Shown here piece after piece: positions 1 to 64,000 of a stretch of DNA of 64,000 nucleotides; within the stretch, counting starts at the first letter, position 1, and each line of letters starts with the position of its first letter. The DNA is from Solirubrobacterales bacterium (lineage in GTDB: Bacteria; Actinomycetota; Thermoleophilia; Solirubrobacterales; Solirubrobacteraceae). The stretch is taken from assembly GCA_027451345.1 (NCBI GenBank), contig DAIDJO010000095.1, positions 62,001 to 126,000 of the forward strand, read 5' to 3'. A program made the position numbers and the translations under genes. The notes beneath the pieces were generated by a model. That model worked only from the letters and a program-made list of their open reading frames with translations. It was not told the origin of the DNA and did no database searches.

Positions 1-523
1 CGGTGCTGATGATCGCCAGGTGGTTGCGGGTGCCCGCGCGGCCGTCGGAGCGGAGAAAGCCGTCAAAGGTGCGTCCCTGCGCCGTCCCCTGAGGGGATGT
101 CCATTCGACCGGCGCGTCAACCGGCCCGAAGCGCGAGCCGTCGCCGCCCGCCGGCGAACGGAGGTTGTGCTCGTGCACGTGCTCGCCGGCGCGAATCCCG
201 CGCGTGGCCAGGCCGATCGGCTGACCGTACTTGCGGACCTCGCTCCCGGCCGGCAGGTCTGTCAGCGCGAGTTTGTGCCCGCGGGGGATCGCCTCACGGA
301 CGGTGAGGTGCCGGTCACCGACGAGCACCTCCTGGCCGGCCGCGAGGTCGACGCAGGCCAGGCCGACGGGATCGCCCGCCGCGAGCGTGACGACGGCGTC
401 GTGCGGGCCGGTTGACACGGTCACCGGCTCAACGTCCAACTGGCCCGGGAGGAGCGCAGGGAACGGTGCCCGGTCGCCCGGATCGGTACCATCCGGGCGT
501 AGGTGAACGGTCTGCGGCCACAC
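1..523 (-). CDS. uxaA: UxaA-family altronate dehydratase (3' end off the left edge)
   Basis: Reading the minus strand from a GTG at 521-523 gives about 174 codons open to the window edge. Residues ~40-115 form a SAF-type domain (LAAGQEVLVGDRHLTVRE, IPRGHKLALTDL, ATRGIRAGEHVHEHNL), and the chain then enters the UxaA catalytic region with the signature DGFLRSDGRAGTRNHL. UxaA-family enzymes dehydrate D-altronate (or galactarate/related aldonates) to 2-keto-3-deoxy acids using Fe2+. Only the N-terminal third is present, so the catalytic core cannot be checked and another aldonate or sulfolactate substrate is possible. AGGAG lies about 10 nt upstream of the GTG. It is divergent from the sulfatase and fits the uronate theme (ManD, UxuB) at 15.3-17.9 kb. 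Confidence 0.85.
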   Translation of the reverse strand, partial: MWPQTVHLRPDGTDPGDRAPFPALLPGQLDVEPVTVSTGPHDAVVTLAAGDPVGLACVDLAAGQEVLVGDRHLTVREAIPRGHKLALTDLPAGSEVRKYGQPIGLATRGIRAGEHVHEHNLRSPAGGDGSRFGPVDAPVEWTSPQGTAQGRTFDGFLRSDGRAGTRNHLAIIST

Positions 524-600
524 GCTGTGCCAACTCCTGCATCCTGGGGAGCATACCCCCGCGCAGTGTCAGCCCGTGAACCCGGCCGCCGGGTGCATCG

Positions 601-2049
601 TTGACCGTGGAGCGCCCGAACTTCCTGTTGGTGTACACCGACCAGCAGCGCTTCGACGCCCTTGGGGTCAATGGCAACTCGGTCATCCAGACACCGCATA
701 CGGATGCCCTCGCCCGCACGGGGAGCAACTTCCGGAACATGTACGCCGCCAGCCCGAACTGCATGCCGTCGCGGGCGGCGTTCGCCACGGGCCGCTACCC
801 CCATGTCAACGGGGTGCGGTGGAATGGCATGCGCCTCCCGGCTCACGAGGTGACCTTCATGCAACGGTTGGCCGATGCCGGATATGACACGGTGCTGTAT
901 GGCAAGTTGCATCTGTCTCCGCACCAGTCCAGGCGCGGCGATGACCCGACGTTCGGCTTTGGGATCGCCAACATCGCCGAGAATCTCCGTCCCCATGCCC
1001 ACAGCGCGTATCGCGACTGGCTGAGTGCCAACTATCCGGATCATGTGGACGACGCTCGGCTCGTCACCTATGACGACTCCCTGCAGGTGTGGGTCCGCAG
1101 CCTTCCGGCCGAGGCACACTTCTCGTCGTGGGCGGGCAACGAGATGGTGAGCTTTCTCGAGTCGGGTCCGCGAGAGCCATTCTTCGCGACGGTGTCATTC
1201 GTCGACCCGCACCATCCGTTCGCGCCTCCGGAACCCTATGCGTCGATGTACGACCCCGGGGATGTGCCGCAGCCCTCCTACACACCGGGGGAGCTCGATG
1301 ACAAGCCGCCTCACTTCCTGGATGCGCACGTCGGGAAGGTTGACCTCGTGCTGGGGCTGGCGGCGAACCGCAAGGGTGTCGGGAGCCTGCCCCGGACGAG
1401 GGCTGACCTCCGTCAGGTCGACGCGGAGATGTGGGGCCGTCTCGTCGCTCATTACTACGGGATGGTGACTCTGATCGACGATCAGGTCGGACGGGTGATG
1501 GCCGCGCTCGGGGATCTGGCCGATCGCACCGTCGTCATCTTCATGTCCGACCATGGTGAACTGCTGGGCGACCACGGCCTGCTGTTCAAGGGGCCCCACC
1601 ACTATGACTGCCTCCTGCGCGTCCCGACGATCATCCGCGTTCCCGGAGCGCCACCGCGCCAGGTCGACGGACTCGTGGAGCAGATTGACATCACCTCCAC
1701 CATCCTCGAGCTCGCCGGGATCGAACCGGCCGCCGGGATGCAGGGCACCTCGCTCGTGGACACGCTGCTCGGCCACCCGGGGGAGGGCCGTGAATCGGTG
1801 CTGGTCGAGCGGACCGACCTCTACTGGGAGCTCGACATGCGCACCGTGCGCACCGCGCAGTGGAAGCTGACGCATTACGCCGGGCGAGAGTTCGGCGAGC
1901 TGTTCGATCTTGCCAATGACCCGGGTGAACTGGTGAATCGCTGGGACGATCCGGCGTATCGCACGGTCAGGAGTGATCTGGTGAGTCACCTCGTGGACCG
2001 CATGGCCGCATCCGAGCCGCCGATACCGGCGCTGACCGACCTCGCCTAG
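601..2049 (+). CDS. Sulfatase family hydrolase (formylglycine type)
   Basis: A 482-aa protein with the alkaline phosphatase/sulfatase fold. The N-terminal YTDQQRFDALG carries metal-binding Asp14. The motif CMPSR (Cys54-Arg58) followed by AAFATGRY is the type I sulfatase signature C-x-P-x-R, whose Cys is oxidised to formylglycine. MSDHGELLGDHG near residue 316 supplies the second set of metal ligands. No signal peptide is visible, so it should be cytoplasmic and act on imported sulfate esters, probably sugars or choline-sulfate-like compounds. The start is TTG 601; GTG 607 is an alternative two codons later. Length is normal for the IdsA/choline-sulfatase-like group. Substrate is not predictable from sequence. 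Confidence 0.92.
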   Translation: MTVERPNFLLVYTDQQRFDALGVNGNSVIQTPHTDALARTGSNFRNMYAASPNCMPSRAAFATGRYPHVNGVRWNGMRLPAHEVTFMQRLADAGYDTVLYGKLHLSPHQSRRGDDPTFGFGIANIAENLRPHAHSAYRDWLSANYPDHVDDARLVTYDDSLQVWVRSLPAEAHFSSWAGNEMVSFLESGPREPFFATVSFVDPHHPFAPPEPYASMYDPGDVPQPSYTPGELDDKPPHFLDAHVGKVDLVLGLAANRKGVGSLPRTRADLRQVDAEMWGRLVAHYYGMVTLIDDQVGRVMAALGDLADRTVVIFMSDHGELLGDHGLLFKGPHHYDCLLRVPTIIRVPGAPPRQVDGLVEQIDITSTILELAGIEPAAGMQGTSLVDTLLGHPGEGRESVLVERTDLYWELDMRTVRTAQWKLTHYAGREFGELFDLANDPGELVNRWDDPAYRTVRSDLVSHLVDRMAASEPPIPALTDLA

Positions 2050-2064
2050 CCACCGGCCAAGCGG

Positions 2065-2098
2065 CCACCGGCCGGGCGGGCGTCGGCGACGCCGGTGG
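2065..2098. terminator. Convergent-gene hairpin
   Basis: Perfect 8-bp inverted repeat CCACCGGC/GCCGGTGG with an 18-nt loop, in the 80 bp between the convergent sulfatase and enolase-superfamily genes. A second, competing palindrome (GGCGTCG-G-CGACGCC) sits inside it. There is no T tract, so it is a plausible bidirectional terminator by position only. Confidence 0.45.
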
Positions 2099-2129
2099 AG
2101 GGGGCGATCGCCGGCTCGCGGGAGCGGCC

Positions 2130-3296
2130 TCACCGCTGCCAGCGCGCGACCTCCTCCTCGTCGAGGATGACGCCCAACCCAGGACCACCCGGTACGGGCA
2201 GGCACCCGTCCTCGAGCGGCAGAGCGAGGAGCTCGCGGTGCGGAGGCTGCAGGAGCGTGCCGTGCAGGCCGAGCTCGGTGAACTCGACCGCGTCGACCAC
2301 CAGCATCGTCGAGGCGGCGAGCTGCAGCTTGGCGGCGATTTCGAGCCCCAGCCCGAAGGCGGTGCCCAGGACGCACCGCAGCCCAGCGGCCTCCGCGATG
2401 GCGGCGATCTTCTTCGCGGCGTACAGACCCCCGGCCTTGCCGAGCTTGATGTTCAGCACGTCGGCGGCGTCGTGACGCACGATCTGCATCGCGTCGTGGA
2501 TCGAGTAGCAGCTCTCGTCGGCCTCGATCGGGGTGTCGACGGCGCGCCGAACCTCAGCCATCGCCTGCAGGTTCCAGGACGCGACGGGCTGCTCCAGGAG
2601 CTCGAGGCCGACACCGTCCCGTTCCGCGAGACGGCAGAGTCGGATCGCCTCCTTGGTGTCGTAGCCCTGGTTGGCGTCGGCCCGCAGCGACACGTCCGGG
2701 CCGACCGCCTCGCGGATCGCACGCAGCCGCTCGGCGTCGGCGTCCGGATGGCCGCCGATCTTGGCCTTGAACGCGCGGACCCCCCGGGCCATGAACGTCC
2801 GGCAGGCCTCGGCCATGGCCTCGGGCGGTCCGCCTGCGATCTCGACGGCCACCTGGATCCGCTCTCGTGAGGCGCCGCCGATCAGCAGCGAGGCCGGGAC
2901 GCCCAGGGCCTTGCCCACGAGATCGTGCAATGCGAGGTCGATGCCCGACCTCGCACAGGAGTTGTCGCGGAAGTCGAGCAGGCCCAGGAGGTACTCCCGG
3001 TTGAGCGGATCCTTGCCGACGAGTTGCGGGCCGAGATAGTCCTCGACGCTGACGCGCACCTCCTCGACGGTCTGCCCGAAGAAGCCGATGTCGGCCTGGG
3101 CCTCGCCGACGCCGGTGAGGCCCTCGTCGGTCTCGATGCGAACGAGCACGTACTCGAGGATCGGATCCGGGCGAAGGGGCGTGATCCGGCTGCGCTTGCC
3201 GTGCCAATGGACCTTCGTTCCGGCTGACTCGGAGGGGTAGGGGGCGCTCGGCACCGGAAGCCGAACGGGGGTCGCGGTGACGGCGGTGATTCTCAT
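2130..3296 (-). CDS. Mandelate racemase/muconate-lactonizing-type enolase superfamily enzyme
   Basis: A 388-aa enolase-superfamily protein. The N-terminal capping domain is followed by a barrel with the MR/MLE catalytic set: K177-A-K179 (FKAKIGG), metal ligands Asp207 (RADANQGYD), Glu235 (LLEQP) and Asp260/Glu261 (EADES), and the opposite-face Lys284 (NIKLGKAGG). Members epimerise or dehydrate carboxylate substrates by abstracting the alpha proton; the two-lysine arrangement fits a racemase/epimerase (for example dipeptide epimerases), a cycloisomerase or an acid-sugar dehydratase. The ATG at 3294-3296 overlaps the stop of the upstream M42 peptidase as ATGA, so the genes are co-translated. 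A dipeptide-epimerase-like role would fit the peptidase partner, but this is inference. Confidence 0.88.
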   Translation of the reverse strand: MRITAVTATPVRLPVPSAPYPSESAGTKVHWHGKRSRITPLRPDPILEYVLVRIETDEGLTGVGEAQADIGFFGQTVEEVRVSVEDYLGPQLVGKDPLNREYLLGLLDFRDNSCARSGIDLALHDLVGKALGVPASLLIGGASRERIQVAVEIAGGPPEAMAEACRTFMARGVRAFKAKIGGHPDADAERLRAIREAVGPDVSLRADANQGYDTKEAIRLCRLAERDGVGLELLEQPVASWNLQAMAEVRRAVDTPIEADESCYSIHDAMQIVRHDAADVLNIKLGKAGGLYAAKKIAAIAEAAGLRCVLGTAFGLGLEIAAKLQLAASTMLVVDAVEFTELGLHGTLLQPPHRELLALPLEDGCLPVPGGPGLGVILDEEEVARWQR

Positions 3297-4327
3297 GCCA
3301 CGCCCAGCGGGAGCTCGTGGGCGTGCTCGAGGAAGGCCTTGAGCAGAGCGACGGTGGCGGTGATGTCGCGCACATGGCACAGCTGCACCGTCGAGTGCAT
3401 GTAGCGCACGGGGGCGCCGACCGTGGTCGCCACGGCTCCGCCGCGCGCGCGTTGAATCGCGGAGGCGTCCGTCCCTCCCCCGATGTTCTTCTGGCACGGG
3501 ATCGCCTCTCGTTCGCCCAACTGGAGCAGGAACGAGACCAGGCCGGGGTGGCCGATGGTGAGGCGATCCATCACGTAGACGCCGGTGCCCGCGCCGAAGT
3601 CACAGGTCGGGTCGTGCGGCCGCGGGAACGGGCCCGTGCAGATGCTCCCATCGATGGCGAGGCCGATGTCGGCGTCGATCGCATGCGCGGCGACGGTCGC
3701 CCCGCGGACCCCGACCTCCTCCTGGGCGCTGCTCACCGCGTAGACGTCGACCTCGGTCGGGCCCAGCTGGCGCATCGCCTCGACCAGGCAGTAGGTACCG
3801 ATCCGATCGTCGAAGTTGCGTCCGGTGACGACCTGGTCGTTGAGCCACGCGACCTCGCCCGCGAAGGTGATCGGGTCGCCGACGGCGACGAGTTGCCGCA
3901 CCTCCTCGGGGGGACGACCGAGGTCGATCTGCATGTCCTCGAGCCGTGGAGCCGTCTCGGCCTCCCCATGATCGGGGACGATGACGCCGCGGACGGGCTC
4001 GCGACCGTGCACCACGACCATCTGGGACACGATCGAGGGAGCGTGGAGACCGCCGATCGGCTGAAAGCGAATCCAGCCCTCGGGGCAGATGTGCTTGACC
4101 ATCATCCCGATCTCGTCGGCGTGAGCGGAGATGACGACGCGTCGGGCGGGACCGCCGGACGCGGCGCGCCTGAGGCCGATCACGTTGCCGAGACTGTCCC
4201 ACCGCACCTCGTCGCACGATGCCTGAAGCTCGGTGGAGACGACGTGCTGGACCGCGTCCTCGAACCCGGAGACCCCGGGTGGGTTGCACACGCGGGCCAG
4301 CAGATCGAAATCGAGCGAGTCGGTCAT
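3293..4327 (-). CDS. M42-family metallo-aminopeptidase
   Basis: A 344-aa di-metal aminopeptidase of the M42 (glutamyl aminopeptidase/TET/deblocking) family. Visible metal and catalytic residues are His69 and Asp71 (SAHADEIG), Asp173/Asp174 (NFDDR), Glu203/Glu204 (SAQEEVGVRG), Asp226 (AIDGS) and His311 (RYMHST). The family removes N-terminal residues from peptides in the cytoplasm, often as a tetrahedral dodecamer. I chose ATG 4325-4327; an in-frame ATG at 4354 would overlap the predicted small gene upstream. Its stop overlaps the next gene's start. With the M24 aminopeptidase at 5.6 kb and two peptide importers it supports peptide use as nutrient. Confidence 0.92.
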   Translation of the reverse strand: MTDSLDFDLLARVCNPPGVSGFEDAVQHVVSTELQASCDEVRWDSLGNVIGLRRAASGGPARRVVISAHADEIGMMVKHICPEGWIRFQPIGGLHAPSIVSQMVVVHGREPVRGVIVPDHGEAETAPRLEDMQIDLGRPPEEVRQLVAVGDPITFAGEVAWLNDQVVTGRNFDDRIGTYCLVEAMRQLGPTEVDVYAVSSAQEEVGVRGATVAAHAIDADIGLAIDGSICTGPFPRPHDPTCDFGAGTGVYVMDRLTIGHPGLVSFLLQLGEREAIPCQKNIGGGTDASAIQRARGGAVATTVGAPVRYMHSTVQLCHVRDITATVALLKAFLEHAHELPLGVA

Positions 4328-4458
4328 GCGATCACGGTCCCGCCGGCCGGGCACGGCTCACCGGCGCCCGAGTCCTCCGTGTGCTGTCGCGCGGTCGCTG
4401 CCCCGCCCCCACTCCGAACTGGTCGCATCGTCTCCTCCTCTGGTTGGATCGGTCTCAT
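4324..4458 (-). CDS. Possible 44-aa protein bridging AKR and M42 genes
   Basis: A small ORF exactly fills the gap between the aldo/keto reductase and the M42 peptidase. Its ATG (4456-4458) overlaps the AKR stop as ATGA and its TGA (4324-4326) overlaps the M42 ATG as ATGA. It begins MRPIQPEEETMRPVRSGG and ends CPAGGTVIA; an internal ATG (4426-4428) has a strong GAGGAGGAG in front of it. I recognise no domain, signal peptide or membrane segment. It may be a real small protein or a translated linker keeping ribosomes moving into the peptidase gene. A chance open frame is also possible in G+C-rich DNA. Confidence 0.45.
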   Translation of the reverse strand: MRPIQPEEETMRPVRSGGGAATARQHTEDSGAGEPCPAGGTVIA

Positions 4459-5426
4459 GCACGCGTGGGCACTCCGTGTCGCTCCAGATCGGCCCACAGG
4501 GCATCGGGTAGGTCGCGCTCGAGAGCGGACGCCGCCTGGTCGACTTCGTCCGGAGTGCGAGCGCCGGCCAGGACCGCCGTGACGGCGCTGAACCGGAACG
4601 GATACTGAATCGCCACCTCCTGCAGCGTGACGCCATGCCCGGAGCAGATGCCCTCCAGTTCGCTCACGCGAGCCAGGATCTCCGGTCCGGCGGGCCCGTA
4701 CTCGTATGGGGCATCGGGCGACGGAGCCGCCAGGATGCCGCTCGCGAACACCCCACCGATCACCACCGAGACCTGACGCTCCGAACACACGGGCAGGACC
4801 TCGGCGACCCCGCCCTGGTCAAGGAGGTTGACCCGGTTGGCCAGCAGCACGCAGTCGATGTCGGACTCGCGCACGAACCGGGCGGCGGTGCCGGCATCGT
4901 TGGTGCCCACGCCGATCGAGGCCACGACGCCGGCGTCACGGAGCCTGGCCAGCGCAGGCCACGCCTCGCCCAGCGCCTGTTCCATGTGCTCGTCGGGGTC
5001 ATGGACATAGGCGATGTCGATCCGGTCGAGCCCGAGCCGCTCGAGGCTCTCCTCCAGCGACCGCTGGATGCCCTCGGCGCTGAAGTCGAAGACCGGTCCG
5101 AGCCCCCCGGTCTCGACGAAATGAGAGGGCACATCGGCGCCCTCCGGTCGCAGCAGCCGGCCGACCTTGGTCGAGACGACGAACTCGTCGCGCGGCGCGC
5201 CGGCGAGCGCGCGACCGAGCAGTCGCTCGCTGCGGCCGTACCCGTAGAGCGGAGCCACGTCGAAGAGACGGACACCGGCCGACCATGCCGCCTGGACCGT
5301 CGCCACCGCCTGCTCGGGGGTGACCGGTGAGAAGAGTCCGCCCAGCGGCCCGCACCCCAGGCCGATCGCCGTGGCGCGCAGCCCGTGTCGGCCCAGGTAG
5401 GTTGGATCGGCCGCGCGGGGTGCCAT
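4455..5426 (-). CDS. Aldo/keto reductase (aldose/L-fucose dehydrogenase-like)
   Basis: A 323-aa AKR-fold oxidoreductase. The catalytic tetrad is visible as Asp56 (FDVAPLYG), Tyr61, Lys87 (VVSTKVGR) and His142 (AYVHDPDEH). The APLYGYGRSERLLG and IDIAYVHDPDEH segments are typical of the D-threo-aldose/L-fucose 1-dehydrogenase and pyridoxal 4-dehydrogenase subgroup, which oxidise sugars to lactones with NAD(P). The ATG at 5424-5426 was chosen because the family's N-terminal strand (YLGRHGLRATAIGLG) follows directly; a longer frame upstream runs into the AT-rich divergent promoter region. It probably starts a minus-strand unit continuing through the small ORF and M42 peptidase to the enolase-superfamily gene. 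Confidence 0.88.
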   Translation of the reverse strand: MAPRAADPTYLGRHGLRATAIGLGCGPLGGLFSPVTPEQAVATVQAAWSAGVRLFDVAPLYGYGRSERLLGRALAGAPRDEFVVSTKVGRLLRPEGADVPSHFVETGGLGPVFDFSAEGIQRSLEESLERLGLDRIDIAYVHDPDEHMEQALGEAWPALARLRDAGVVASIGVGTNDAGTAARFVRESDIDCVLLANRVNLLDQGGVAEVLPVCSERQVSVVIGGVFASGILAAPSPDAPYEYGPAGPEILARVSELEGICSGHGVTLQEVAIQYPFRFSAVTAVLAGARTPDEVDQAASALERDLPDALWADLERHGVPTRA

Positions 5427-5495
5427 CACGACGCCGCCTCGCGCCCCGGACCGACTCCATGTCCACCCTGATCGAGGTTCATGTCGAGCAAAAAA

Positions 5496-5516
5496 ATATC
5501 TTGTTTGAAGAGATAT
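5496..5516. promoter_or_regulatory. Inverted repeat in divergent promoter region
   Basis: ATATCT-N9-AGATAT in an unusually A+T-rich patch between the divergent AKR (start 5426) and M24 peptidase (start 5609) genes. Its position and symmetry suggest an operator for one or both genes; no regulator gene is adjacent. Confidence 0.35.
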
Positions 5517-5539
5517 GTCGATGCCGACGGGACCTGATC

Positions 5540-5568
5540 TTGCCAATGCCGGGGCAAATCACTAACGT
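5540..5568 (+). promoter_or_regulatory. Candidate promoter of M24 peptidase operon
   Basis: TTGCCA (-35 like, 5540-5545), 17-bp spacer, TAACGT (-10 like, 5563-5568), giving a start of transcription near 5575, about 35 nt before the TTG start codon. The -10 matches consensus poorly. Confidence 0.3.
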
Positions 5569-5608
5569 CTACGGGCCTAGAGGACCATCCGAACACGAAG
5601 GATTTCTT

Positions 5609-6970
5609 TTGAGTTCCCGCGCAATTATTCCTGATGCGAACGCTGTCGAGCTATCCCAACGCCGCTTGAGCCTGCTCCAGCAACTCCCGTCAGATGCGCT
5701 CGTCATCGTTCGCGGCGCGTTCATCGGTGCGCAGCAGCGCAGTTTCCGCCAGCACAACGAGTTCTATTACCTCACCGGTCTGGAATGTCCTGGGTCCTAT
5801 CTCCTCGCCGACGCCGGCACGGGTCGGACGACGGTCTACGTGCCGCACCGCGACCCGAAGCGCGAGCGCGAGGAGGGGCCCCAGCTCGCCGCCGATGACC
5901 CGGACGCGATCCGCGCCATCTCGGGCGCGGACGGCGTCATGGCGATCGACCGGCTCACGGCCGACCTCGGGCAGCTGCTGTTTCGGACTCCGCGACCGGT
6001 CTATGTCCCCCTTGCCCCCGGCGAGGGCGACCGCACCACGCGCGACTCCGCGCTCGCCGCCATCGCCCATGCCGCAACGGACCCGTTCGGCAGCGGAGGG
6101 TCTCCCGAGTCGGACCTCGCCGATGCGATCCGCCGCCGCTTCGCTCAGCTCGAGGTCCGGGACCTGTCGCCGACCCTGGATGCGATGCGCCTGATCAAGA
6201 GCCCGACGGAACTGGCGCTGATGCGCGAGGCCGGACGACTCTGCGGGCTCTCCGTGCTCGAGGCGATGCGCTCCACGCAACCCGGAGTCCACGAATACGA
6301 GCTCGAGGCGGTGGCTGACTTCGTCTACCGGCAGGCGGGCGCCCGCGGCGGCGCGTACTCACCGATCATCGCCGGCGGCCAGAACGCGTGGCACGGTCAC
6401 TACTCGAGCAACCGCAGCAGCCTGGACGAGGCCGACATGGTGCTCGTCGACTACGCGCCCGATTACCGCTACTACACCTCGGACATCGGGCGAATGTGGC
6501 CCGTGAGCGGGGTCTTCTCCGAGCGACAGCGCGAGCTGTATGACTTCGTGGTCGAGTACCACCGGGCCCTGACCACCCGTCTGCGCCCCGGTGTCACGCC
6601 CGAGGCCGTCCTGGACGATGCGGCGGCGGAGATGCGCGAGCGACTCGAGACGACCCGGTTCTCGAGCGACGCCTACCGGCGTGCCGCCGAGGAGGCGCTC
6701 GACTTCCGGGGCCATCTCTCGCACCCCGTGGGCATGGCGGTGCACGACGTGGGCAGCTACCGCGGTGCGCCGTTCAGACCCGGACTCGTCATCTCCGTCG
6801 ATCCGATGCTCTGGGTGCCCGAGGAGCGGCTGTACGTGCGCGTCGAGGACACCGTCGCCATCACCGCTGACGGAATCGAGAACCTCACCGGTTCGGTCCC
6901 CCTGGATCCGCACGAGATCGAACAGGTGATGGCCGAACCCGGCCTGCTCCAGCACTGGACAGAGCGTTGA
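5609..6970 (+). CDS. M24B Xaa-Pro aminopeptidase-like protein
   Basis: A 453-aa aminopeptidase-P-like protein: AMP_N domain (residues ~5-140, with NEFYYLTGLECPGSYLL) and a pita-bread M24 domain (~195-430). Metal ligands visible are Asp281 and Asp292 (DYAPDYRYYTSDIGRMW), His372 (HLSHPVGM) and Glu413 (RVEDT). The usual EPG glutamate is replaced by Asp398 (SVDPML), which could change metal affinity or specificity. The family cleaves N-terminal residues before proline, relevant to proline/hydroxyproline peptides. TTG 5609 was chosen because AAGGA sits 7 nt upstream and AMP_N begins directly after; the frame is open further upstream but through AT-rich promoter DNA. Its stop overlaps the next start (TTGA). 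Confidence 0.88.
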   Translation: MSSRAIIPDANAVELSQRRLSLLQQLPSDALVIVRGAFIGAQQRSFRQHNEFYYLTGLECPGSYLLADAGTGRTTVYVPHRDPKREREEGPQLAADDPDAIRAISGADGVMAIDRLTADLGQLLFRTPRPVYVPLAPGEGDRTTRDSALAAIAHAATDPFGSGGSPESDLADAIRRRFAQLEVRDLSPTLDAMRLIKSPTELALMREAGRLCGLSVLEAMRSTQPGVHEYELEAVADFVYRQAGARGGAYSPIIAGGQNAWHGHYSSNRSSLDEADMVLVDYAPDYRYYTSDIGRMWPVSGVFSERQRELYDFVVEYHRALTTRLRPGVTPEAVLDDAAAEMRERLETTRFSSDAYRRAAEEALDFRGHLSHPVGMAVHDVGSYRGAPFRPGLVISVDPMLWVPEERLYVRVEDTVAITADGIENLTGSVPLDPHEIEQVMAEPGLLQHWTER

Positions 6971-7998
6971 GCACGGCAGCCCGAACCGCGCTGCTCGGTT
7001 CCCCGAAGCAGTTCTCGATCGAGGAGACCCAGCCGGCGGCCCCCGGCGAGGGGGAGGTCGCGGTCCGAGTGCTCGAATGCGGCATCTGCGGCTCCGATCT
7101 GAAGATGTGGTCAGGAACCCACGCGTTCCTGCGTCCCCCCCTGGTGATGGGGCACGAGATCTACGGGCGCGTTCAGCTGGCCGGGGACTCGACCCTGGAG
7201 GCCGGGACGCCGGTGGTGGTGTTCCCCCCGGTCGGGTGCGGCCGATGCCTTCACTGCAGATCGGGCCGGGCCCAGCTCTGCGAGGAGATGGAGTTCTACG
7301 GCGGCCAGCGCCCCGGTGGGCTGGCCGACATCGTCATTGTCCCGGCGGCCAACGCCCTGCCGATCCCGCCCCAGGTCCCCGAGCGCCTGCGCGTGCTGAT
7401 CGAGCCCCTCAGCGTGGCCATCCACGGGGTGTCCCGCGGCGCACCCGGCGTGGCCGAGCACGCCGTCGTGATCGGTGCCGGGACGATCGGAATGCTGACG
7501 GCCCTCGTGCTTCGCAGCCAGGGACTGGATCGGATCCTGGTGTTCGATCCGGTGCCCGAGCGGCGGGAGTATGCGGCTCGGCTCGGCTTCGCCACCGCGG
7601 ACCCCACCACCGAGTCGATCTCGGATGCGGTCCGCAGGCTCGTCCGCCCGGAGGGCGCCGACTGCGTCTTTGACTGTGCCGGAGCGGGTCCGGCGGTGCT
7701 GGGCGAAGCCCTGACCGCCACGCGCAAGGGTGGTCGTACGATCGTCGTCGGCAACGCCGCCCCGGTCCTGGAACTCGACGGTCTCGCGCTGCAGCGCGGC
7801 GAGCGATCGCTCATCGGGGTCCTGATGTACGACCTCGCCGACTTCCACACGGCGATGGAGGTGCTCGGGAGCGACACGTTCGCGAGCCTCGATCCGGACG
7901 ACCTGATCGTGCGCTACCCCCTCGACCGGATCGGCGATGCCTTCAGCGACGCAAAGAGCGGCCAGACGGCGGCGCTCAAGGCGGTCATCGTCCCGTGA
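6967..7998 (+). CDS. Zinc-dependent medium-chain alcohol/polyol dehydrogenase
   Basis: A 343-aa MDR-superfamily dehydrogenase resembling threonine 3-dehydrogenase and sorbitol dehydrogenase. Catalytic-zinc residues are Cys41 (GICGSD), His63-Glu64 (GHEIYG) and the glutamate in LIEPLSVAIHG; the structural-zinc cysteines are Cys91, 94, 97 and 105 (CGRCLHC...C). The Rossmann motif is VIGAGTIGMLTAL, followed by an acidic residue (VFDP) that suggests NAD(H). It oxidises a secondary alcohol of a sugar acid, polyol or hydroxy amino acid. The TTG start overlaps the M24 stop and its own stop overlaps the cyclase gene start, so all three are co-translated. Confidence 0.92.
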   Translation: MSTAARTALLGSPKQFSIEETQPAAPGEGEVAVRVLECGICGSDLKMWSGTHAFLRPPLVMGHEIYGRVQLAGDSTLEAGTPVVVFPPVGCGRCLHCRSGRAQLCEEMEFYGGQRPGGLADIVIVPAANALPIPPQVPERLRVLIEPLSVAIHGVSRGAPGVAEHAVVIGAGTIGMLTALVLRSQGLDRILVFDPVPERREYAARLGFATADPTTESISDAVRRLVRPEGADCVFDCAGAGPAVLGEALTATRKGGRTIVVGNAAPVLELDGLALQRGERSLIGVLMYDLADFHTAMEVLGSDTFASLDPDDLIVRYPLDRIGDAFSDAKSGQTAALKAVIVP

Positions 7999-8711
7999 GC
8001 GGCCTCGCCGACCTGATTCGGCGGGCCCGTGTCATCGACGTCTCCCCGGAGCTGCGTGAGGGCATGCCGACCTTCCCGGGGCATCCGGGGGTGACGGTCG
8101 ACGCGGCGGCGAGGACCCACGCGCGGGATGGGTACTTCCTGCAGACGCTCTCCCTGGGTGAGCACTCGGGCAGTCACGTCGATGCGCCGGCGCACGCCCT
8201 CGCCGGCAGGCCGGGAGCGACGATCGACATGTTCGCGGTCGACCGCTTCGTGGTGCCGTACGTCCTGTTCGACCTCTCGCCGCTCGGCCTCGCCCCGGGC
8301 GAGCTCGCAAGTCGTGAGGATCTGCTTCGCCTCCGGCCACCCGGTGACGGCCCCGAGCCGGGAGATGCGGTGCTCCTGCACTTCGGGTGGGACCGCCACT
8401 ACGACCGGCCAGACGGCTGGTGGGCCGCGAACACGCCCGGGCTCGCCGAGGATGCATGCGCCTTCCTGGCCGAGGCGCGGGTTGGCCTGGTCGGGTCGGA
8501 CACGCCCACCTGCGACACCGCGGTGGTCGAGGGGCGGATCACCGCCGACTGGGGTCACTCGACGTATTTCCTGCCCAACGACATCCTGCTCGTGGAGGGC
8601 CTCATCGGCCTGGGCACGGCTCCCAGTCGTGGCGTGTTCATCGGCGCACCGCTGCGGATCGCCGGGGGCTCGGCATCACCGATCCGAGCCCTGCTGCTCG
8701 TCGACGCCTGA
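7995..8711 (+). CDS. Cyclase/kynurenine-formamidase-like metal hydrolase
   Basis: A 238-aa member of the 'putative cyclase' family (kynurenine formamidase, isatin hydrolase). The metal-binding motif HSGSHVDAPAH gives His57, His61, Asp63 and His67, matching H-x-G-T-H-x-D-x-P-x-H. Characterised members hydrolyse N-formylkynurenine, isatin or other amide/lactam bonds using Zn2+ or Mn2+. GTG 7995 overlaps the dehydrogenase stop (GTGA). Nothing else nearby suggests tryptophan breakdown, so a lactam or lactone product of the preceding dehydrogenase is an alternative substrate. Confidence 0.88.
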   Translation: MSGLADLIRRARVIDVSPELREGMPTFPGHPGVTVDAAARTHARDGYFLQTLSLGEHSGSHVDAPAHALAGRPGATIDMFAVDRFVVPYVLFDLSPLGLAPGELASREDLLRLRPPGDGPEPGDAVLLHFGWDRHYDRPDGWWAANTPGLAEDACAFLAEARVGLVGSDTPTCDTAVVEGRITADWGHSTYFLPNDILLVEGLIGLGTAPSRGVFIGAPLRIAGGSASPIRALLLVDA

Positions 8712-8760
8712 CCGCCCCGCCGGCGGGCGTGAGGCGGCCCGGCGATCCTCGCCGTGGCCG

Positions 8761-8772
8761 GGGCCCGGGCCC
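8761..8772. terminator. G/C palindrome between convergent genes
   Basis: GGGCCCGGGCCC, a perfect 12-bp palindrome in the 95 bp between the convergent cyclase and ABC-ATPase genes. It may act in termination for either strand; there is no T run. Confidence 0.25.
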
Positions 8773-8806
8773 GCCGCCGCACCGCGGTCCCAACCGGCGT
8801 GGCCGG

Positions 8807-10663
8807 TCAGGCGACCTCCGCCGCCTCGTCGGCGGCACGCGGAATGGAGGCGATCAGCTGCTTGGTGTACTCGTGGTTCGGCTTCTCCAGGACCTCGCCG
8901 ACGGCGCCCTGCTCCACGATCTCACCTCGGTAACAGACATACACCCGATCCACGACCTGTCGCACCACGGCCAGGTCGTGACTGATGAACAGGTAGCTGA
9001 GGCCGAACTCTCGGCGCAGCGTCTTGAGCAGGTTGAGCACCTGCGCCTGAACCGAGACATCGAGCGCCGACACCGGCTCGTCAAAGACGATCACCTCGGG
9101 CTCGACCGCGAGCGCGCGAGCGATCGCCACGCGCTGGCGCTCGCCTCCGGACAGCGTCGCGGGCAGACGCCGCAGATAGCTGGCGGGGAGTCCCACCTGG
9201 TCGAAGAGCTCGGCGGCGCGGGCGGCCAGCGCCGTTCGGTCGTAGCCATTTGCCCGAAGCGTCTCCCTGATCGCGTCGCCCACCGTCTGCGTGGGGTCCA
9301 GCGAGGAGTACGGGTCCTGGAACACGAGCTGCACGCGCTTGTGGAGGGCCTGCTCCCGAGCCCCGCCGCTCGTGCCGCCTGAGCGATCGGATCGCTCCAC
9401 GACCTCGATCGTCCCCGACGTCGCCGTCTCGAGCCCGACCAGGCACCGCGCGAGGGTCGACTTGCCCGATCCGGATTCCCCGACGAGCCCGACGCTCTCG
9501 TTCCGCCCCACGTCGAGGGACACCTTGCGCAGCGCGTGGACGTCACGCCCGTGACGTCCGGTGAACGTCTTGCTGAGCTCCCGAATGCGCAGCACCGGAT
9601 CGGCGACCGCCGCCGCGGCATCGGATGCGGCCGGATCCTCGACCAGCAGCGCCGTGGTCGACCGCCGGAGCTCGCCGCGAATCTCGGACACGCGCACGCA
9701 GGCGGAGCGCCGGCCCGGCTCGATGTCGACGAGCGGCGGCAGCGCCGCGCGGCATTCCGCGGTCGCCCACGTGCAGCGGGGGGCAAAGCCGCACATGTCC
9801 GCCACGCTGTCCGGGGTCGGCACATTGCCCTCGGTCACCGGCAGGGCGGCGAGCGTGCGGTCGATCGGCGGATCCGAGACGAGCAGGGTCAGCGAGTACG
9901 GATGCAGTGGCTCTCGCGCCAGCGCCGCCGCCGGTGCGGACTCCAGAACCGACCCGGCGTAGAGCACGTAGACGCGCGAGCAGACCGAGAACGCGACCCG
10001 CAGGTCGTGCGTGATCATGATGAGGCCCATTCCGCGGGCCGCCTGAATCGATTGGAGCAGGGCGAGGATCTGAGCCTGTGTCGTGACATCGAGCGCGGTG
10101 GACGGCTCATCGGCGATCAGCAGATCCGGGTCGCGGGCGAGCGCGGCAGCCAGGGCCACGCGCTGACGCATCCCCCCCGAGAGCTGAAACGGATACTTGC
10201 GAGCCACGTCCGGATTGTCGATCCCGACCTCAGCCAGGCGCCGCACCGCCTCGTCCCGGAGGGCGCGCCGGGACCTGCGGCCCTGCGCGCCGGCGAGGCC
10301 CTCGGTGATGTGGTCCCCGACGCGAAGCAGTGGGTTCAGCATCGTGAACGGGTCCTGGTAGAGCAGCGCGATCCCGGAGCCGCGAAGCCGCTCCATGCTC
10401 CGGTCCGATTGCGAGAGCAGTTCGGTGCCCCGGTAGGTGATCCGGCCCGACGCGGTGACGTTCGGTGGGAGCAGGCGGGCGACGGCCTTGGCGAGCATCG
10501 ACTTGCCGCTCCCGGACTCGCCGACGATCCCGACCGTCTCACCCGGCATCAAACGCAGATCGACGCCCGTCAGGATCGTGCGTCGCTGCCCACCTCTCCT
10601 CCCGGCCCCGCTCTCCACGCGGACGTTCTCGAGCTCCAGGAGCGGTGCGTCATGCGTCGCCAT
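8807..10663 (-). CDS. Fused DppD-DppF-type peptide ABC transporter ATPase
   Basis: A 618-aa protein with two complete ABC nucleotide-binding domains of the oligopeptide/nickel class, normally encoded as separate DppD and DppF proteins. Domain 1 (~1-310) has GESGSGKS, LSGGMRQRVALA, DEPSTALDV and a C-terminal oligopeptide-transporter extension with cysteines (CGFAPRC...C). Domain 2 (~350-610) has GESGSGKS, LSGGERQRVAIA and DEPVSALDV. It powers peptide import through the two permeases encoded just upstream; its ATG directly follows the DppC-like stop. The fusion ensures 1:1 assembly of the heterodimeric ATPase. Last gene of a four-gene importer operon transcribed from near 14.36 kb. Confidence 0.94.
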   Translation of the reverse strand: MATHDAPLLELENVRVESGAGRRGGQRRTILTGVDLRLMPGETVGIVGESGSGKSMLAKAVARLLPPNVTASGRITYRGTELLSQSDRSMERLRGSGIALLYQDPFTMLNPLLRVGDHITEGLAGAQGRRSRRALRDEAVRRLAEVGIDNPDVARKYPFQLSGGMRQRVALAAALARDPDLLIADEPSTALDVTTQAQILALLQSIQAARGMGLIMITHDLRVAFSVCSRVYVLYAGSVLESAPAAALAREPLHPYSLTLLVSDPPIDRTLAALPVTEGNVPTPDSVADMCGFAPRCTWATAECRAALPPLVDIEPGRRSACVRVSEIRGELRRSTTALLVEDPAASDAAAAVADPVLRIRELSKTFTGRHGRDVHALRKVSLDVGRNESVGLVGESGSGKSTLARCLVGLETATSGTIEVVERSDRSGGTSGGAREQALHKRVQLVFQDPYSSLDPTQTVGDAIRETLRANGYDRTALAARAAELFDQVGLPASYLRRLPATLSGGERQRVAIARALAVEPEVIVFDEPVSALDVSVQAQVLNLLKTLRREFGLSYLFISHDLAVVRQVVDRVYVCYRGEIVEQGAVGEVLEKPNHEYTKQLIASIPRAADEAAEVA

Positions 10664-11524
10664 CTAGCGCTCCACGCTGGCGGCCCTGCGCCGTTCGTAG
10701 ATGAAGTCGCCGATCAGGTTGACCGAGGTGGCCAGAACGACGATCGCGAGTCCGGGGGCCAGCGCGGCCCACGGGTTCTGGAAGAGGATCTGCTCGTTCT
10801 CAGTCAGCATCAGCCCCCAGTCTGCCGTGCCGGGCTGAGCGCCCAGCCCCAGGAAGGCGAGCCCGGCCAGCGCAACGAGCGCCCCGGCAAAGTCGATGGC
10901 GAAGTCCGCGAGCAGGATCGGCAGGATGTTGCGGCCGATGTGGCGATACATGATCCGCCACCGCGGGATGCCGGTGATGCGCTCCGCCTCGACATAGGGC
11001 AACGCCCGTTGGGCCAGGGTGGCGCTGCGGATCAGCCGGATGTCTCCCTGGACGTTCAGGACGCAGAGGATGCCGACCGCCAGCCAGTAACCGCCCTGGA
11101 CGAGCGTGACCACGACGATCGTGATCAGGAGCCCGGGCAACGCGAACATGAAGTCCACGATCCGCATCGTGATCGTGTCGACCAGCCCACCCGAGTAGCC
11201 CGCCCAGATGCCGACGAGCCCGGAGAGCAGGAAGCCGCTGCAGGCGACGACGAGCGGGCCCACCAGGGCGCTCGTCGAGCCGGCGACCACGCGGGAGAAC
11301 ACATCGCGGCCGAGGCCGTCGGTGCCGAGCAGGTGCGTGCCGGTCGGCAGCGTCGCGATCGAGAACGGATCCTGGGCGCTCGGTGAGATGTGGGTGATGA
11401 GGTGGCCGAACAACGCCGCCACGAGGCTGGCCAGGACGAACAGCCAGGCGAGGGCGACGAGGATCGGGATCCGCGCGAACCGCGAACCCAACCGCCGGTG
11501 CGGGAGCGTGACGGGAGCGATCAT
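10664..11524 (-). CDS. DppC-type peptide ABC permease
   Basis: A 286-aa inner-membrane permease of the binding-protein-dependent transport family. The N-terminal hydrophobic helix (ILVALAWLFVLASLVAALFG) is followed by the DppC signature HLLGTDGLGRDVFSRV and further helices. The EAA coupling loop reads EAERITGIPRWRIMYRHI, which docks onto the ATPase. The ATG at 11522-11524 overlaps the DppB-like stop (ATGA). The C-terminus ends one base before the ATPase start region. Length is normal for the family. Confidence 0.92.
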   Translation of the reverse strand: MIAPVTLPHRRLGSRFARIPILVALAWLFVLASLVAALFGHLITHISPSAQDPFSIATLPTGTHLLGTDGLGRDVFSRVVAGSTSALVGPLVVACSGFLLSGLVGIWAGYSGGLVDTITMRIVDFMFALPGLLITIVVVTLVQGGYWLAVGILCVLNVQGDIRLIRSATLAQRALPYVEAERITGIPRWRIMYRHIGRNILPILLADFAIDFAGALVALAGLAFLGLGAQPGTADWGLMLTENEQILFQNPWAALAPGLAIVVLATSVNLIGDFIYERRRAASVER

Positions 11525-12582
11525 GTCGAGAGCCGCCCGAAGCTGACCCGCGGGTCGATCACGACGTAGAGCAGATCGATGAGGATGTTCGCGATCACGA
11601 CCCAGATCGCGGTGACGAGGACGAGTCCCTGGATCACCGGGATATCCGTGTTCTCGACGGCGTCGACCAGCAGACCGCCGAGGCCGGGGATCCCGAACAC
11701 GTCCTCGACGAAGACGGTCGCGGTCAGGGCCGTGACGATGAGCAGTCCGGAGGCCGTGAGGATCGGCACCAGCGCGTTGCGCAGGACGTAGCGAAGGTAG
11801 ATGCGTCGGCGCGGGATCCCGCGCGCACGGGCGAACGCCACATAGTCGGTGCTCAGCTGCTCGAGCATCGCGGCGCGCGCGATCTTCGTGACGAAGCCGA
11901 GCGGGGCGAGCGCCATGACGATCGCAGGAAGGATGAGGTGCTCGGCCTCCGACGACAGGCCGGTGCCGAGGCCCTCGACCGGCAGGATCGGGTACTTGAT
12001 CGCCAACAGGTACACGAGGGCGATCGCCAGCACATAGCTGGGGGCGCTGCTCGTGACGATGCTGATCCCGACGGCGATGCGATCGACGCGCCCGCCGCGG
12101 AAGCGTGCGGCCACCATGCCGAGGCTCACGCCGACGATGATCGACACCACGATCGCCACCGCGTTGAGGATGAGCGTGACGGGGAGCCGGTTGAGGATCT
12201 CCTGGCTCACCGGCTGACTCGTGTAGATCGAGGTGCCCAGGTTGCCGTGCAGGACCTGACCGACCCACGCGATGTATTGCGAGAAGAGCGAGTCGTTGAG
12301 GTGATACCGCGCTCTGATCGCATTGACGGTGGCCGTGTTGGTCGCGTGGCCGCCGAGCAGCGCGGCGACCGGCCCGCCGGGAACGATCGATGAGAGCAGG
12401 AACACCACGACCGTGACGACGAACACGAGCGGGATGAGCAGCAGCACCCGCCGCAGCGCGTAGCTGGCGAGCGTCTGCTCGGACCCTGCTCGCCGGCCCA
12501 GACGCCACGCGATCCCGCGGGCGCCGGTGAGGGCGCCCGGCTCCTGCCGGGCGCCCTCGGTTTGCTCCAACGTATCCGGCAT
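11521..12582 (-). CDS. DppB-type peptide ABC permease
   Basis: A 353-aa permease with a hydrophilic N-terminal tail (~50 residues), the typical YALRRVLLLIPLVFVVTVVV first helix, the DppB loop (GPVAALLGGHATN) and the EAA loop FARARGIPRRRIYLRYVLRN. I chose ATG 12580-12582, 11 nt after the substrate-binding-protein stop and preceded by AGAGGCGG; an in-frame ATG at 12621 would overlap that gene by 28 nt. It forms the membrane channel with the DppC-like partner. Confidence 0.9.
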   Translation of the reverse strand: MPDTLEQTEGARQEPGALTGARGIAWRLGRRAGSEQTLASYALRRVLLLIPLVFVVTVVVFLLSSIVPGGPVAALLGGHATNTATVNAIRARYHLNDSLFSQYIAWVGQVLHGNLGTSIYTSQPVSQEILNRLPVTLILNAVAIVVSIIVGVSLGMVAARFRGGRVDRIAVGISIVTSSAPSYVLAIALVYLLAIKYPILPVEGLGTGLSSEAEHLILPAIVMALAPLGFVTKIARAAMLEQLSTDYVAFARARGIPRRRIYLRYVLRNALVPILTASGLLIVTALTATVFVEDVFGIPGLGGLLVDAVENTDIPVIQGLVLVTAIWVVIANILIDLLYVVIDPRVSFGRLST

Positions 12583-12593
12583 CCGCCTCTGGC

Positions 12594-14225
12594 TCAGTTC
12601 GTGTGCAGGTCCGAGAGCCAATTGGTGGTCGGGCTGAAGGCGGTCAGATTCGTGAACGACCAGCCCTTCTTGACCGCGATCAGACCGTCCTCGAACCCGA
12701 GGTTGATGACCGGCACCGACTGCGACGCCAGGATCTCAGCCTTGATCGTGTCCAGCGCCGCCAGCTTGGCGTTCGAGGAGCGCTCGGCCGTGTTGAGCAG
12801 CCGGTCGACCGTCGGGTTGCGGTAGTTCGACGAGTTGTTGCCGTTCACCGCGGCCTGCTGGCTGCTGAAGTACTCCCAGGGCATCTCGTGCGGATCCGGC
12901 GCATCGGGAGCGTTGCCGATGATCTGGACCCCGAGATTCGGCTTGTGGTTGAGGATCACCTGGAAGCGGGGGCCTCCGGGCATCAGGCGGATGTTCAGCT
13001 TCACGCCGATCTTCGCCCAGTCGTTCTTCAGGATCTGCGCCGTGAGCGAGTCCGCCGGATCGTCCTCGGGGACGTTCAGGGTCGTCGAGAACCCGTGGGG
13101 CACGGAGGATGCCGCGATCGCCGCCTTGGCCTTCGCGATGCTGAACGGGAACGTCTGGATCTTCCGGTACAGCGACGTCACCGTCGACTTCGGCAGGGAC
13201 GCCGCGTAGATGGACGGATCGTTCACCGAGGCCGCCGGGCTCCAGTAGCCACCGCCGACCGCGGCCTGAATGCCCTTGACGTCGGTGGCGTAGTAGAGCG
13301 CCTTGCGCACGTTGATGTCGCTGAAGGGCTTCTGCGACATGTCCATGGTCAGGCCGATCCACGCATCCAGCGGGAAGCTGATCAGGTTGCTGAACGTCTT
13401 GAACTGCTTCGCCTGTCCGGCCTCCACCGAGAAGGTGCCCTGGATCTCACCCGAGCGCAGTGCGAGCAGGAGTGTTTCAGGATTCGGAATCGTCTTGAAC
13501 ACGATCGTGCTCCACTTCGGCTTCGCGCCGTAGTAGTACGGATTCCGCACGAGCGTGACCTGCGCCGGCGTGTATTGCGAGACCATGTAGGGACCGGCGC
13601 CGACCGGCAGCACGTTCGGGGTCCCGTAGTTGGCCAGGTTCTTCTCCACCGACGCCTTCTCGTAGACGAAGCCGGCGATGCTGGCGGGAAGGAACTTGAC
13701 GAGCGAGTCCGGGTGCTTGAGCGTCACGATCACGTGGTTGCCCTGCGCCGTCGCGGACTTGACGCTCGTGAACAGGCTCGCCTCCTGAGCGCCGACCTTC
13801 GGGTTGAGCTGCAGGTTGTAGGTGTAGGCGATGTCAGCGGCCGTCACCGGGTTGCCGTCAGAGAACTTGACGCCTGGGCGGACCGTGTAGACGTACTTGG
13901 TCGGGCTCACCTCCTTCCAGGAGGAGAGGATCGCCGGCTCGAGCTGCGAGTGCGACCCATAGGTGAGCATCTGCCCCTGGATCAGCACCATCACCCAGGA
14001 GGCCTCGGTCGAGTAGTCGGTCGGGACAAAGAGGGTACGGGGCCCCGTCTGAAGTCCCAGGGTGAGGGTGCTGCCCGCTCCGGAAGCTGCGGTGGCATTC
14101 GAGGCGGCCGCCGTACCACCGGCGGCGAGGGCGATCCCGCCGGCCAGGCAGGTCGTCGCGAGAAGGCCGCCTATCCGGCGGCGAGAGAACGCGCGACGCG
14201 CGCGCTCGGTGCGTTGTTGTGTCAT
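12594..14225 (-). CDS. Family 5 peptide/solute-binding protein of ABC importer
   Basis: A 543-aa extracellular substrate-binding protein of the DppA/OppA/NikA family. The N-terminus has a basic segment with SRRRIGG, a hydrophobic core and a TAAASNA-like cleavage region; the arginine run is Tat-like but could equally be Sec. I see no convincing lipobox. Family landmarks include YTVRPGVKFSDGNPVTAADI, NPYYY and LYYATDVKGI. The start ATG has an excellent ribosome-binding site (GGAGGAG, ~6 nt spacing). It delivers ligand to the permeases encoded downstream. Ligand unknown; the neighbourhood suggests peptides or opine-like compounds. Confidence 0.92.
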   Translation of the reverse strand: MTQQRTERARRAFSRRRIGGLLATTCLAGGIALAAGGTAAASNATAASGAGSTLTLGLQTGPRTLFVPTDYSTEASWVMVLIQGQMLTYGSHSQLEPAILSSWKEVSPTKYVYTVRPGVKFSDGNPVTAADIAYTYNLQLNPKVGAQEASLFTSVKSATAQGNHVIVTLKHPDSLVKFLPASIAGFVYEKASVEKNLANYGTPNVLPVGAGPYMVSQYTPAQVTLVRNPYYYGAKPKWSTIVFKTIPNPETLLLALRSGEIQGTFSVEAGQAKQFKTFSNLISFPLDAWIGLTMDMSQKPFSDINVRKALYYATDVKGIQAAVGGGYWSPAASVNDPSIYAASLPKSTVTSLYRKIQTFPFSIAKAKAAIAASSVPHGFSTTLNVPEDDPADSLTAQILKNDWAKIGVKLNIRLMPGGPRFQVILNHKPNLGVQIIGNAPDAPDPHEMPWEYFSSQQAAVNGNNSSNYRNPTVDRLLNTAERSSNAKLAALDTIKAEILASQSVPVINLGFEDGLIAVKKGWSFTNLTAFSPTTNWLSDLHTN

Positions 14226-14321
14226 CTGCTCTCCTCCGTCGTTGGCTCGCTTCCCGCCTCGGCCGCGACAGGTTGAGCCAGGCTCAAGCCCACAGCACCG
14301 TCACGAGTTGCGACGAACCAC

Positions 14322-14366
14322 TTCCACGAAAGATTTCTCGGATAGATCCGCATATCTTTCGTGGAA
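14322..14366. promoter_or_regulatory. 13-bp perfect inverted-repeat operator
   Basis: TTCCACGAAAGAT (14322-14334) and its exact reverse complement ATCTTTCGTGGAA (14354-14366) separated by 19 bp. One arm starts 4 bp from the minus-strand -10 element, so the repeat covers the predicted transcription start and early leader of the peptide importer. The divergently encoded GntR protein at 14571 is the obvious candidate ligand; the repeat could also fold in the leader RNA. Confidence 0.65.
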
Positions 14367-14370
14367 CGCG

Positions 14371-14400
14371 ATGCTAATGACTACTGCTATGCGCTGTCAA
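14371..14400 (-). promoter_or_regulatory. Promoter of the peptide importer operon
   Basis: On the minus strand: perfect -35 TTGACA (14395-14400), 18-bp spacer, -10 TAGCAT (14371-14376). Transcription would start near 14364, inside the inverted-repeat operator, and run ~140 nt to the binding-protein ATG. Confidence 0.6.
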
Positions 14401-14461
14401 CCTCAGTGGCCAGCGAATATCGCCAGGCCAACGAAATTTCTTTCAGTCAGCGAGACTTTTT

Positions 14462-14489
14462 TTGCGGGGGAACGGCCCGGTGATATGTT
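14462..14489 (+). promoter_or_regulatory. Candidate promoter of the GntR gene
   Basis: TTGCGG, 16-bp spacer, TATGTT; the -10 hexamer is 4/6 to consensus. It would leave a leader of roughly 75 nt before ATG 14571. Confidence 0.35.
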
Positions 14490-14570
14490 CTTCCTCGGCG
14501 GTCGGACCGGCGCGAACCGTGCCGGCAGCCGCCGCATCGTGTGGATGGACATGGAGATTGGGCAGGTGAG

Positions 14571-15236
14571 ATGACGGTCGTAGAAACGCAGGAGCCGCGC
14601 CGCAGCCTCACGGAAAAGGCGTACGACCACGTCCGCAACGCGATCCTCACCGGAGATATGCCGGTCGGCATGATCGTGGGGCAGGCCGAGCTCGCCGAGA
14701 CGCTCGCCATCTCAAAGACGCCGGTCCGCCAGGCGCTGCAGCTGCTGCACACCGAGGGGCTGCTCGAGATCGGCCCGCGCAAGCAGTTCGTCGTGAGTGG
14801 CCTGTCAGCCGCCCACCGCGACGAGATTCTGCGGATTCGAGAGGCGCTCGAAGCGATCGCCGTGGAAACCGCGACGCGTGTGCTGACGTTCGACCAGATC
14901 GACGCGCTGCGTCTGATGCTGATGCGGCAGACGCGGGCCGCCGACGCCACCGACGAGGACCAGTTCCTGCTCCTGGACGAGGAGTTCCACGTGCTCATCG
15001 CTCAGAGCGCCGGCCTGCCGATCGTGGCCCGTCTGCTCGAGCAGATGCGCGGCTTCGCGCGCCTGATGCGCCTGGGGCGCGCGCAACCGGTCGAGCACCT
15101 TCAGGAGGTGATCGCCGAGCACACCCGGATCGTGGATGCGATCGAGCGGCGTGACGGCTTCGGCGCCGTGCGCGCCCTGCAGGTGCACCTCCACCACTGG
15201 GATTCCCTCTTCTCGGGCGATCCGTCGGCGCGTTGA
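14571..15236 (+). CDS. GntR-family (FCD-type) transcription regulator
   Basis: A 221-aa regulator with an N-terminal winged helix-turn-helix (SLTEKAYDHVRNAIL..., AISKTPVRQALQLLHTEGLL, residues ~15-80) and a C-terminal FCD effector domain (~90-215) containing helices with LDEEFHVLIA and EHTRIVDAIERRD, whose Asp/His residues usually bind a metal and a carboxylate ligand. Divergent from the peptide importer operon, it probably represses that promoter by binding the 14322-14366 repeat and is released by a product of the imported substrate. ATG 14571 (AGGTG just upstream) is preferred over the in-frame GTG at 14541. Confidence 0.9.
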   Translation: MTVVETQEPRRSLTEKAYDHVRNAILTGDMPVGMIVGQAELAETLAISKTPVRQALQLLHTEGLLEIGPRKQFVVSGLSAAHRDEILRIREALEAIAVETATRVLTFDQIDALRLMLMRQTRAADATDEDQFLLLDEEFHVLIAQSAGLPIVARLLEQMRGFARLMRLGRAQPVEHLQEVIAEHTRIVDAIERRDGFGAVRALQVHLHHWDSLFSGDPSAR

Positions 15237-15240
15237 GCCG

Positions 15241-15263
15241 CGGGAGGCTCGCCGGAGCTCCCG
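15241..15263 (+). terminator. Hairpin after GntR gene
   Basis: CGGGAG/CTCCCG 6-bp stem with an 11-nt loop, 4 bp after the GntR stop and before the convergent ManD gene. It lacks a T tract. Confidence 0.35.
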
Positions 15264-15339
15264 AGGATGAGACGCGCGGGCGCCCGTCCGTCCAAGGCGG
15301 CGTCGGCTGCGTGGGCGTGATCACGCGCATCGGCGACGA

Positions 15340-16569
15340 TCACCAGTCGTGGATCGTGCCGTCGCGCAGACGGGTCACCGGCAGGTAGGCGGGCTGGTAG
15401 GGATAGTGGGCGGCGGCGGCCTCGTCGAGGTCGACACCGAGTCCGGGGCGGTCCCCCGGGTGCAGGTGGCCGTCGGCGAAGGTCATGCTCGTCTGGAACA
15501 CGGAGTTCGTCGCCTCGCTGTGCTCCATGTACTCCTGGATGCCGAAGTTGTGGATGGCGAGGCCGACGTGGAGCTGCGCGGCCAACCCCACCGGGGAGAC
15601 GTCGGTCGGCCCATGGAAGCCCGAACGCACCTGGTACTGGGCGGCGAAGTCCATCACCTTGCGCAGCGGGGTGATGCCGCCGAAGTGGGTCGCCGCCGCG
15701 CGCACGTAGTCGATCAGCTGCTCGGAGATGAGCGACTGGAAGTCCCACACCGTGTTGAACACCTCTCCGATGGCGAGCGGGGTCGTCGTGTGCTGGCGCA
15801 CGAGCCGCAGCGCCTGCGGGTTCTCCCCGGGAGTGCAGTCCTCGAGCCAGAACAGGTCGTAGGGCTCGAGCCGCTTGCCGAGCGTCGCGGCCTCGATCGG
15901 GCGCAGGCGGTGATGGGCGTCGTGGAGCAGCGGCAGCTCGGGCCCGAACTCCTGGCGCACGTGCTCGAAGATGCTCGGCACGTGCCGCAGGTACGCCCGG
16001 GAATCCCAGTCCTCCTCGACCGGGCGCAGACCTCGACCGGCGGGCTCGTAGTCATAGCGCTCACCCGAGGCCTGCGGCTGAGCGGCGACCCCGTAGAGGG
16101 CGTTGATCCCCGGCACCGCCGTCTGCACCCGGATCGCCCGGTACCCCCGCTCGAGGTGGGCGTGGATCGACTCCGACAGCGACTCGAGCGAGATCCCCGA
16201 CGCGTGCCCGTAGGCGAGCAGCCCGGTGCGTGACGCGCCGCCGAGCAGCTGGTAGACCGGCAGCCCCGCCACCTTGCCCTTGATGTCCCAGAGCGCCATG
16301 TCAACGGCGGCGATCGCGGCCATCGTCACCGGTCCGCGCCGCCAGTAGGCGCCGCGGTAGAGGTACTGCCAGGTGTCCTCGATGCGATGGGGGTCGCGAC
16401 CGACGAGCAGCGGCGCCACGTGCTCGGACAGATAGCTCGCGACCGCGAGCTCGCGCCCGTTCAGCGTCGCATCGCCCAGCCCGGTGACCCCCTCGTCGGT
16501 CGTCAGCTTGAGCGTGACGAAGTTCCGGGTCGGGCTCGTCACGACAACGTCAGCCGCGGTGATCTTCAA
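15340..16569 (-). CDS. manD: D-mannonate dehydratase, enolase superfamily
   Basis: A 409-aa ManD/RspA-type dehydratase. The catalytic dyad of characterised mannonate dehydratases, Arg147 (RAIRVQ) and Tyr159 (INALYG), is present at the same numbers. Mg2+ ligands are Asp217 (LLHDAHHR), Glu243 ([10 protein letters not shown]) and Glu269 (AIGEVFNT); His219 and His319 ([11 protein letters not shown]) complete the site. It converts D-mannonate to 2-keto-3-deoxy-D-gluconate in hexuronate catabolism. Upstream in the same unit is a fructuronate-reductase-like gene that would supply mannonate, so the pair forms a glucuronate branch. The family includes low-activity members using other sugar acids, but the dyad favours a true mannonate dehydratase. 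Confidence 0.93.
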
Positions 16570-16578
16570 CTCATCCCC

Positions 16579-17850
16579 CTATCGGATTCCGGCGAGCCGG
16601 GGCGAGAGCAGCCCGAGCAACGCCGCGGTTTGGTCCTGTCCGCCACCGGCGCGCAGCGCCCCCGCCAGCCGATCGGCGTTCTGATCGGTCGCGACCCGCG
16701 ACGGGTCGCTGCCGAGCCACCGGGCCCACGCGCACACGATCCGCAGCGCCGCCTCGGGGGACTCCCCCGCGTCGAGCGCCGCCTCGATCACCGGCACGAC
16801 CCGCTGGCGGAGCTTGTCGAGGCCGTCACCCGCGATCTGCGACAGCGGATAGCCCAGTCTCGGGTTGGCGAAGCGCTCGCGCGTCTCGCTCCGGTAGGCG
16901 TCGAGGTCCAGTTCGGCCGCGCGGGGCAACCGACGGACCACGAGGTCCCAGAACTCCTCGAGCGCGCGGACGAGCTCTCCGTCGGCAGTGGCCTCGGCGA
17001 CCGTCTCGTGTCCGCGCAGCAGACCGAGGTAGGCGAGCAGGGAGTGCCCGCCATTGAGCACCCACAGCTTGCGCAGCTCCCACGGCGCGATGTCATCGAC
17101 GAAGCGCGCCCCGGCGATCTCCCATTCCGGGCGACCCGCGGGGAACTCACCGGAGAGCACCCAGTCGCTGAACGGCTCGGTCACCACCGGCGCCTCGTCT
17201 CGCCACCCGAGGCGCTGCTCGACGAGCACACGATCGGCGTCGGTGATGCGGGGGGTGATGCGGTCGACCGAGGTGTCGACGAACGAGACCTCGCGGCTGA
17301 TCCAGCTCGCGCATTCCCGATCCAGCCGCTCGGCGGCTTCGAGCACCCGCTCGCGCAGCACCTGGCCGTTCTCGTGGAGGTTGTCGCAGCTCACCACGGC
17401 GAGCGGCGGCCCACCCCCGCGCCGCCGCGCCGCGAGCCCGAGCACCAGCCGCCCCACGGCGGAGGTGGCCGGATCGGTGGTCACCGGCGCATAGCCCGCC
17501 TCGGTGACGGTCAGCGTGACGAGCGCGGTCTGGGGCGCCGCGACGACCTCCACGAGGCGCTCGAGATCGGTGCCCGGTCGAACCTCGCCGATCACGTCGA
17601 TGAGCGTCAGACGGTCGTCCACCGGCCCGCGCTCGATCAGCGTGTAGAGACCCTGCTGCGCGCCCAGCTGCTCCGCCACGGCCGCGCGCCGCCCGGTGAA
17701 CGCGCAGATTCCCCACTGCGACTCCCGGTCGGCGACCGTCGTGTACCAGGCCTGATGGGCGCGGCTGAAATTCCCGACGCCGAGATGGACGATCCGCACC
17801 GGCCGGGCGGGCACCGGATGGGTGCTGCGATCGAGCAGGGGAGCCGGCAT
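16579..17850 (-). CDS. uxuB: Fructuronate reductase/mannitol dehydrogenase family protein
   Basis: A 423-aa polyol dehydrogenase of the UxuB/MtlK family. The N-terminal Rossmann motif reads HLGVGNFSRAHQAWY, and the active-site signature KLWVLNGGHSLLAYLG contains the conserved catalytic Lys and the N-x-x-H residues. UxuB reduces D-fructuronate to D-mannonate with NADH, feeding ManD, whose gene starts 9 nt downstream. Mannitol or tagaturonate are alternative substrates, but pairing with ManD supports fructuronate. The ATG follows the GntR stop by 3 nt. No fructuronate-forming isomerase (UxaC) was found in the window. Confidence 0.88.
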   Translation of the reverse strand: MPAPLLDRSTHPVPARPVRIVHLGVGNFSRAHQAWYTTVADRESQWGICAFTGRRAAVAEQLGAQQGLYTLIERGPVDDRLTLIDVIGEVRPGTDLERLVEVVAAPQTALVTLTVTEAGYAPVTTDPATSAVGRLVLGLAARRRGGGPPLAVVSCDNLHENGQVLRERVLEAAERLDRECASWISREVSFVDTSVDRITPRITDADRVLVEQRLGWRDEAPVVTEPFSDWVLSGEFPAGRPEWEIAGARFVDDIAPWELRKLWVLNGGHSLLAYLGLLRGHETVAEATADGELVRALEEFWDLVVRRLPRAAELDLDAYRSETRERFANPRLGYPLSQIAGDGLDKLRQRVVPVIEAALDAGESPEAALRIVCAWARWLGSDPSRVATDQNADRLAGALRAGGGQDQTAALLGLLSPRLAGIR

Positions 17851-17853
17851 CGC

Positions 17854-18621
17854 TCAGCCGTCCGCGGGCGCCGTCACCGATCGCTGCTCCCGGGCTTCAG
17901 CGGCCGCCGACGGTGCGGGCGAGCCGTGGGCGTCCGTCGCGCGATCGGAGCCGGTTGCCCAGATTCCGCGGATGTGGCCGATGTGGCGTGCCATCACAGC
18001 CCGTGCCCGTTCGGCATCGCGGGCGACGAGCGCGTTCAGAAGCTCGTCATGCTCCTGCGCCGAGGCGACCAACCTGTCCTGCGCAACGAGCTGCTCAAGC
18101 CCGTAGAGCCGCGTGCGATCGCGCAGGTGGCGCACGACCTCAACGAGCTCGAGGTTGCCGGCGAGAGCGAGCAGCCGCAGGTGGAAGCGACGGTCGGCGT
18201 CGAGGTAGCCGAGCAGGTCGCCCTCGCGCGCACAAGCGATGATCTGCTGTGCCACGGGGCGCAGCGCCTCGAGGGCACGCGGATCGGCGTCACGGGCGAG
18301 CCTCGCCACGGTGGGGACCTCGATCAGGGCGCGCAGCTCCGTGATCTCGTCGAGCATGCGGTCGGTGGGCTCGGTGACCCGGAAGCCGCGGTTGCGGACC
18401 GCCTCCACGAGCCCCTCCTTCGCCAGGTCGAGCATCGCCTCGCGCACCGGGGTGGCGGAGACGCCGAACTCGGCCGCCAGCATCGGCACCGAGTACACGA
18501 CGCCGGGCTTCATCCGGCCCGCGACCAGGGCCGCCCGCAGAGCTCCGACGACCTCGGCGCGCAGGCTGGGCCGATCCGCCAGCTGGGTGACCATCGTCGC
18601 GTCGGTGAGGTCCTTCGCCAT
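17854..18621 (-). CDS. GntR-family (FCD-type) transcription regulator
   Basis: A 255-aa regulator. The winged HTH is at residues ~20-85 (EVVGALRAALVAGRMKPG, FGVSATPVREAMLDLAKEGLV) and the FCD domain follows (LDADRRFHLRLLALAGN, EHDELLNALVARD). A low-complexity tail ends the protein. It sits inside the minus-strand array between the semialdehyde dehydrogenase and uronate genes, so it may sense a uronate or hydroxyproline metabolite and control an internal promoter. ATG 18619-18621 is used; a TTG at 18636, overlapping the preceding stop, is an alternative. Confidence 0.88.
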   Translation of the reverse strand: MAKDLTDATMVTQLADRPSLRAEVVGALRAALVAGRMKPGVVYSVPMLAAEFGVSATPVREAMLDLAKEGLVEAVRNRGFRVTEPTDRMLDEITELRALIEVPTVARLARDADPRALEALRPVAQQIIACAREGDLLGYLDADRRFHLRLLALAGNLELVEVVRHLRDRTRLYGLEQLVAQDRLVASAQEHDELLNALVARDAERARAVMARHIGHIRGIWATGSDRATDAHGSPAPSAAAEAREQRSVTAPADG

Positions 18622-18632
18622 GCCCGGTCCGA

Positions 18633-20015
18633 TCAACCCGCGTGCGGCGCCAGGCTGATGGTGTGAGTCGACGTGTAGAAGCCCAGCGCCGCCGTGCCCT
18701 GCTCGCGGGGACCGAAGCTCGAGGCCTTCTCGCCGCCGAACGGAGCGTAGAAGTCGACCCCGGCGGTGGGGCCGTTGACCTTCACCATCCCGGTGTCCAC
18801 GGCGGCCGCCGCGCGCAGGAGCTGATCGAGGTCACGGCCATGGATCGAGGTGACGAGTCCGAAGCGCACGCCGTTGGCGATCTGGATCGCCGCGTCGAGG
18901 CTCTCGGCGCGGCAGACGGCCGCGAGCGGGCCGAAGGTCTCCTCCTGCATGATCGGGTCGCTCGGATCCACGCGATCGACGAGGGTCGGCTGCACGAACC
19001 AGCCGTCCCGGTCGACGGCGGCTCCGCCCGTGAGCGTGCGGCCGCCCCCCGCCTCCGCTCTGCGAACCGCCTCGAGCACCCGGTCGCGGGCCGCCTGCGA
19101 GATCACCGGGCCGACGGCGACGCCGTCGGCGTACGGGTCTCCGGGAGCGAGTGCTCCGGTGCGCTCGATCAGCGCGTCGACGAAGGCATCGTTCTCCCCC
19201 ACGACAATCACCCGCCGGGTCGCGGTGCACTTCTGCCCCGCGTACCCCATCGCCGCCCCCGCGATCATCGCGGCGGTCCGCTCGGGATCGGCGTCGGGCA
19301 GCACGATCGCGGCGTTCTGCCCGCCCATCTCGGCCTGCACGGGGACCCCACGACCGGTCGCCTGAGCCGTGACGTGCGCGCCGACGGCCACCGAGCCCGT
19401 GAACGAGACGACGTCGGACTCCGCCACGACCGCCTCGCCGGTCTCCGCCTCGCCTGGGGCCACGGCGAACAGCCCGTCGGGAACGTGGCGGGCGATGAGG
19501 CCCTCGAGAAACTGGGCGGTCCCGAGGGCGTCGGGCGATGGCTTGAGCAGCACGGCGTTGCCGCAGACCAGGGCTGGAGCGCTCTTCCACAGGGGGATCG
19601 CGATCGGGAAGTTCCACGGCGTGATCAGCCCGGCCAGCCCGTGGGGACGGCGCTCGGTGTAGAGCAGCCAGCCGAGCGACGCCGGCAGCAGGTCGCCGGT
19701 CGAGGCAAAGGCCGCCTGCGCGTAGTACTCGAGGATGGCGATCCCACGGTCCACCTCTCCCATCGCCTCGCCCCGCGGCTTGCCGACCTCGCGAATGATC
19801 AGCTCGACCGCCTCCTGGCGTCGGTCGCGCAGGTCGCGCGCGGCGCCGGCCAGCGCGGCACAGCGACCGGCGGCGCCGGTCGCTCGCCACTCGCGCTGCG
19901 CCTCGCGCGCACGTGCGGCGAGGCCGGCGACGGCGCGCGGGTCGAGCGCGCCGGCCTCGGCGATGACATCGTTCGGTGCCTGGGGTGAGGTGGATGTGAC
20001 GTGTGAGGTGCTCAT
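18633..20015 (-). CDS. Aldehyde dehydrogenase, probable alpha-ketoglutaric semialdehyde dehydrogenase
   Basis: A 460-aa ALDH. Substrate-pocket Asn135 ([10 protein letters not shown]), general-base Glu229 (EMGGQNAAI) and nucleophile Cys263 (GQKCTATRR) are all present, as is the cofactor segment LLKPSP. Its position directly after the hydroxyproline epimerase (ATGA overlap) makes 2,5-dioxovalerate (alpha-ketoglutaric semialdehyde) the likely substrate, oxidised to alpha-ketoglutarate as the last step of hydroxyproline breakdown. The same activity also serves some sugar-acid routes through 2-keto-3-deoxy acids. Family membership is certain; the substrate is inferred from context. Confidence 0.92.
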
Positions 20016-21013
20016 AGGAGGAAGCCTGCCGGGAACGGGTCGTCGGGCGCGAGCATGTACTGGGCGGTGCCCGTGATCCACGCGCGTCCGGTGATGGTCG
20101 GAATGACGGCCGGCAGATCGCCGACCGTGGTCTCCTCCACCAACCGCCCGATGAAGCGGCTGCCGATGAAGGATTCGTTGATGAACTCGTCGCCGATCGC
20201 CAGCAGCTTGCGGGCGTGGAGCTGCGCCATGCGAGCCGAGGTGCCGGTGCCGCAGGGCGACCGATCGAACCAGCCTGGATGGATCGCCATCGCGTGACGG
20301 GAGTGCCGCTCGTCGGAGCCCGGCGCGAGCAGGTTCACGTGATGGCACCCGCGGATCTCCGGGTTGACCGGATGCACGGGCTCCGCCTGCTCGTTGATGG
20401 CGGACATGATCGCCAGCCCCGCCTCCAGCAGCTCCTGCTTGCGGCCGCGCTCGAACGGGAGGCCCAGCTTCTCGAGCTCGGTGATCGCGTAGAAGTTGCC
20501 GCCGAAGGCGATGTCGTACTCGACGTCGCCCAGGCCCGGGACGGTGACGTGCCGGTCGAGGCCGAGCGAGAACGCGGGGACGTTGCGGATCGTGACCGCC
20601 CGCGCCGCACCGTGCTCAACGGCGACGCTCGCCTCCACCAGTCCGGCGGGAGTGTCGAGGCGAATCGTCGTCACGGGCTCGGTGACGGTCACCATGCCGG
20701 TCTCGACCAGAACGGTGCAGACACCGATCGTGCCATGGCCGCACATGGGCAGGCAGCCGCTGACCTCGATGAACAGCACACCCCAGTCGGCGTCGGGCCG
20801 CGTGGGCGGTTGCAGGATGGCGCCGCTCATCGAGGCGTGCCCCCGGGGCTCGTACATGAGCAGCGTCCTCAGATCATCCATGTGCTCGAGGAAGTGACGG
20901 CGCCGGTCGAACATCGTCGTCCCCGGGATCACGCCCACGCCTCCGACGATGACGCGCGTCGGCATGCCCTCGGTGTGCGAGTCGACGGCGTGAACGACCC
21001 GTTGTGCCCGCAT
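20012..21013 (-). CDS. Proline racemase family: 4-hydroxyproline 2-epimerase
   Basis: A 333-aa protein of the proline racemase superfamily. Both catalytic cysteines are present: Cys91 (LPMCGHGTIG) and Cys254 (RSPCGTGTSA). This Cys/Cys pair marks epimerases/racemases, whereas 3-hydroxyproline dehydratases carry a Thr at the second site. The N-terminal DSHTEGMPTRV is also typical. The reaction would be trans-4-hydroxy-L-proline to cis-4-hydroxy-D-proline, the entry step of the pathway encoded by the neighbours: three-subunit D-hydroxyproline dehydrogenase, DapA-like deaminase and semialdehyde dehydrogenase. Proline racemization is less likely in this context. Confidence 0.93.
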   Translation of the reverse strand: MRAQRVVHAVDSHTEGMPTRVIVGGVGVIPGTTMFDRRRHFLEHMDDLRTLLMYEPRGHASMSGAILQPPTRPDADWGVLFIEVSGCLPMCGHGTIGVCTVLVETGMVTVTEPVTTIRLDTPAGLVEASVAVEHGAARAVTIRNVPAFSLGLDRHVTVPGLGDVEYDIAFGGNFYAITELEKLGLPFERGRKQELLEAGLAIMSAINEQAEPVHPVNPEIRGCHHVNLLAPGSDERHSRHAMAIHPGWFDRSPCGTGTSARMAQLHARKLLAIGDEFINESFIGSRFIGRLVEETTVGDLPAVIPTITGRAWITGTAQYMLAPDDPFPAGFLL

Positions 21014-21016
21014 GGT

Positions 21017-21901
21017 CTAGCGCGCTGCCTGTGCGAGCGCCCTCTCGGTCGCCGCGCGCACGAGCGCCTCGTGCTCCGGCGTGAGCGGCACGCGCGGCGG
21101 ACGGCAGGCGCCGCCGTGGCGTCCGACGAGGTCCATGGAGAGCTTGATGGCCTGCACGAACTCAACCCGCGAGTCCCACCGCAGCAGCGGGTGCAGCAGG
21201 CGGTAGAGCGGGACCGCGCGGTCCAGATCGCCGGCGACGCATGCCTCGTACAGGTCGACGCAGCTCCGCGGGAACGCGTTGGTGAAGCCGGAGATCCAAC
21301 CCTTCGCGCCGGCGAGGGCGAGTTCGAGCACGACGTCGTCGGCGCCGATCAGGACATCCAGCTCGGGCGCCAGCTCGGCGATCTGATACGGGCGGCGAGG
21401 GTCACCGGAGAACTCCTTGACGGCGACGATCAGCTCCGCCGCACTCAGCTGTGCGAGCAGCTCGGGCGTCAGATCGACCTTCGTGTCGATCGGATTGTTG
21501 TAGGCGACGATCGGGATGCCGACCTTCGCCACCTCCTCGTAGTGCTGGAGGACCGCACGGGGATCGGCGCGGTAGGCGTTGGGCGGCAGCAGCATCACGG
21601 CCGGGCAGCCGGCCTCCGCGGCCTGCTCGGCCCAGCGGCGCGACTCGAGCGCGCCGTACGCGCCGATCCCCGGGACGATCGAAAAGCCGGCGGGGGCCGC
21701 CTGGACGGCGACCTCAACGACCTTCGCGCGCTCCTCCGGCGTCAGCGTCGGGTACTCGCCGAGCGAGCCGTTGGGGGTCGCGCCGTGGCATCCGTTCTCC
21801 GCCAGCCAGGCGATGTGCTCGCCGAAGCGATCGAAGTCGATCGACAGGTCGTCGTGAAACGGAAGGGCGGTTGCGACGAGTACTCCATGCCACGGTTGCA
21901 A
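21017..21901 (-). CDS. DapA/NAL superfamily lyase, probable Pyr4H2C deaminase
   Basis: A 294-aa TIM-barrel protein of the dihydrodipicolinate synthase superfamily. Schiff-base Lys162 (VAVKEFSGD) and Tyr134 (IVAYNNP) are present, with the N-terminal TPNGSLGEYPTLT loop. In a hydroxyproline cluster this family supplies delta1-pyrroline-4-hydroxy-2-carboxylate deaminase, giving alpha-ketoglutaric semialdehyde. The TTG start has GGAGAG upstream, and a TATATT -10-like element lies ~55 nt upstream, so an internal promoter is possible. A keto-deoxy sugar acid aldolase or dehydratase is the alternative. Confidence 0.88.
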   Translation of the reverse strand: MQPWHGVLVATALPFHDDLSIDFDRFGEHIAWLAENGCHGATPNGSLGEYPTLTPEERAKVVEVAVQAAPAGFSIVPGIGAYGALESRRWAEQAAEAGCPAVMLLPPNAYRADPRAVLQHYEEVAKVGIPIVAYNNPIDTKVDLTPELLAQLSAAELIVAVKEFSGDPRRPYQIAELAPELDVLIGADDVVLELALAGAKGWISGFTNAFPRSCVDLYEACVAGDLDRAVPLYRLLHPLLRWDSRVEFVQAIKLSMDLVGRHGGACRPPRVPLTPEHEALVRAATERALAQAAR

Positions 21902-21954
21902 AGGTCTCTCTCCCAGTCTTGCGGTCAGGCGCCGAACAGGCGAAGGTCAGCGGT

Positions 21955-21960
21955 AATATA
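21955..21960 (-). promoter_or_regulatory. Internal -10-like element before the hydroxyproline genes
   Basis: TATATT on the minus strand, 54 nt before the DapA-like TTG start, in the only A+T-rich spot of the 66-bp gap. No good -35 hexamer was found at the expected distance, so an activator or a sigma-factor variation would be needed. Confidence 0.3.
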
Positions 21961-21967
21961 GCACCCA

Positions 21968-23635
21968 TCACACAGCACGATTGTCGGCCCGGTCGGCGGC
22001 CCGATTGTCGGCCCGGTCGGCGGCCCGGTCGTCAGTCCCGGCGACGGTCCCGGCGTCGGTCCCTGGAGCAGGGTTGGGCGCGCCATCGTCGGGGCGCCCT
22101 CGATTGGTCGCCGGCGGGGTGGGCGTGGCGAACGCCGCCAGGTGGCGCAACGGAACCGGACTGCCGAGCGGCCGCCGGGACAGCGCGATCAGGTCCTCCT
22201 GCCCGGGGTCCGGCCCCACGGCCAGCTCGGCGCTCCCACCACCGGCCGGCGCCGCCGCCGCGCGTCGGGAGGCGGCCAGGCGGGCCACCGCGGCGCCGCA
22301 GATCCGACCCTGGCACAGGCCCATCCCGGGGCGGGCGAGGAGTTTGACCGTACGGGCGTCACCGGACCCGAGATCGTCCAGCGCCCCCCGGACGCGCGCA
22401 TAGGGAACCTCCTCACACCGGCAGATGATCGTCTCAGCCTCCAGCCACTCCTCCCATCCGGGCTGGATCGAGAAGACGCCGTTCACCCCGGCGGCAAAGG
22501 CGAGCAGGCTCCGGCGCCGGGCCTCGAGCAGCCGCCGCCGTGCCCGAGGCGCCCGCCGGCCGCGGCGGTTGGCCGCACCGCGGGCGCCCCGCCGCAGATC
22601 CTCGATCACCGCGGCGCCACACAGCTCGCCCTCGATCAGCGCCAGGTCGGCGCCGCCGACGCCGGTCGTCTCCCCGGCGGCGTAGATGCCGGAGACGGAG
22701 GTGCGACCAGCCGGGTCGGTCCCGACGACGAGCGAACCGTCGGAGCCGACCGCGGTCGCGCAGCCCGCCGCGAGCGCCAGCTCGATCTGCGGCGTGAAAC
22801 CGTACCCCACGGTGAGCAGGTCGCACGCGACCTCGCGCTCGCTTCCCGGGACCACCCGCCAGGCCGCGTCGACGCGGGCGACGATGACGCTGCGCAGGCG
22901 CTCCCGGCCGTGGGCGGCGATCACCGCGTGCCCGGTGCTGACGGTCACGTGATGGCGTCGCAGACGCGTGCCGTACCCGACCGCCTCGGGCAGCTTGCCC
23001 ACGCCCGCGACCGTCGCGCCCGGTCGACCGAGCATGCGCCAGGGGGCGTTCGGCTCGACGATCTCCACCACGTCCACCCCGGCGGCGAGGAGCGTGTCGG
23101 CCACGGGGAGCAGGAACGGGCCCGTCCCCGCCACGACGGCTCGCCGACCCGGGGCGACCCCCGAGCCCTTCAGCAGGGACTGAGCGCCGCCCCCCGCCAT
23201 CACCCCGGGCAGGGTCCAGCCGGGGAACGGGAGCTGCCGATCGTGCGCGCCGGTCGCCACGATAACGGCGCGCGCCCGGGCGCTGTAGGGCAGCCGCACG
23301 CGCTCTCCGCCGATGGCGTGCACGACGCAGACGGAGCCGGCGCGCTCGAGCGACCAGACGGTCTGGCTGGCCCGGTGGATGATGCGTCCACCGCGAACGT
23401 GGGCGTTGATGCGGGCGCGAAGCTTGACGAACCTGGCCCAGCCGTGGTGGTGGGAGCCGGCACCGTCCTCCTCCGCCTCGTCGGCGAGGTGCCGCCAGTA
23501 CTGGCCGCCGATCCGCTCGGCCATGTCGAGCAGCAGCACGGAGAGGCCCGCGTCGGCGGCCGTGACCGACGCGGCGAGCCCGGCCGGACCGGCGCCGATC
23601 ACGGCCAGGTCGACCGGGTGCTCAGTCGGCGCCAT
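21968..23635 (-). CDS. D-hydroxyproline dehydrogenase alpha-type subunit (FAD/NAD + BFD-like)
   Basis: A 555-aa flavoprotein. Residues 1-40 hold a Rossmann motif (VIGAGPAGLAASVTAADAG) for FAD, a second nucleotide-binding region follows, and the C-terminal part (~398-445) has IICRCEEV...GLCQGRICG, the four-cysteine BFD-like [2Fe-2S] motif found in HcnB/opine-oxidase and D-hydroxyproline dehydrogenase alpha subunits. With the ferredoxin-like and DadA-like proteins encoded around it, it forms a heteromeric membrane-independent dehydrogenase oxidising cis-4-hydroxy-D-proline. The last ~35 residues are a low-complexity D/R/A/N tail encoded by 24-bp tandem repeats. It overlaps the ferredoxin-like gene by 14 nt. 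Confidence 0.9.
   Translation of the reverse strand: MAPTEHPVDLAVIGAGPAGLAASVTAADAGLSVLLLDMAERIGGQYWRHLADEAEEDGAGSHHHGWARFVKLRARINAHVRGGRIIHRASQTVWSLERAGSVCVVHAIGGERVRLPYSARARAVIVATGAHDRQLPFPGWTLPGVMAGGGAQSLLKGSGVAPGRRAVVAGTGPFLLPVADTLLAAGVDVVEIVEPNAPWRMLGRPGATVAGVGKLPEAVGYGTRLRRHHVTVSTGHAVIAAHGRERLRSVIVARVDAAWRVVPGSEREVACDLLTVGYGFTPQIELALAAGCATAVGSDGSLVVGTDPAGRTSVSGIYAAGETTGVGGADLALIEGELCGAAVIEDLRRGARGAANRRGRRAPRARRRLLEARRRSLLAFAAGVNGVFSIQPGWEEWLEAETIICRCEEVPYARVRGALDDLGSGDARTVKLLARPGMGLCQGRICGAAVARLAASRRAAAAPAGGGSAELAVGPDPGQEDLIALSRRPLGSPVPLRHLAAFATPTPPATNRGRPDDGAPNPAPGTDAGTVAGTDDRAADRADNRAADRADNRAV
21978..22025. repeat. 24-bp tandem repeat in gene 3' end
   Basis: Two perfect 24-bp copies (21978-22001 and 22002-22025) and a degenerate third start (22026 on). 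In frame they encode an AADRADNR octapeptide twice at the C-terminus of the dehydrogenase alpha subunit. The repeat lies just upstream of the candidate internal promoter at 21955. Confidence 0.9.
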
Positions 23636-23909
23636 CAGCCCCTCCCGGTCCGCCCTCGCTGCGGATGTCGTCGCCCGGTGCGGCCGTCACGAGGCAGGCT
23701 CGGACCGATCGCTGCCCGTTCAGTGTCACGAGACAGTCGAAGCACACGCCGATGCCACAGAAGACCCCGCGGGGCCGCTGATCGACCCTCGTGGTGCGCC
23801 ACGCGGTGCGGCCCGACGCGATCAGGGCGGCCGCGATGGTCTGACCCGAGCTGACCATCACCTCCTCACCGTCGAGCGTGACGGCGAAGCGCGCCGAGGG
23901 CTCAGACAC
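23622..23909 (-). CDS. (2Fe-2S) ferredoxin-like subunit of D-hydroxyproline dehydrogenase
   Basis: A 95-aa plant-type ferredoxin-domain protein. Cysteines 51, 56, 59 and 72 form C-x4-C-x2-C-x12-C (VFCGIGVCFDCL...RACL), a [2Fe-2S] site as in sarcosine oxidase alpha N-termini and HcnA. It passes electrons between the two flavoprotein subunits. The GTG start lies inside the end of the beta subunit gene (8-nt overlap), and its end overlaps the alpha subunit by 14 nt; such tight packing suggests fixed stoichiometry. Confidence 0.93.
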   Translation of the reverse strand: MSEPSARFAVTLDGEEVMVSSGQTIAAALIASGRTAWRTTRVDQRPRGVFCGIGVCFDCLVTLNGQRSVRACLVTAAPGDDIRSEGGPGGADGAD

Positions 23910-25083
23910 GGACGCTCATCTCCTCGAACCGGCCGGCCGCGAACGGATCGAGGGGGAGCTCCGTCGGACGGCCGGCGGCAGCCTGCGCCACGACCAGCCC
24001 GGTGGCGGCGGCCAGACCGATCCCCGCCCCCTCGTGACCGCAGGCGTGGATCAGGCCCGGGACGCGCGGATCGGGGCCGATCACCGGCAGGTGATCCGGG
24101 CAGTACGGCCTGAACCCGCAGTAGCTGCGCAGCGCCCGGGTCTCGGCCAGGAACGGAAAGATCGCGATCGCGCCGGCGGCGATGCGGCCGATCGCCTCCC
24201 ATGACACGCTCCGGTCGAACCCGACGCGCTCACGGGTCGCGCCGATCAGGACGGTGCCACCACGGGTGCCCTCGACGACCGTCGAGACCTCGAGTCCCTC
24301 CTCCGAGCTCGCGACGTTCGCGACGTACTCAGCCGTGTAGACCTTGTGGCGGATGGTCATCGGCGGCAGCGGCTCGGTGACGAGGATGAACCCACGCCGC
24401 GGGAGGATCGGCAGCTCCGTTCCCGCGAGCCCCGCCACGACCCCGCCCCAGGTGCCGGCCGCGTTGACCACGATCGGCGCAGTGAGCGGACCGGCGGAGG
24501 TCCTCACACCCGTCACCCGCCCATCGGAGCCCCGGGAGATCTCCGTCACCTCGCAGCCGGTGCGCAGCTCCGCCCCGCGCCGGCGCGCCGCGGCCAACAG
24601 CTGCGCGGCGGCCAGCATCGGCTGAACCTGCATGTCCTGGGGGTAGAGGACCCCACCGACCACCTCGGGAGAGAGGTGCGGCTCCAGTTCGCGCAGCTCC
24701 GCCCGGGTGACCGGGACCGTCTCGACGCCCCGGTCCCGCTGCGCATGGGCGAGCGTCGCCAGCGCATCGAGGGCCGGCGCCGAGGCCGCAACGACGAGGC
24801 CGCCCTTCAGCTCGAGCTCCATCGCCTCCCCGAGATCGGACCCGAGCTCGCGCCACAGCCGGTTCGAGAGCAGCGCCAGATCCAGTTCGGGTCCCGGCTC
24901 CTTGTCCGAGACGAGGATGTTCCCCTCCCCGGCCCCGGTGGTGCCGCCGGCCACCCAGCCGCGGTCCAGAACGGCGACGGACGCCCCCTCGGCGCTCAGA
25001 TAGTGGGCGCAGCAGGCTCCGACGACGCCTGCCCCGATCACGATCGCGTCAAATGCCGCAGCCACGCGCGAGTAGTGTTGCAC
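23902..25083 (-). CDS. D-hydroxyproline dehydrogenase beta-type subunit (DadA-like FAD oxidase)
   Basis: A 393-aa DAO/DadA-family flavoenzyme. The FAD motif IVIGAGVVGACCAHYL is near residue 15, and the C-terminal FAD-contacting region reads HACGHEGAGIGLAAATG. This subunit would carry the active site that oxidises the C-N bond of cis-4-hydroxy-D-proline to the pyrroline. The GTG at 25081-25083 starts MQHYSRV; GTG at 25065 is an alternative. Glycine/sarcosine-type substrates are possible for the family, but the flanking epimerase, deaminase and semialdehyde dehydrogenase favour D-hydroxyproline. Confidence 0.9.
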   Translation of the reverse strand: MQHYSRVAAAFDAIVIGAGVVGACCAHYLSAEGASVAVLDRGWVAGGTTGAGEGNILVSDKEPGPELDLALLSNRLWRELGSDLGEAMELELKGGLVVAASAPALDALATLAHAQRDRGVETVPVTRAELRELEPHLSPEVVGGVLYPQDMQVQPMLAAAQLLAAARRRGAELRTGCEVTEISRGSDGRVTGVRTSAGPLTAPIVVNAAGTWGGVVAGLAGTELPILPRRGFILVTEPLPPMTIRHKVYTAEYVANVASSEEGLEVSTVVEGTRGGTVLIGATRERVGFDRSVSWEAIGRIAAGAIAIFPFLAETRALRSYCGFRPYCPDHLPVIGPDPRVPGLIHACGHEGAGIGLAAATGLVVAQAAAGRPTELPLDPFAAGRFEEMSVRV

Positions 25084-25138
25084 ACGTCACATGCCAGGAC
25101 CGTTGGGCGGCTGCTCGACGCGTGGCGCGATCCCGCCC

Positions 25139-25152
25139 CGGACCACGGTCCG
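25139..25152. promoter_or_regulatory. Palindrome in an 83-bp intra-array gap
   Basis: CGGACC-AC-GGTCCG between the aminotransferase stop and the D-hydroxyproline dehydrogenase beta gene. It could be an operator or a weak hairpin that separates expression of the hydroxyproline genes from the genes upstream. Confidence 0.3.
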
Positions 25153-25166
25153 CCGCGCGCGCGGCC

Positions 25167-26390
25167 TCAGCCGCCGAGCACCGACCCGATCCGCTCGACC
25201 GCCGCAACGAGCCGCTCGGCGTCCTGGGAGAAGTTGATGCGGAACGCGGCCGGCGCGCCGAGACCGAACTGGTAGCCCGGGTTGATCAGGACGCCCGCGC
25301 GCTTGAGCGCGACGGCCAGGGCGTTGCCGCGTGGCGCGGGATTCGCCCTCCCCCACGCGGTCCCCGTGGCGTCGGGGAACACGTAGGAGCTGCCGAGCGG
25401 GCTCGCGACGGTGAGACCCTCGATCGCGCGCAACCGGGCGAGCAGCTCATCGCGCAGCGCCTCGTGCGCGGCGGCGCGCTGCGCGATCCAGTCGGCGTCG
25501 GACTCCATCCACCGCCGGAGCGTCTGCTGGGAGTATCCGGTGGTCCGCAGCGAGGCCATCCCCAGCACGCGCTCCATCCCGTCCACCACCTCGGGCGGCC
25601 CGACCGCGACGCCGACCCGGTAGCCGCTCATCGACTCGGTCTTGGACGGCCCGATGAGGGTCACGGTGCGCTCCGCCATACCGGGCAGCGCGGCCAGGTG
25701 GCGGAAGTTCGCGCCGGTGAAGAGCTGGCGGCAGTACAGCTGGTCGACGATCGCCAGCCGGTCCCCCGCGGCGACGTACTCGGCGATGGCGTCGATCGCC
25801 TCGGCGGCGTACACACCGCCCGTCGGGTTGTTCGGGTGGGAGAAGAGCAGGAGGTTCGCCTCCGCCGCGGCGGCGAGGCCGGGCTCCGCGAGGGACAGGC
25901 GGCCGTCCGGCGCAACGGCGAGCGGCATCCGCACCGCCCGCGCGCCGAGATAGGCGACGATCCGCTCGCTCATGAAGTAATCAGGGTCGGGGATGGCGAC
26001 GACGTCACCGCGACCGACGAGCGCCGAGAGCGCGGCGAAGAGGCCGCCCTGGGTGCCGGGGGTGATGATCAGCTCGCCGAGCGGGTCGACGCCGCGGCCG
26101 AGCAGCGCGCCGAGGCGGGGGGCGAGCCGCCGCCGCAGCGACTCGCTGCCGCGGTACGGGGTGTAGGCCTCGGTGTTCTCCTGCACCGCGTCCCGCAGCG
26201 ACGCCTCCGCGTACGGCGGCGGGGTGAAAGCGCGCGTGTCACCGTGCGTGAGGTCGATCAGGTCCTCCGGGGCCGGCGCCCGTCCGAGCTCGACGTCGAG
26301 CTCGTGCACCGAGCCGCCGTAGTCCGCCGCATAGTGGTCAAGACCCGCCGCCTGCAGCGCCTCCGGGACCCGTCGGGTCACGATGCTCAT
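25167..26390 (-). CDS. PLP-dependent class I/II aminotransferase
   Basis: A 407-aa fold-type I aminotransferase. Landmarks are SHPNNPTGG (Asn188), IVDQLYC (Asp216, Tyr219), Schiff-base Lys250 (GPSKTESMSGYRVG) and Arg258, all in family order; a C-terminal Arg in FRINFSQD would bind the substrate carboxylate. It probably transaminates an amino acid released by the peptide-degrading genes upstream. Its ATG overlaps the LLM oxidoreductase stop. The specificity (aromatic, alanine or arginine type) cannot be told from sequence alone. Confidence 0.9.
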   Translation of the reverse strand: MSIVTRRVPEALQAAGLDHYAADYGGSVHELDVELGRAPAPEDLIDLTHGDTRAFTPPPYAEASLRDAVQENTEAYTPYRGSESLRRRLAPRLGALLGRGVDPLGELIITPGTQGGLFAALSALVGRGDVVAIPDPDYFMSERIVAYLGARAVRMPLAVAPDGRLSLAEPGLAAAAEANLLLFSHPNNPTGGVYAAEAIDAIAEYVAAGDRLAIVDQLYCRQLFTGANFRHLAALPGMAERTVTLIGPSKTESMSGYRVGVAVGPPEVVDGMERVLGMASLRTTGYSQQTLRRWMESDADWIAQRAAAHEALRDELLARLRAIEGLTVASPLGSSYVFPDATGTAWGRANPAPRGNALAVALKRAGVLINPGYQFGLGAPAAFRINFSQDAERLVAAVERIGSVLGG

Positions 26391-27229
26391 CGGTGCTCCA
26401 CCTCCCGGCGCGCGGCGGGCCCGGCCGCCGCGGTCGCCATCGCCTCGTCAAGATCGATGTTGTAGGGCCCGAGCTGGGTGAGAAACCAGGTGGCCCCCGC
26501 GGCACCCCACGGCGCCGGGTCATCCGCCGCGCCGCCGCAGACGACCAGGTCGAACGGCCGGTCCCCCGCGCCGTCCTCCCGCACCCAGTCCCGCAGCGTG
26601 CCCAGATCCTCGGGGCCGTTCAGTCCGATCGTGAACAACCCATCGTGGCCGGCCGCCCGCCGGACGGGGGCACGGTTGGGCCAGCGCGAGGCGAGCCAGA
26701 TCGGGATGCCGGAGTCACGCACCGGCGTCGGAAGGAAGCGGACCCCCTCGGCGCGGTAGTGGACGCCACGATGCTCCACCCGCTCGCCGGAGAGGAGTCC
26801 CGTGAGCACGCCGAGGCCCTCGGTGAGCATCGCGCCGCGGGTGCGCGCGTCGCCCTCCTCGCCGAAGGACGACAGCTCACCCTCCCGCCCGTCGTCGCCG
26901 ATCCCGAAGCCGAGGATCAGCCGCCCACCCGAGAGCTGGTCGAGGCTCACCGCCTGCTTGGCGACGATCTGGGGACGGCGGCGCGGCAGCGGCGTGACGA
27001 GTGCGCCGATCGCCACCTGGGTGGTGGCGCAGGCGATCGCGGCCAGACAGATCCACGGGTCGGCGATCTCCTGTACCGGGTCCGAGTAGAGGATGTGGTC
27101 CCACACGAACACGCCGTCCCACCCCGCGCGCTCGGCGGTGCGCGCGAGCTCGGCGACGGTGCGCGGGTCGGCGAGCGAGTCGAACGGCCCGAAGAACAGG
27201 CCGCGGCGCAGCGGCCCCGACGAGCTCAC
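26387..27229 (-). CDS. LLM-class flavin- or F420-dependent oxidoreductase
   Basis: A 280-aa luciferase-like monooxygenase-fold protein. FGPFDSLADPRTVAELARTAE and GWDGVFVWDHILY match the N-terminal barrel, and SGGRLILGFGIGDD is the typical LLM strand-loop. In actinobacteria such proteins use either FMNH2 or F420; no diagnostic residue decides which. It lies between a GntR regulator and an aminotransferase, co-translated with both (GTGA and ATGA overlaps), so it probably oxidises or reduces a compound produced by the TldD/E-DUF4438 block. Confidence 0.88.
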   Translation of the reverse strand: MSSSGPLRRGLFFGPFDSLADPRTVAELARTAERAGWDGVFVWDHILYSDPVQEIADPWICLAAIACATTQVAIGALVTPLPRRRPQIVAKQAVSLDQLSGGRLILGFGIGDDGREGELSSFGEEGDARTRGAMLTEGLGVLTGLLSGERVEHRGVHYRAEGVRFLPTPVRDSGIPIWLASRWPNRAPVRRAAGHDGLFTIGLNGPEDLGTLRDWVREDGAGDRPFDLVVCGGAADDPAPWGAAGATWFLTQLGPYNIDLDEAMATAAAGPAARREVEHR

Positions 27230-27957
27230 GGCTGGCCCCCGGGCTCAACCGGAGCCAGGTAGTGGTTACGGATCGCCTTGACGATCGTGGCGGCACGCCC
27301 GGTGGCGATCACATCAAGCAGTGCCTGATGACGGACGACGACCTCCGCGAGGTCGATCCGCTGGCGCTCGAGCGAGGAGCGCATCAGCGAGCCCATCTGG
27401 CCGTCCAGCCCGTGCCAGAGCTCGCGCACCCGGCGGCTGCCGCCCGCCCGCACGATCGCGTCATGGAAACGCGTGTCGGCGGCGACGATCGACTGCAGGT
27501 CCCCCTCCTCCGAGGCCTCGCGCATCGCGGAGATCACGTCCTTCAGTTCGGCGAGCAGCGCGTCGTCGACCCGCATCTCCGACGCCGCGCCCGACTCGAG
27601 CACGAAGCGCGCGAAGCAGATGTCGTGGATGTCATCGGCATCCATGCGCGAGACGAAGCAGCCGCGCCGCGGCGTGATCTCCACCAGGCCGTCGTTCTTC
27701 AGCTCCCGCAGGGCGGCACGGAGCGTCGTGCGGCTGACGCCGAACTCCTCGGAGAGCTGGGTCTCGAGCAGTCGCGAACCGGCCGGGATCTCGTTGTTGA
27801 CGATGCGCCGGCGCAGGGTCTGGCGCACCACGTCGGGCAGCGACGGATGGTGAAGCGGCGGCGCGGCCGCCAGCGGAGCGACCGTGAGCGGAGTGGCGGG
27901 CGAAGCAGCGGCGAGCCCGCCTGGTTCGTCCACCCCCAACGCGTCACGACTGATCAC
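27226..27957 (-). CDS. GntR-family (FCD-type) regulator embedded in the array
   Basis: A 243-aa regulator with winged HTH at ~45-105 (VVRQTLRRRIVNNEIPAG, FGVSRTTLRAALRELKNDGLV) and an FCD domain (CFARFVLESGAASEM, DTRFHDAIVRAGG, VVRHQALLDVI) with candidate metal-binding residues. The GTG start lies 14 nt inside the preceding DUF4438 gene. FCD proteins bind sites of the form T-x-GT-N(0-3)-AC-x-A; sites like that are at 39542 (promoter of this array) and 41811 (ridA/Gfo promoter), making this the likeliest autoregulator. Confidence 0.9.
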   Translation of the reverse strand: MISRDALGVDEPGGLAAASPATPLTVAPLAAAPPLHHPSLPDVVRQTLRRRIVNNEIPAGSRLLETQLSEEFGVSRTTLRAALRELKNDGLVEITPRRGCFVSRMDADDIHDICFARFVLESGAASEMRVDDALLAELKDVISAMREASEEGDLQSIVAADTRFHDAIVRAGGSRRVRELWHGLDGQMGSLMRSSLERQRIDLAEVVVRHQALLDVIATGRAATIVKAIRNHYLAPVEPGGQP

Positions 27958-28807
27958 TGGCCACCTCCATCAATATCGCCTCGGTGAGTCCCCGGTGCGC
28001 GTCGCCGTCGACCCGGAGGTCGAAGCTCGCCGCCGGCCCGGTGAGGATCGCGGTGACACCCGGGCCGTGGCCCGGCAGCGGACTGCCCCCGTGCGCCACG
28101 ACGCCAACGGTCAGCCACCCGCGCCGGTACCCGGCATTGAAGCGCGCATCGAGGTCGGAGATGGCGACGAGGTCACCGAGGCGCAGCTTGGTCTCGACCG
28201 GATCGGGCTCGCGCGCGACGGTGAGCTCGAGGCTCCACAGCGGGGCCGGGCGGCCGATCCCGTTGCCGACGAAGCGACTGGACCAGACGCCGCGGACCCC
28301 GACGCCGAGCCTCTCCCCCGCGAGCCGGACCCCGACCGCGTCGAGCAGGCCCGGCGCGGCGTTCAGGGCGGTGACGGCCTCGAGCGGCGAGCCGCACCCC
28401 TGGCCGCAGGCGCGGACGGCGAGCGCGTCCCCGGGCCGCAGGCGGCGCAGGTCGTCCTGCTCGAGCACGACGATCACGCGGACGCCCTCGCCGCGCTTGC
28501 CGAGGACGACGCCGCGGGCGCCCGCGGCCAGCCCGGTGCGGACCTCGACCGGGTTGCCGATGCACGCGTAGGCGGACAGCGCGTGGCCGTCGGCGTCGCC
28601 CGTGCCGACGATGCACGCCCCGGGGGCGACGTGGTCGGTGTCCGGCAGCGCGGCGCTGTCCCCGAGTCGCACGCCGAGGACGATCCCGCCGTCGCCGACC
28701 GGCACGTACGGGACGCCGTCGCGACTGACGCGGTAGGGCTCGAAGCCGACCTCCGCCTGCTCCACGACCCCCAGGAGGTTGACGCTGACGGGTGTGGGTG
28801 CGCTCAT
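27944..28807 (-). CDS. DUF4438 family protein, downstream paralogue
   Basis: A 287-aa protein of unknown function that I place in DUF4438. Motifs shared with its neighbour include GGIVLGVRLGDS...TDHVAPG, ACIGN, GVVLGKRG, ACGQG and the C-terminal GHGPGVTAILTGPAASFDL. No signal peptide or membrane helix, so cytoplasmic. The conserved Asp-His and HGPG stretches look like metal- or phosphate-binding loops, but no activity is known to me. Start and stop overlap its neighbours. It is divergent enough from the second copy (roughly a third identical by eye) for the two to be distinct subunits of a heteromer. Confidence 0.85.
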   Translation of the reverse strand: MSAPTPVSVNLLGVVEQAEVGFEPYRVSRDGVPYVPVGDGGIVLGVRLGDSAALPDTDHVAPGACIVGTGDADGHALSAYACIGNPVEVRTGLAAGARGVVLGKRGEGVRVIVVLEQDDLRRLRPGDALAVRACGQGCGSPLEAVTALNAAPGLLDAVGVRLAGERLGVGVRGVWSSRFVGNGIGRPAPLWSLELTVAREPDPVETKLRLGDLVAISDLDARFNAGYRRGWLTVGVVAHGGSPLPGHGPGVTAILTGPAASFDLRVDGDAHRGLTEAILMEVASDQS

Positions 28808-29682
28808 GCGTGATCCTCGAAGATGGTGGTGCCGAGACCGCCGATGTTGGCGTCCGGGTCGATGACGACGTGGAAGGCCCCCGCCGGGCCGCTCATGATC
28901 GACGAGGGGCCGGGGCCATGCCCGAACAGCTGGCAGCTGCCCGTGCTGATCACGCCGATCGTGGTGAAGCCGGGGCGGTACCCGCGGCCGTAGCGGTGAT
29001 CCTGGTCGACGAGCGCGACGACGTCCCCGATCCGCAGCGACTCGAGCCCGAGCGAGAGGTCCTCGCCGAGCCCGGCGTAGGCGCCCATCAGGTCGGTGTT
29101 GGCGTACTCCGAGATCATCCCGGCGCCCGCCCCGATCGCCTCCGGCGGGATCTCCGCCGCGACGTGGATCTCGAGGCGGCCGCTCGCGTCGGTGCCGCCG
29201 CCCAGCAGGTCGAGCAGCGCGGGCGAGCAGTTCTTGACCCGGATCTCCGGGTGCTCGGCGAGGGCGAGGCCCTGGCCGCAGGCGTACACGGTCACCTGAT
29301 CGCCGCTCGTGACCCGGGCGAGCTGGGCCTCGGGCATGTCGACGAGCACGTAGGCGTGCTGGCCGATCACGAAGCCCGACGAGCCGGCGCTGGGGCCGGT
29401 GGCGACGACCACCCGGTTGCCGATGCAGCTGAGGTACTGCAGCGCGTAGTTGGCGCCCTCCTCGCGATGGCGCACGCTGAGGCCCGGCTCGACGTGGTCT
29501 CCCGCGTGCCCGGTCGCCCGGTCACCGCAGTGCACGCCGAGCGTGACCCCGCCCATCCCGGGCAGGACGAACGGCCGCCCGTCCGGGTCGACGCGGAAGG
29601 CGTGGCGATCGGCGAGCGCCGGCCACACCTCGCCGGCCAGGACCTGCGTGACGAGCCGGTCGGCGTTGCTCGAAACCCTCAT
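28804..29682 (-). CDS. DUF4438 family protein, upstream paralogue
   Basis: A 292-aa DUF4438 protein, closer to the family norm than the other copy: LPGMGGVTLGVHCGDR, AGDHVEPGLSVRH, LSCIGNRVVVATG, GFVIGQHAYVLVDM, YACGQGLAL and FGHGPGPSSIMSGPAGAFHVVID are all present. No catalytic residues have been assigned to the family to my knowledge; the repeated glycine-rich loops and paired His/Asp positions suggest a beta-rich enzyme with a metal centre. The ATG (29680-29682) overlaps the TldE stop, so it is translated with the protease genes. Confidence 0.87.
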   Translation of the reverse strand: MRVSSNADRLVTQVLAGEVWPALADRHAFRVDPDGRPFVLPGMGGVTLGVHCGDRATGHAGDHVEPGLSVRHREEGANYALQYLSCIGNRVVVATGPSAGSSGFVIGQHAYVLVDMPEAQLARVTSGDQVTVYACGQGLALAEHPEIRVKNCSPALLDLLGGGTDASGRLEIHVAAEIPPEAIGAGAGMISEYANTDLMGAYAGLGEDLSLGLESLRIGDVVALVDQDHRYGRGYRPGFTTIGVISTGSCQLFGHGPGPSSIMSGPAGAFHVVIDPDANIGGLGTTIFEDHA

Positions 29683-31076
29683 GTGCCGGGCACCTCCTCC
29701 TGCGGCCGGGCGCCGAAGCGGAAGCCCCGGACGCGGATGGCGGGAGCGGTGGCGCACCCGTTCCAGACGTTCATGACCGGCTGGCTCACCTGGCGTCGTC
29801 CGATTCCGTCGGTGCGGCGCAGCGCGCCGATCACGCTCTCGGTGAACCGGCCGCCGCGCAGCGGCGTCGTCAGCCGGCCGTCCTCGATCAGGAAGCAGGC
29901 GTCGCGCGTGGTCCCGAGCACCGTGCCCGTCCGCGCGTCGACCAGGCGGTTGTACCAGAGGCGCTGCACGTAGACGCCGCGTTCGACGCCGGCGATCAGC
30001 TCCTCCTCGCTCTCGGTGCCGGCGGCCATCACGAGGTTGGCCGCCTCCGGCTCGGGGGACATCTCCCGCGCGATGTGGGCGTGCCCGGTCGAGCGTCCGC
30101 CCGTGGCGGCGGCGGTGGCCAGGTCGCTGATCGCGCCGCCGACCCGGCCGGCGGCGATCAGCTCGACCCGCTGCTTCGGGGTGCCCTCGAGATCGAAGGG
30201 AAACGGCAGGCCGACGCCGGCCAGCGCGTCGTCGGCGACGGTGACCGCCGGGGCGACGAGCTTCGCCCCGGGAGTGGTTAGCACCGGGCTCACCCCGGCG
30301 AGCACCGCGGGCGCGGTGAAGCCGAAGGACGGGATGAAGCCGATCAGCTCCCCCGTGGCCAGGCCACCGAAGACGACGTCCGTCGTCCCGTCGGGCAGCG
30401 GCACCGGGTCACCGGCCTCGACGATCTGCTCGAGCGCCGCCGCGGCGCGCTCACCCACGTCGAGCCGGTCGGCGTGGCGCGAGAGGTCGCCGAGATAGGA
30501 GGAGAGCGGGCCGCAGCGGAGCGTCAGGGCGAAGCCCGCCTCCGTCGCCGCGGCGTGCGAGCGCACGCCGGCGCTGTTGGCGACGGCGAGCTCCGTGACG
30601 GCGGCGATGAGGTTGCCGTTCACGTCGCCGCCCGCCGCGTGCGCGGCGGCCATCAGCTCGACGGCCTGGCGCGAGCGCGCGTCCTCGTCCCAGGCGACCG
30701 TCGACTCGCTCCACAGCTCGAGCCCGGTCGGCAGCTCCAGCCCCGGGGAGGGGGCCGGCGGGGACGGCGAGCCGATGAGACCGTCCCGCGAGCGGGCGAT
30801 CTCCGTCGCCCGGGCCACGGCACGGGGCAGCTGGCGCAGGTCGCTGACGGCGACGCGCGCGGCGCCGGTGCCGACGACCGCCCGCACCATCGCCTGCACC
30901 TCGATGATCGTCTGCGGCTGGTGGATCCGGTCGATGGCGAAGCGCGTGTGGTGGCCGGAGCGGCTGGCCAGGAACACGTCTAGGTGGTCGGCCCGCGACC
31001 CGGCGAGTGCGTCGTCCAGGACGCTCAGCGCGCGGTCGGCGCCGATCCAGGGCGCGAGGGTCTCGGTGACGCTCAT
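29679..31076 (-). CDS. tldE: TldE/PmbA-type protease subunit
   Basis: A 465-aa member of the TldD/PmbA family without HExxxH, as expected for the TldE half of the TldD-TldE heterodimer. Recognisable regions are the N-terminal domain (HHTRFAIDRIHQPQTI), the central FTAPAVLAGVSPVLTTPGAKL and the C-terminal RDACFLIEDGRL and PVMNVWNG segments. TldE shapes the proteolytic chamber in which TldD unfolds and cuts unstructured peptides. The ATG overlaps the TldD stop (ATGA). It differs from housekeeping TldE by being encoded with DUF4438 and a peptide importer. Confidence 0.88.
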   Translation of the reverse strand: MSVTETLAPWIGADRALSVLDDALAGSRADHLDVFLASRSGHHTRFAIDRIHQPQTIIEVQAMVRAVVGTGAARVAVSDLRQLPRAVARATEIARSRDGLIGSPSPPAPSPGLELPTGLELWSESTVAWDEDARSRQAVELMAAAHAAGGDVNGNLIAAVTELAVANSAGVRSHAAATEAGFALTLRCGPLSSYLGDLSRHADRLDVGERAAAALEQIVEAGDPVPLPDGTTDVVFGGLATGELIGFIPSFGFTAPAVLAGVSPVLTTPGAKLVAPAVTVADDALAGVGLPFPFDLEGTPKQRVELIAAGRVGGAISDLATAAATGGRSTGHAHIAREMSPEPEAANLVMAAGTESEEELIAGVERGVYVQRLWYNRLVDARTGTVLGTTRDACFLIEDGRLTTPLRGGRFTESVIGALRRTDGIGRRQVSQPVMNVWNGCATAPAIRVRGFRFGARPQEEVPGT

Positions 31077-32614
31077 GCGACGCCGATCCTCACGTCGCGC
31101 ACGAGCGTCGGGGCGGCGCCATGGGAGAGGAAGCCCCACTCCTTCGGCTCGCCCTTGCCGCACGGCATCCCGAAGATCCGGAACTCCTCCGGGCCGGCCA
31201 CAGCCTCCACCGAGCCCCACCACTGCGGGGTGATCCCACCGTAGGAGAAGTCGCGCACCAGCCGGGTGCGTCGCCCGCCGCGCACCTCCCAGGCGACCTC
31301 GGTGCCGAACTGGAAGCTGAGGCGCAGCGAGTCGATCGACCAGCTGCGGTTGTCGTCGATGTAGTACCCGTCGCCCATCCGCTCGAGCAGCTCCTCGGTG
31401 CTCCCCGAGCCCGGCTCGAGGTAGACGTGGGTGGCGAAGCAGAGCGGCAGGAAGCCCCAACCGTCGGAGCGGGCGGCGCCGGTCGAGCGCTGCCCGATGC
31501 GAGCGGCGCTGTCACGGCTCGACAGGAAGTTCGTGATCACGCCCTCGGTGATCAGCTGGGTGCGCTGCGCCGCGGTGCCCTCATCGTCGAAGGCGAAGCT
31601 GCCGCGGGTGCGGGGGACCGAGGGGTCGGCCGTGATGTTCACCGCGGGCGAGCCGTAGCGGAGCGAGCCGACGGCGTCGGGGCCGATGAACGAGCGCCCG
31701 GCGAAGTTCGCCTCGTCGTCGAGGATCCGGTCGAGCTCGAGCGGGTGACCGGTCGACTCGTGGATCTGGAGCGCCATCTGCGCGGGGCCGATGACGAGCG
31801 AGGAGGTGCCCGAGGAGATGGTCGGGGCGGTGAGCAGCTGGACCGCCTCCTCGGCGACCCGCTGGGCCTCGGCGGGCAGGTTCAGCTCCCGCACGTACTC
31901 CCAGCCGGCCGCGGCCGTGTTGCCGTGAAACGAGTTGGGATAGCTGCGCCGCTGCACGATCCCGTCGCGAGCGGCGAGGCTGAGGACCATGCCGCCGGTC
32001 TCGATGAAGTGCTGTTCGTTGCGCGAGCCCTCGCTGTTGGCGAAGTACCGGTGCTGGCGCTTGGCGTTGACGCCGGCCTGGGCGCGGACGACGCCCGCCT
32101 CGCGCGCGGCGACCTCGAGGGTCTCGGCGACGAGCCGTTCGCGCTCGGAGGCGGAGACGGCGAACGGGTCGATCCGCACCTCGGTCTGATGGAAGCCGTG
32201 GCTCGGCTCGCATTCGGGCAGCTCGATCCGGCGCCGGGAGCCGGCCGCGGCGCGGGCGTTGGCGACGGCGAGCCGGGCGGCGCGAGCGCCGTCGTCGGCC
32301 CCGGCGAGCGGCACGGAGGCGAAGCCCCACACCCCGTCGACGAGGACTCGCACGCCGACGCCGGCGTTGCCCTCGAGCCGCTCGTCGACCGGCTGCGAGC
32401 TGACCGCGTAGAGACGGAGCTCCTCGGTCTCGGAGAGCCGCACGTCGGCGAAGCTCGCGCCGAGGGCGGCGGCCTCCCCGAGCGCGGCGTCGAGCTCGGC
32501 CCCGACCGCGGCGAGGCCGCCCCTGAGCTCACCCCAGCGATGGGGGGAGCTCAGAGCCTGCCCGGCGGCGTGCGGCGCCGCCGGGCTCCCGGTGTGCTGG
32601 GCGGCCTCAGACAC
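31073..32614 (-). CDS. tldD: TldD-type zinc metalloprotease
   Basis: A 513-aa TldD homologue. The active site QIHESTGHPLELDR gives His285, Glu286 and His290 (HExxxH), and the C-terminal GMPCGKGEPKEWG supplies the third zinc-ligand cysteine. With TldE it forms a heterodimeric protease known for processing microcin B17 and CcdA and for degrading short unstructured peptides. The GTG at 32612-32614 was chosen: it overlaps the Gfo/Idh stop by 8 nt and fits the family N-terminus after a short tail. All active-site residues are intact, so a working enzyme is expected. Confidence 0.93.
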   Translation of the reverse strand: MSEAAQHTGSPAAPHAAGQALSSPHRWGELRGGLAAVGAELDAALGEAAALGASFADVRLSETEELRLYAVSSQPVDERLEGNAGVGVRVLVDGVWGFASVPLAGADDGARAARLAVANARAAAGSRRRIELPECEPSHGFHQTEVRIDPFAVSASERERLVAETLEVAAREAGVVRAQAGVNAKRQHRYFANSEGSRNEQHFIETGGMVLSLAARDGIVQRRSYPNSFHGNTAAAGWEYVRELNLPAEAQRVAEEAVQLLTAPTISSGTSSLVIGPAQMALQIHESTGHPLELDRILDDEANFAGRSFIGPDAVGSLRYGSPAVNITADPSVPRTRGSFAFDDEGTAAQRTQLITEGVITNFLSSRDSAARIGQRSTGAARSDGWGFLPLCFATHVYLEPGSGSTEELLERMGDGYYIDDNRSWSIDSLRLSFQFGTEVAWEVRGGRRTRLVRDFSYGGITPQWWGSVEAVAGPEEFRIFGMPCGKGEPKEWGFLSHGAAPTLVRDVRIGVA

Positions 32615-33746
32615 CGGCGAGCTCCGGCACCTCGGAGAGCGCCACCCAGCGGCGCTCGCGCGCGGCGCGCTCAAAGGCGTTGATCGTGCGCTGGACGAGC
32701 GCCCCCTGGGCGAAGTCTCCCTGGTTGACCTCGCCGCCACCGAGGATCTCGTCGGTGAAGTCCTTGATCAGGTTCGAGTAGAACAGGGACGGCCACTCCT
32801 CGCGGTCGCTGCCGCCCGCCGGGTAGTAGCGCTCCGGGATCGAGCGCTCGACGAACTCGACGGAGTTCTTCGTCGCCGTGCGGATCGTCTGGCAGATCCC
32901 GGCCTCCTCGACGAGCCGGACGATGATCGCGCCCTCCGAGCCGTAGATGCGCGCCTCGATGCCGGGGTAGTTGCCGACGGTGACGTAGGAGGACTGGATC
33001 GAGGCGATCGTCGGCGCCTCGAACTCGCAGATCCACATGTCGCCGTCGTCGATGTTCATCCGCTGGCGCAGGCCGGTGGCGCGCACCATCCGCTCGGGCA
33101 CGAAGTTGCGCATCGTGCCGACGACCTCCGTCAGCGGGCTGTCGACCCACCAGTGCATGATGTCGATGATCGGGGCGCCGTAGCCCTCGATCGAGGAGAC
33201 GGCGATCTCGTTCTCGTCGGGCGCCGGCTGCTCGGCCTGACGCAGTGGCGTCGCCGGGTCGATCCACTGGCTGTTCTGCTCGTAGCCGTTGAAGACGTAC
33301 ACGTCGCCGACGAACCCCTCGTCGATCAGGTCCTTGGCGTACTGGATGGCGGGCGCGTAGCGGAACGTGAAGCCGAGCTTCGTCTTCAGCCCGTTGGCGG
33401 CGGCCAGGTCGGCGGCGCGCCGGGTCTCGCGCGCGTCGTGGTGCACCGGCTTCTCGCAGAGGACGTGCTTGCCGGCCTCCAGGGCGGCCATCGAGAGCTC
33501 GAAGTGCGCGTCGTTGCCGGTGGCGACGTCGAGCACGTCGACCGAGGCGTCCTCGAGGACCTCGCGAACGTCGTCGGTCGCGTGCGGGATCCCGAAGCGC
33601 TGTGCCATCTCCTCCGCGAGCTTGCGGTCGGTGTCGACGAGCGCGACGAGGTTCACCCGCGGGTCGCGCTGCCAGCCGGGGATGTGCGCCCGGTCGGCCC
33701 AGCGGCCGGCTCCGGCGACCGCGACGGTGAGCTGTTCCTGTGTCAT
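32607..33746 (-). CDS. Gfo/Idh/MocA-family NAD(P)-dependent oxidoreductase
   Basis: A 379-aa Gfo/Idh/MocA protein. The N-terminal nucleotide motif is AVAGAGRWADRAHIPG, the catalytic EKP is in VLCEKPVHHDAR, and a conserved His lies in IIDIMHWWVD. Members oxidise or reduce hydroxyl groups of sugars, inositols and sometimes amino compounds, or act on glycosides by oxidation-elimination. The ATG has a good ribosome-binding site (GAGAGGAGAG). It begins the TldDE-DUF4438 run and would modify the substrate before or after proteolysis; a glycan attached to a peptide is one idea, without direct support. Confidence 0.9.
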   Translation of the reverse strand: MTQEQLTVAVAGAGRWADRAHIPGWQRDPRVNLVALVDTDRKLAEEMAQRFGIPHATDDVREVLEDASVDVLDVATGNDAHFELSMAALEAGKHVLCEKPVHHDARETRRAADLAAANGLKTKLGFTFRYAPAIQYAKDLIDEGFVGDVYVFNGYEQNSQWIDPATPLRQAEQPAPDENEIAVSSIEGYGAPIIDIMHWWVDSPLTEVVGTMRNFVPERMVRATGLRQRMNIDDGDMWICEFEAPTIASIQSSYVTVGNYPGIEARIYGSEGAIIVRLVEEAGICQTIRTATKNSVEFVERSIPERYYPAGGSDREEWPSLFYSNLIKDFTDEILGGGEVNQGDFAQGALVQRTINAFERAARERRWVALSEVPELAGV

Positions 33747-33886
33747 GCCTGCTCTCTCCTCTCTGCACGCCGGTCTGGCGTGGGTTCGTGACGATGGGTT
33801 CCGTTGGCCCGTGGGGCCTGGGGGTGGGTTGGGTTGGCCCGTGGGGCCAGGACGGGTGACGGGTTGGGTGTCGAGCGCCGGGGCAT
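33743..33886 (-). CDS. Possible 47-aa Pro/Arg-rich protein between importer and Gfo/Idh genes
   Basis: ATG 33884-33886 follows the DppB-like stop by 7 nt with GAGG at good spacing; the frame ends in a TGA overlapping the Gfo/Idh ATG (ATGA). The product starts MPRRSTPNPSPVLAPRAN, contains APRAN twice (from a 16-bp direct repeat 30 bp apart) and has no recognisable domain. Like the 44-aa ORF at 4324 it could be a real small protein or a coupling device. Low sequence complexity makes a chance ORF quite possible. Confidence 0.3.
   Translation of the reverse strand: MPRRSTPNPSPVLAPRANPTHPQAPRANGTHRHEPTPDRRAERREQA
33803..33848. repeat. Paired 16-bp direct repeats, each able to form a hairpin
   Basis: GTTGGCCCGTGGGGCC occurs at 33803-33818 and 33833-33848, spaced 30 bp start to start. 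Each copy contains the self-complementary GGCCC-GTG-GGGCC. They lie in the 147-bp gap between the peptide importer genes and the Gfo/Idh-TldDE block, the widest gap in this part of the array, where they could stabilise or attenuate the transcript. Confidence 0.7.
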
Positions 33887-33893
33887 CGCGTCC

Positions 33894-34829
33894 TCAGCGC
33901 CGGGACAGGCGCACCCTGGGGTCGATCAACGTGTAGGTCACGTCGACCACGAAGTTCATGACGACCACGAACACCGCCGCGACGAGCACGGTGCCGGTGA
34001 TCATCGGGATGTCGAGCGTCCCGATCGCGCTGTAGGCGAGCAGCCCGACCCCCGGCAGGCCAAAGACCGACTCGATGATCAGCACCCCGCCGAGGAAGTA
34101 CCCGAGGTCCATGCCGAGCATCGTCACGACGGGGGTCAGGACGTGGCGCAGCGTGTGGCGGAAGATGATCCGGCGCTCCGGCATCCCCTTCAGCCGCGCG
34201 AACTCGATGAACGGCGAGCGCAGGACGCTGATCATCGTCGTGCGGACCATCCGCGCGTAGAAGGCGGCTCCGCCGATGCCGAGCGTGAAGCTCGGCAGCA
34301 CGAGGTACCAGACGAGCGGGTGCCCGGTCCCGTTCAGCGGGAAGAGCGACACCTTGTAGGCGAGGTAGTAGAGGAGCATCAGCCCGAGCCAGAAGGGCGG
34401 CATCGAGAGGCCGACGAGGGCCACGATGTTGAGCGCACGGTCGAGGAAGCCGCCGGCCCGGTACGCCGCGATGATCCCGATCGGCAGGCCGATGAGGATC
34501 TCCACGAGCACGCCGCCGATGGCCAGCTGGATCGTGAACGGCAGGGCGCCCATGATCTCGCTGGAGACGGTGCGGTCCTCGAGCGCGTAGGAGACCCCGA
34601 GGTTGCCGTGCAGCAGCCGCCACATGTACTGCAGGTACTGCGAGAGCACGGGTCGGTCGAGTCCGAGCTGGTGCGCGATCAGCTGCACCGCCTGCGGCGT
34701 CGCCTGCGGGCCGGCGACCAGGCGCGCCGGGTTGCCGGGCACAATGTTGGAGAAGATGAAGGCGAGGGTGACCACCCCGAGCACGACGAGCACCATCTGG
34801 AGCAGGCGCCGCAGGAACCACGCGATCAT
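33894..34829 (-). CDS. DppB-type peptide ABC permease
   Basis: A 311-aa permease starting MIAWFLRRLLQMVLVVLGVV, with the DppB loop NIVPGNPARLVAGPQA and the EAA loop FARLKGMPERRIIFRHTLRH. Length and topology (six helices) are standard. It pairs with the DppC-like permease, whose stop overlaps this ATG (ATGA). Compared with the first importer it lacks the long hydrophilic N-terminal tail. Confidence 0.93.
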   Translation of the reverse strand: MIAWFLRRLLQMVLVVLGVVTLAFIFSNIVPGNPARLVAGPQATPQAVQLIAHQLGLDRPVLSQYLQYMWRLLHGNLGVSYALEDRTVSSEIMGALPFTIQLAIGGVLVEILIGLPIGIIAAYRAGGFLDRALNIVALVGLSMPPFWLGLMLLYYLAYKVSLFPLNGTGHPLVWYLVLPSFTLGIGGAAFYARMVRTTMISVLRSPFIEFARLKGMPERRIIFRHTLRHVLTPVVTMLGMDLGYFLGGVLIIESVFGLPGVGLLAYSAIGTLDIPMITGTVLVAAVFVVVMNFVVDVTYTLIDPRVRLSRR

Positions 34830-35758
34830 CGCCGGGTCACCTCGTCGCTGGGGTCGAGCAGATCGGTCAGCCAGTCGCCGGCCAGGTTGAAGGAGAGGAC
34901 CGTCAGGATCAGGCAGATGCCGGGCGCGATCAGCAGCCACGGCGCGGTCTGGTAGTACTGCTGCCCGGAGTTGATCATCTGCCCCCACGAGGCCTGGGGC
35001 AGCGGCACGCCGATCCCCAGGTAGGAGAGCGACGCCTCGATCATGATCGAGGAGGCGATCCCGAGCGTCGTGTAGACGACGATCGCGGGCGCGAGGTGCG
35101 GCAGGATGTGGCGGCGCAGGATCGTCAGGTCCGGCACCCCGAGGGTCTTCGCCGCGGTGACGAACTCCCGTTCCTTCAGGGACAGGACGAGGCTGCGCAC
35201 GATCCGCGCGAGGTAGGTCCAGTACCCGAAGGCGATCACCATCACGACGTTGCGGGTGCTCGGGCCGGTGACGGCGATCAGCGCGATGCAGAAGAGCAGG
35301 AGCGGGAAGGACATCACCACGTCGGTGATGCGCATCAGGATCGATTCGATGATCCCGCCGGCGTAGCCGGCGATCGTCCCGACGAGCACCCCGATGAGCG
35401 AGGCGAGCCCGGTGGCGATGACGCCCACGAGCAGGGACACCCGGGCTCCGAAGATGAGCCGCGAGAGCACGTCCCGTCCGCTCTCGTCGGTGCCGAGCAG
35501 GAACTTGCCGCCCGGTGGCATCGGCGCGCCCTGGTTCGAGAGCCCGGAGGGGAACGTGTGCAGCGGGTCGTGCGGCGCGAGCAGCGGGGCGAAGATGGCG
35601 ACGATCGCGAGCACCAGAATCACGAACACCGACAGGGCGGCCACCTTGTTGCGGCGCAGGCTGCGCAGCGCCACCCGGACGAAGTGCGGGTCGGTCACGG
35701 CCGTGGGCTCGGCGGCGGCGGTCTCGAGCAGCGGGCTCGACATCGGCGCGGTGCTCAT
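34826..35758 (-). CDS. DppC-type peptide ABC permease
   Basis: A 310-aa permease. A cytoplasmic tail is followed by the first helix (VAALSVFVILVLAIVAIFAPLL), the signature KFLLGTDESGRDVLSRLIFG and the EAA loop TAAKTLGVPDLTILRRHILPH. ATG 35756-35758 overlaps the upstream ATPase stop; an ATG five codons later is also possible. Part of the second peptide importer. Confidence 0.92.
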   Translation of the reverse strand: MSTAPMSSPLLETAAAEPTAVTDPHFVRVALRSLRRNKVAALSVFVILVLAIVAIFAPLLAPHDPLHTFPSGLSNQGAPMPPGGKFLLGTDESGRDVLSRLIFGARVSLLVGVIATGLASLIGVLVGTIAGYAGGIIESILMRITDVVMSFPLLLFCIALIAVTGPSTRNVVMVIAFGYWTYLARIVRSLVLSLKEREFVTAAKTLGVPDLTILRRHILPHLAPAIVVYTTLGIASSIMIEASLSYLGIGVPLPQASWGQMINSGQQYYQTAPWLLIAPGICLILTVLSFNLAGDWLTDLLDPSDEVTRR

Positions 35759-36804
35759 GCCGTCCCCCCGGGCGCGTCGGCGGCGTGGTGGCAGGCGGCG
35801 AGCGATCCGCTCGCCTTCCGGCGCAGGGCCGGGGCGGTCGTGCGGCAGACGTCGGTGGCGCGGGGGCAGCGGGGGTGGAACGCGCACCCGCTCGGTGGCG
35901 AGGCGGGGTCCGGCGGCTCCCCGGCGAGCATCGGGCGGCTGCCGACCCGCGCGGTGCGCACCTCGGGCACCGCGGCGATCAGCGCCTGCGTGTACGGGTG
36001 CTGCGGCTCGGCGAAGACGGTGGTCGCGGTCCCGTGCTCGACGATCCGGCCGAGGTACATGATCGCCACCCGGTCGGCGAGGAAGCGCAGCGTCGAGAGG
36101 TCGTGGGAGATGAACAGGTAGCTGATGCCGGAGTCCTGCTGGATGTCCTTGAGCAGGTTGAGGATCTGGGCCCGGATCGAGACGTCGAGTGCGGCGACCG
36201 CCTCGTCGCAGACGATCACCTCGGGTTGAACGGCGAGGGCGCGGGCGATCGAGACCCGCTGGCGCTGTCCGCCGGAGAGCTGCCCGGGGTAGCGGGTGAG
36301 GAGCGTCTCGGGCAGGCGGACCCGCTCGAGCAGCTCGGCCGCCTGGCGGCGGTGCTCGGCGCGCGCGACCCCGCGCACGGAGAGGCCCTCGCCGATCGTC
36401 CGCAGCACGTTCATCCGCGGGTCCAGCGAGTCATACGGGTCCTGGTAGACCATCTGCATCCGGCGCCGGTAGGCGCGCAGGGCCGAGCCGCGCAGCCCGA
36501 CGGCCTCCCGGCCACCGACCCGCATCGATCCCGCCGTGGGCCGGTGGATCTGCACGAGCGCGCGGGCGATCGTGCTCTTGCCCGAGCCCGACTCCCCGGC
36601 GATCCCGAGCGTCTCGCCCCGCCCGACGGTGAACGAGACACCGTCCACGGCACGGACGGTGTGGACGCTCCCCAGCCCGCGCCGCACGCGGAAGTGCACG
36701 GCCAGATCGGTCACCTCGACGGCGTGGACGCCGGCGGGTGCGCCCGCTGGCGCCCCGCCGGGCGGGGTCGTCGGCGCCTGCTGCGGCGTCGGCACCTGGC
36801 TCAT
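35755..36804 (-). CDS. DppF-type peptide ABC transporter ATPase
   Basis: A 349-aa ABC ATPase: GESGSGKST, Q-loop YQDPYDSLDPR, LSGGQRQRVSIA, CDEAVAALDV (Ala replaces the usual Pro after DE) and H-loop FISHDL. The C-terminal oligopeptide-transporter domain (GCAFHPRCPRATDVC) is present. A Pro/Ala/Gly-rich stretch of ~25 residues precedes the domain. The partner ATPase gene is directly upstream with an ATGA overlap. Confidence 0.92.
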   Translation of the reverse strand: MSQVPTPQQAPTTPPGGAPAGAPAGVHAVEVTDLAVHFRVRRGLGSVHTVRAVDGVSFTVGRGETLGIAGESGSGKSTIARALVQIHRPTAGSMRVGGREAVGLRGSALRAYRRRMQMVYQDPYDSLDPRMNVLRTIGEGLSVRGVARAEHRRQAAELLERVRLPETLLTRYPGQLSGGQRQRVSIARALAVQPEVIVCDEAVAALDVSIRAQILNLLKDIQQDSGISYLFISHDLSTLRFLADRVAIMYLGRIVEHGTATTVFAEPQHPYTQALIAAVPEVRTARVGSRPMLAGEPPDPASPPSGCAFHPRCPRATDVCRTTAPALRRKASGSLAACHHAADAPGGTA

Positions 36805-37856
36805 GGCAGCGCCTCCGCCGTGGACGCGAGCTCCGGGATCTCCCAGGTGGGGTCGCCCGCCGCGTGGCACGCGGCCTCGTGACCGTCGCGCGCCTGGGCT
36901 CGGAGCTCGGGCTCGACCTCGCGGCAGACGTCGCGGGCGATCGGGCAGCGGGGGGCGAACGCGCAGCCGGGGATGCGGGCGCCCCCGAGCGGCGGCGAAC
37001 CAGGGATCGACGGCAGCCGCTCGGGGAGCTCCCCCTGGATCGGCGGCACCGAGGCCAGCAGCGCGCGGGTGTAGGGGTGGGCGGGGGCGGAGACGAGCTG
37101 CTCGGTCGGCCCCGCCTCGACGATGCGCCCGGCGTACATGACGATCACGCGCTCGCAGAAGCCGGAGACGACGCCGAGGTCGTGGCTGATGAGCAGCACG
37201 GCGGTGCCGTGCTCGGCGGTCGTGCGCTCGAGCAGGCTGAGCACCTGGGCCTGGATCGTCACGTCCAGGGCGGTGGTCGGCTCGTCGGCGATGAGCAGGC
37301 GCGGGTCGCAGCTGATGGCGATGGCGAGCGCGACGCGCTGGCGCATGCCGCCCGAGAGGACGGCGGGAAACTGGTTGAGGGTGCGCGCGGGGTCGGGGAT
37401 GCCGACCGCCGTGAGGAGCTCGGTGGCGCGCGCCCGCGCGGCGGCGCGCCCCGCGCCTCGGTGGAAGCGGAGCATCTCCGTCATCTGCGGGCCGATCCGC
37501 ACGAGCGGGTTGAGGCTCGAGAGCGGGTCCTGCGTGATCATCGCGACCGAGCGCCCGCGCCACTTCGTCGGGTCCCGCGTCGCGCCGACGCCGAGCTCGA
37601 CGCCGTCGAGCAGCACGCGGCCGCTGACCTCGCCCGGCCGGGGGACCAGGCGCATGATCGCGCGCGCGGTCAGCGACTTGCCGGAGCCCGACTCGCCGAC
37701 GAGGCCGACGCGCTCGCCGCGGCCGATGGCCAGCGACACGTCCCGGACGACGCGGCCGTCACCGCCCGTCGTCGGGAACGTGACGCTCAGCCGGTCGACC
37801 GCGATGACGGGCCCGCCCTCCAGCGGGCCCGTCGACTGCAGCGGTGCGTCGGGCAC
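36801..37856 (-). CDS. DppD-type peptide ABC transporter ATPase
   Basis: A 351-aa ABC ATPase with GESGSGKSL, TQDPLSSLNPL, LSGGMRQRVALA, DEPTTALDV, LLISHDL and the cysteine-bearing C-terminal extension (GCAFAPRCPIARDVC). The GTG start at 37854-37856 directly abuts the binding-protein stop. It heterodimerises with the DppF-like protein to drive the second peptide importer. Confidence 0.92.
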   Translation of the reverse strand: MPDAPLQSTGPLEGGPVIAVDRLSVTFPTTGGDGRVVRDVSLAIGRGERVGLVGESGSGKSLTARAIMRLVPRPGEVSGRVLLDGVELGVGATRDPTKWRGRSVAMITQDPLSSLNPLVRIGPQMTEMLRFHRGAGRAAARARATELLTAVGIPDPARTLNQFPAVLSGGMRQRVALAIAISCDPRLLIADEPTTALDVTIQAQVLSLLERTTAEHGTAVLLISHDLGVVSGFCERVIVMYAGRIVEAGPTEQLVSAPAHPYTRALLASVPPIQGELPERLPSIPGSPPLGGARIPGCAFAPRCPIARDVCREVEPELRAQARDGHEAACHAAGDPTWEIPELASTAEALP

Positions 37857-39518
37857 CTACAGCCCGCCGCCACTCGAGCCGGTCTTGCCGGTCCCGAGCC
37901 AGTAGTGGTCGATCTCGTAGTCCCAGATCGGGTTGGCGAAGAAGCCGCCCACCCGAGCGCCGCGGACCTCCGTCACCGTGCCGTTGAACAGCGGCACGAT
38001 CGGGTTGTCGGCGAGCATCAGCTTCGATGCCTTGGTGTACTCCGCGACGGCGTGGGCCGGGTCGGCCTGGCCGGCGGCGACGGCCTGATCCACCGCGTGG
38101 TTGCAGTAGAACGGGTAGTTCTGGCCGCCCGGGATGTCCGAGGCGCAGGACAGCAGCGCGTTGAAGAAGTCGCTGGCATCCGGATAGTCGGCGACCCAGA
38201 AGGTGAGCGTCATCGGCGCCTTGCCGGGGGTGGCGGCGAGCGTGAAGAACGTGCTCTGCTGGATCGGGTCGACCTTCAGGTGGATGCCGACGGCGCCGAG
38301 CATCTGCTGGATCTGCGGGTCGAGGTTCGTCCACGGCTGGGTGTTCCAGCTGTACATCGTCGTGGAGAACCCGTGCGGGTAGCCGGCCTGCTTGAGCAGC
38401 GCCTTGGCCTTGTCGACGTTCAGCCCGTGCGTCAGCTGCGCGCTCGTGTAGCCGGTCACGCCGGGCGGGATGAAGCCCTTGGCGGGCGTGCCCTGTCCGT
38501 TGACCGCCTTCAGGAGCAACGAGCGGTTGATCGCATACGAGACCGCCTCACGCACCGTCGGGTTGTTGAACGGCTTCATCTTCGTGTTCATCGTGATGAA
38601 GTACGTCGAGAGCTCGTCGCGCTTGACGATCTGCGGCTGCAGCGCCTTGTTGTTGATCACCGACAGATACGACGAGTTGGGCAGCGGATCGCCCATCAGG
38701 TCGATCTGACCCTTCTGGAGCTCGAGCAGCTGCACCTGCGGCGTGGTGCCGAGGTGCTCGGTGACCTGATCCACGTACGGGAGCTGCTTGTCCCAGTAGT
38801 GGGGGTTCTTCTTCAGGCTGATCATCTGGCCGGGGGTGTAGGAGACGAACTCGAACGGGCCCGACCCGAGCGGGTGCTTGGCCTGCTGTGGGCCCGAGCC
38901 GACCGGAATGACGGAGGACTGCGGCATCGCCAGCACGTATTTGAACGCGGCGTCGGGCTGGGTGAGCCGGATCTGCAGCTTGTACGGTGAGAGCGCCTTC
39001 AGGCCGGAGAGCGACCCCGTCGGGTGCTTGGCGTACTGCTTGCAGCCCTGCACCGGGTCCCAGAAGCCGACGACCGGTGACTTCGTCGCCGGGTTGCAGA
39101 TGCGGGTGAACGAGTAGACGAAGTCAGCCGCCGTGACCGGCTTGCCGTTGGCGAACGTCATGCCCCGGCGGATCGCGACCGTGTAGACGCGACCGCCGTC
39201 GGAGAGCTTCGGCATCCCGGCCGCCGCCTGCGCGAACAGGTCGGTGGTGTTGGTCCGGTAGTCATAGAGCCGGTTGAAGAGCATCTCCATGTTGTCCCAG
39301 CAGGTCGCGTCGTAGCAGACCTGCGGGTCGAACGTGTTGGGGTCCGACTGGAAGGCCGTGATCAGATCACCGCCGTAATGTGGCTTGGCCGCCGCCGCGC
39401 CCGCACGTGCGAGGTGCCGTGACCCCGACGACGCGGCACTGGCTGACGTTCCGGCCACGAGCGCGCAGACCACCGCAAGCAACGCGGCGATCGTCACGAT
39501 CGTCCCTTTCCTCCTCAT
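37857..39518 (-). CDS. Family 5 peptide/solute-binding protein, second importer
   Basis: A 553-aa extracellular binding protein. The N-terminus is a clear Sec signal (MRRKGTIVTIAALLAVVCALVAG, cleavage around ASA-AS). Family features include FQSDPNTFDPQVCYDATCWD, YTVAIRRGMTFANGKPVTAADF, KNPHYWD and VREAVSYAINRSLLL; a Cys pair in the first of these could form a disulfide. The ATG has GGGAGGA 6 nt upstream. First gene of the long minus-strand array, directly behind a promoter and FCD-type site, so its substrate probably defines what the whole array degrades. Confidence 0.93.
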   Translation of the reverse strand: MRRKGTIVTIAALLAVVCALVAGTSASAASSGSRHLARAGAAAAKPHYGGDLITAFQSDPNTFDPQVCYDATCWDNMEMLFNRLYDYRTNTTDLFAQAAAGMPKLSDGGRVYTVAIRRGMTFANGKPVTAADFVYSFTRICNPATKSPVVGFWDPVQGCKQYAKHPTGSLSGLKALSPYKLQIRLTQPDAAFKYVLAMPQSSVIPVGSGPQQAKHPLGSGPFEFVSYTPGQMISLKKNPHYWDKQLPYVDQVTEHLGTTPQVQLLELQKGQIDLMGDPLPNSSYLSVINNKALQPQIVKRDELSTYFITMNTKMKPFNNPTVREAVSYAINRSLLLKAVNGQGTPAKGFIPPGVTGYTSAQLTHGLNVDKAKALLKQAGYPHGFSTTMYSWNTQPWTNLDPQIQQMLGAVGIHLKVDPIQQSTFFTLAATPGKAPMTLTFWVADYPDASDFFNALLSCASDIPGGQNYPFYCNHAVDQAVAAGQADPAHAVAEYTKASKLMLADNPIVPLFNGTVTEVRGARVGGFFANPIWDYEIDHYWLGTGKTGSSGGGL

Positions 39519-39541
39519 GCATTCCTCCCGCAAGGTTGGCG

Positions 39542-39553
39542 ATTGTGTACAAA
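39542..39553. promoter_or_regulatory. FCD/GntR-type operator at the array promoter
   Basis: ATTGTGTACAAA (minus-strand TTTGTACACAAT): half-sites TTGT/ACAA with a 2-bp centre. It begins 5 bp after the minus-strand -10 element, so a bound protein would block transcription start. It closely matches the perfect palindrome at 41811-41822. Confidence 0.6.
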
Positions 39554-39557
39554 CGAC

Positions 39558-39586
39558 AACTTATGGGCCGCGGGGTCCGTCGTCAA
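39558..39586 (-). promoter_or_regulatory. Promoter of the 24-kb minus-strand array
   Basis: Minus strand: TTGACG (39581-39586), 17-bp spacer, TAAGTT (39558-39563). The -35 is 5/6 to consensus, the -10 only 3/6. Start of transcription would be near 39551, inside the operator, ~33 nt before the binding-protein ATG. Confidence 0.5.
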
Positions 39587-39659
39587 GTGGCAGATGCGAC
39601 GAAATTCCGGGGGCGCTGCGATGGGCCGCCGCAGCGGGCGGGCAGCGGCAGGCCGGCCA

Positions 39660-40697
39660 CTAATAGCCGGCCGCCGCGTCATACACGTTTCGGCGCGGGC
39701 GTCCGTCGAGATAGCGCCCGAGGTTGTCGATGAACAGCTCGGTGAGGACCGCGTTCTCGTCGGCGAGCGTCGAGGCCGAATGCGGGGAGACGATCACGTT
39801 GTCCAGGTCCCAGAGCGGGTCTCCGGCGGGCAGCGGCTCGTCCCGGAAGACGTCGAGGCAGGCGCCGGCCAGGCGCCCCGAGGTGAGCGCGGCGGTGAGC
39901 GCCGCCTGGTCGATCACCGGCCCCCTCCCCACGTTGACGACGATCGCGTGCGCCGGCAGCGCGGCGATCTCCGCCGCCCCGATCATGCCGGCCGTCTCCT
40001 CGGTCAGTGGGCAGCTGATGACCAGGATGTCCGTCCGCTCGAGCGCGTCGAGGAGCTCGGCGCGGACGATCTGGCGGGTGAGCCCGGGCGGCGGCTCGCC
40101 GGCGCCGCGGCGGCTGAGCCCCCACACCTCGACCCCGGCGCCGCTGAACAGCGCCGCCACCTGACGGCCGATGCCGCCCAGGCCGATGACGAGCGCACGG
40201 CGGCCGGCCAGCCGCTCGGTGGCGTAGCGCTCCCAGTGGTGGCGGGCCTTCCACGCGTTCAGGCGATGGACCCCCTTGACGAAGTACAGCGCGCCCATCA
40301 GGGCGAACTCGGCGAGGGGGACGGCGTGGGTTCCGGCGGCGGTCGTCACCTCGATCGCGCTGCGGTCCAGGCCGGTGCGCGACATGAAGGCGCCGATGCC
40401 CGCGCTCGTCGCCTGGATCCAGCGCAGGTTCGGGCAGCGGGCGGGGAGGCCGGCGGTGTCGTGCCAGTCGAAATCGAACATCACCTCGGCGCGGGCGGTG
40501 AGGCGCTCCCACTCCGCGAGGCCGTCGGCGTCGAGCTCGGGGGTCTGGCCACCGTGGTCGGACGGGTAACGGGGCACCGGCACGAACCTCGGCTCGTAGG
40601 TGACGTGGGCGCGCGGCTCGGCCTCGGCGATCCGTGCCACGAGCTCGGGCTCCAGGTAGGAGGTGATGACGACCTCGCACGGCTGGTCGCGGCTCAC
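39660..40697 (-). CDS. D-2-hydroxyacid dehydrogenase family protein
   Basis: A 345-aa NAD-dependent enzyme. The Rossmann motif GLGGIGRQVAALF is near residue 170, and the catalytic triad is Arg (NVGRGPVID), Glu (VFRDEPLP) and His (VSPHSAS). Such proteins reduce glyoxylate, hydroxypyruvate or other 2-oxoacids or oxidise the D-hydroxyacid. The GTG start overlaps the Gfo/Idh stop (GTGA), so the two are co-translated. It ends 141 nt before the big array's first gene; read-through into the array is possible, as no terminator is evident. Confidence 0.9.
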   Translation of the reverse strand: MSRDQPCEVVITSYLEPELVARIAEAEPRAHVTYEPRFVPVPRYPSDHGGQTPELDADGLAEWERLTARAEVMFDFDWHDTAGLPARCPNLRWIQATSAGIGAFMSRTGLDRSAIEVTTAAGTHAVPLAEFALMGALYFVKGVHRLNAWKARHHWERYATERLAGRRALVIGLGGIGRQVAALFSGAGVEVWGLSRRGAGEPPPGLTRQIVRAELLDALERTDILVISCPLTEETAGMIGAAEIAALPAHAIVVNVGRGPVIDQAALTAALTSGRLAGACLDVFRDEPLPAGDPLWDLDNVIVSPHSASTLADENAVLTELFIDNLGRYLDGRPRRNVYDAAAGY

Positions 40698-41665
40698 GGA
40701 CGCACCTCCCGCTGCAGGGTGGCGAGGGTGCGCGCCGTCATCCCGGCCGACTCGGCGGCCAGGTGGAGCGGCTCCGCCTCGTCTCGGAGCACCGCGTGGA
40801 TGTGACGGATCGCCGCGGTGAACGAGTGCTCGTCAATGGTCGGGCGCTCGATCTCCGGCGCGGAATCTGGGCGGTGGACCTCGAGCGTGTCGGTCGGCTC
40901 GGGGTGGTAGGGGTTGGAGAGGCGGATCTCCCCCGCGCTGCCGATGATCCGCGTGAACGTGTCATAGGGGCGGTTGAAGCCGCAGCTGAGGATGAGCCGT
41001 CCGCTCCCGTGCGAGATGATCGCCGCCGCCTCGGACTCGACCTCCCCGTCGAGCCGGGCGTCGACCCACACCGGCCCGTCGGCCGGCCCGAGGACCTCGT
41101 GCGCGAGCCGGATCGGATAGCAGCCGACGTCGGCCAGGGCGCCCCCGCCGAGGGTCGCGGAGAGGCGGATGTTCTCGCGGTTGCGCACGGTGAAGTGAAA
41201 GCTGCTGAGGATCTCCGTGGGCGTGCCGATCGCCCCCTCGCGCAGGAGCTCGTGGAGGCGGACGTGCTGGGGCTGGAAGGGGAAGACGAACGCCTCCCAC
41301 AGCCGCGAGCCACCGTGCTCGCGCGCGCACGCGAGCACCCGGTCGGTCTCGGTGACCTCGTGGGTGAGCGGCTTCTCGCACAGCACGGTCAGGCCGGCCT
41401 GCAGCGCGGCGACGGTCCACTCGGCGTGGTGGGAGTTGGGCAGCGCGACGTACACCGCGTCGACGCGAGCGGGGTCGAGCACCGCCTCGTAGCCGACGAC
41501 GGCGCGCTCCACCCCCTCGCTGGCGGCGTACGCCTCGCCGCGGGCGGCGTCACTGCAGCCGAGGAGCACCGCGCGGCCTCCGCCGGCCTCCCGCAGCCCC
41601 GGGAGGAACTGCCCGCGCGCGATCGACGCCGCGCCCAGGATCCCCCATCGAATCTCCTTCGTCAT
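40694..41665 (-). CDS. Gfo/Idh/MocA-family oxidoreductase
   Basis: A 323-aa Gfo/Idh/MocA protein with WGILGAASIARGQFLPGL (nucleotide binding), VLCEKPLTHEV (EKP) and the C-terminal sheet domain including ADVGCYPIRLAHEVLG. Close to the D-xylose/glucose dehydrogenase-like subgroup. It starts at ATG 41663-41665 behind GGAGAGG. Divergent from ridA with the 41811 palindrome between them. The substrate is probably a sugar or sugar acid. Confidence 0.9.
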   Translation of the reverse strand: MTKEIRWGILGAASIARGQFLPGLREAGGGRAVLLGCSDAARGEAYAASEGVERAVVGYEAVLDPARVDAVYVALPNSHHAEWTVAALQAGLTVLCEKPLTHEVTETDRVLACAREHGGSRLWEAFVFPFQPQHVRLHELLREGAIGTPTEILSSFHFTVRNRENIRLSATLGGGALADVGCYPIRLAHEVLGPADGPVWVDARLDGEVESEAAAIISHGSGRLILSCGFNRPYDTFTRIIGSAGEIRLSNPYHPEPTDTLEVHRPDSAPEIERPTIDEHSFTAAIRHIHAVLRDEAEPLHLAAESAGMTARTLATLQREVRP

Positions 41666-41750
41666 GCAACACCCTCTCCGTTGTTGATGTGGCCGTATCC
41701 ATGGCGGGCCGTCCCCAGCGTCCGTGCGCAGAGCGTCGTGCCCGTGCCGG

Positions 41751-41790
41751 TCCGATCTCGCCCGATCTCGCCTGATCTCGCCTGATCTCG
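41751..41790. repeat. Four tandem 10-bp repeats
   Basis: Four copies of a 10-mer of the form YCYGATCTCG at 41751, 41761, 41771 and 41781, just upstream of the ridA -10 and palindrome. A 10-bp period puts each copy on the same face of the helix, as in an array of regulator contacts. Confidence 0.75.
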
Positions 41791-41806
41791 CCCGCATCCG
41801 TCGGCG

Positions 41807-41822
41807 CATAATTGTCGACAAT
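41807..41822. promoter_or_regulatory. ridA -10 element and perfect palindromic operator
   Basis: CATAAT (41807-41812; 5/6 to the -10 consensus) overlaps the 12-bp perfect palindrome ATTGTCGACAAT (41811-41822). No clear -35 is present; the 10-bp tandem repeats occupy its place. On the minus strand TTGATG with an A+T-rich hexamer in the palindrome could drive the divergent Gfo/Idh gene, so one site may control both. Confidence 0.55.
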
Positions 41823-41848
41823 CGACGCCAGCACATCAAGGAGCATCG

Positions 41849-42235
41849 TTGAGCGACCACATCGAGCGCACGCAGATCCAGACCACCGCCAGCCCCGCGC
41901 CGGGCGGCAGCTATTCACAGGCAATCCGGTGGGGGAACCTGCTCTTCCTCTCCGGGCAGACCCCGCGGGATCTCAACCGCACCCCTGTCGCCGGGCCGTT
42001 CCGCGCGCAGGCCCTCCGTGTGTACGAGAACCTCCGCACCCTCGCCGAGGTGGGTGGTGCGCGACTGGAGGACGCCCTCCAGGTGACGGTCTACCTCGCC
42101 GACATGGCCGACGCGGCCGAGGCCGATGCCGTGTTCGCCGAGGTGTTCCCGGAGCCACGGCCGGCGCGCACCACCGTCGGGGCACAGATCCCCGTCTCGA
42201 TCGAGGTGGACGCGGTGTTCGGCGTGCGGGAGTGA
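41849..42235 (+). CDS. ridA: RidA/YjgF family imine deaminase
   Basis: A 128-aa RidA-family protein: SPAPGGSYSQAIRWGNLLFLSGQ, VYENLRTLAEVGGARLEDALQVTVYL and ARTTVGAQIPVSIEVDAV, including the catalytic Arg in PARTTVG. RidA trimers hydrolyse reactive enamines/imines, such as those released by PLP enzymes and D-amino acid dehydrogenases. That fits the DadA-like dehydrogenase and aminotransferase in the array. The TTG start has AAGGAG 6 nt upstream. Its promoter shares an operator type with the array, suggesting co-control. Confidence 0.92.
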   Translation: MSDHIERTQIQTTASPAPGGSYSQAIRWGNLLFLSGQTPRDLNRTPVAGPFRAQALRVYENLRTLAEVGGARLEDALQVTVYLADMADAAEADAVFAEVFPEPRPARTTVGAQIPVSIEVDAVFGVRE

Positions 42236-42293
42236 GGCGGCGCCGGACCCGCCCAGACTGAGGGCAGGCGGCATCCTGGCCGACGGGCCGTCC

Positions 42294-42350
42294 GGCTCGG
42301 CCGGGTGCCCGAGGCTCGGCCGGGTGCCCGCGGCTCGGCCGGGTGCCCGC
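42294..42350. repeat. Three 19-bp tandem repeats
   Basis: Three head-to-tail copies of a 19-mer (GGCTCGGCCGGGTGCCCG plus A or C) at 42294, 42313 and 42332; copies differ only in the last base. Confidence 0.9.
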
Positions 42351-42354
42351 GGCC

Positions 42355-42478
42355 GGCGCCTGTCCAGCGTGGCAATGTTCCTCCGCTCGGGGGCGAATTG
42401 CCACCAGATGCATGCTTTCGAGCGCATTTGTGGCAACGTGGCAGAGCGGCACACAGGTTGCCACGCTCGACAGGTGCC
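42355..42478. repeat. 124-bp nested inverted-repeat element (MITE-like or structured RNA)
   Basis: Ends are 22-bp inverted repeats matching at 19 positions (42355-42376 versus 42457-42478), sharing AGCGTGGCAA. Inside, each end also pairs locally: GTGGCAAT (42369-42376) with ATTGCCAC (42397-42404), and GTGGCAAC (42430-42437) with GTTGCCAC (42457-42464), spacers 20 and 19 bp. The centre holds ATGCATGC and GCGCAT. It could fold either as two hairpins or one long stem. I see no transposase or obvious target duplication. Confidence 0.7.
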
Positions 42479-42617
42479 CCGGGCCGCCGATCCACGGCGC
42501 CACGGCCGCCGGTGTCGGGACGATGCGGGAGCGCACCGAGCTCGGAAGCCGTCGCATCTGCGTCGCCGCAAGTACGTTCGGCTTCGCGTCGCGCTTGGGG
42601 TGGGGCCGGCCTGCGGA

Positions 42618-42637
42618 GCGTGGGTCGCAGTCCACGC
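42618..42637 (-). terminator. Hairpin downstream of the OCD-like gene
   Basis: GCGTGG-N8-CCACGC, 38 bp beyond the stop of the minus-strand ornithine-cyclodeaminase-like gene. No U tract. Confidence 0.3.
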
Positions 42638-42674
42638 CCCTCTCGCCCGTCCCCGCTCGACGCCAGCGTGGGGG

Positions 42675-43715
42675 TCAGTCCCCGCCCGCGTTGAGGTCAT
42701 ACACCCGGCTGGCGATCACCAGGTCCTGCCACGCCATTCCGACACCCGTGTAGATCGCCGGTCGGCCGGCTGTCGCGGAGAAGCGTCCCGTGACCAGCTC
42801 GGCCAGGTTGGTGAGCCGCTGACCGGTGCTCTCCTCCCTCCATGCCTCGAGCGGTCGGGCCTGTAGCAGATTGCCGGATTCGCGCAGCGCCGCGCCCCGG
42901 GCCTCGACCACGACGTCCGAGCGTCGCACGAGCTCGGCGGGAAGCTCGTGACGCTGCGGGCCGTGTGCCCCGACGGCGCACACGACCGCGTTGGGACTGA
43001 CCGCCTCGGCCGCGAAGAGCGGCGACGCGGACGAGGTGACGCAGATCACCAGGTCGGCGCTCGCCAGGTCGTCGGTCGGGTCGGCGGCGGCCGGCCTGGT
43101 CGGCGCGCCGGCCGGGGTCGTACGGGCGACTACGGCATCCACCGCGCCGGACCGCCGCCCGACCACCGCAATGTCGCTTGGCCTCAGCACCGCCTGAGCG
43201 CACTGGATATGGCGCTCCGCCTGCGGACCGGTCCCGTACACCACCACCCGAAGCCCGTCCGGCGCCTGACCGTGGTCGGAGGCAGGGCGATCCGCGCCGA
43301 CGGGACCTCGGTCCCGCTTCGCCGCGAGCAGGTGCTGGGCCGCCAGGACGGTCGTCGCGGGGGTGCGCAGCAACGTCAGCTCAGCGGCGTCGAGCATGGC
43401 GAGGGGCGTCAGGTGATCGTTGTCGAAGAGCACGTACACGCCCTGGACAGCGGGATGGCCCGCCGCCGGGTTGTCAGGGGCCAGGGCGACGAGCTTCACG
43501 CCCGATCGAGGCCGACCGACGCTCGGCATGACCAGGAACTCGCGCCCGGGACCGGCGGGCGAGAACAGTCGCGGACCGTCGTCCTCGGGGTCGACCTGGC
43601 CCGATGCCAGCGCGTCGTTCAGCAGTGTCACGGCGGCGCGCAGGTCGAGCAGGCCGGCGATGATGTCGGCGGCCAGAAACGGGAGAGCTCGCGCGCTCGC
43701 GGACTCGGGGGTCAT
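42675..43715 (-). CDS. Ornithine cyclodeaminase/mu-crystallin family protein
   Basis: A 346-aa NAD(P)-binding protein of the OCD/mu-crystallin family: LFDNDHLTPLAMLDAAELTLLRTPATTVLAA, the Rossmann motif VVYGTGPQAERHIQCA and a late GVGMAWQDLVIAS. Members cyclodeaminate ornithine, reduce delta1-pyrroline-2-carboxylate or other ketimines, or act as alanine/lysine dehydrogenases. A pyrroline-carboxylate (ketimine) reductase would link with the 3-hydroxyproline dehydratase-like enzyme at 49.8 kb, whose product is that imine. It lies downstream of the Liv importer in the same orientation. Confidence 0.9.
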   Translation of the reverse strand: MTPESASARALPFLAADIIAGLLDLRAAVTLLNDALASGQVDPEDDGPRLFSPAGPGREFLVMPSVGRPRSGVKLVALAPDNPAAGHPAVQGVYVLFDNDHLTPLAMLDAAELTLLRTPATTVLAAQHLLAAKRDRGPVGADRPASDHGQAPDGLRVVVYGTGPQAERHIQCAQAVLRPSDIAVVGRRSGAVDAVVARTTPAGAPTRPAAADPTDDLASADLVICVTSSASPLFAAEAVSPNAVVCAVGAHGPQRHELPAELVRRSDVVVEARGAALRESGNLLQARPLEAWREESTGQRLTNLAELVTGRFSATAGRPAIYTGVGMAWQDLVIASRVYDLNAGGD

Positions 43716-43819
43716 CGGCCACCCTCCGGGAGCCGGGCGAGATCCGCCGCCCCGGCGGCGTCATCGTCGGCGGCGGCTGCCGCCTGCGTCATCCTCTGCA
43801 CGAACCGCCGAGTCCCGCG

Positions 43820-44557
43820 TCAACCCACCGCTGCCGCGGCGGGGGCACCGCCGAGGTACGCCGCCGCGACGCGCTCATCCTTCTCCAGCGCCCTGGCCTC
43901 ACCCGACAGGACAACCGTCCCCTGTTGGAGCACATACGCGCGGCTGGCCAGCTCGAGGGCCAGCGCCACGTTCTGTTCGACGAGGACAACGGTGGTCCCG
44001 GACCGTGCGATGTCCGCGAGCAGGTCATAGACGACGTCGATCTTCTGAGGGTCGAGGCCGAGTGAGGGCTCATCCACCATCAGCACGCGGGGCCTGGCCA
44101 TCATCGCCCGGGCGATCGCAAGCGCCTGCTGCTCACCGCCCGAGAGTCGACCGGCGAGCTGGTTGAGCTTGTCCTGGAGGTTCGGGAAGAGGGCGAGCAC
44201 CTCCGTCTGGCGCTCGCGCCTGGCGCGCGCGCTCTTGGCGTGGATGTAGCCGCCGAGCTCGAGATTCTCGGACACGGTGAGGCTGGCGAAGATATGGCGG
44301 CCCTCGGGAACCTGCACGAGCCCCTGCGACACGCGCCTGTGTGGCCGCCCGGCGGGCAGTGGCTGCCCTCCCAGCCGGATGGAACCGCTGCGGAGCCGCA
44401 CGATCCCGGAGATGGCCTTGAGCACGGTGCTCTTTCCGGCGCCGTTGGCGCCGAGCAACGCGATGATCTCGCCCTCCTCGACGGAGAACGAGATGTCGCT
44501 GACGCCGCGCACCGCCCCGTAGAAGACGCTGATGTTCTCGACCTCGAGCAGACTCAC
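43820..44557 (-). CDS. livF: Branched-chain amino acid-type ABC ATPase LivF
   Basis: A 245-aa LivF-type ATPase: GANGAGKST, QVPEGRHIFASLTVSENL, LSGGEQQALAIARA and VDEPSLGLDP, H-loop LVEQN. The GTG start overlaps the LivG stop (GTGA). It energises import with LivG through LivH/LivM. The short C-terminal Ala-rich tail is unremarkable. Confidence 0.94.
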   Translation of the reverse strand: MSLLEVENISVFYGAVRGVSDISFSVEEGEIIALLGANGAGKSTVLKAISGIVRLRSGSIRLGGQPLPAGRPHRRVSQGLVQVPEGRHIFASLTVSENLELGGYIHAKSARARRERQTEVLALFPNLQDKLNQLAGRLSGGEQQALAIARAMMARPRVLMVDEPSLGLDPQKIDVVYDLLADIARSGTTVVLVEQNVALALELASRAYVLQQGTVVLSGEARALEKDERVAAAYLGGAPAAAAVG

Positions 44558-45369
44558 TTCCGCCTCCTGCCCATGTACGCGCGGATCACATCGGGGTTCG
44601 ATCGGACGGTCTCCGGTGGCCCGGAGGTGAGCAGCCGGCCGCCGTCGAGGACGCACACGTTCGTCGCCAGGTTCATCACGAGCTCGACATCGTGCTCGAT
44701 CATCACCACGCCCACCCCCTGCGCGTGAACCCGGGCGATCAGGTCCGAGAGCGCCTCCCGCTCGACCGAGCTGACGCCGGCCGCGGGTTCGTCGAGCAGC
44801 AGCAGGCCGGGATTGCCGATCATCGCGCGGGCGATCTCCATCCGCTTGCGCATGCCATAGGCCAGATCACCGGCGGCGCGGCGCCGTTGATCGGCGAGCC
44901 CGACGAACTCGATCCAGCGATCGGCGTCCTCCCGCAACGACCGCTCGGTGCGCCGCCACCCCGGTGAACCGAAGAGAATGGCCGGAAGCCCGGCGACGGC
45001 GCGCAGGTGCGCGCCGGCCAGGACGTTCTCCTGCACGGTCATGCGCGGAAAGACGCGGATGTTCTGGAAGGTGCGCCGGATCCCGAGGGCGGCGATGTCC
45101 GGGGGGGCCAGTCCATCGAGCACTCTGCCGGCGTAGACGATCGAGCCGCTCGACGGGCGGTAATACCCGGTCAGGCAGTTGAAGAGCGAGGTCTTCCCCG
45201 CGCCGTTTGGCCCGATGATCGCCTGCAGAGCGCCCTCGGCAACTGAGAGGGAGATGTCGCTGAGCGCGACCACGCCGCCGAAGGCGAGCGTGACCTGCTT
45301 GACCTCGAGCGTCGAACCGGTCGCGCTGCTCGTGCTCTCAGCGGAGCTTGCGGCGGTCGTCGGGCTCAC
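44554..45369 (-). CDS. livG: Branched-chain amino acid-type ABC ATPase LivG
   Basis: A 271-aa LivG-type ATPase with a ~20-residue Ser/Thr/Ala N-terminal extension, GPNGAGKTSLFNCLTGYY, RTFQNIRVFPRMTVQENVL, a degenerate signature LAYGMRKRMEIARA (common in LivG), LDEPAAGVSSVE and IEHDVELVM. GTG start overlapping the LivM stop. Confidence 0.93.
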   Translation of the reverse strand: MSPTTAASSAESTSSATGSTLEVKQVTLAFGGVVALSDISLSVAEGALQAIIGPNGAGKTSLFNCLTGYYRPSSGSIVYAGRVLDGLAPPDIAALGIRRTFQNIRVFPRMTVQENVLAGAHLRAVAGLPAILFGSPGWRRTERSLREDADRWIEFVGLADQRRRAAGDLAYGMRKRMEIARAMIGNPGLLLLDEPAAGVSSVEREALSDLIARVHAQGVGVVMIEHDVELVMNLATNVCVLDGGRLLTSGPPETVRSNPDVIRAYMGRRRK

Positions 45370-46421
45370 AGCGCCACCTCGTCGACCGGCGTGGACGTGG
45401 CATGGGGCGCGTCACCGTCGAGACCATCGCCGGGACGGGCCGCACGCCGGAAGGGCAGACGATTCAACAGGTCGGCGATGCCCCCTTCGGGGATGAGACC
45501 GTGCGGCCGCAGCATCATCATCGCGATCAGCACGACGCCGAAGACAAGGAACCGGGCCTGCGAGAACGAGCGAAAGACCTCCGGCAGCACCTCGACGACC
45601 GTCGCGCCCAGCAACGCACCCCAGATGCTCCCCATCCCGCCGATGGCGACGGCCATGAGGATCAGCAGCGATTCGGGGAAGCCGAAGCTCGTGGGCGAGA
45701 TCGCCGTGAGCGCCGGGGCGAACAGCGAGCCTGCGGCGGCGCCGAACACCGCCCCGCCGGTGTAGGCGTAGAGCTTGTACCGGTAGGTCTTGATGCCCAT
45801 CGCCTGAGCGGCATCCTCGTCCTCACGGATGCACAGCCACGCTCGGCCCAGCCGTGAATGACGGATGCGGAAGGTGATCGCCACACAGATGAGCACGAGC
45901 ACCAGAAAGGCGTAGTAGTAGGACTTGGCGGTCAGGAATTGGTACCCGAAGATCTCAAGCGGGGGAATGCCGTACACGCCGGCGGCGCCACCGGTCACGG
46001 TCAGGTTGTTGGCGAACGCCTGCACGATCTCACCGAATCCGAGCGTGACCACGGCGAGATAGTCGCTGCGGAGCCGCAGAGTCGGCACGCCGACGAAGAT
46101 GGCGCCACCGATCGCCACGAGGATGCCGACCGGGATCGTCGCCAGTACCGACCAGCCATCGTGGGCCGAGAGGATCCCGGTCGTGTATGCGCCGATCGCG
46201 AAGAATGCGGCGAAGCCAAGATCGAGCAGACCGGCATACCCCACGACGATGTTGAGCCCCAGGGCGAGGGTCATCAGCATCCCGGTCTGGTAGCCGATCG
46301 TGATCCAGTATTGGCTGTGGACGACGATCGGGAAGAGCACGCCGGCGAGCACCGCGAGCGCCACGGCGAGCTTCTGCGACCGCCACCGGGCCGGGTTGAT
46401 CCACGTTCGGGCGGTGCTCAT
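45366..46421 (-). CDS. livM: Branched-chain amino acid-type ABC permease LivM
   Basis: A 351-aa permease with about ten hydrophobic segments and the LivM signatures LGLNIVVGYAGLLDLGFAAFFAIGAY-like region, LRLRSDYLAVVTLGFGEI and GRAWLCIREDEDAAQAMGI. Start at ATG 46419-46421; a GTG one codon earlier is possible. Partner of LivH; together they form the channel. Confidence 0.93.
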   Translation of the reverse strand: MSTARTWINPARWRSQKLAVALAVLAGVLFPIVVHSQYWITIGYQTGMLMTLALGLNIVVGYAGLLDLGFAAFFAIGAYTTGILSAHDGWSVLATIPVGILVAIGGAIFVGVPTLRLRSDYLAVVTLGFGEIVQAFANNLTVTGGAAGVYGIPPLEIFGYQFLTAKSYYYAFLVLVLICVAITFRIRHSRLGRAWLCIREDEDAAQAMGIKTYRYKLYAYTGGAVFGAAAGSLFAPALTAISPTSFGFPESLLILMAVAIGGMGSIWGALLGATVVEVLPEVFRSFSQARFLVFGVVLIAMMMLRPHGLIPEGGIADLLNRLPFRRAARPGDGLDGDAPHATSTPVDEVAL

Positions 46422-46424
46422 CAC

Positions 46425-47333
46425 TCACATCCTCCGGGCCACGCGCTCACCGAGCAGGCCGTTCGGCCGGACCCACAGCATCACGACGAGGACGCCAAAG
46501 GCGACCACGACGGACCACTCGGCCCCGAAGATGCCGGTGCCGATGGATTCGACGATCCCGAGCAGCAGGCCGCCCACCACCGCACCGGCGATATTGCCGA
46601 TGCCTCCCAGGACCGCTGCCGTGAACGCCTGCAGCCCGACCGTGAAGCCCATCAGATAGTTGATCTGGCCGTAATACAGGCTGTCCATCACGGCGGCGGC
46701 GCCGGCCAGCGCCCCACCGACGAAGAAGACGAGGGAGATCACGAGATCGACGTTGACCCCCATCAGGGAGGCGGCCACGCGGTCCTCGGCCACCGCCCGC
46801 ATCGCCTTGCCGATGAGCGTCCTGCCCACCAGGTAGTACACCCCGACGGCGAGCAGCCCGGAGATGATCACCATCGCGATCTGGGCATAGGTGAACTGGG
46901 TGCCGAGGATGCTCGTCCCGGCCGCGGAGCTCGTCACCGGATAGGTCCGGTACTGAGAGCCCCACGCCGGGATGTTGAGCACGCCGTTCTCCAGCACCTG
47001 AGAGAGGCCAAGCGCCGCGATCATCAGGCTGAGGAGCGCGGCGCGGCGCATTGGGCGGTAGATCAGGCGCTCCGCGAGAACCGCGAGAGCGCCTGTGGCG
47101 ATCATCGTGATCAGCCCTACCACCAGGACGACCGGCCACTTGCTGTGGAGGTGGCTGATACCCACCGCCCCGAAGATCGCGAAACTCACATAGGCAGCCA
47201 TCATGTAGAAGTCGCCGTGGGCGAAGTTGATCAGACGGAGGATTCCGTAGACCATGCTGTAGCCCAGGGCGATCAACACGAAGAACGCGCCGAGGAAAAT
47301 TCCGTTCTCGATCTCACCGACAAGTAGCTGCAT
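46425..47333 (-). CDS. livH: Branched-chain amino acid-type ABC permease LivH
   Basis: A 302-aa permease beginning MQLLVGEIENGIFLGAFFVL, with LRLINFAHGDFYMMAAY and GKAMRAVAEDRVAASLMGV, the LivH landmarks. About eight membrane segments. It lies 34 bp after the binding protein gene and 3 nt before livM. Confidence 0.94.
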   Translation of the reverse strand: MQLLVGEIENGIFLGAFFVLIALGYSMVYGILRLINFAHGDFYMMAAYVSFAIFGAVGISHLHSKWPVVLVVGLITMIATGALAVLAERLIYRPMRRAALLSLMIAALGLSQVLENGVLNIPAWGSQYRTYPVTSSAAGTSILGTQFTYAQIAMVIISGLLAVGVYYLVGRTLIGKAMRAVAEDRVAASLMGVNVDLVISLVFFVGGALAGAAAVMDSLYYGQINYLMGFTVGLQAFTAAVLGGIGNIAGAVVGGLLLGIVESIGTGIFGAEWSVVVAFGVLVVMLWVRPNGLLGERVARRM

Positions 47334-47367
47334 CGCGTCACACCTTGGTCGTCAGACCGTACCCCGT

Positions 47368-48555
47368 CTACGGCTGCTTCGGCGCGACGGTGTACTGGCC
47401 CTTCCTGACCTCGAGCACGACGAACTTGGCGCCGACTCGAGCCCCAACCTTGGTGAAGGAGACCGCCCCGGTCAGGCCGTGGTAATGGACCTTGTGGAGC
47501 GCCTGGATCACCTTGGCCGGCGCGATGCTGTGCGCGTTGTTGGCCGCCGCCGCGAGGGTGTTGATCGCGTCGTACCCGTAGGCCGAGTACGGCCCGGGAG
47601 CGGAGTGGAACGCCTTGCGGTACTGCTTGATGAACAACTTGGCGTTCTTGCCGCCCAGGAACTGGGTGGTGTCGACGATCGTCGCGAACGTGCCGTTGCC
47701 GGCCGGACCGGCGTCAGAGATGAACGTCGGATCGACCGAGCCGTCAGCCACGGCGTACACGACCTTCTTCAGGCCGGCCGCCCGCAGCTGCTTGGCGAAC
47801 AGCGCCGCCTGGGCGTAGTACCCCGTCCAGTAGACGCCCTGAGCGCCGGAGCTCTTCACGACCGAGATCACCGACGAGAAGTCGGTCTGGGTCGCGGGGA
47901 CCGCCTGGATCGCCGGAACGGAGATGCCCGCCTTCTTCATGTCGCGGTAGGCGAGGTTGGCCACCCCCACCGCGAACGTCGACTGATCGTCGGCGATGAG
48001 CACCTTCTTGACATGCTCGACCTTCTTGAAAAAGGCCGTGGCCTCCGTGGCATCGCCCGAGGACGTCGGATCCATCAGGAAGACGTTGTTCAGCTTCGCC
48101 GCGGTCAGTGACGGGTCGTTGGCGGACGGCTGGATGTTCGGCAGCCCAGCCCGCTTCACAATCGGCTCGGCCGGCAACGCCGCGCCCGAGCAGTAGTTGC
48201 CGACAAACGCCTGCACGCCCTGCGAGACGAGCTTCGTCGCAGCGGCGGCGGAGGTCTGCGGATCGCAGGCGTCATCTTGCTCGTTGAGCTTCAGCTTGTG
48301 CCCGAGGATCCCTCCATGGGCGTTGATCTGGTTGGCGGCGAGCAGCTCGCCGTCAAAGATCTCCGTGCCGGCCTGCGCGTTCGGCCCGGTCTCGGGCATC
48401 GGAACGCCGATGCTATAGACGCTCCCAGCCGCATGGCCAAGCGCGCGCGGAGTACTGGCTGCGGCTCCTGCGGAGGCGACGACCGACGTACCGATCGCGA
48501 CCGTGCCGGCCGCCGCGACGACCGACACCAGTTTACGGGCCCTGGTTTGCACCAT
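47368..48555 (-). CDS. LivK-type periplasmic/extracellular amino acid-binding protein
   Basis: A 395-aa type I periplasmic-binding-fold protein. A Sec signal covers ~1-33 (VVAAAGTVAIGTSVVASAGAAAS), followed by SIGVPMPETGPNAQAGTEIFDGELLAANQIN and QDDACDPQTSAAAATKLVSQGVQAFVGNYCSGAALPAEPI. Cysteines in the latter may form a disulfide. Ligand might be a branched-chain, aromatic or other amino acid or carboxylate. Strong ribosome-binding site GGAGAGGAG. First gene of the LivKHMGF operon. Confidence 0.92.
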   Translation of the reverse strand: MVQTRARKLVSVVAAAGTVAIGTSVVASAGAAASTPRALGHAAGSVYSIGVPMPETGPNAQAGTEIFDGELLAANQINAHGGILGHKLKLNEQDDACDPQTSAAAATKLVSQGVQAFVGNYCSGAALPAEPIVKRAGLPNIQPSANDPSLTAAKLNNVFLMDPTSSGDATEATAFFKKVEHVKKVLIADDQSTFAVGVANLAYRDMKKAGISVPAIQAVPATQTDFSSVISVVKSSGAQGVYWTGYYAQAALFAKQLRAAGLKKVVYAVADGSVDPTFISDAGPAGNGTFATIVDTTQFLGGKNAKLFIKQYRKAFHSAPGPYSAYGYDAINTLAAAANNAHSIAPAKVIQALHKVHYHGLTGAVSFTKVGARVGAKFVVLEVRKGQYTVAPKQP

Positions 48556-48633
48556 TACTGCTCCTCTCCTGTTTGTGACTGTCCCTGAAGCGCCTATCCT
48601 GGCTCGTGTTGCACGATCAGGGGACGCACCTAC

Positions 48634-48671
48634 CATATACCATTGTGCGGTTGCAATGACATTGTGACCGC
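48634..48671 (-). promoter_or_regulatory. Candidate Liv operon promoter with 25-bp inverted repeat
   Basis: On the minus strand a TATATG -10-like element (48634-48639) is preceded by an imperfect 25-bp inverted repeat (48647-48671; arms match at 10 of 12 positions around a central A, core CAATG-A-CATTG) in the -35 zone. This is a plausible operator for the LysR protein or another regulator of the Liv operon. Confidence 0.45.
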
Positions 48672-48743
48672 GTTACGAATGTTGTCACGGCTCGCTCGTT
48701 CAGCGGCAGCCTCCCCACCTGAGCCACCGCGTTCCGTATGCAC

Positions 48744-48773
48744 TGTCACACGGCTCGACGGCGAGTGTCACAC
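48744..48773. repeat. TGTCACAC direct repeats 22 bp apart
   Basis: TGTCACAC at 48744-48751 and 48766-48773; a related TTGTCACG lies at 48683. The spacing is two helical turns. They sit between the LysR stop and the Liv promoter and could be regulator contacts. Confidence 0.45.
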
Positions 48774-48802
48774 CGAACTCCGGTGAACGTCGCAAGATGC
48801 AG

Positions 48803-49789
48803 TTAAGTGCACTCAAGACCGGAGTCTCCGTCATTGTGTCCAGCTCGGGACACTGCTCCGCGTGGATGCCCGTCCCAGGCGGGTTGCGGTGGTCTTCCGA
48901 AGCCGACCATCAGCTGGCGTGCCATTCCCATCAGTTCCGCCGTCGCCGGCGAGACGGCGTGGTCCCTGCGCCAGACAAACGCGTAGGTGTCATAGATCTC
49001 ACGGGAGAATGGAGTGACACTGAGTGTCGCCGGGAAGGCACTGGACTCGGCGATGGTCCGCAGGACGTAGCTGACGCCGAACCCCTGCTCGACGAGCCTG
49101 AGCGCCGACTCGAAGTGCTCCACCTCGATCGAGGTGTCAAGATGAACGTCTTCCTCCTCCGCCCACAGGCGAAGCTGGCGACGAATCGAGTCACGCCAAC
49201 CGGCGATCGATGGCCACCAGATCAGCTTCTGGGCCGCGAAGGTCTGGATGCTGACGGGCCCTTCGAGACCCAGGCTCGGACTCGCCATCACGAGGACGTC
49301 GTCCGAGATGATCGGCTCCACCTCGAGGCTCGGCTCGTTCACGGGAAGGCAGACGAGCCCGGCCTCGAGTTCGCCGTTGCGGACGTACTCGATGACCTCG
49401 GAGCTGTGCTGGCCGACGACTCTCACGACGACGTCTGGGTGACGGGCCACGAAATTGGTGACCAGGCCGCTGACGAGATACCCCTGCGCAACACCGAAGG
49501 TTCCCAGCGACGCCGTTCCGCCCCGGAGATGCCTCGCGCCCTGCATCGCCGCCTCCGCGGCATCGACGGCGGCCTGGATCCGCTCGGCATGGACGCGCAG
49601 CGTCTCCCCCGCCTCGGTGAGCTCGAGCCGCCGCCCCGTCCGAACGAAGAGCCGGACACCCATCTCCTGCTCCAGCCGGCGGATCTGCTCGGCGACCGAT
49701 GGTTGGGCGATGAAGAGCGACTCGGCGGCAGCGGTGAACGAGCCATGTCGGCAGGCGGCAAGGAAGTAGCGCAGTTGCTGGAGCGTCAA
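48803..49789 (-). CDS. LysR-family transcription regulator
   Basis: A 328-aa LysR regulator. Winged HTH at 1-60 (LQQLRYFLAACRHGSFTAAAESLFIAQPSVAEQIRRLEQEMGVRLF region), linker helix, then an effector-binding domain (~90-300). The last ~25 residues are polar and extend past the usual end. TTG start 19 nt after the enolase-superfamily gene, so both share a transcript. It probably regulates the Liv operon that begins 247 bp downstream, and perhaps its own operon. Confidence 0.93.
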   Translation of the reverse strand: MTLQQLRYFLAACRHGSFTAAAESLFIAQPSVAEQIRRLEQEMGVRLFVRTGRRLELTEAGETLRVHAERIQAAVDAAEAAMQGARHLRGGTASLGTFGVAQGYLVSGLVTNFVARHPDVVVRVVGQHSSEVIEYVRNGELEAGLVCLPVNEPSLEVEPIISDDVLVMASPSLGLEGPVSIQTFAAQKLIWWPSIAGWRDSIRRQLRLWAEEEDVHLDTSIEVEHFESALRLVEQGFGVSYVLRTIAESSAFPATLSVTPFSREIYDTYAFVWRRDHAVSPATAELMGMARQLMVGFGRPPQPAWDGHPRGAVSRAGHNDGDSGLECT

Positions 49790-49808
49790 CGCCGGCTCGC
49801 CCCGGGGG

Positions 49809-50987
49809 TCATCGCTGTCCGAAGCTGGCGAACGGCGTGCCGAGCCGGTCCGTCTCGACGTCGATCCCGAGCCCGGGACCGGTCGGCGCCGAGCCGAAAC
49901 CCCCGTCCGAGCGCGGCTCGTAGGAGGCGACGTGCTCTCTGGTCCAGTCGTTCATGAAGGAGACCATCACGAGGCAGTCCGGGCCGGTGCTGGCGGCCAG
50001 GTGGCTGACCGCAGCCGTCGTGAGATCGCCCCCCCACGCGTCCTCGACGTTGACCGTCATTCCGATCCGCTCCCCGACGTCGCGCATGAGCCGGGCGGGC
50101 GTCAGTCCGCCGACGCGTCCGATCTTGAGGTTGAAGCCCTCCATGGCCCGGTCCTCCCAGGCTCGCAGCAGCATCGGCAGGTCGGTGATGACCTCGTCGA
50201 GGATCATCGGCAGCGAGGTGTGATCCCGGACGCGCAGGCATTCCTCGTACGTCGCGCACGGCTGCTCGAGAAAGAACCCGGGAAGGCCGTCCATCAGCCT
50301 CGCCGCCGTGATCGCCTCACGCAGGGTCCAGCCACAGTTGGCGTCGCCGATGATCACGTCCTCGGGGCCCGCCGCCCGCACGATCGCGGTCGCCCGGTCG
50401 GCATCCTCGGACGGGTCTCCTCCGAGCTTCAGCTGGAAGCGATGAATGCCGGCCCCGCGGAGTTCCTCGACGCGCTCGCACATCGACTCCGGCGAGCCGA
50501 GCGGGATCGCGACATACAGCGGGAAGCGCTCGTACTGGCGGCCACCGATGAGGTCGCAGATCGGGCGTCCGGTGATCCGACCCAGCACATCCCAGCAGGC
50601 GATGTCAACGGCGCTCTTCGCGTACCCGTGGCCGAGCAGGACCGCGTCCATGCTGCGGCCCACCGCGGCGGGATTGGCCGCATCGAGACCGATCAGTTCG
50701 GGTCCAAGCTCCGTCAGGGCCGCCCGCGCTCCGGCCGCGTGCGCCGGCAGGTAGTTCGAGCCCAGCGGGCAGGTCTCACCGTAGCCGACCACCCCGTCCA
50801 CCGTCGTGATCCGCACCACCGTGCTCGAGAGCGTGGTGATGACCCGCCCCCCGGACATCACGTATTCCCCGCCCACGTAGGTCAGCTCGTAGGAGAAGAG
50901 GTCCACCTGGGCGATCGAGGAGCCCGAGACAGCGAGGGGCTCCGTGACTTCCGACAACAGCGATGCGCCAGGCGTACGGTCGGTCAC
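49809..50987 (-). CDS. Enolase superfamily, cis-3-hydroxy-L-proline dehydratase-like
   Basis: A 392-aa MR/MLE-type protein. GYGETCPLGSNYLPAHAAGARAAL is characteristic of the cis-3-hydroxyproline dehydratase/proline-betaine-related group. Catalytic residues: Lys187 in FQLKLGG (the first Lys of KxK is Gln185), Asp215 (IGDANCG), Glu241 (LEQPC), Asp264/Glu265 and Lys288 (NLKIGRVGG). The likely reaction is cis-3-hydroxy-L-proline to delta1-pyrroline-2-carboxylate. Start GTG 50985-50987 is preceded by GGGAG with 5-nt spacing; an ATG at 50999 has no such site. Substrate not proven. Confidence 0.85.
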   Translation of the reverse strand: MTDRTPGASLLSEVTEPLAVSGSSIAQVDLFSYELTYVGGEYVMSGGRVITTLSSTVVRITTVDGVVGYGETCPLGSNYLPAHAAGARAALTELGPELIGLDAANPAAVGRSMDAVLLGHGYAKSAVDIACWDVLGRITGRPICDLIGGRQYERFPLYVAIPLGSPESMCERVEELRGAGIHRFQLKLGGDPSEDADRATAIVRAAGPEDVIIGDANCGWTLREAITAARLMDGLPGFFLEQPCATYEECLRVRDHTSLPMILDEVITDLPMLLRAWEDRAMEGFNLKIGRVGGLTPARLMRDVGERIGMTVNVEDAWGGDLTTAAVSHLAASTGPDCLVMVSFMNDWTREHVASYEPRSDGGFGSAPTGPGLGIDVETDRLGTPFASFGQR

Positions 50988-51356
50988 CAAATCTCCCATT
51001 CGTGTCGTGTGCCGCGACGGGGACAGCCGAGCCGACCCCGCGGCCCCGCAGAGGTGGGCGGCTCGTGCGGCAGATGCTCCCTCGCGGCCCTGCTCCAATG
51101 TCTGCTGAAGGGAAACGTGCCCTGACCGGGGACGCAAGCCCCATTTCCCTTCGACGGCCGAAGGCAAAAGCTTCGACTCGGGCCCTTGACGTGCCAAAAA
51201 GGTCGAAGACAGCTCCCCGATGATCGTTCGCGGGTTCGGGCAGCGCGGTGTCGTTGAGCGGGTGCCACCTCCGATGCCCAATCTACGCCCGCTGTGGCGC
51301 ACGCGCGCCAGACCCGGCAACGTGTCCTGCGGCCGGCGGGCGGCCGCTCCGATCCG
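50988..51356. other. ~370-bp leader/intergenic region with stacked inverted repeats
   Basis: No gene seen between the thiolase stop and the enolase-superfamily start. It contains overlapping inverted repeats clustered at 51107-51208 (separate entry) and G+C-rich flanks. The promoter of the enolase-LysR unit must lie here, but I found no convincing -35/-10 pair on the minus strand. Confidence 0.6.
51107..51208 (-). promoter_or_regulatory. Structured leader with alternative hairpins
   Basis: Three inverted repeats: GAAGGGAAA/TTTCCCTTC (51107-51115 with 51144-51152, 9 bp perfect), CCTTCG/CGAAGG (51148-51164) and CTTCGAC/GTCGAAG (51171-51177 with 51202-51208). The 51144-51164 arm belongs to two of them and the GTCGAAG sequence recurs, so the foldings compete. 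Placed ~120-220 nt before the enolase-superfamily start codon, this resembles an attenuator or riboswitch-like leader. I cannot match it to a known riboswitch class. Confidence 0.45.
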
Positions 51357-52541
51357 CTAGGACCGTTCGAGCAGCAGTGCCGTTCCCTGGCCGCCGCCGA
51401 TGCAGAGCGTCACGAGGCCGAGCGAGAGGTCGCGGTCCTCCATGTCGTGGAGAATCTTGACGACCAACGCGGCTCCGGTGGCCGCGATCGGATGCCCGAG
51501 GGCGATGGCGCCACCATTGGGATTGACCTTGGCGGGGTCGAGGTCGAGCTCGTCGATCACAGCGAGCGCCTGCGCCGCAAACGCCTCGTTGAGCTCGATC
51601 ACGTCCACCTCGGCGAGGGTGCGACCGGCACGCTGCAGCACCTTGCGCACGGCGGGCACCGGACCGATGCCCATGATCTCCGGAGCGACACCACAGGAGG
51701 CGTACGCGAGGATCTTCGCGCGTGGCGTGATGCCCCGGTCCGCCGCCGCGGCGCTGCTCATCAGCAGTACGGCCGCCCCCGCATCGTTCATGCTGGACGC
51801 GTTCCCGGCGGTGACCGTGCCGGTGCCGTCGGTGAGGAACGCCGGTTTGAGCTTGGCGAGCGCCTCGAGCGAGGCGTTGTCACGAATCTGCTCATCGACG
51901 GCGACCTCAGCCGACCCCCGCCGGTCAGCCACCTCGACCGGGACGATCTGCCGCTCAAACCGGCCGGCGGCGCGCGCCGCGGCAGCGCGACGGTGTGACT
52001 CGACCGCGAACGCATCCTGACGCTCGCGAGGGATCGACCGGCGTTTGGCCAGATTCTCAGCCGTGACCCCCATCAGGCCGGTTCCGAACGGGTCGGTCAG
52101 GGCGCCCAGCACGGGATCGACCAACCCTGCGTCACCCATCCGCGCCCCCCACCGCGCCGCAGGCACCCAGTACGGGGCGCGGCTCATCGACTCGGCGCCA
52201 CCGGTGAGGACGACCGAGGCGTCACCGGTCTGGATCGCCTGTGCACCCGAGACGATCGCCTGAACGCCCGTCCCACACAACCGGTTGACCGTGAACGCAG
52301 GCGTCTCCTTGGGAATCCCAACCTTCATCCCCACGACCCGTGCCATGTAGGCGTCGGCCGGCTCGGTGTGGATCACGTGTCCGAAGACCACGTGGTCAAC
52401 CTCGTCGGGCGAGAGTCGGGAACGCTCCAGCACGGCTGCGGATGCCGTCGCCCCGAGCTCAGTCGGGGCGACCGTCGCCAGCGACTTGCCGTAGGAGCCG
52501 ATCGCGGTGCGTGCCGCGCCGGCGATGATCACGTCAGTCAT
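51357..52541 (-). CDS. Acetyl-CoA acyltransferase (thiolase)
   Basis: A 394-aa degradative-type thiolase. Nucleophile Cys89 (NRLCGTGVQA), His350 (GGAIALGHPIAATG) and Cys380 (TLCIGGGQG) are present. It cleaves a 3-oxoacyl-CoA to acetyl-CoA and a shorter acyl-CoA, or condenses acetyl-CoA. Last gene of the HpaB-like/HBDH/ACAD/thiolase operon; 28 nt after the acyl-CoA dehydrogenase. Confidence 0.93.
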   Translation of the reverse strand: MTDVIIAGAARTAIGSYGKSLATVAPTELGATASAAVLERSRLSPDEVDHVVFGHVIHTEPADAYMARVVGMKVGIPKETPAFTVNRLCGTGVQAIVSGAQAIQTGDASVVLTGGAESMSRAPYWVPAARWGARMGDAGLVDPVLGALTDPFGTGLMGVTAENLAKRRSIPRERQDAFAVESHRRAAAARAAGRFERQIVPVEVADRRGSAEVAVDEQIRDNASLEALAKLKPAFLTDGTGTVTAGNASSMNDAGAAVLLMSSAAAADRGITPRAKILAYASCGVAPEIMGIGPVPAVRKVLQRAGRTLAEVDVIELNEAFAAQALAVIDELDLDPAKVNPNGGAIALGHPIAATGAALVVKILHDMEDRDLSLGLVTLCIGGGQGTALLLERS

Positions 52542-52569
52542 CGGTGTCCTCTCAAGTTCCAGGTCAAGT

Positions 52570-53730
52570 TCATCGGGTCATCTGGCGAGCCACAACCACA
52601 CGCTGAATCTCATTCGTGCCCTCGTAGATCTGGGTGATCTTTGCGTCGCGCAGCATCCGCTCGACCGGGTAGTCATTGACGTACCCGTAACCACCGAGGA
52701 CCTGGACCGCCTCGATCGTGACGCGCATCGCGTTGTCTGAGGCGCACACCTTGGCCATCGACGTGTACATCCCCAGATCGGCAGGAGCGGGTCGGAGATC
52801 GGCAAGGCGACAGGCCTGATACAGCAGCGCTCGAGCCGCGGAGGTGCCGATCTGCATGTCCGCCAGCTTGAACTGCATCCCCTGCAGCTCGGTGATCGGC
52901 TGGCCAAACGCGATCCGCTCCCTGCCGTACGCGACGGCATGATCGATCGCCCCCTGCGCGATCCCGACCGCCTGGGCCGCCGCGCCGAGGCGGGTCCGCT
53001 CGAGTGTCCCCAGGGCGACGCGCATCCCGCGCCCCACCTCGCCGATCACGTTCTCCCGAGGCACCCGCACGTCCTCGAGCCTCGGCGAGCCGGTGGGAGA
53101 GCCCTTGATCCCGAGCTTGTGCTCGTACCCGCCGATCGAGAACCCTGGACGGTCCGCCTCCACGACGAAGGCCGTGACCCTCGCGGCGTCCCGGTCGGTC
53201 ACCGCAAAGACGATGTAGAAGTCCGCGACCCCCGCGTTGCTGATCCAGCTCTTGGTGCCGTTGATCACCCAGTCATCACCATCCGGGATCGCTGTTGTGC
53301 GCATCGCAGCCACGTTTGAGCCGGCCTCCGCCTCCGACAGCGCGAACGCCGCCAGCCACTCACCCGACGCACATCTGGGCAGAAAGCGCTCCTTCAGCTC
53401 GTCCGAACCGAACAGGGCGAGCGGTAGGGTGCCGAGCTCCTGCACCATCAGCATCAATGCGCACGAGGCGTCGGCCTTGGCAATCTCCTCGACCGCCATC
53501 TGCAGCATCAGGGTGCCTGTACCGGTGCCTCCGTACTCCTCGGCAAAGGGGAGGCCGAAGATGTCGTTTTCGGCGAGCAGCTCCCGGATGTCGTGCGGGA
53601 ACTGGGCGTGCCGGTCGATCGCAGCGGCCCGGGGAGCGATCCGCTCGTGCGCGATCTGCCGGATCGTGCGGCGGAGGTCCTCAAACTCCTCCGGGATCAA
53701 CACGCCGTGCGGTGAGGCCACCTCTCTCAT
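52570..53730 (-). CDS. Acyl-CoA dehydrogenase
   Basis: A 386-aa FAD acyl-CoA dehydrogenase. FALSEAEAGSNVAAM and WISNAG surround the flavin, and catalytic Glu370 lies in YEGTNEIQR. The position of the Glu is that of short/medium-chain enzymes. It would oxidise a saturated acyl-CoA to the enoyl-CoA. The ATG overlaps the stop of the frameshifted 3-hydroxyacyl-CoA dehydrogenase gene. Confidence 0.93.
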   Translation of the reverse strand: MREVASPHGVLIPEEFEDLRRTIRQIAHERIAPRAAAIDRHAQFPHDIRELLAENDIFGLPFAEEYGGTGTGTLMLQMAVEEIAKADASCALMLMVQELGTLPLALFGSDELKERFLPRCASGEWLAAFALSEAEAGSNVAAMRTTAIPDGDDWVINGTKSWISNAGVADFYIVFAVTDRDAARVTAFVVEADRPGFSIGGYEHKLGIKGSPTGSPRLEDVRVPRENVIGEVGRGMRVALGTLERTRLGAAAQAVGIAQGAIDHAVAYGRERIAFGQPITELQGMQFKLADMQIGTSAARALLYQACRLADLRPAPADLGMYTSMAKVCASDNAMRVTIEAVQVLGGYGYVNDYPVERMLRDAKITQIYEGTNEIQRVVVARQMTR

Positions 53731-54609
53731 GCGCGTCCTCCCGCCGGTTGCTCCGATGCGTACACGTAGAAGCCCCGTCCCGACTTACGACCGAGGTGCC
53801 CCGAGGACACCATCCGCCTCAGCAGCGGAGGCGATGCGTACTCGGGGCGCCTGAATTCGTCGTACAGCGACTCACAGACGGCGGCGACCACATCCAGACC
53901 GACGAAGTCAGACAGCGTCAGCGGTCCCATCGGATGCCCGCACCCCAGGACCATGCCCGTATCGATGTCCTCACGTGTGGCAAATCCCTCCTCGAACATG
54001 CGGATCGCAGCCGTCAGATACGGCACGAGGAGCATGTTGACCACGAAGCCGGCACGATCCTTGGCACGGATCGGGGTCTTGCCGATCTGTCGGCCGAACG
54101 CCTCGGCCGCCTCGATCGTCGCCGGAGCCGAATCGATCGTCGCGACAACCTCCACGAGCTTCATCACCGGGACGGGTGAGAAGAAGTGCAGCCCGACGAC
54201 CCGCTCGGGATGCCGGGTGCGCGCGGCGAGCTGCGCGATCGGGATGGAGGACGTGTTCGAGGCGATGAAGACCCGCTTCGGGGAGCCGAGAATCGAGTTC
54301 CTCGAACAGCCTCTCCTTCACGCCGACATCCTCGAACACGGCCTCGATCACGGCATCGACCCCGTCCAGCGCCTCGAGTGAGGTGGCGTATCCGATCCTG
54401 CCGAGCAGTGCGTCGGCGTCGGCTCGCGTCAGCTTCTCTCGTGATACGGCGTGCGCCACCGATTCCGCCAGACGCGTCCGGGAGCGCTCCAACGGCGCCG
54501 CCTCCGGCTCATAGAGGATGACCCCGACGCCCGCCGCGGCCGCGGACTCGGCGATCCCCGATCCCATGAAGCCGGCGCCGACCACCGCGATTCTCTGCAG
54601 GGTGAGCAT
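53727..54609 (-). pseudogene. 3-hydroxyacyl-CoA dehydrogenase, single frameshift
   Basis: Two frames together encode one 3-hydroxyacyl-CoA dehydrogenase of about 293 aa. The first part (from ATG 54609) has IAVVGAGFMGSGIAES and runs to KERLFEELDS. The second frame resumes with ILGSPKRVFIASNTSS and continues through LHFFSPVPVMKLVEVV (catalytic His and Glu), KDRAGFVVNMLLVPYL and FVGLDVV to a normal end. The switch is between ~54288 and 54297; the total length (883 nt) implies one extra base, or two missing. No other damage is seen, so a recent mutation or a sequencing error are both possible. It would oxidise 3-hydroxyacyl-CoA with NAD+. Confidence 0.88.
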
Positions 54610-54615
54610 CCCGGC

Positions 54616-56082
54616 CTACCGGAAGACCGCGACCGACGGCCAGGTCTGGGGCTCGAGCCCCGCGAGCCAGCGGGCGTACTCGAGCGAGCGCTCCCGGTCG
54701 TACTGGGCGAGGATCGTCAGCTTTTCAGCTTCGATGGACCCCTCGGCGTGGATCGCCAGGACCGCCTGATACCCGCCGTACTCGCCGGTGGTGAGGTCGG
54801 TGATCATGTGAATCACCCGCAGCCGGTCCTCCCCCGAGGTGTGGCTGGCGCTCACCAGGTAGCGCTTGAGCGCCGCCCCGTACGCGGGCTGGTCGAGATC
54901 CTCAAACGTGGGATAGGTGACGAGCAGCCCACCGGCGATGTCCTGCACGAACTGCAGGGCCTTGTGCAGGCCCTCCGCGAACTGAAGCTTGGCGATATTG
55001 ACGAGCATCGTGTCCGGGATGGCCACGCCGTTGACGACCTTGGCCCGCTCGGCGGCGTGGTGCGTGAGAGCGCGCAGCGTCTCCGCGTAGCAGATCAGCT
55101 GTGCGAGCTTGTCACGCACATGACCCGCGCGCTCGAGGCCGTTGGTCCTGGCGGCCAGCAGCGCCGCGCCCACCAGTGCGTCGACGAGCGGCAGCTTGTA
55201 TGAGATGGCGGTGAAGCGGTGGAACTCTACGAATCCCCGCGCCAGCTCGCCGGCGGCGCTGTATTCGCCCGCCATGAAGACGCGCTCGTTGGGCACGAAG
55301 ACGTCGTCGAAGATGGTCGTCGTCTCAACCATCTTGCGGGGGGCTGAGAGCGGGTACTCGATGTCACTCTTGCCCTTGGTGGAGAGATACGGGCTGGCGA
55401 CGAGCGTGAGCCCGGGAGTCGCGACGGGGATCGCAAAGGCCACCGCGTAGTCGGCGTCGTCCGGACCCATCGCGCGGGTGGGCAGCACGATCATCTCGTT
55501 GGCGTTCACGGAGGCCGAGGTGTGGATCTTCGCCCCACGCACCACGATGCCGTCGCTCCGGCGCTCGACGATGCGCAGATATGAGTCGGGATTGGGTTGC
55601 TGGGACGGGACGAGGCTGCGGTCGCCCTTCACGTCGGTCTGCGCGACGCACATCGCGAGGTCGTTGTCCCGGCAGTGCTCGTAGAACCGGTTGATGCGCC
55701 CGGCATAGGGCTCACCCAGCACGGCGCTCATCGCCTGGAGCGCGAACAGGGCGTCCGTGCCGATCTCCTTGATGAGGACGACGAGCGTCTTTCCGGCTCG
55801 CGTCGATGCCTCGATCAGGGCGCTGCGGGCCAGCAGGTCCTCTCCCGAGCGGGGGATCTCGAAGTACCGGCTGTACCCCGCGTCGCACAGCGCGAGCTCA
55901 CGGTACTCGGGCTCCTCGGCCATCTGATAGTCGAGGCAGGCGTGCTCCACCGCATGACGCAACACCGGATGGGTCGTCACGTCCTCGACCCGCTCACCCC
56001 GGTAGTAGATCGTGCGATCGTCGCGCAGGCTCTCGAGGAACTGCTCCGCAGTCCGGAGCGTGGTCGGATCGGTGCGCGTCAT
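54616..56082 (-). CDS. HpaB/4-hydroxybutyryl-CoA dehydratase family protein lacking the Fe-S cysteines
   Basis: A 488-aa protein of the 4-hydroxyphenylacetate 3-hydroxylase/4-hydroxybutyryl-CoA dehydratase family. CVAQTDVKGDRSLVPSQQ and VVRGAKIHTSASVNANEM are close to the dehydratase branch. As I recall the dehydratase's cluster ligands (two Cys, a His, a third Cys), the Cys pair would fall near Val102/Glu106 and is absent; His288 (FHRF) is kept but the third Cys site is Ser294/Tyr295. It therefore probably acts as a flavin enzyme without a [4Fe-4S] cluster. With thiolase, acyl-CoA dehydrogenase and HBDH it should use a CoA thioester, though a phenol monooxygenase is possible. First gene of the operon; AGAGAGG before ATG 56082. 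Confidence 0.82.
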   Translation of the reverse strand: MTRTDPTTLRTAEQFLESLRDDRTIYYRGERVEDVTTHPVLRHAVEHACLDYQMAEEPEYRELALCDAGYSRYFEIPRSGEDLLARSALIEASTRAGKTLVVLIKEIGTDALFALQAMSAVLGEPYAGRINRFYEHCRDNDLAMCVAQTDVKGDRSLVPSQQPNPDSYLRIVERRSDGIVVRGAKIHTSASVNANEMIVLPTRAMGPDDADYAVAFAIPVATPGLTLVASPYLSTKGKSDIEYPLSAPRKMVETTTIFDDVFVPNERVFMAGEYSAAGELARGFVEFHRFTAISYKLPLVDALVGAALLAARTNGLERAGHVRDKLAQLICYAETLRALTHHAAERAKVVNGVAIPDTMLVNIAKLQFAEGLHKALQFVQDIAGGLLVTYPTFEDLDQPAYGAALKRYLVSASHTSGEDRLRVIHMITDLTTGEYGGYQAVLAIHAEGSIEAEKLTILAQYDRERSLEYARWLAGLEPQTWPSVAVFR

Positions 56083-56201
56083 CGGATGCCTCTCTTGCCT
56101 CAGCGTTGCGGTTGTTGCGCGGGGCGGTCGACCGGCTGATGTCGAATGTGCCGGGGCCGGTCGCAGCGCCTCGAGCCCAATCCACCTCTCGCTCACGTGA
56201 G

Positions 56202-56221
56202 CATACCTACTCGCAGGTATG
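56202..56221. promoter_or_regulatory. TetR operator palindrome
   Basis: CATACCT-N6-AGGTATG, 20 bp, between the divergent TetR and HpaB-like genes; a further GGGTATG half-site follows at 56231-56237. The typical arrangement of an autoregulated TetR repressor controlling the neighbouring catabolic operon. Confidence 0.7.
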
Positions 56222-56245
56222 TCTGCAAGCGGGTATGGTCCTCGT

Positions 56246-56869
56246 GTGGCGAAACCTCCCCACCCCGTCGCTACGACCGCTCCCCTTGGGCGCATCGCCG
56301 CGGGGCAGGAGACACGCGCACGGCTGCTCGACGCGGCCATCACCCGCCTGGCCGACGCCGGCCCGGACGCCAGCTTCGAGTCGATCGCGGCCGACGTGGG
56401 TGTCACCAAGGGTGCGCTCTACCACCACTTCGGCTCCAAGGAGGGACTCGTCACCGAGGTGTACCGGGAAGCCGTGCGCCGTCACGCCGAACACATCGTC
56501 GAGGTGAGCCATACGGGCACCGGGCGCCTGCGCCTGCACCGATTGATCCTGGAGTCGGCCAGGCTGTTTGGGTCGGGCACCCCGTTCTACCGCCTCCTCC
56601 TGCGCCTGCACGTTGAGGCGGGCACCTCCCGCCCCTACCTGGCCGACACCGCGCGCACGGTGCAACGGCGCCAGCGGCAGTACATGACAGAGCTCGTCAG
56701 AACCGGCCAGGCCGACGGCTCCATCCGGGCAGACATCGACCCGGACGCGCTCGGCGGCACGGTCAACGCAACGCTCCAGGGGTTCCTGCTGCAGCAGATC
56801 GAGCCGGCGAGCACGCAGCGGCGATCGACCGAAGCGTTTGCCCACCTGCTCGACCAGCTGATCGCCTGA
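56246..56869 (+). CDS. TetR-family transcription repressor
   Basis: A 207-aa TetR regulator. HTH at ~20-65 (TRARLLDAAITRLADAG, ADVGVTKGALYHHFGSKEGLV) and an all-helical ligand domain. GTG 56246 is chosen since an upstream ATG (56219) would lie inside the operator palindrome. No Shine-Dalgarno is seen and TATGGT, a possible -10, ends 8 nt before the GTG, suggesting a leaderless transcript. It probably represses the divergent HpaB-ACAD-thiolase operon with an acyl-CoA or aromatic ligand. Confidence 0.9.
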   Translation: MAKPPHPVATTAPLGRIAAGQETRARLLDAAITRLADAGPDASFESIAADVGVTKGALYHHFGSKEGLVTEVYREAVRRHAEHIVEVSHTGTGRLRLHRLILESARLFGSGTPFYRLLLRLHVEAGTSRPYLADTARTVQRRQRQYMTELVRTGQADGSIRADIDPDALGGTVNATLQGFLLQQIEPASTQRRSTEAFAHLLDQLIA

Positions 56870-56941
56870 GTGGGGCCCCGGTCACGCGGGGCTCGCGCCG
56901 GTCACGAGCCGGCGTGCCGATGAACCCCTCGCGCGGGGGCG

Positions 56942-56967
56942 CCGCAGCGCGGAACTCGGCGCTGCGG
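56942..56967 (+). terminator. Strong hairpin after TetR
   Basis: CCGCAGCGC/GCGCTGCGG, 9-bp perfect stem with an 8-nt loop, ~70 bp after the TetR stop and before the response-regulator gene. No T tract, but the best terminator-like structure in the 206-bp gap. The gap also has GATAAA (56996-57001), a possible -10 for the response regulator. Confidence 0.5.
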
Positions 56968-57075
56968 CCAACGCCCCGGCGGCGTTCGGGCCCGCGATAA
57001 ACTCGATCTCGCATCTGGCGTGCGCCGGCAGCTGGTAGCCCCTGTCCGCCGCGACCGGATCGACAGAGGAGAGAG

Positions 57076-57798
57076 TTGCAGTCGCAAGCACAGGCCGGGC
57101 CAGACGCGCCCACGGGTCGGGATCGCCTGAGACTCATGATCGTGGACGACCATGAGGTCGTCACCGAGGGACTGACCGCCGCACTCGGCCGGGATGAGCG
57201 CTTTGAGGTCGTCGGCGTCGCTCACACCGGAGCCGAGGCCCGTCTGCTCGCACGACGGACGCTCCCGGACGTGGTCATCCTCGACATGCATCTCCCGGAC
57301 ATGCCCGGCGATGACGTCTGCAGGCAGCTGCGTACGGTCCTCCCCAGCGTGTCCATCATCGCGCTCAGCGCCTACCTGAGCGAGGCGGCTGTCCGCAGCG
57401 CGATGGAAGCGGGTGTGTGGGCGTACGTCACCAAGGCGGCCGGCCTACCGGAGCTCCGCGCCAACCTTGACCGTCTCTGGAGCCAGCAGCGGGAGCCCGA
57501 GCATCGGACCGTTCCCGGGATCGTGAAATACCTGGAGACCCTCGTGCGGGAGCGATCGGAGGATCAGGCGCCAACCCCGCAGCAGGCGCGGGTCCTTGAG
57601 CTGCTGGCCCGCGGCCTGACGTACCGGAAGATTGCCGAGGAGCTGATGATCTCCGAGTCGACGGTGCGATTCCACATCCAGAAGCTGAAGGTCAAGCTCG
57701 GCACCAACAGCAAGACGGAGCTGGTCGTCCAGTGCATCCGGATGGGAATCATCGCCTCACCGGACCAGGAGGCGCGTCGGTCGGAGCCGAGCGATTGA
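57076..57798 (+). CDS. NarL/LuxR-type response regulator
   Basis: A 240-aa response regulator. Receiver domain at ~18-135: acidic pair Asp24/Asp25 (IVDDHE), phosphoacceptor Asp70 (VILDMHLPD), Lys120 (YVTKA). A linker precedes the LuxR-type HTH (~170-230: LELLARGLTYRKIAEELMISESTVRFHIQKLKVKLG region). TTG start with GAGGAGAG upstream. Its stop overlaps the kinase TTG start (TTGA), so the pair is co-translated. Confidence 0.93.
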   Translation: MQSQAQAGPDAPTGRDRLRLMIVDDHEVVTEGLTAALGRDERFEVVGVAHTGAEARLLARRTLPDVVILDMHLPDMPGDDVCRQLRTVLPSVSIIALSAYLSEAAVRSAMEAGVWAYVTKAAGLPELRANLDRLWSQQREPEHRTVPGIVKYLETLVRERSEDQAPTPQQARVLELLARGLTYRKIAEELMISESTVRFHIQKLKVKLGTNSKTELVVQCIRMGIIASPDQEARRSEPSD

Positions 57799-59786
57799 CG
57801 CTGCCAGCCGCCCCCGTGCACAGCCTCGTGCCCGAGCTCGGCACCGTCGCACGGTTTGGGCTGCGCCAACTGTCCGTCGGCGCCGTTGCAGCGATTGACG
57901 AACGCCATGAGCCACCCCGGCTCGTGGCGTGTGAGGGGCCCCACGCCGATGAACTGATCGCCGGCCTCGAGGCGCTGCCGTCGATGCGTGCAGCACCACG
58001 CTCGTTCAAGCTCAGCTTCTCGACGAGCCATGGCCGAGCGGTGGTATCGGCGCCGCTGCAGGGGGAGGGTGGCCGGATCGGAACGATGCACGTTCTTGCC
58101 GCGCCCGGCCAGACGACCGCCGACCGAGACATGCGGCGCAAGCACGTGCTCGCACTCGCCGCCCAGATCGGCCTCGTCCTCGCGCGAACCGAAGCGCGCC
58201 GCCGGTCAGGTGGGCGGGTGGCTCCACAGGATCCCCTGGCTGAGTTGAACTCGCTGGCGTCGCTTCCGGACGCCATCCCGCGACTCACCCCGGCGGTCAC
58301 CCGGGGTCTCGCGGACCGCTTTGGCGCGACGACCGCATGCATCGTGGTCTGGGACGGCGACCGGGCGGTCCTGCGCGCGCTACCCGGAGCGTTCGGCACG
58401 CCCGACCAGGCTCTGAGTGACTCGATCATGGGCCCGCCGTCCAACCCGCACAGCCTGGCGGTCCGGGTGTTCGCGACCGGCCAGCCGTATGTGACCAACC
58501 GCGCAGCACAGGACCAGAGCCTGCACCAGCATTACGTCGACGTCCTGCATCTGCAGCGCGTGCTGGCGGTCCCGCTCACGGTCGGCACCTACGGGGTCGG
58601 GGTCCTGATGATCGCGAACAAGCCGGAGCCGTTCAACATCGAGGACGTTCTCGAGCTCGAGCGGCTCGCCCCCCGGATCGCCACCGCCGTGGAACTCGTG
58701 CTGTCGATCGAGAAGATCCGGCGCCGGGAACGCATGGAGCGCATCCTCACGCACACCGCGACAGAGGTTGCGTCCGGCCGGTCACTGGCCGCCTGCCTGA
58801 CGCCTGCGCTTGAGGCGCTCGGCCAGGCGACCGGCTCCTCGATCGCCGTCCTCAGCCCGCGCGCGGCGCCGCCACTGATCTGGCGCAGAAGCCACGTCGA
58901 TCCCGGGCTGGAGCGCTCGTTCATGGAGGCGGCTCGCGACCTGCCGGAGCGCCGAGCCAGGGCCTACCCCCGCGATGCCGGCGATCCCGGCTGGGCGACG
59001 GCGCACGCGCCGGTGATGTTCTCCGGCGAGCGCGTCGCGACCGTCTCGCTGCTGCGGCTCAACGGAATCAGCTTCGGCACCGATGAGGAGGAGGCGCTGT
59101 CGCGGCTGGCCAACCTCGCAGCCCTGGCGTGGGCCGATGAGCGATACCAGCGCCAGCTGGCCGAGCTGGCCCTCTCCAGAGAGCGCGTCCGGATCGCCGA
59201 CGCCCTCCATGACCGCGTGGCCCAGATCCTGTTCGCCGCCCAGATCGGCGTGGACTCGCTCCTCGAGGGCGATGACCGGCCGCCCGACGAGACCCGACGA
59301 CTCCTGGAGATCCGCGCGCTGCTGGCCCGAGGGGAAACGTCCGTCCGCGAGGTGATCAACGAGTACGCCCCGCCACCGGCAAACCTCGTGCACCGTCTGA
59401 CCAGCACCGTCGAGGTGGTGACTGAGCAGTTCCGGGCCGCGGTCGAGCTCGAGCTGCCCCCCGAGGACAGGGTCGCCGACGTCACCCAACCGGTCTCGGA
59501 GTGCCTGGTGAAGGTCGCGCACGAGGCGACGATCAACGCCGCAAAACACGCGGGGCCATGCACGATCCGGCTCAACCTGCGCGCGGACGGTGAGTCGCTC
59601 GTCCTCGACGTCGAGGACGACGGACGCGGGCTGGCGCCCGGCTTCACCAACCACCACGGGCTCTCCTCCCTGCAGCGGGCGGTCTCCGAGGCCGGCGGCA
59701 CCCTGCTCGTCGCTCCCCATCCGCGGGCGAGGGGTACGCTCGTCAGCGCCCGCTTCTCGCTGGCGGTCGCCGGCCTCAGTTCCTGA
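57795..59786 (+). CDS. Soluble GAF-domain histidine kinase (HisKA_3)
   Basis: A 663-aa sensor kinase without membrane segments. Three GAF-like sensory modules are apparent (~10-130, ~155-305 and ~315-450); then a HisKA_3 dimerisation domain with phosphoacceptor His472 (ADALHDRVAQILFAAQIG) and a HATPase_c domain (HEATINAAKHA, VEDDGRGL, HGLSSLQRAV). Partner of the NarL-type regulator upstream. A cytoplasmic signal such as a small ligand, redox state or acyl-CoA is expected. Its 3' end overlaps the convergent CoA-transferase gene by 11 bp. Confidence 0.92.
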   Translation: MTLPAAPVHSLVPELGTVARFGLRQLSVGAVAAIDERHEPPRLVACEGPHADELIAGLEALPSMRAAPRSFKLSFSTSHGRAVVSAPLQGEGGRIGTMHVLAAPGQTTADRDMRRKHVLALAAQIGLVLARTEARRRSGGRVAPQDPLAELNSLASLPDAIPRLTPAVTRGLADRFGATTACIVVWDGDRAVLRALPGAFGTPDQALSDSIMGPPSNPHSLAVRVFATGQPYVTNRAAQDQSLHQHYVDVLHLQRVLAVPLTVGTYGVGVLMIANKPEPFNIEDVLELERLAPRIATAVELVLSIEKIRRRERMERILTHTATEVASGRSLAACLTPALEALGQATGSSIAVLSPRAAPPLIWRRSHVDPGLERSFMEAARDLPERRARAYPRDAGDPGWATAHAPVMFSGERVATVSLLRLNGISFGTDEEEALSRLANLAALAWADERYQRQLAELALSRERVRIADALHDRVAQILFAAQIGVDSLLEGDDRPPDETRRLLEIRALLARGETSVREVINEYAPPPANLVHRLTSTVEVVTEQFRAAVELELPPEDRVADVTQPVSECLVKVAHEATINAAKHAGPCTIRLNLRADGESLVLDVEDDGRGLAPGFTNHHGLSSLQRAVSEAGGTLLVAPHPRARGTLVSARFSLAVAGLSS

Positions 59787-60990
59787 TGGGGCGGTCGTCG
59801 GCCGCGACACAGCCGGCGTTCAACAGCGCCGCGACCTCGGCGGCACCGTAGCCGAGCTCGAGCAGGATCTCGCGCGTGTGTTCGCCCAACCCCGGCGCCG
59901 GCCGCCGCCAAGGTAGAGTGGCGCCGTCAACCATCAGCGGCAGTCTCACCAGCGGAGTGTCGGCGGCAGTGGCAAACGTCGCACGCTCCTCGACGACAGC
60001 GGAGGTCACGGCCTGCTCGAGTCCCTGAACGCGCCCGGCCGGAACACCCTCTGCACGCAGCCGCTCGAGCCAGTACTCGACCGTGTGCGCGCTCATCACG
60101 GCGTTCATCTCGCCCTCCAGCTCGGTGCGGTGCGAGCTGCGGTCACCGACCGTGGCGAAGCGCGGGTCGAGGCCGAGGTCGGGGGCGTCGAGCGCGCGCA
60201 CCACGCCCCGCCACAGTCGCTCGTTCGCCGCCGCGATCAGCACGTAGCCGTCGCTGGCCAGGTAGCACTGGTAGGGCGCCGCGATCGGATTTCCCGATCC
60301 AGCCCGCGGAGGACGCTCACCGCTGACCACAGCCTGGGTCGCCTGGTAGGGCACGAGCGTGAACGCCGTGTCGATCAGCGCCGTCTCGAGCCGCTTGACG
60401 GATCCTCCCGCGTGGCGGGCCAGCAGGGCTGCCAGCACTCCCATCGCCACCCACGTTCCGGTGCCGAGGTCGATGATCGATGGGGCGCACCGCGTCGGCG
60501 GGCTGTCATCGTGGCCGGTCATCTCCATGATCCCGCTGAACGCCTGCACGAGCGGGTCGTACCCGGGCAGAGCACTGCCGACGGAGCCGGCGCCAAAGGC
60601 GTTGACGTCGTAGTAGAGGACCTCGGCGTTCGCCCGTCTGGCGTCCTGCTCGCCGATGCCGATCCGCTCCGCTGTGCCCGGGCGCATGCTCTGGAGCACC
60701 ACGTCGCTGCGCGCGAGGAGCCGTGTCACCACCTCCCGGCCGGCATCCGCCTTGAGGTCGATGACGATCCCACGCTTCCCCGCGTTCGCGTAGCTGTAGG
60801 CGCTGCTGACGCCGCCCACCCTCCCGCCCCAGCCGCGCGCGTCATCGCCCTGCGGCGGCTCGAGCTTGATCACGTCGGCGCCGAGCTGGGCGAGGATCAT
60901 GCCGGCATACGGGCCCGCGAGGTTCGTGCAGGCATCCAGTACTCGGATCCCCTGGAGCGGCGCAAACGGGCTGGCGGAGGCATCGGTCAT
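59776..60990 (-). CDS. Class III CoA-transferase (CaiB/BaiF family)
   Basis: A 404-aa family III CoA-transferase: RVLDACTNLAGPYAGMILAQLGADVIKLE, catalytic Asp174 (SIIDLGTGT) and GNPIAAPYQCY. It moves CoA between carboxylates (as in oxalate, carnitine or aromatic acid activation). The ATG overlaps the stop of the LivF-type ATPase gene, suggesting that the acid imported by the adjacent ABC system is activated by this enzyme. Convergent with the kinase gene. Confidence 0.92.
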   Translation of the reverse strand: MTDASASPFAPLQGIRVLDACTNLAGPYAGMILAQLGADVIKLEPPQGDDARGWGGRVGGVSSAYSYANAGKRGIVIDLKADAGREVVTRLLARSDVVLQSMRPGTAERIGIGEQDARRANAEVLYYDVNAFGAGSVGSALPGYDPLVQAFSGIMEMTGHDDSPPTRCAPSIIDLGTGTWVAMGVLAALLARHAGGSVKRLETALIDTAFTLVPYQATQAVVSGERPPRAGSGNPIAAPYQCYLASDGYVLIAAANERLWRGVVRALDAPDLGLDPRFATVGDRSSHRTELEGEMNAVMSAHTVEYWLERLRAEGVPAGRVQGLEQAVTSAVVEERATFATAADTPLVRLPLMVDGATLPWRRPAPGLGEHTREILLELGYGAAEVAALLNAGCVAADDRPIRN

Positions 60991-61664
60991 GCCACGGGCT
61001 CTTCCACCCCGCTCACCATTCGCCCGCTCTCGAGCTCACGCCGCAGGGACGTCACCCCCGTCAGCCACTCGATGTTCTGCTCCGCAATCAGAATGCAGAG
61101 ACCAGCCCCACGCATCGTCGCAATCACCTCAAACGCCGTCGCGGCGGCCTCGGGGGCCAGCCCGGCGGACGGTTCGTCCAGCAGCAGCAGCGATGGCTGC
61201 GAAACGAACGCGGTGGCGAGCGCCAGCATCTGCCGCTGACCACCGCTCAGGAAGCCGGCTTTGCGCTGAGCCATCTGCTCGAGCACCGGAAAGACCGCCC
61301 AGACGTCGCGCATCGGGAGGGGCTCGCGCTCACGACGCCGGGCCAGCGCGGCGCCCATCTGCAGGTTCTCGACGATCGAGAGGTCGGCGAAGACCGGCGC
61401 CCCCTCTCGGACGATGCTCAGCCCACGCCGCGCGACGTCATGGGGGTATGCGTGGAGGATCTCCTCACCGAGCAACCTGATGCTGCCCTGCGTACGCTCG
61501 TGGATTCCGGCGATGCTGCGCAGCAGCGTCGATTTGCCGGCTCCGTTGTGGCCGACGATCCCGAGCCCCTCTCCGGCCCTGATCGTCAGGTCGATGTCCC
61601 AGAGCACCTGCGAGCGCCCGTACCAGGACCGCAACTGCTCGATCTGCAGGACGACGTCACTCAT
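60987..61664 (-). CDS. LivF-type ABC ATPase, second Liv-like importer
   Basis: A 225-aa LivF-type ATPase: GHNGAGKSTLLRSIAG, VREGAPVFADLSIVENL, LSGGQRQMLALATA, LDEPSAGLAPE, IAEQN. Slightly short at the C-terminus compared with LivF at 43.8 kb. Start overlaps the stop of the fused permease-ATPase (ATGA). Confidence 0.92.
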   Translation of the reverse strand: MSDVVLQIEQLRSWYGRSQVLWDIDLTIRAGEGLGIVGHNGAGKSTLLRSIAGIHERTQGSIRLLGEEILHAYPHDVARRGLSIVREGAPVFADLSIVENLQMGAALARRREREPLPMRDVWAVFPVLEQMAQRKAGFLSGGQRQMLALATAFVSQPSLLLLDEPSAGLAPEAAATAFEVIATMRGAGLCILIAEQNIEWLTGVTSLRRELESGRMVSGVEEPVA

Positions 61665-63571
61665 CGCGTGACCGCCGCCGCCACGGCGCTGCGACGCAGG
61701 TGCCGCTGCAGATCGGGGTGCAGGTCGTGCTCGCGGATGTCGGTGAACACGCCCTCGATCACACCGTGGCGCAACAGAATGATGTCGTCGCAGGTGTTCA
61801 GCACAAAGTCCGCGTTGTGCTCGACCAGCAGCACGGCCTCACCCGTCTGCTTCAGTGCCTTCAGCGTCTCGCTCAGCGACTGAAGCTCATCCGCGTTGAG
61901 CCCGGCACCCGGTTCGTCCAGGCAGATGACGTCGGCGGAGTGGGCGATCGCCCGGGCCACCTCGAGCCGGCGCCGAAGCCCGAGCGGGAGCGTATCCGCG
62001 GCCTGGCCCATCTGCGAGGCGGTGAACCCGACCTCCTCGGCGATGTGCAGCGCCGCCTGGCGGCGGGCGCGGTCAGCGCGGCGGGCCCGGAACGGGAGCA
62101 GGATCGCCTGCGCGGGATCGGCACACGACCGCTGCAGGAAGCCGGCCTCGATGTTCTCGCGCACGGTGAGTTCTCCCACCACCTGGGGCACCTGGAAGGT
62201 GCGCGCGCATCCCAGTCGCGCCACGCGGGAAGCCGCCAGGCCGGTCGCGTCATACCCATTGATCAGGACGGTGCCCGAGTCGGGCTTCAGAAAACCGGAG
62301 ATCATGTTGATGAGCGTCGTTTTGCCGGAGCCGTTGTCCCCCATCAACGCCACGATGCGTCCGCCCTCGATCGAGAGCGACACCCCGTCGACGGCACGGT
62401 TGCCCCCGAACGTCTTGACGATGTCGCGCAACTCGAGCGCGGGAGCCTCGGCCGTCCTGCGCTCCTTGTGGGCTCGGCGAAGCTCGAGCAGCGCATTCAC
62501 CGGGGGCGCCCCGGTCGGACTCTCGTCCTCGACCAGCGGAGTCTCGACGTGGGGACGTCGCCGGGGAGGGACCGCCGCACCATCCCCTCGGACGATGAAG
62601 CGCCGCAATCCGCCCGGGAAGAGGATCAGGACCACCGTCAGCAGGATCCCCAGCCCGAGCGTGTTGTACTGGCTGAACGGGCCGACGAGCTGGCTGTAGC
62701 CCTCCAGCAGCCCGGCACCGAGGATGGGCCCGACGATCGTGCCCGGCGCCACCAGTTGGACGCCCGCGAACAGCACGAGCGTCAGCGATACGCCGAAGAC
62801 GCTCGAGGTCAGCGACTGGCTGAAGTACGCGAGGGCCCACCCGGCGAGCGCCCCGGGGATCGCGGCGACGACATAGCTGACGATCTTCGTGGACGCCACG
62901 TTGACGCCGGTTGAGGCGAGTGCGTTCGGGGCGTCACGCAGGTAACGCAGCCTGATCCCCCATCCGGAGACGACGAGGTTGCGGGCGATCACGGTCGAGA
63001 CCACGGCGACGGCCACCGCGATCTCGAAGGGGAGCCAGTTGAAGTCCGAAGCGCCCGCCGCCGCGAACGGCGCGATCCCGATCAGGCCGCTCGTGCCGCC
63101 ACTGATGCTGCTCGTCAGCAGGACGAGATCAGGGAACACGAGCACAGCGAAGAACGAGAGCACTCCCAGGTAGAGACCACGGATCCGCAGTCCGGCGAGG
63201 CTGATGAGCAGCTGCCAGATCACGCCGGCGAGGATCGCGGCCGGCAGTGTCTCGAGCGGCGACCAGCCACTCTGGAGGTTGAGGATGCCGGCGACGTACC
63301 CGGCGACACCCATGACCGTCACCTGACAGAGCAGGAACTCGCCGGCATAGCCGACCGCGATGTTGAGTCCGCTGGCGGCACCCACGTAGATCAGGACGAG
63401 CTCGAGCTGAAAGAGGATGTAGCCGCTGATCAGGAAGGGAATGGCGGCCGCGATCGCCACGACGACCAGCGCGACGGTCCAGTTGACGGTCGTCTGGCGC
63501 CCCTGCGCGGCGGCGCGGATCCCGCCGAGGCGCTGCAGGGACGTCGATGCGTCAGGCGTCTGGCCGCTCAT
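61661..63571 (-). CDS. Fused LivM permease-LivG ATPase
   Basis: A 636-aa fusion. Residues ~30-330 form a LivM-type permease (ASGLNIAVGYAGEFLLCQVTVMGVAGYVAG, LRIRGLYLGVLSFFAV) and ~375-620 a LivG-type ATPase (GDNGSGKTTLINMISGF, FQVPQVVGELTVRENI, signature region LPLGLRRRLEVARA in place of LSGGQ, LDEPGAGLNADE, LVEHNADFVL). A polar linker of ~45 residues joins them. The altered signature resembles other LivG proteins and should still function. Start overlaps the LivH-type gene upstream. Confidence 0.93.
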   Translation of the reverse strand: MSGQTPDASTSLQRLGGIRAAAQGRQTTVNWTVALVVVAIAAAIPFLISGYILFQLELVLIYVGAASGLNIAVGYAGEFLLCQVTVMGVAGYVAGILNLQSGWSPLETLPAAILAGVIWQLLISLAGLRIRGLYLGVLSFFAVLVFPDLVLLTSSISGGTSGLIGIAPFAAAGASDFNWLPFEIAVAVAVVSTVIARNLVVSGWGIRLRYLRDAPNALASTGVNVASTKIVSYVVAAIPGALAGWALAYFSQSLTSSVFGVSLTLVLFAGVQLVAPGTIVGPILGAGLLEGYSQLVGPFSQYNTLGLGILLTVVLILFPGGLRRFIVRGDGAAVPPRRRPHVETPLVEDESPTGAPPVNALLELRRAHKERRTAEAPALELRDIVKTFGGNRAVDGVSLSIEGGRIVALMGDNGSGKTTLINMISGFLKPDSGTVLINGYDATGLAASRVARLGCARTFQVPQVVGELTVRENIEAGFLQRSCADPAQAILLPFRARRADRARRQAALHIAEEVGFTASQMGQAADTLPLGLRRRLEVARAIAHSADVICLDEPGAGLNADELQSLSETLKALKQTGEAVLLVEHNADFVLNTCDDIILLRHGVIEGVFTDIREHDLHPDLQRHLRRSAVAAAVTR

Positions 63572-64000
63572 AGCTCGCGAGCGCTGGTCGAGCCGAAGAG
63601 GCCCTGGGGACGGATGAGCAGGGTGATGCCGATCGCGGCCAGGAGGATCAGGTTGACGTAGGAGGATGAGAGGTAGAGCGGCACCACGCCGACGACGAGC
63701 CCGACGGCCAGGCTGCCGCCGATCGCACCTCGGAAGCTCCCGAAGCCCCCGATCGCGAGCGCGGCGAAGGCCGGGATGACGAGCGCCGCCCCCGTGGTCG
63801 GGGCGGCAGAGGTGACCGGCGTCAGGAGGAATCCGGCGAGCGCCGCCAGCCCGCCCGAGACGGCGAAGACCCCGGTGGTGATGCGCCCGACGTTCAGGCC
63901 GAGCAGCGAGACGCCCTCGCTGTCCAGCTGTGTCGCGCGCAGATTGCGCCCCGTGTCGGTGCGCCGGAAGACGATCTCCGACACGGCCGTGATCGTGATG
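63568..64000 (-). CDS. LivH-type ABC permease (5' part beyond the right edge)
   Basis: Only the C-terminal ~143 codons are inside the window. SEIVFRRTDTGRNLRATQLDSEGVSLLG is the cytoplasmic coupling loop, followed by VFAVSGGLAALAGFLL and IPAFAALAIGGFGSFRGAIGG helices typical of LivH. The frame stays open to base 64000. Partner permease of the fused LivM-LivG protein. Confidence 0.9.
   Translation of the reverse strand, partial: ITITAVSEIVFRRTDTGRNLRATQLDSEGVSLLGLNVGRITTGVFAVSGGLAALAGFLLTPVTSAAPTTGAALVIPAFAALAIGGFGSFRGAIGGSLAVGLVVGVVPLYLSSSYVNLILLAAIGITLLIRPQGLFGSTSAREL

Follow-up and report, generated by a model that had tools for sequence, protein, structure and literature searches.

The tldD and tldE genes are widespread, and their physiological role has been called elusive (PMC5810440). 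In E. coli, TldD carries the metal ligands, an HExxxH motif and a C-terminal Cys, which are missing from TldE; the enzyme accepts unfolded peptides without sequence specificity and trims them processively from the N-terminus, and it takes part both in microcin B17 maturation and in unfolded-peptide degradation (PMC5810440). The trans-4-hydroxyproline pathway, in turn, employs the families 4HypE, DAAO, DHDPS and AldDH (PMC4113996). For DUF4438 no published function was found in the literature searched. Nor was one found for its homologue TM1086 (PDB 3dcl/3n99), for which the literature searched gave one protein-crystallisation paper and otherwise papers that, judged by title and abstract, treat different topics.

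The window, that is, the whole stretch of 64,000 nucleotides from a Solirubrobacterales bacterium that was analysed here, carries between 25.2 and 42.2 kb what is probably a self-contained peptide-catabolism island, the substrates being putative small peptides.

Results

Organization of the cassette

An earlier note on this DNA had described seven overlapping genes that continue into an aminotransferase (AT). In the ORF list of the window all of these were found as open frames on the minus strand, in the order Gfo/Idh, TldD, TldE, DUF4438a, DUF4438b, GntR, LLM and AT, and the families and the overlaps of 4–14 bp hold as well (Gfo/Idh–TldD, about 8 bp; DUF4438b–GntR, 14 bp; TldD–TldE, TldE–DUF4438a, DUF4438a–DUF4438b, GntR–LLM and LLM–AT, 4 bp each). 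Pfam E-values were 1.7e-25 for GFO_IDH_MocA, 5.7e-37 and 5e-38 for PmbA_TldD_3rd, 1.2e-44 and 1.5e-27 for DUF4438 (with DUF4438_C in each copy), 3.8e-37 for Bac_luciferase and 5.9e-35 for Aminotran_1_2; GntR/FCD was also matched. The complete peptide-type ABC importer reported behind the cassette was recovered by Pfam, open frames and homology as five genes upstream of Gfo/Idh1: SBP_bac_5, OppD with oligo_HPY, OppF, OppC and OppB. This five-gene make-up with an oligo_HPY ATPase is shared with Opp/Dpp peptide importer operons; what sets the cassette importer apart from those is its syntenic link to TldD/E and DUF4438. Importers with SBP_bac_5 carry non-peptides too.

The range first assigned to the cassette, 26387–33746, proved too narrow, since the conserved module also takes in the importer, a D-2-hydroxyacid dehydrogenase (HADH) and RidA, joined in some genomes by a second Gfo/Idh. 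As judged from sequence comparison, the core module is composed of the importer, Gfo/Idh, TldD, TldE, DUF4438a/b, HADH, AT and RidA (window 25.2–42.2 kb); LLM and GntR are optional, and Gfo/Idh2 is present in some genomes. The features are listed below.

41849–42235, plus strand: RidA (Ribonuc_L-PSP), imine/enamine deaminase family; PF01042, 5.4e-21; divergent from the minus-strand operon; start codon uncertain
40694–41665, minus strand: Gfo/Idh2, second Gfo/Idh dehydrogenase, variable; PF01408, 4.6e-19; 55% orthologue in the Nostocoides cassette
39660–40697, minus strand: D-2-hydroxyacid dehydrogenase (HADH); PF02826, 8.4e-48
37857–39518, minus strand: SBP_bac_5 substrate-binding protein, DppA/GsiB-like; PF00496, 3.3e-87; GsiB/DppA scores below cut-off
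36801–37856, minus strand: OppD-type ATPase with oligo_HPY C-terminal region; PF00005, PF08352
35755–36804, minus strand: OppF-type ATPase; ORF and synteny
34826–35758, minus strand: OppC-type permease; ORF and synteny
33894–34829, minus strand: OppB-type permease; ORF and synteny
32607–33746, minus strand: Gfo/Idh/MocA dehydrogenase 1 (Gfo/Idh1), core; Pfam; 65–71% identity across cassettes
31073–32614, minus strand: TldD, catalytic subunit; HExxxH motif present as HESTGH, C-terminal Cys within GMPCGK; start codon uncertain
29679–31076, minus strand: TldE-like partner subunit; without HExxxH and without the Cys
28804–29682, minus strand: DUF4438a, first copy; full polar set N7, D63, H64, E66, C87, N90, H110, D198, D229, R234, H256
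27944–28807, minus strand: DUF4438b, second copy; clade with E66 to A, H110 to R and R234 replaced (mostly M)
27226–27957, minus strand: GntR/FCD regulator, variable; Pfam
26387–27229, minus strand: LLM-class (F420-type) oxidoreductase, variable; Pfam; orthologues only in loci L004 and L005
25167–26390, minus strand: class I/II PLP aminotransferase (AT), PRK06207-like; Pfam; orthologues near other cassettes

Conservation of the cassette

A genome contig collection was scanned with a DUF4438 alignment; 168 loci were confirmed, of which the best 80 were examined. Four of these 80 carried the cassette (L004–L007: an Actinomycetes MAG, Nostocoides sp. Soil756 and two Subtercola), and a family search around Subtercola added seven more, all in Microbacteriaceae. 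The grouping of DUF4438 with TldD/TldE, for which a neighbourhood search had been proposed and whose absence from every other genome would have counted against the earlier reading, is thus conserved in eleven other Actinomycetota. The order SBP-OppD-OppF-OppC-OppB-Gfo/Idh-TldD-TldE-DUF4438a-DUF4438b-HADH was identical in nine Microbacteriaceae loci (L006, L007 and the seven). In Nostocoides (L005/L131) the importer is rearranged yet lies directly upstream of Gfo/Idh–TldD, and the cassette order is kept. Its importer genes have diverged much further than its other cassette genes, with SBP identity to the window at 24% against 47–52% for the other cassettes; because this diverged importer occupies the same place beside Gfo/Idh–TldD, the linkage to a peptide-type importer is kept. 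L004 could be followed from TldD onward only, because its contig ends inside that gene.

Identity across cassettes was 64–74% for TldD against 43–58% for TldE, and 63–78% for DUF4438a against 47–59% for DUF4438b; Gfo/Idh1 was the most evenly conserved gene. Recurrence of the order importer-Gfo/Idh-TldD-TldE-DUF4438a-DUF4438b, at 63–78% identity for TldD and DUF4438a, indicates that the cassette is more than a chance grouping. In 10 of the 11 other genomes the fetched sequence contained an AT orthologue (40–57%) near the cassette, with RidA next to AT in nine of these, including Nostocoides and Microbacteriaceae, and HADH directly follows DUF4438b in Microbacteriaceae cassettes (53–56% identity). 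No orthologue of LLM was detected in Microbacteriaceae cassettes, and its restriction to L004 and L005 marks it as optional. The dedicated import and processing route suggested before is thus supported in part: the grouping of importer, TldD/E and DUF4438 is conserved, LLM and GntR lie outside the core, and HADH and RidA, which belong to it, had been overlooked. A check of 100 further relatives of the window genome found no DUF4438, indicating that the family is rare there; a search of viral contigs and plasmids for DUF4438 also found none.

Properties of the TldD/TldE pair

The HESTGH motif and C-terminal Cys of the window TldD align with the E. coli ligands, and both are missing in TldE; the motif is thus split between subunits in the same way as in E. 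coli TldD/TldE (PmbA). The PmbA_TldD C-terminal domain scored above the Pfam cut-off in both subunits, the first two domains in TldD only. We therefore predict the cassette TldD/E to be a heterodimeric metalloprotease. Unlike the E. coli pair, to whose TldD the identity is 26–27%, it is embedded in an importer and amino-acid catabolic operon. Exactly one PmbA_TldD-family pair was detected per genome in the five cassette genomes checked, so in these genomes the cassette pair does not come on top of a housekeeping pair. Against the window TldD, other cassettes scored about 650–685 bits and the best non-cassette protein 425 bits among 396 genomes of the phylum.

Divergence of the two DUF4438 copies

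Both window copies matched PF14505 and PF20999 above cut-off. The model of DUF4438a (pLDDT 88.6) matched the fold of TM1086 with Z 37.8 and rmsd 2.1 over 278 residues. Among its fold relatives TM1086 was the only full-length match, and none had a known function; matches to the F1-ATPase N-domain beta-barrel (Z about 9, about 70 residues) were dismissed as uninformative on function. TM1086 is thus a whole-length homologue with a common fold, and is single copy, in contrast to the two diverged tandem copies of the cassette.

Residues were compared for 156 DUF4438 copies, class I being TldD/E cassettes and class II pairs without TldD/E in other phyla. First copies of both classes and singletons keep, with few exceptions, the full polar set listed above for DUF4438a. 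In class I second copies, E66 is replaced by A, H110 by R and R234 mostly by M. In those of class II, H64 is replaced by C in 53/56 and T in 3/56, E66 by H, H110 by S, D198 by H and R234 by H, and H256 by Y in 51/56. A tree places class I first copies, class I second copies and class II second copies in one clade each; a single duplication ancestral to all second copies was neither established nor rejected (p-AU 0.39). The split parallels that of TldD/TldE, one subunit keeping the residues that its partner replaces. This pattern points to the first copy as the catalytic one, and the pairing, gene overlap and divergence of the two copies lead us to propose a DUF4438a/b heteromer. As a separate observation, C64/H66/H198/H234 are nearly invariant in class II second copies (e.g., L038), forming a possible metal site.

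DUF4438 outside the cassette

DUF4438 pairs without TldD/E were found in Proteobacteria, Gemmatimonadota, Acidobacteriota and Chloroflexota. This class II island (L008–L083) is widespread and holds the pair together with M32, M24, two ATs, Ldh_2, AllB-like, PuuE-like and Opp importer genes, a combination for which no description was found in the literature searched. Among the 44 class II loci that exceed 19 kb, an AT of the superfamily of the cassette AT was present in 43/44, Opp-importer genes in 41/44, an M32 or M24 peptidase in 38/44, and the Ldh_2 dehydrogenase and the AllB-like amidohydrolase in 32/44 each. Single-copy loci lacked every tracked family in 16/20; of the remaining four, L043 and L048 are class II loci ending at a contig edge, and L053 and L068 carry an Opp-type ATPase alone. 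These counts indicate that paired DUF4438, and not DUF4438 alone, tracks peptide import and peptidases. The DUF4438 reaction itself need not be peptide-specific, because most single-copy loci, mainly of Bacillota, are without peptide context.

Two neighbours of DUF4438 were also recorded. The orphan family F11 (L038:16368–17792, homologues in 29 loci) gave no Pfam or NCBIfam match, and its predicted fold resembles glycoside-hydrolase TIM barrels. In a Bacillota MAG, an adenosine-deaminase-family gene (L058:10972–11979) and an MFS gene adjoin a single-copy DUF4438, with family members in several related loci.

Flanking hydroxyproline operon and the island boundaries

Outside the module, a trans-4-hydroxyproline (Hyp) operon adjoins AT.

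17854–25083, minus strand: trans-4-hydroxyproline operon
23902–25083, minus strand: DAO
23622–23909, minus strand: Fer2
21968–23635, minus strand: FAD/BFD-like
21017–21901, minus strand: DHDPS
20012–21013, minus strand: HypE
18633–20015, minus strand: AldDH
17854–18636, minus strand: GntR

All four families of known trans-4-hydroxyproline operons (PMC4113996) are present; in contrast to those, this operon flanks an island as a separate unit, and it is not part of the cassette elsewhere. HypE belongs to the proline-racemase family, and its name is probable rather than certain because its score of 358 falls under the 4-hydroxyproline epimerase cut-off of 376.

In the congener G008, window segments 17.7–25.1 kb and 42.0–51.2 kb form one contiguous stretch of about 79–87% nucleotide identity, and neither the cassette TldD nor DUF4438 had a match there. 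This alignment shows that the contig belongs to the genus, and that the island parts the OCD and Liv importer genes (window 42.7–48.6 kb) from the Hyp enzymes; the Hyp operon of enzymes, OCD and Liv-type importer, contiguous in G008, is thereby split into 17854–25083 and 42675–48636. An MR_MLE enolase-superfamily gene and a thiolase lie upstream of the Liv importer (window 49809–52541). In the gap of G008, cassette genes are absent save a Gfo/Idh2 fragment (residues 103–185, E 1e-6) and broken RidA pieces. Because these decayed fragments lie at the junction, the idea that the island was inserted recently and that G008 shows the empty site was rejected; loss of the block as a unit in G008 is probable, this being the simplest reading of the alignment, although Gfo/Idh2 and RidA may be older neighbours. 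A search for direct repeats at the island ends yielded nothing pointing to insertion.

Discussion

The cassette is a real and conserved catabolic module, and its overall role is likely to be peptide use. The class II islands, in which DUF4438 pairs go with AT, Opp importer genes and M32 or M24 peptidases, offer an independent parallel in other phyla. As expected from the families, the Opp/Dpp-type importer would take up small peptides, which TldD/TldE would cut inside the cell; the unspecific, processive action of the E. coli enzyme on unfolded peptides (PMC5810440) would suit such a nutritional role. The DUF4438a/b pair might then act, at a guess, on the unit set free, or on that unit while it is still conjugated. 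An oxidation linked to NAD(P) would fall to Gfo/Idh. The PLP aminotransferase, together with RidA, would convert the amino acid to its 2-oxo acid, and the D-2-hydroxyacid dehydrogenase would interconvert 2-oxo and hydroxy acid.

The nature of the substrate admits several readings. A peptide carrying a modification is possible. If it were glycosylated or sugar-linked, the sugar part would be the target of the Gfo/Idh enzymes, two in the window, and the linkage that of DUF4438. The even conservation of Gfo/Idh1, whose best NCBIfam matches are sugar dehydrogenases, albeit well below cut-off, agrees with this, as do the Gfo/Idh, SDR epimerase and F11 genes of class II islands, F11 resembling PgaB and beta-galactosidases in predicted fold; however, the class I cassette is without a glycosidase, Gfo/Idh substrates are diverse and the fold resemblance of F11 is a general one (TM about 0.5), so that we regard a sugar-linked substrate as rather unlikely. 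Processing of amides or ureides by DUF4438, the islands serving ureide or cyclic-amide conjugates instead of plain peptides, is suggested by AllB-like and PuuE-like allantoinase-family and ureidoglycolate-lyase-family genes in class II islands, and by the adenosine-deaminase-family gene and MFS transporter beside one Bacillota single copy. We consider it unlikely, as these family matches fall under NCBIfam cut-offs and the class I cassette has TldD/E and no ureide-type genes.

The hint of hydroxyproline in the earlier note fits the adjacent operon, of which the genes agree with the known pathway (PMC4113996): importer and TldD/E would free hydroxyproline from collagen-type peptides, and HypE, D-Hyp dehydrogenase, DHDPS-type deaminase and aldehyde dehydrogenase would degrade it. 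Of the four other cassette genomes that were searched, two also encode HypE, on contigs other than that of the cassette. HypE was absent from the remaining two, the Nostocoides and Subtercola vilae assemblies, and is thus missing in two of five genomes; moreover, the Hyp operon lay beside no other fetched cassette, runs contiguously with the OCD and Liv genes in G008 without the island, and the island brings an AT and an HADH of its own. A hydroxyproline-peptide pathway was therefore demoted as the purpose of the module, and we hold it to be distinctly unlikely. Detoxification of or self-protection from peptide antibiotics, or maturation of an own RiPP, would recall the part of TldD/E in microcin B17 maturation and peptide degradation (PMC5810440), but is highly improbable for a cassette of importer and amino-acid catabolic enzymes in which neither a RiPP modifying enzyme nor an export pump was recognised.

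Within the preferred reading of peptide catabolism, DUF4438a/b could well represent a new two-subunit enzyme for catabolism of peptides or conjugated amino acids, with a peptidase partner that differs by phylum (TldD/E or M32/M24) and with TldD/E serving here as a nutritional peptidase, a proposal that we advance tentatively. The conserved operon joins tldD/tldE and DUF4438 with an importer and with genes of amino-acid catabolism, and because it occurs in the named isolates Subtercola vilae and Nostocoides sp. Soil756, their role is directly testable.

What the first reader, a model, noticed from the sequence alone, without database searches (positions are those of the whole stretch)
42355..42478. 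124-bp nested inverted-repeat element between convergent genes
Seen: 22-bp terminal inverted repeats (19/22) whose ends each also form a local hairpin through GTGGCAAY/RTTGCCAC, so two alternative folds exist. It could be a small non-autonomous mobile element, a bidirectional terminator or a structured RNA.
Basis: seen in the sequence. Interest (0 to 1): 0.6.

Follow-up and report, generated by a model that had tools for sequence, protein, structure and literature searches.

The report
Scattered palindromes paired with a nuclease
The 124-bp palindrome is one of a dozen or so scattered copies in an uncultured bacterium, and in this genus each species carries its own version whose sequence matches a copy fused to the front of a resident DNA-cutting gene, which suggests a small mobile element served by a nuclease rather than by a known transposase.

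Summary
The element (42355-42478) consists of four 23-bp arms in alternating orientation, spaced 13/2/13 nt. It is one of 11 places in its own genome, and relatives of the same uncultured Solirubrobacterales genus carry tens more. The architecture is constant, but the arm sequence is species-specific. In six genomes with many copies, one detected copy abuts, in a fixed register, the 5' end of a gene for an AbiEi-like DNA-binding protein fused to a Vsr/EDxHD homing-type nuclease. Of 54 dispersed copies, 47 match their own genome's gene-linked copy better than any other. Two predictions held: nine further paralogs carry the palindrome in the same register, and the G012 gene-linked copy has about 18 dispersed relatives in that single-contig genome. 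The geometry matches the four-repeat operator of the AbiEi homolog Rv2827c. Best reading: REPIN-like dispersed repeats that are cognate sites of a resident AbiEi-nuclease, not of a RAYT transposase. Cognate pairing is well supported. Binding, autoregulation and nuclease-driven copying are inferred: no clean empty site or target duplication was found, and 15 of 15 tested G012/G020 loci are shared. Terminator and structured-RNA readings are disfavoured.

The parts
42355..42478 (.). whole element, full dyad; four alternating arms
   Evidence: R1 95.5 bits, E 9.9e-21 in the window; the window copy was one of the ten that built R1
42357..42379 (+). arm 1 (23 bp, ...GTGGCAATGTT)
   Evidence: read against the arm table
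42380..42392 (.). 13-nt variable loop
   Evidence: loop columns 26-38 of A7
42393..42415 (-). arm 2 (inverted)
42418..42440 (+). arm 3
42441..42453 (.). 13-nt variable loop
42454..42476 (-). arm 4 (inverted)
41849..42235 (+). flanking RidA-like ORF (context only)
   Evidence: the name is recalled, no family search was run on it
42675..43715 (-). flanking ornithine-cyclodeaminase-like ORF (context only)
   Evidence: the name is recalled, no family search was run on it

Best explanation
The element is a dispersed, non-autonomous copy of the cognate DNA site of a resident AbiEi-type DNA-binding protein fused to a Vsr/EDxHD homing-type nuclease (in this genome at G000:C55:8472-9377, minus strand). 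Shown by computation: one copy of the 123-bp, four-arm palindrome overlaps the 5' end of that gene in a fixed register; other copies are scattered, mostly in intergenic DNA; and within each genome the arms of most scattered copies follow the arms of the gene-linked copy. Inferred from homology: the winged-helix domain binds the four 23-bp arms, as Rv2827c binds its four-repeat operator, and so controls its own gene. Inferred, weaker: the nuclease domain nicks or cuts at the bound palindrome, and repair copies the palindrome to new places, so that only copies with arms the resident protein can read are propagated, in the manner of REPINs with RAYTs.
For: Family and architecture: 11 places in the own genome; about 18 dispersed places in single-contig genome G012 and about as many in G020, against 0 in G015 and G025 with the same query. 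Gene link: in 6 of 6 genomes the distance from element end to a conserved protein motif is exactly 26 nt. Prediction test: 15 of 15 paralogs scoring >=320 bits have the dyad in that register (9 of them not used to set it), 2 of 34 lower-scoring ones do; shuffles 0.27 +/- 0.07. Cognate matching: 47 of 54 dispersed copies match the own gene-linked element best among 21. Covariation: 17 gene-linked elements align without gaps at 123 columns, and 31 of 32 pairs have two-sided changes. Protein: model pLDDT 92; AbiEi 6y8q Z 12.9 (rmsd 4.1, 182 aligned), Rv2827c 1zel Z 10.1 (4.7, 189), I-Bth0305I 3r3p Z 13.3 (2.4, 95), Vsr 1cw0 Z 11.0 (2.3, 98); PADLOC AbiEi E 5e-24. Operator geometry of Rv2827c: four 23-bp repeats, 13-bp gap within pairs, 4 bp between pairs (PMC7319586 passages), against 23/13/23/1/23/13/23 here. 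Arms held, loops free: G012 copies differ 23% in stems and 58% in loops.
Against: Movement was not observed. All 15 tested G012/G020 loci are shared; the G008 ortholog of the window locus lacks the element but is not a clean empty site; no target duplication is evident in the flanks printed. Seven of 54 dispersed copies do not match their own genome's gene-linked copy best. Four genomes (G002, G018, G021, G022) have 12 or more model matches but no in-register gene found, and that co-occurrence test is partly circular because R2 was built from the gene-linked copies. No compensatory excess in orthologous copies: 2 seen, 2.6 expected. Binding and cutting are untested.
Confidence: 0.72

Rival explanations
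1. The dispersed copies are stationary binding sites of the AbiEi-nuclease protein with a host role (regulation, nucleoid organisation, or marking self DNA), kept by selection in place rather than mobile.
For: 15 of 15 tested G012/G020 loci shared; stems diverge less than loops even between orthologous copies, 10.7% vs 18.1%, p 0.001; AbiEi proteins are autoregulators.
Against: Placement is mostly not promoter-like (25 tandem, 18 convergent, 8 divergent, 3 overlapping a gene end, 8 at contig ends, of 62); loci are mostly different between distant species; orthologous copies diverge about as much as their flanks (11.7% against 9.5%).
Confidence: 0.2
2. REPIN/RAYT or MITE: the copies are moved by an ordinary Y1 or DDE transposase, and the link to the nuclease gene is incidental.
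For: Overall resemblance to REPINs: inverted doublets, alternative folds, dispersed, several flavours (PMC3116915 passages).
Against: Y1_Tnp: 0 matches in element-bearing G000, G005, G006 and G014 of 28 genomes searched (drafts of 76-88% completeness; G017 and G012 do have matches). The fixed-register link to the nuclease gene in 15 of 15 top paralogs would be a coincidence.
Confidence: 0.05
3. Bidirectional terminator or structured non-coding RNA.
For: Convergent genes and strong folding in the window.
Against: No Rfam match; no excess of G-T over A-C mismatches in paired columns (45 vs 42), as expected if the palindrome is read as DNA; arms follow a trans-acting gene. A terminator effect as a side effect is not excluded.
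Confidence: 0.03

Closest known systems
REPIN / RAYT (REP doublets with a Y1 transposase)
   Same: Short non-autonomous inverted doublets with two alternative folds, dispersed in extragenic DNA, distinct flavours each linked to a single-copy resident enzyme gene
   Different: The enzyme is an AbiEi winged-helix protein fused to a Vsr/EDxHD nuclease, not a Y1 transposase; the gene-linked copy overlaps the 5' reading frame in a fixed register; four arms at 13-nt spacing; no common GTAG/CGTC tag across species
AbiEi / Rv2827c operator (type IV toxin-antitoxin autoregulation)
   Same: Two-domain AbiEi fold; four 23-bp inverted repeats, 13 bp apart within pairs, next to the protein's own gene
   Different: Here a nuclease domain is fused to the protein, I did not look for an adjacent AbiEii toxin, and the operator-like unit is scattered over the chromosome
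EDxHD homing endonucleases (I-Bth0305I) and Vsr-like DUF559 nucleases
   Same: Fold of the C-terminal domain, invariant acidic and histidine residues
   Different: Fused to AbiEi; no intron; associated with scattered palindromes rather than one allelic site

Membership tests
REPIN/RAYT | dispersed extragenic inverted doublet, each half with its own hairpin | tested here: met
REPIN/RAYT | resident Y1 (RAYT) transposase gene linked to the repeats | tested here: not met
   no PF01797 match in G000, G005, G006, G014; drafts are incomplete; G024 was not in that search; G012 and G017 have matches, whose neighbourhood was not examined
REPIN/RAYT | GTAG/GTGG or CGTC tag at the palindrome base | tested here: not met
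   GTGG is present in the G000 arms; arms of G005, G006, G012, G014, G017 and G024 lack it. The tag is partly recalled, partly from the title of PMC3733652 (listing)
AbiEi-type multi-repeat operator | four 23-bp inverted repeats, 13-bp gap within pairs, next to an AbiEi-fold gene | tested here: met
   against PMC7319586 passages; centre gap 1 nt here and 4 there; arm borders were set by me to 23 bp
AbiEi-type multi-repeat operator | binding by the protein and autoregulation | not testable with these tools
   needs EMSA and a reporter
EDxHD/Vsr homing-type nuclease | catalytic-domain fold and conserved residues | tested here: met
   I-Bth0305I Z 13.3, rmsd 2.4 over 95; invariant E207, D234, E245, D247, H252, D259 in 17 of 17
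EDxHD/Vsr homing-type nuclease | DNA cleavage and homing | not testable with these tools
   no biochemical data
MITE | target-site duplication and parent transposon with the same ends | tested here: inconclusive
   no duplication evident on reading the flanks; no systematic scan; a gene with the same element exists, but not with the element at both ends
Rfam RNA family | match to a curated family | tested here: not met
   E up to 1, 1,101 bases

The most novel reading that the evidence does not exclude
A class of mobile palindromes not driven by a transposase: an antitoxin-type repressor captured a homing nuclease domain, so that its own operator became the replicating unit. The nuclease copies operators around the chromosome, and repressor specificity and the whole operator population change together in each lineage.
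Probability: 0.4. Interest if true: 0.92.

Novelty: new variant of a known kind. Interest (0 to 1): 0.8.

Why it matters
Many bacterial palindromic repeat families have no known enzyme. This one has a candidate from a different enzyme class than RAYTs, with about 17 naturally matched protein-site pairs. That makes two open questions directly testable: how a resident protein and a scattered population of sites change specificity together, and whether a homing-type nuclease can propagate a short non-coding palindrome.

Tried and rejected
RAYT/Y1 transposase as the driver was rejected, with the completeness caveat given. A search for an empty site was tried three ways: two G012/G020 loci that looked private turned out to be shared, and the G008 ortholog of the window locus lacks the element but also lacks most of the intergenic DNA. 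An RNA reading was tested by G-T versus A-C counts and gave no support. Compensatory change inside orthologous copies was tested and gave no excess. A promoter test with the pattern TANNNT gave 0 of 17; a second, looser pattern (ATA-N-T type) chosen after seeing the sequences gave 8 of 17 against a shuffled mean of 0.26, so it is only suggestive of a start just upstream of the element. Palindromes or inverted repeats upstream of lower-scoring paralogs (G019:C344, G026:C80, G005:C65, G014:C140, and G018:C95 by fold energy) are out of register and were left out of A7. Relatives outside the fetched set were scanned (28 of the 78 loci, chosen because the match begins near the protein start; 7 of the 28 are known cases): one further case in register (L249) and one a codon off (L253); the rest are near the shuffled range or at other offsets.

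Rows dropped: 62 of the 64 places were fetched with flanks and analysed (G022:C284 and G018:C76 were not); 49 of 50 paralogs were scored for the dyad (G007:C187 has too short an upstream stretch), and the 50 are those I chose from a longer list; G024:C34 (one in-frame TGA) was left out of the protein alignment A8. Genome searches score a capped number of first-look candidates per genome, so copy numbers are lower bounds.

Full report
Observation. The 124-bp element exists as described: 19 of 22 matching end bases and two overlapping fold options, much more stable than shuffles (z -5.7 and -3.9). It lies between two convergent ORFs.

It is a repeat family. A DNA search with the window copy found a 70% full-length relative and a partial one in the own genome; with that relative as query, 8 places besides it appeared. 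A covariance model R1, built from ten copies, gave 11 places in the own genome and matches in 8 of 61 genomes, all in the window's own genus (8 of 28), none in 33 other genomes. Copies within a genome mostly differ by about 20-30% but share the same anatomy.

Species-specific arms. Read side by side, the arms are GTGGCAATCTG-like in G000, GCGCGCAAACTGG in G005, CGACAATCTG in G006, TGCACAAAGCG in G014, GACAAACTGC in G017 and GCAAACTGGC in G024: shared by most copies of a genome, different between genomes. The nested pairing 1-4 and 2-3 is the general one; in G012 outer and inner arms differ, so two side-by-side hairpins would pair poorly there.

The gene link. Clustering the genes around 62 of the 64 places singled out one family: in G000, G005, G006, G014 and G017 (and, on inspection, G024) one copy sits at the start of an AbiEi_4 plus DUF559/MTES_1575 gene. 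The distance from element end to a conserved motif is 26 nt in 6 of 6, and the frame is open through the element. I then predicted that other close paralogs would carry a palindrome in the same register. Of 50 paralogs examined, 49 could be scored: all 15 at >=320 bits have a dyad score of at least 0.50 (mean 0.72; 9 of the 15 were not used to set the register), 2 of 34 lower ones do, and shuffles give 0.27 with standard deviation 0.07. The two weakest (0.50 and 0.52) lie at the 99.9% shuffle quantile of 0.505. An in-frame ATG, GTG or TTG lies within 40 nt upstream of the element, or at its very edge, in 16 of 17, so the ORF probably reads through the 41-codon element; this is inference.

Cognate matching. 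Leaving out 6 gene-linked copies and 2 of G022 (no gene-linked copy known), 47 of 54 dispersed copies score higher against a gene-linked element of their own genome than against any other of 21. The 7 others are G006:C92 (G000-like arms), two copies in G005 and four in G017, perhaps families of other paralogs. A second prediction test used the gene-linked element of the single-contig genome G012: about 18 dispersed places there and 18 in its relative G020 (as merged by me from the table), 0 in single-contig genome G015 and 0 in G025.

Co-occurrence. Model R2, built from the 17 gene-linked elements, was run on 41 genomes: 17 of 25 genus genomes match, 0 of 16 others. All 11 genus genomes with an in-register gene have at least 12 matches (both strands counted); of 14 without, 4 do (G002, G018, G021, G022), 2 have one match, 8 none; Fisher p 5e-4. 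This is partly circular, since R2 was trained on those genomes' gene-linked copies. G008, whose ortholog of the window locus lacks the element, has no top-scoring gene (best E 3.6e-53) and no R1 or R2 match.

Structure and level of action. The 17 gene-linked elements align without gaps at 123 columns, and 31 of 32 predicted pairs have changes on both sides. G-T and A-C mismatches are equally common (45 and 42), which speaks for a DNA palindrome rather than an RNA fold. The predicted protein structure (pLDDT 92) matches AbiEi, Rv2827c, I-Bth0305I and Vsr, and the likely nuclease residues are invariant in 17 of 17. Passages of PMC7319586 report that Rv2827c binds four 23-bp inverted repeats, 13 bp apart within pairs and 4 bp between pairs, upstream of its own gene, and that AbiEi and Rv2827c do not bind each other's sites. 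The element has the same layout, 23/13/23/1/23/13/23, with all six arm pairs well above shuffles (means of 12.0 to 16.5 of 23 against 6.3). That is the strongest argument for how it works.

Mobility. Different species mostly have copies in different places, and loops are nearly randomised among G012 copies (58% different) while stems are held (23%), as expected if only copies with readable arms spread. Against recent movement: 14 of 18 G012 loci, and the one further G020 locus tested, are shared between G012 and G020 (4 not tested), whose flanks are about 90% identical. Orthologous copies differ 10.7% in stems and 18.1% in loops (p 0.001), which could mean some selection in place. So copying by the nuclease is a hypothesis, at about 0.4.

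What is known. PMC3116915 passages describe REPINs and RAYTs, the closest analogue; the Y1 domain was not found in 4 element-bearing draft genomes. PMC3710099 passages name the MTES_1575 Vsr-type REase; PMC12907096 passages describe a DUF559 Vsr-like protein of Caulobacter that causes an SOS response; PMC3943268 passages describe EDxHD homing enzymes. Library searches listed no paper whose title or abstract start ties this nuclease family to palindromic repeats; subscription papers and preprints are not covered.

Verdict. A real repeat family, new as far as these searches show, with a convincing cognate gene; the working mechanism is part homology, part hypothesis.

Noticed in passing
window 42293-42357: 3.5 copies of a 19-bp tandem repeat (CGGCTCGGCCGGGTGCCCG) directly abutting the element; other short GACAGGTGCC-type repeats lie beside the G000:C133 copy (L006 1640-1700).
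   Followed up: partly
L077 3029-3140 (G006:C92): A copy with G000-type arms in another species, near what looks by eye like a transposase remnant (sequence, L005); possible horizontal transfer.
   Followed up: no
L084 3000-3120, L089 2974-3095 (G005); L105, L106, L107, L108 (G017): Second subfamilies with arms unlike the resident gene-linked copy; perhaps served by other paralogs.
   Followed up: no
L166 (G024:C34:41443-42333): A second AbiEi-nuclease gene with a near-perfect upstream palindrome (dyad 0.90) but one in-frame TGA.
   Followed up: no
L068, L074: The gene-linked copy sits beside a 717-aa, glutamine-synthetase-like gene in both G000 and G006 (name recalled; homology), so this locus is probably old.
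   Followed up: partly
L084 3000-3340 (G005:C176): Two elements of different subfamilies about 100 bp apart in one intergenic region.
   Followed up: no
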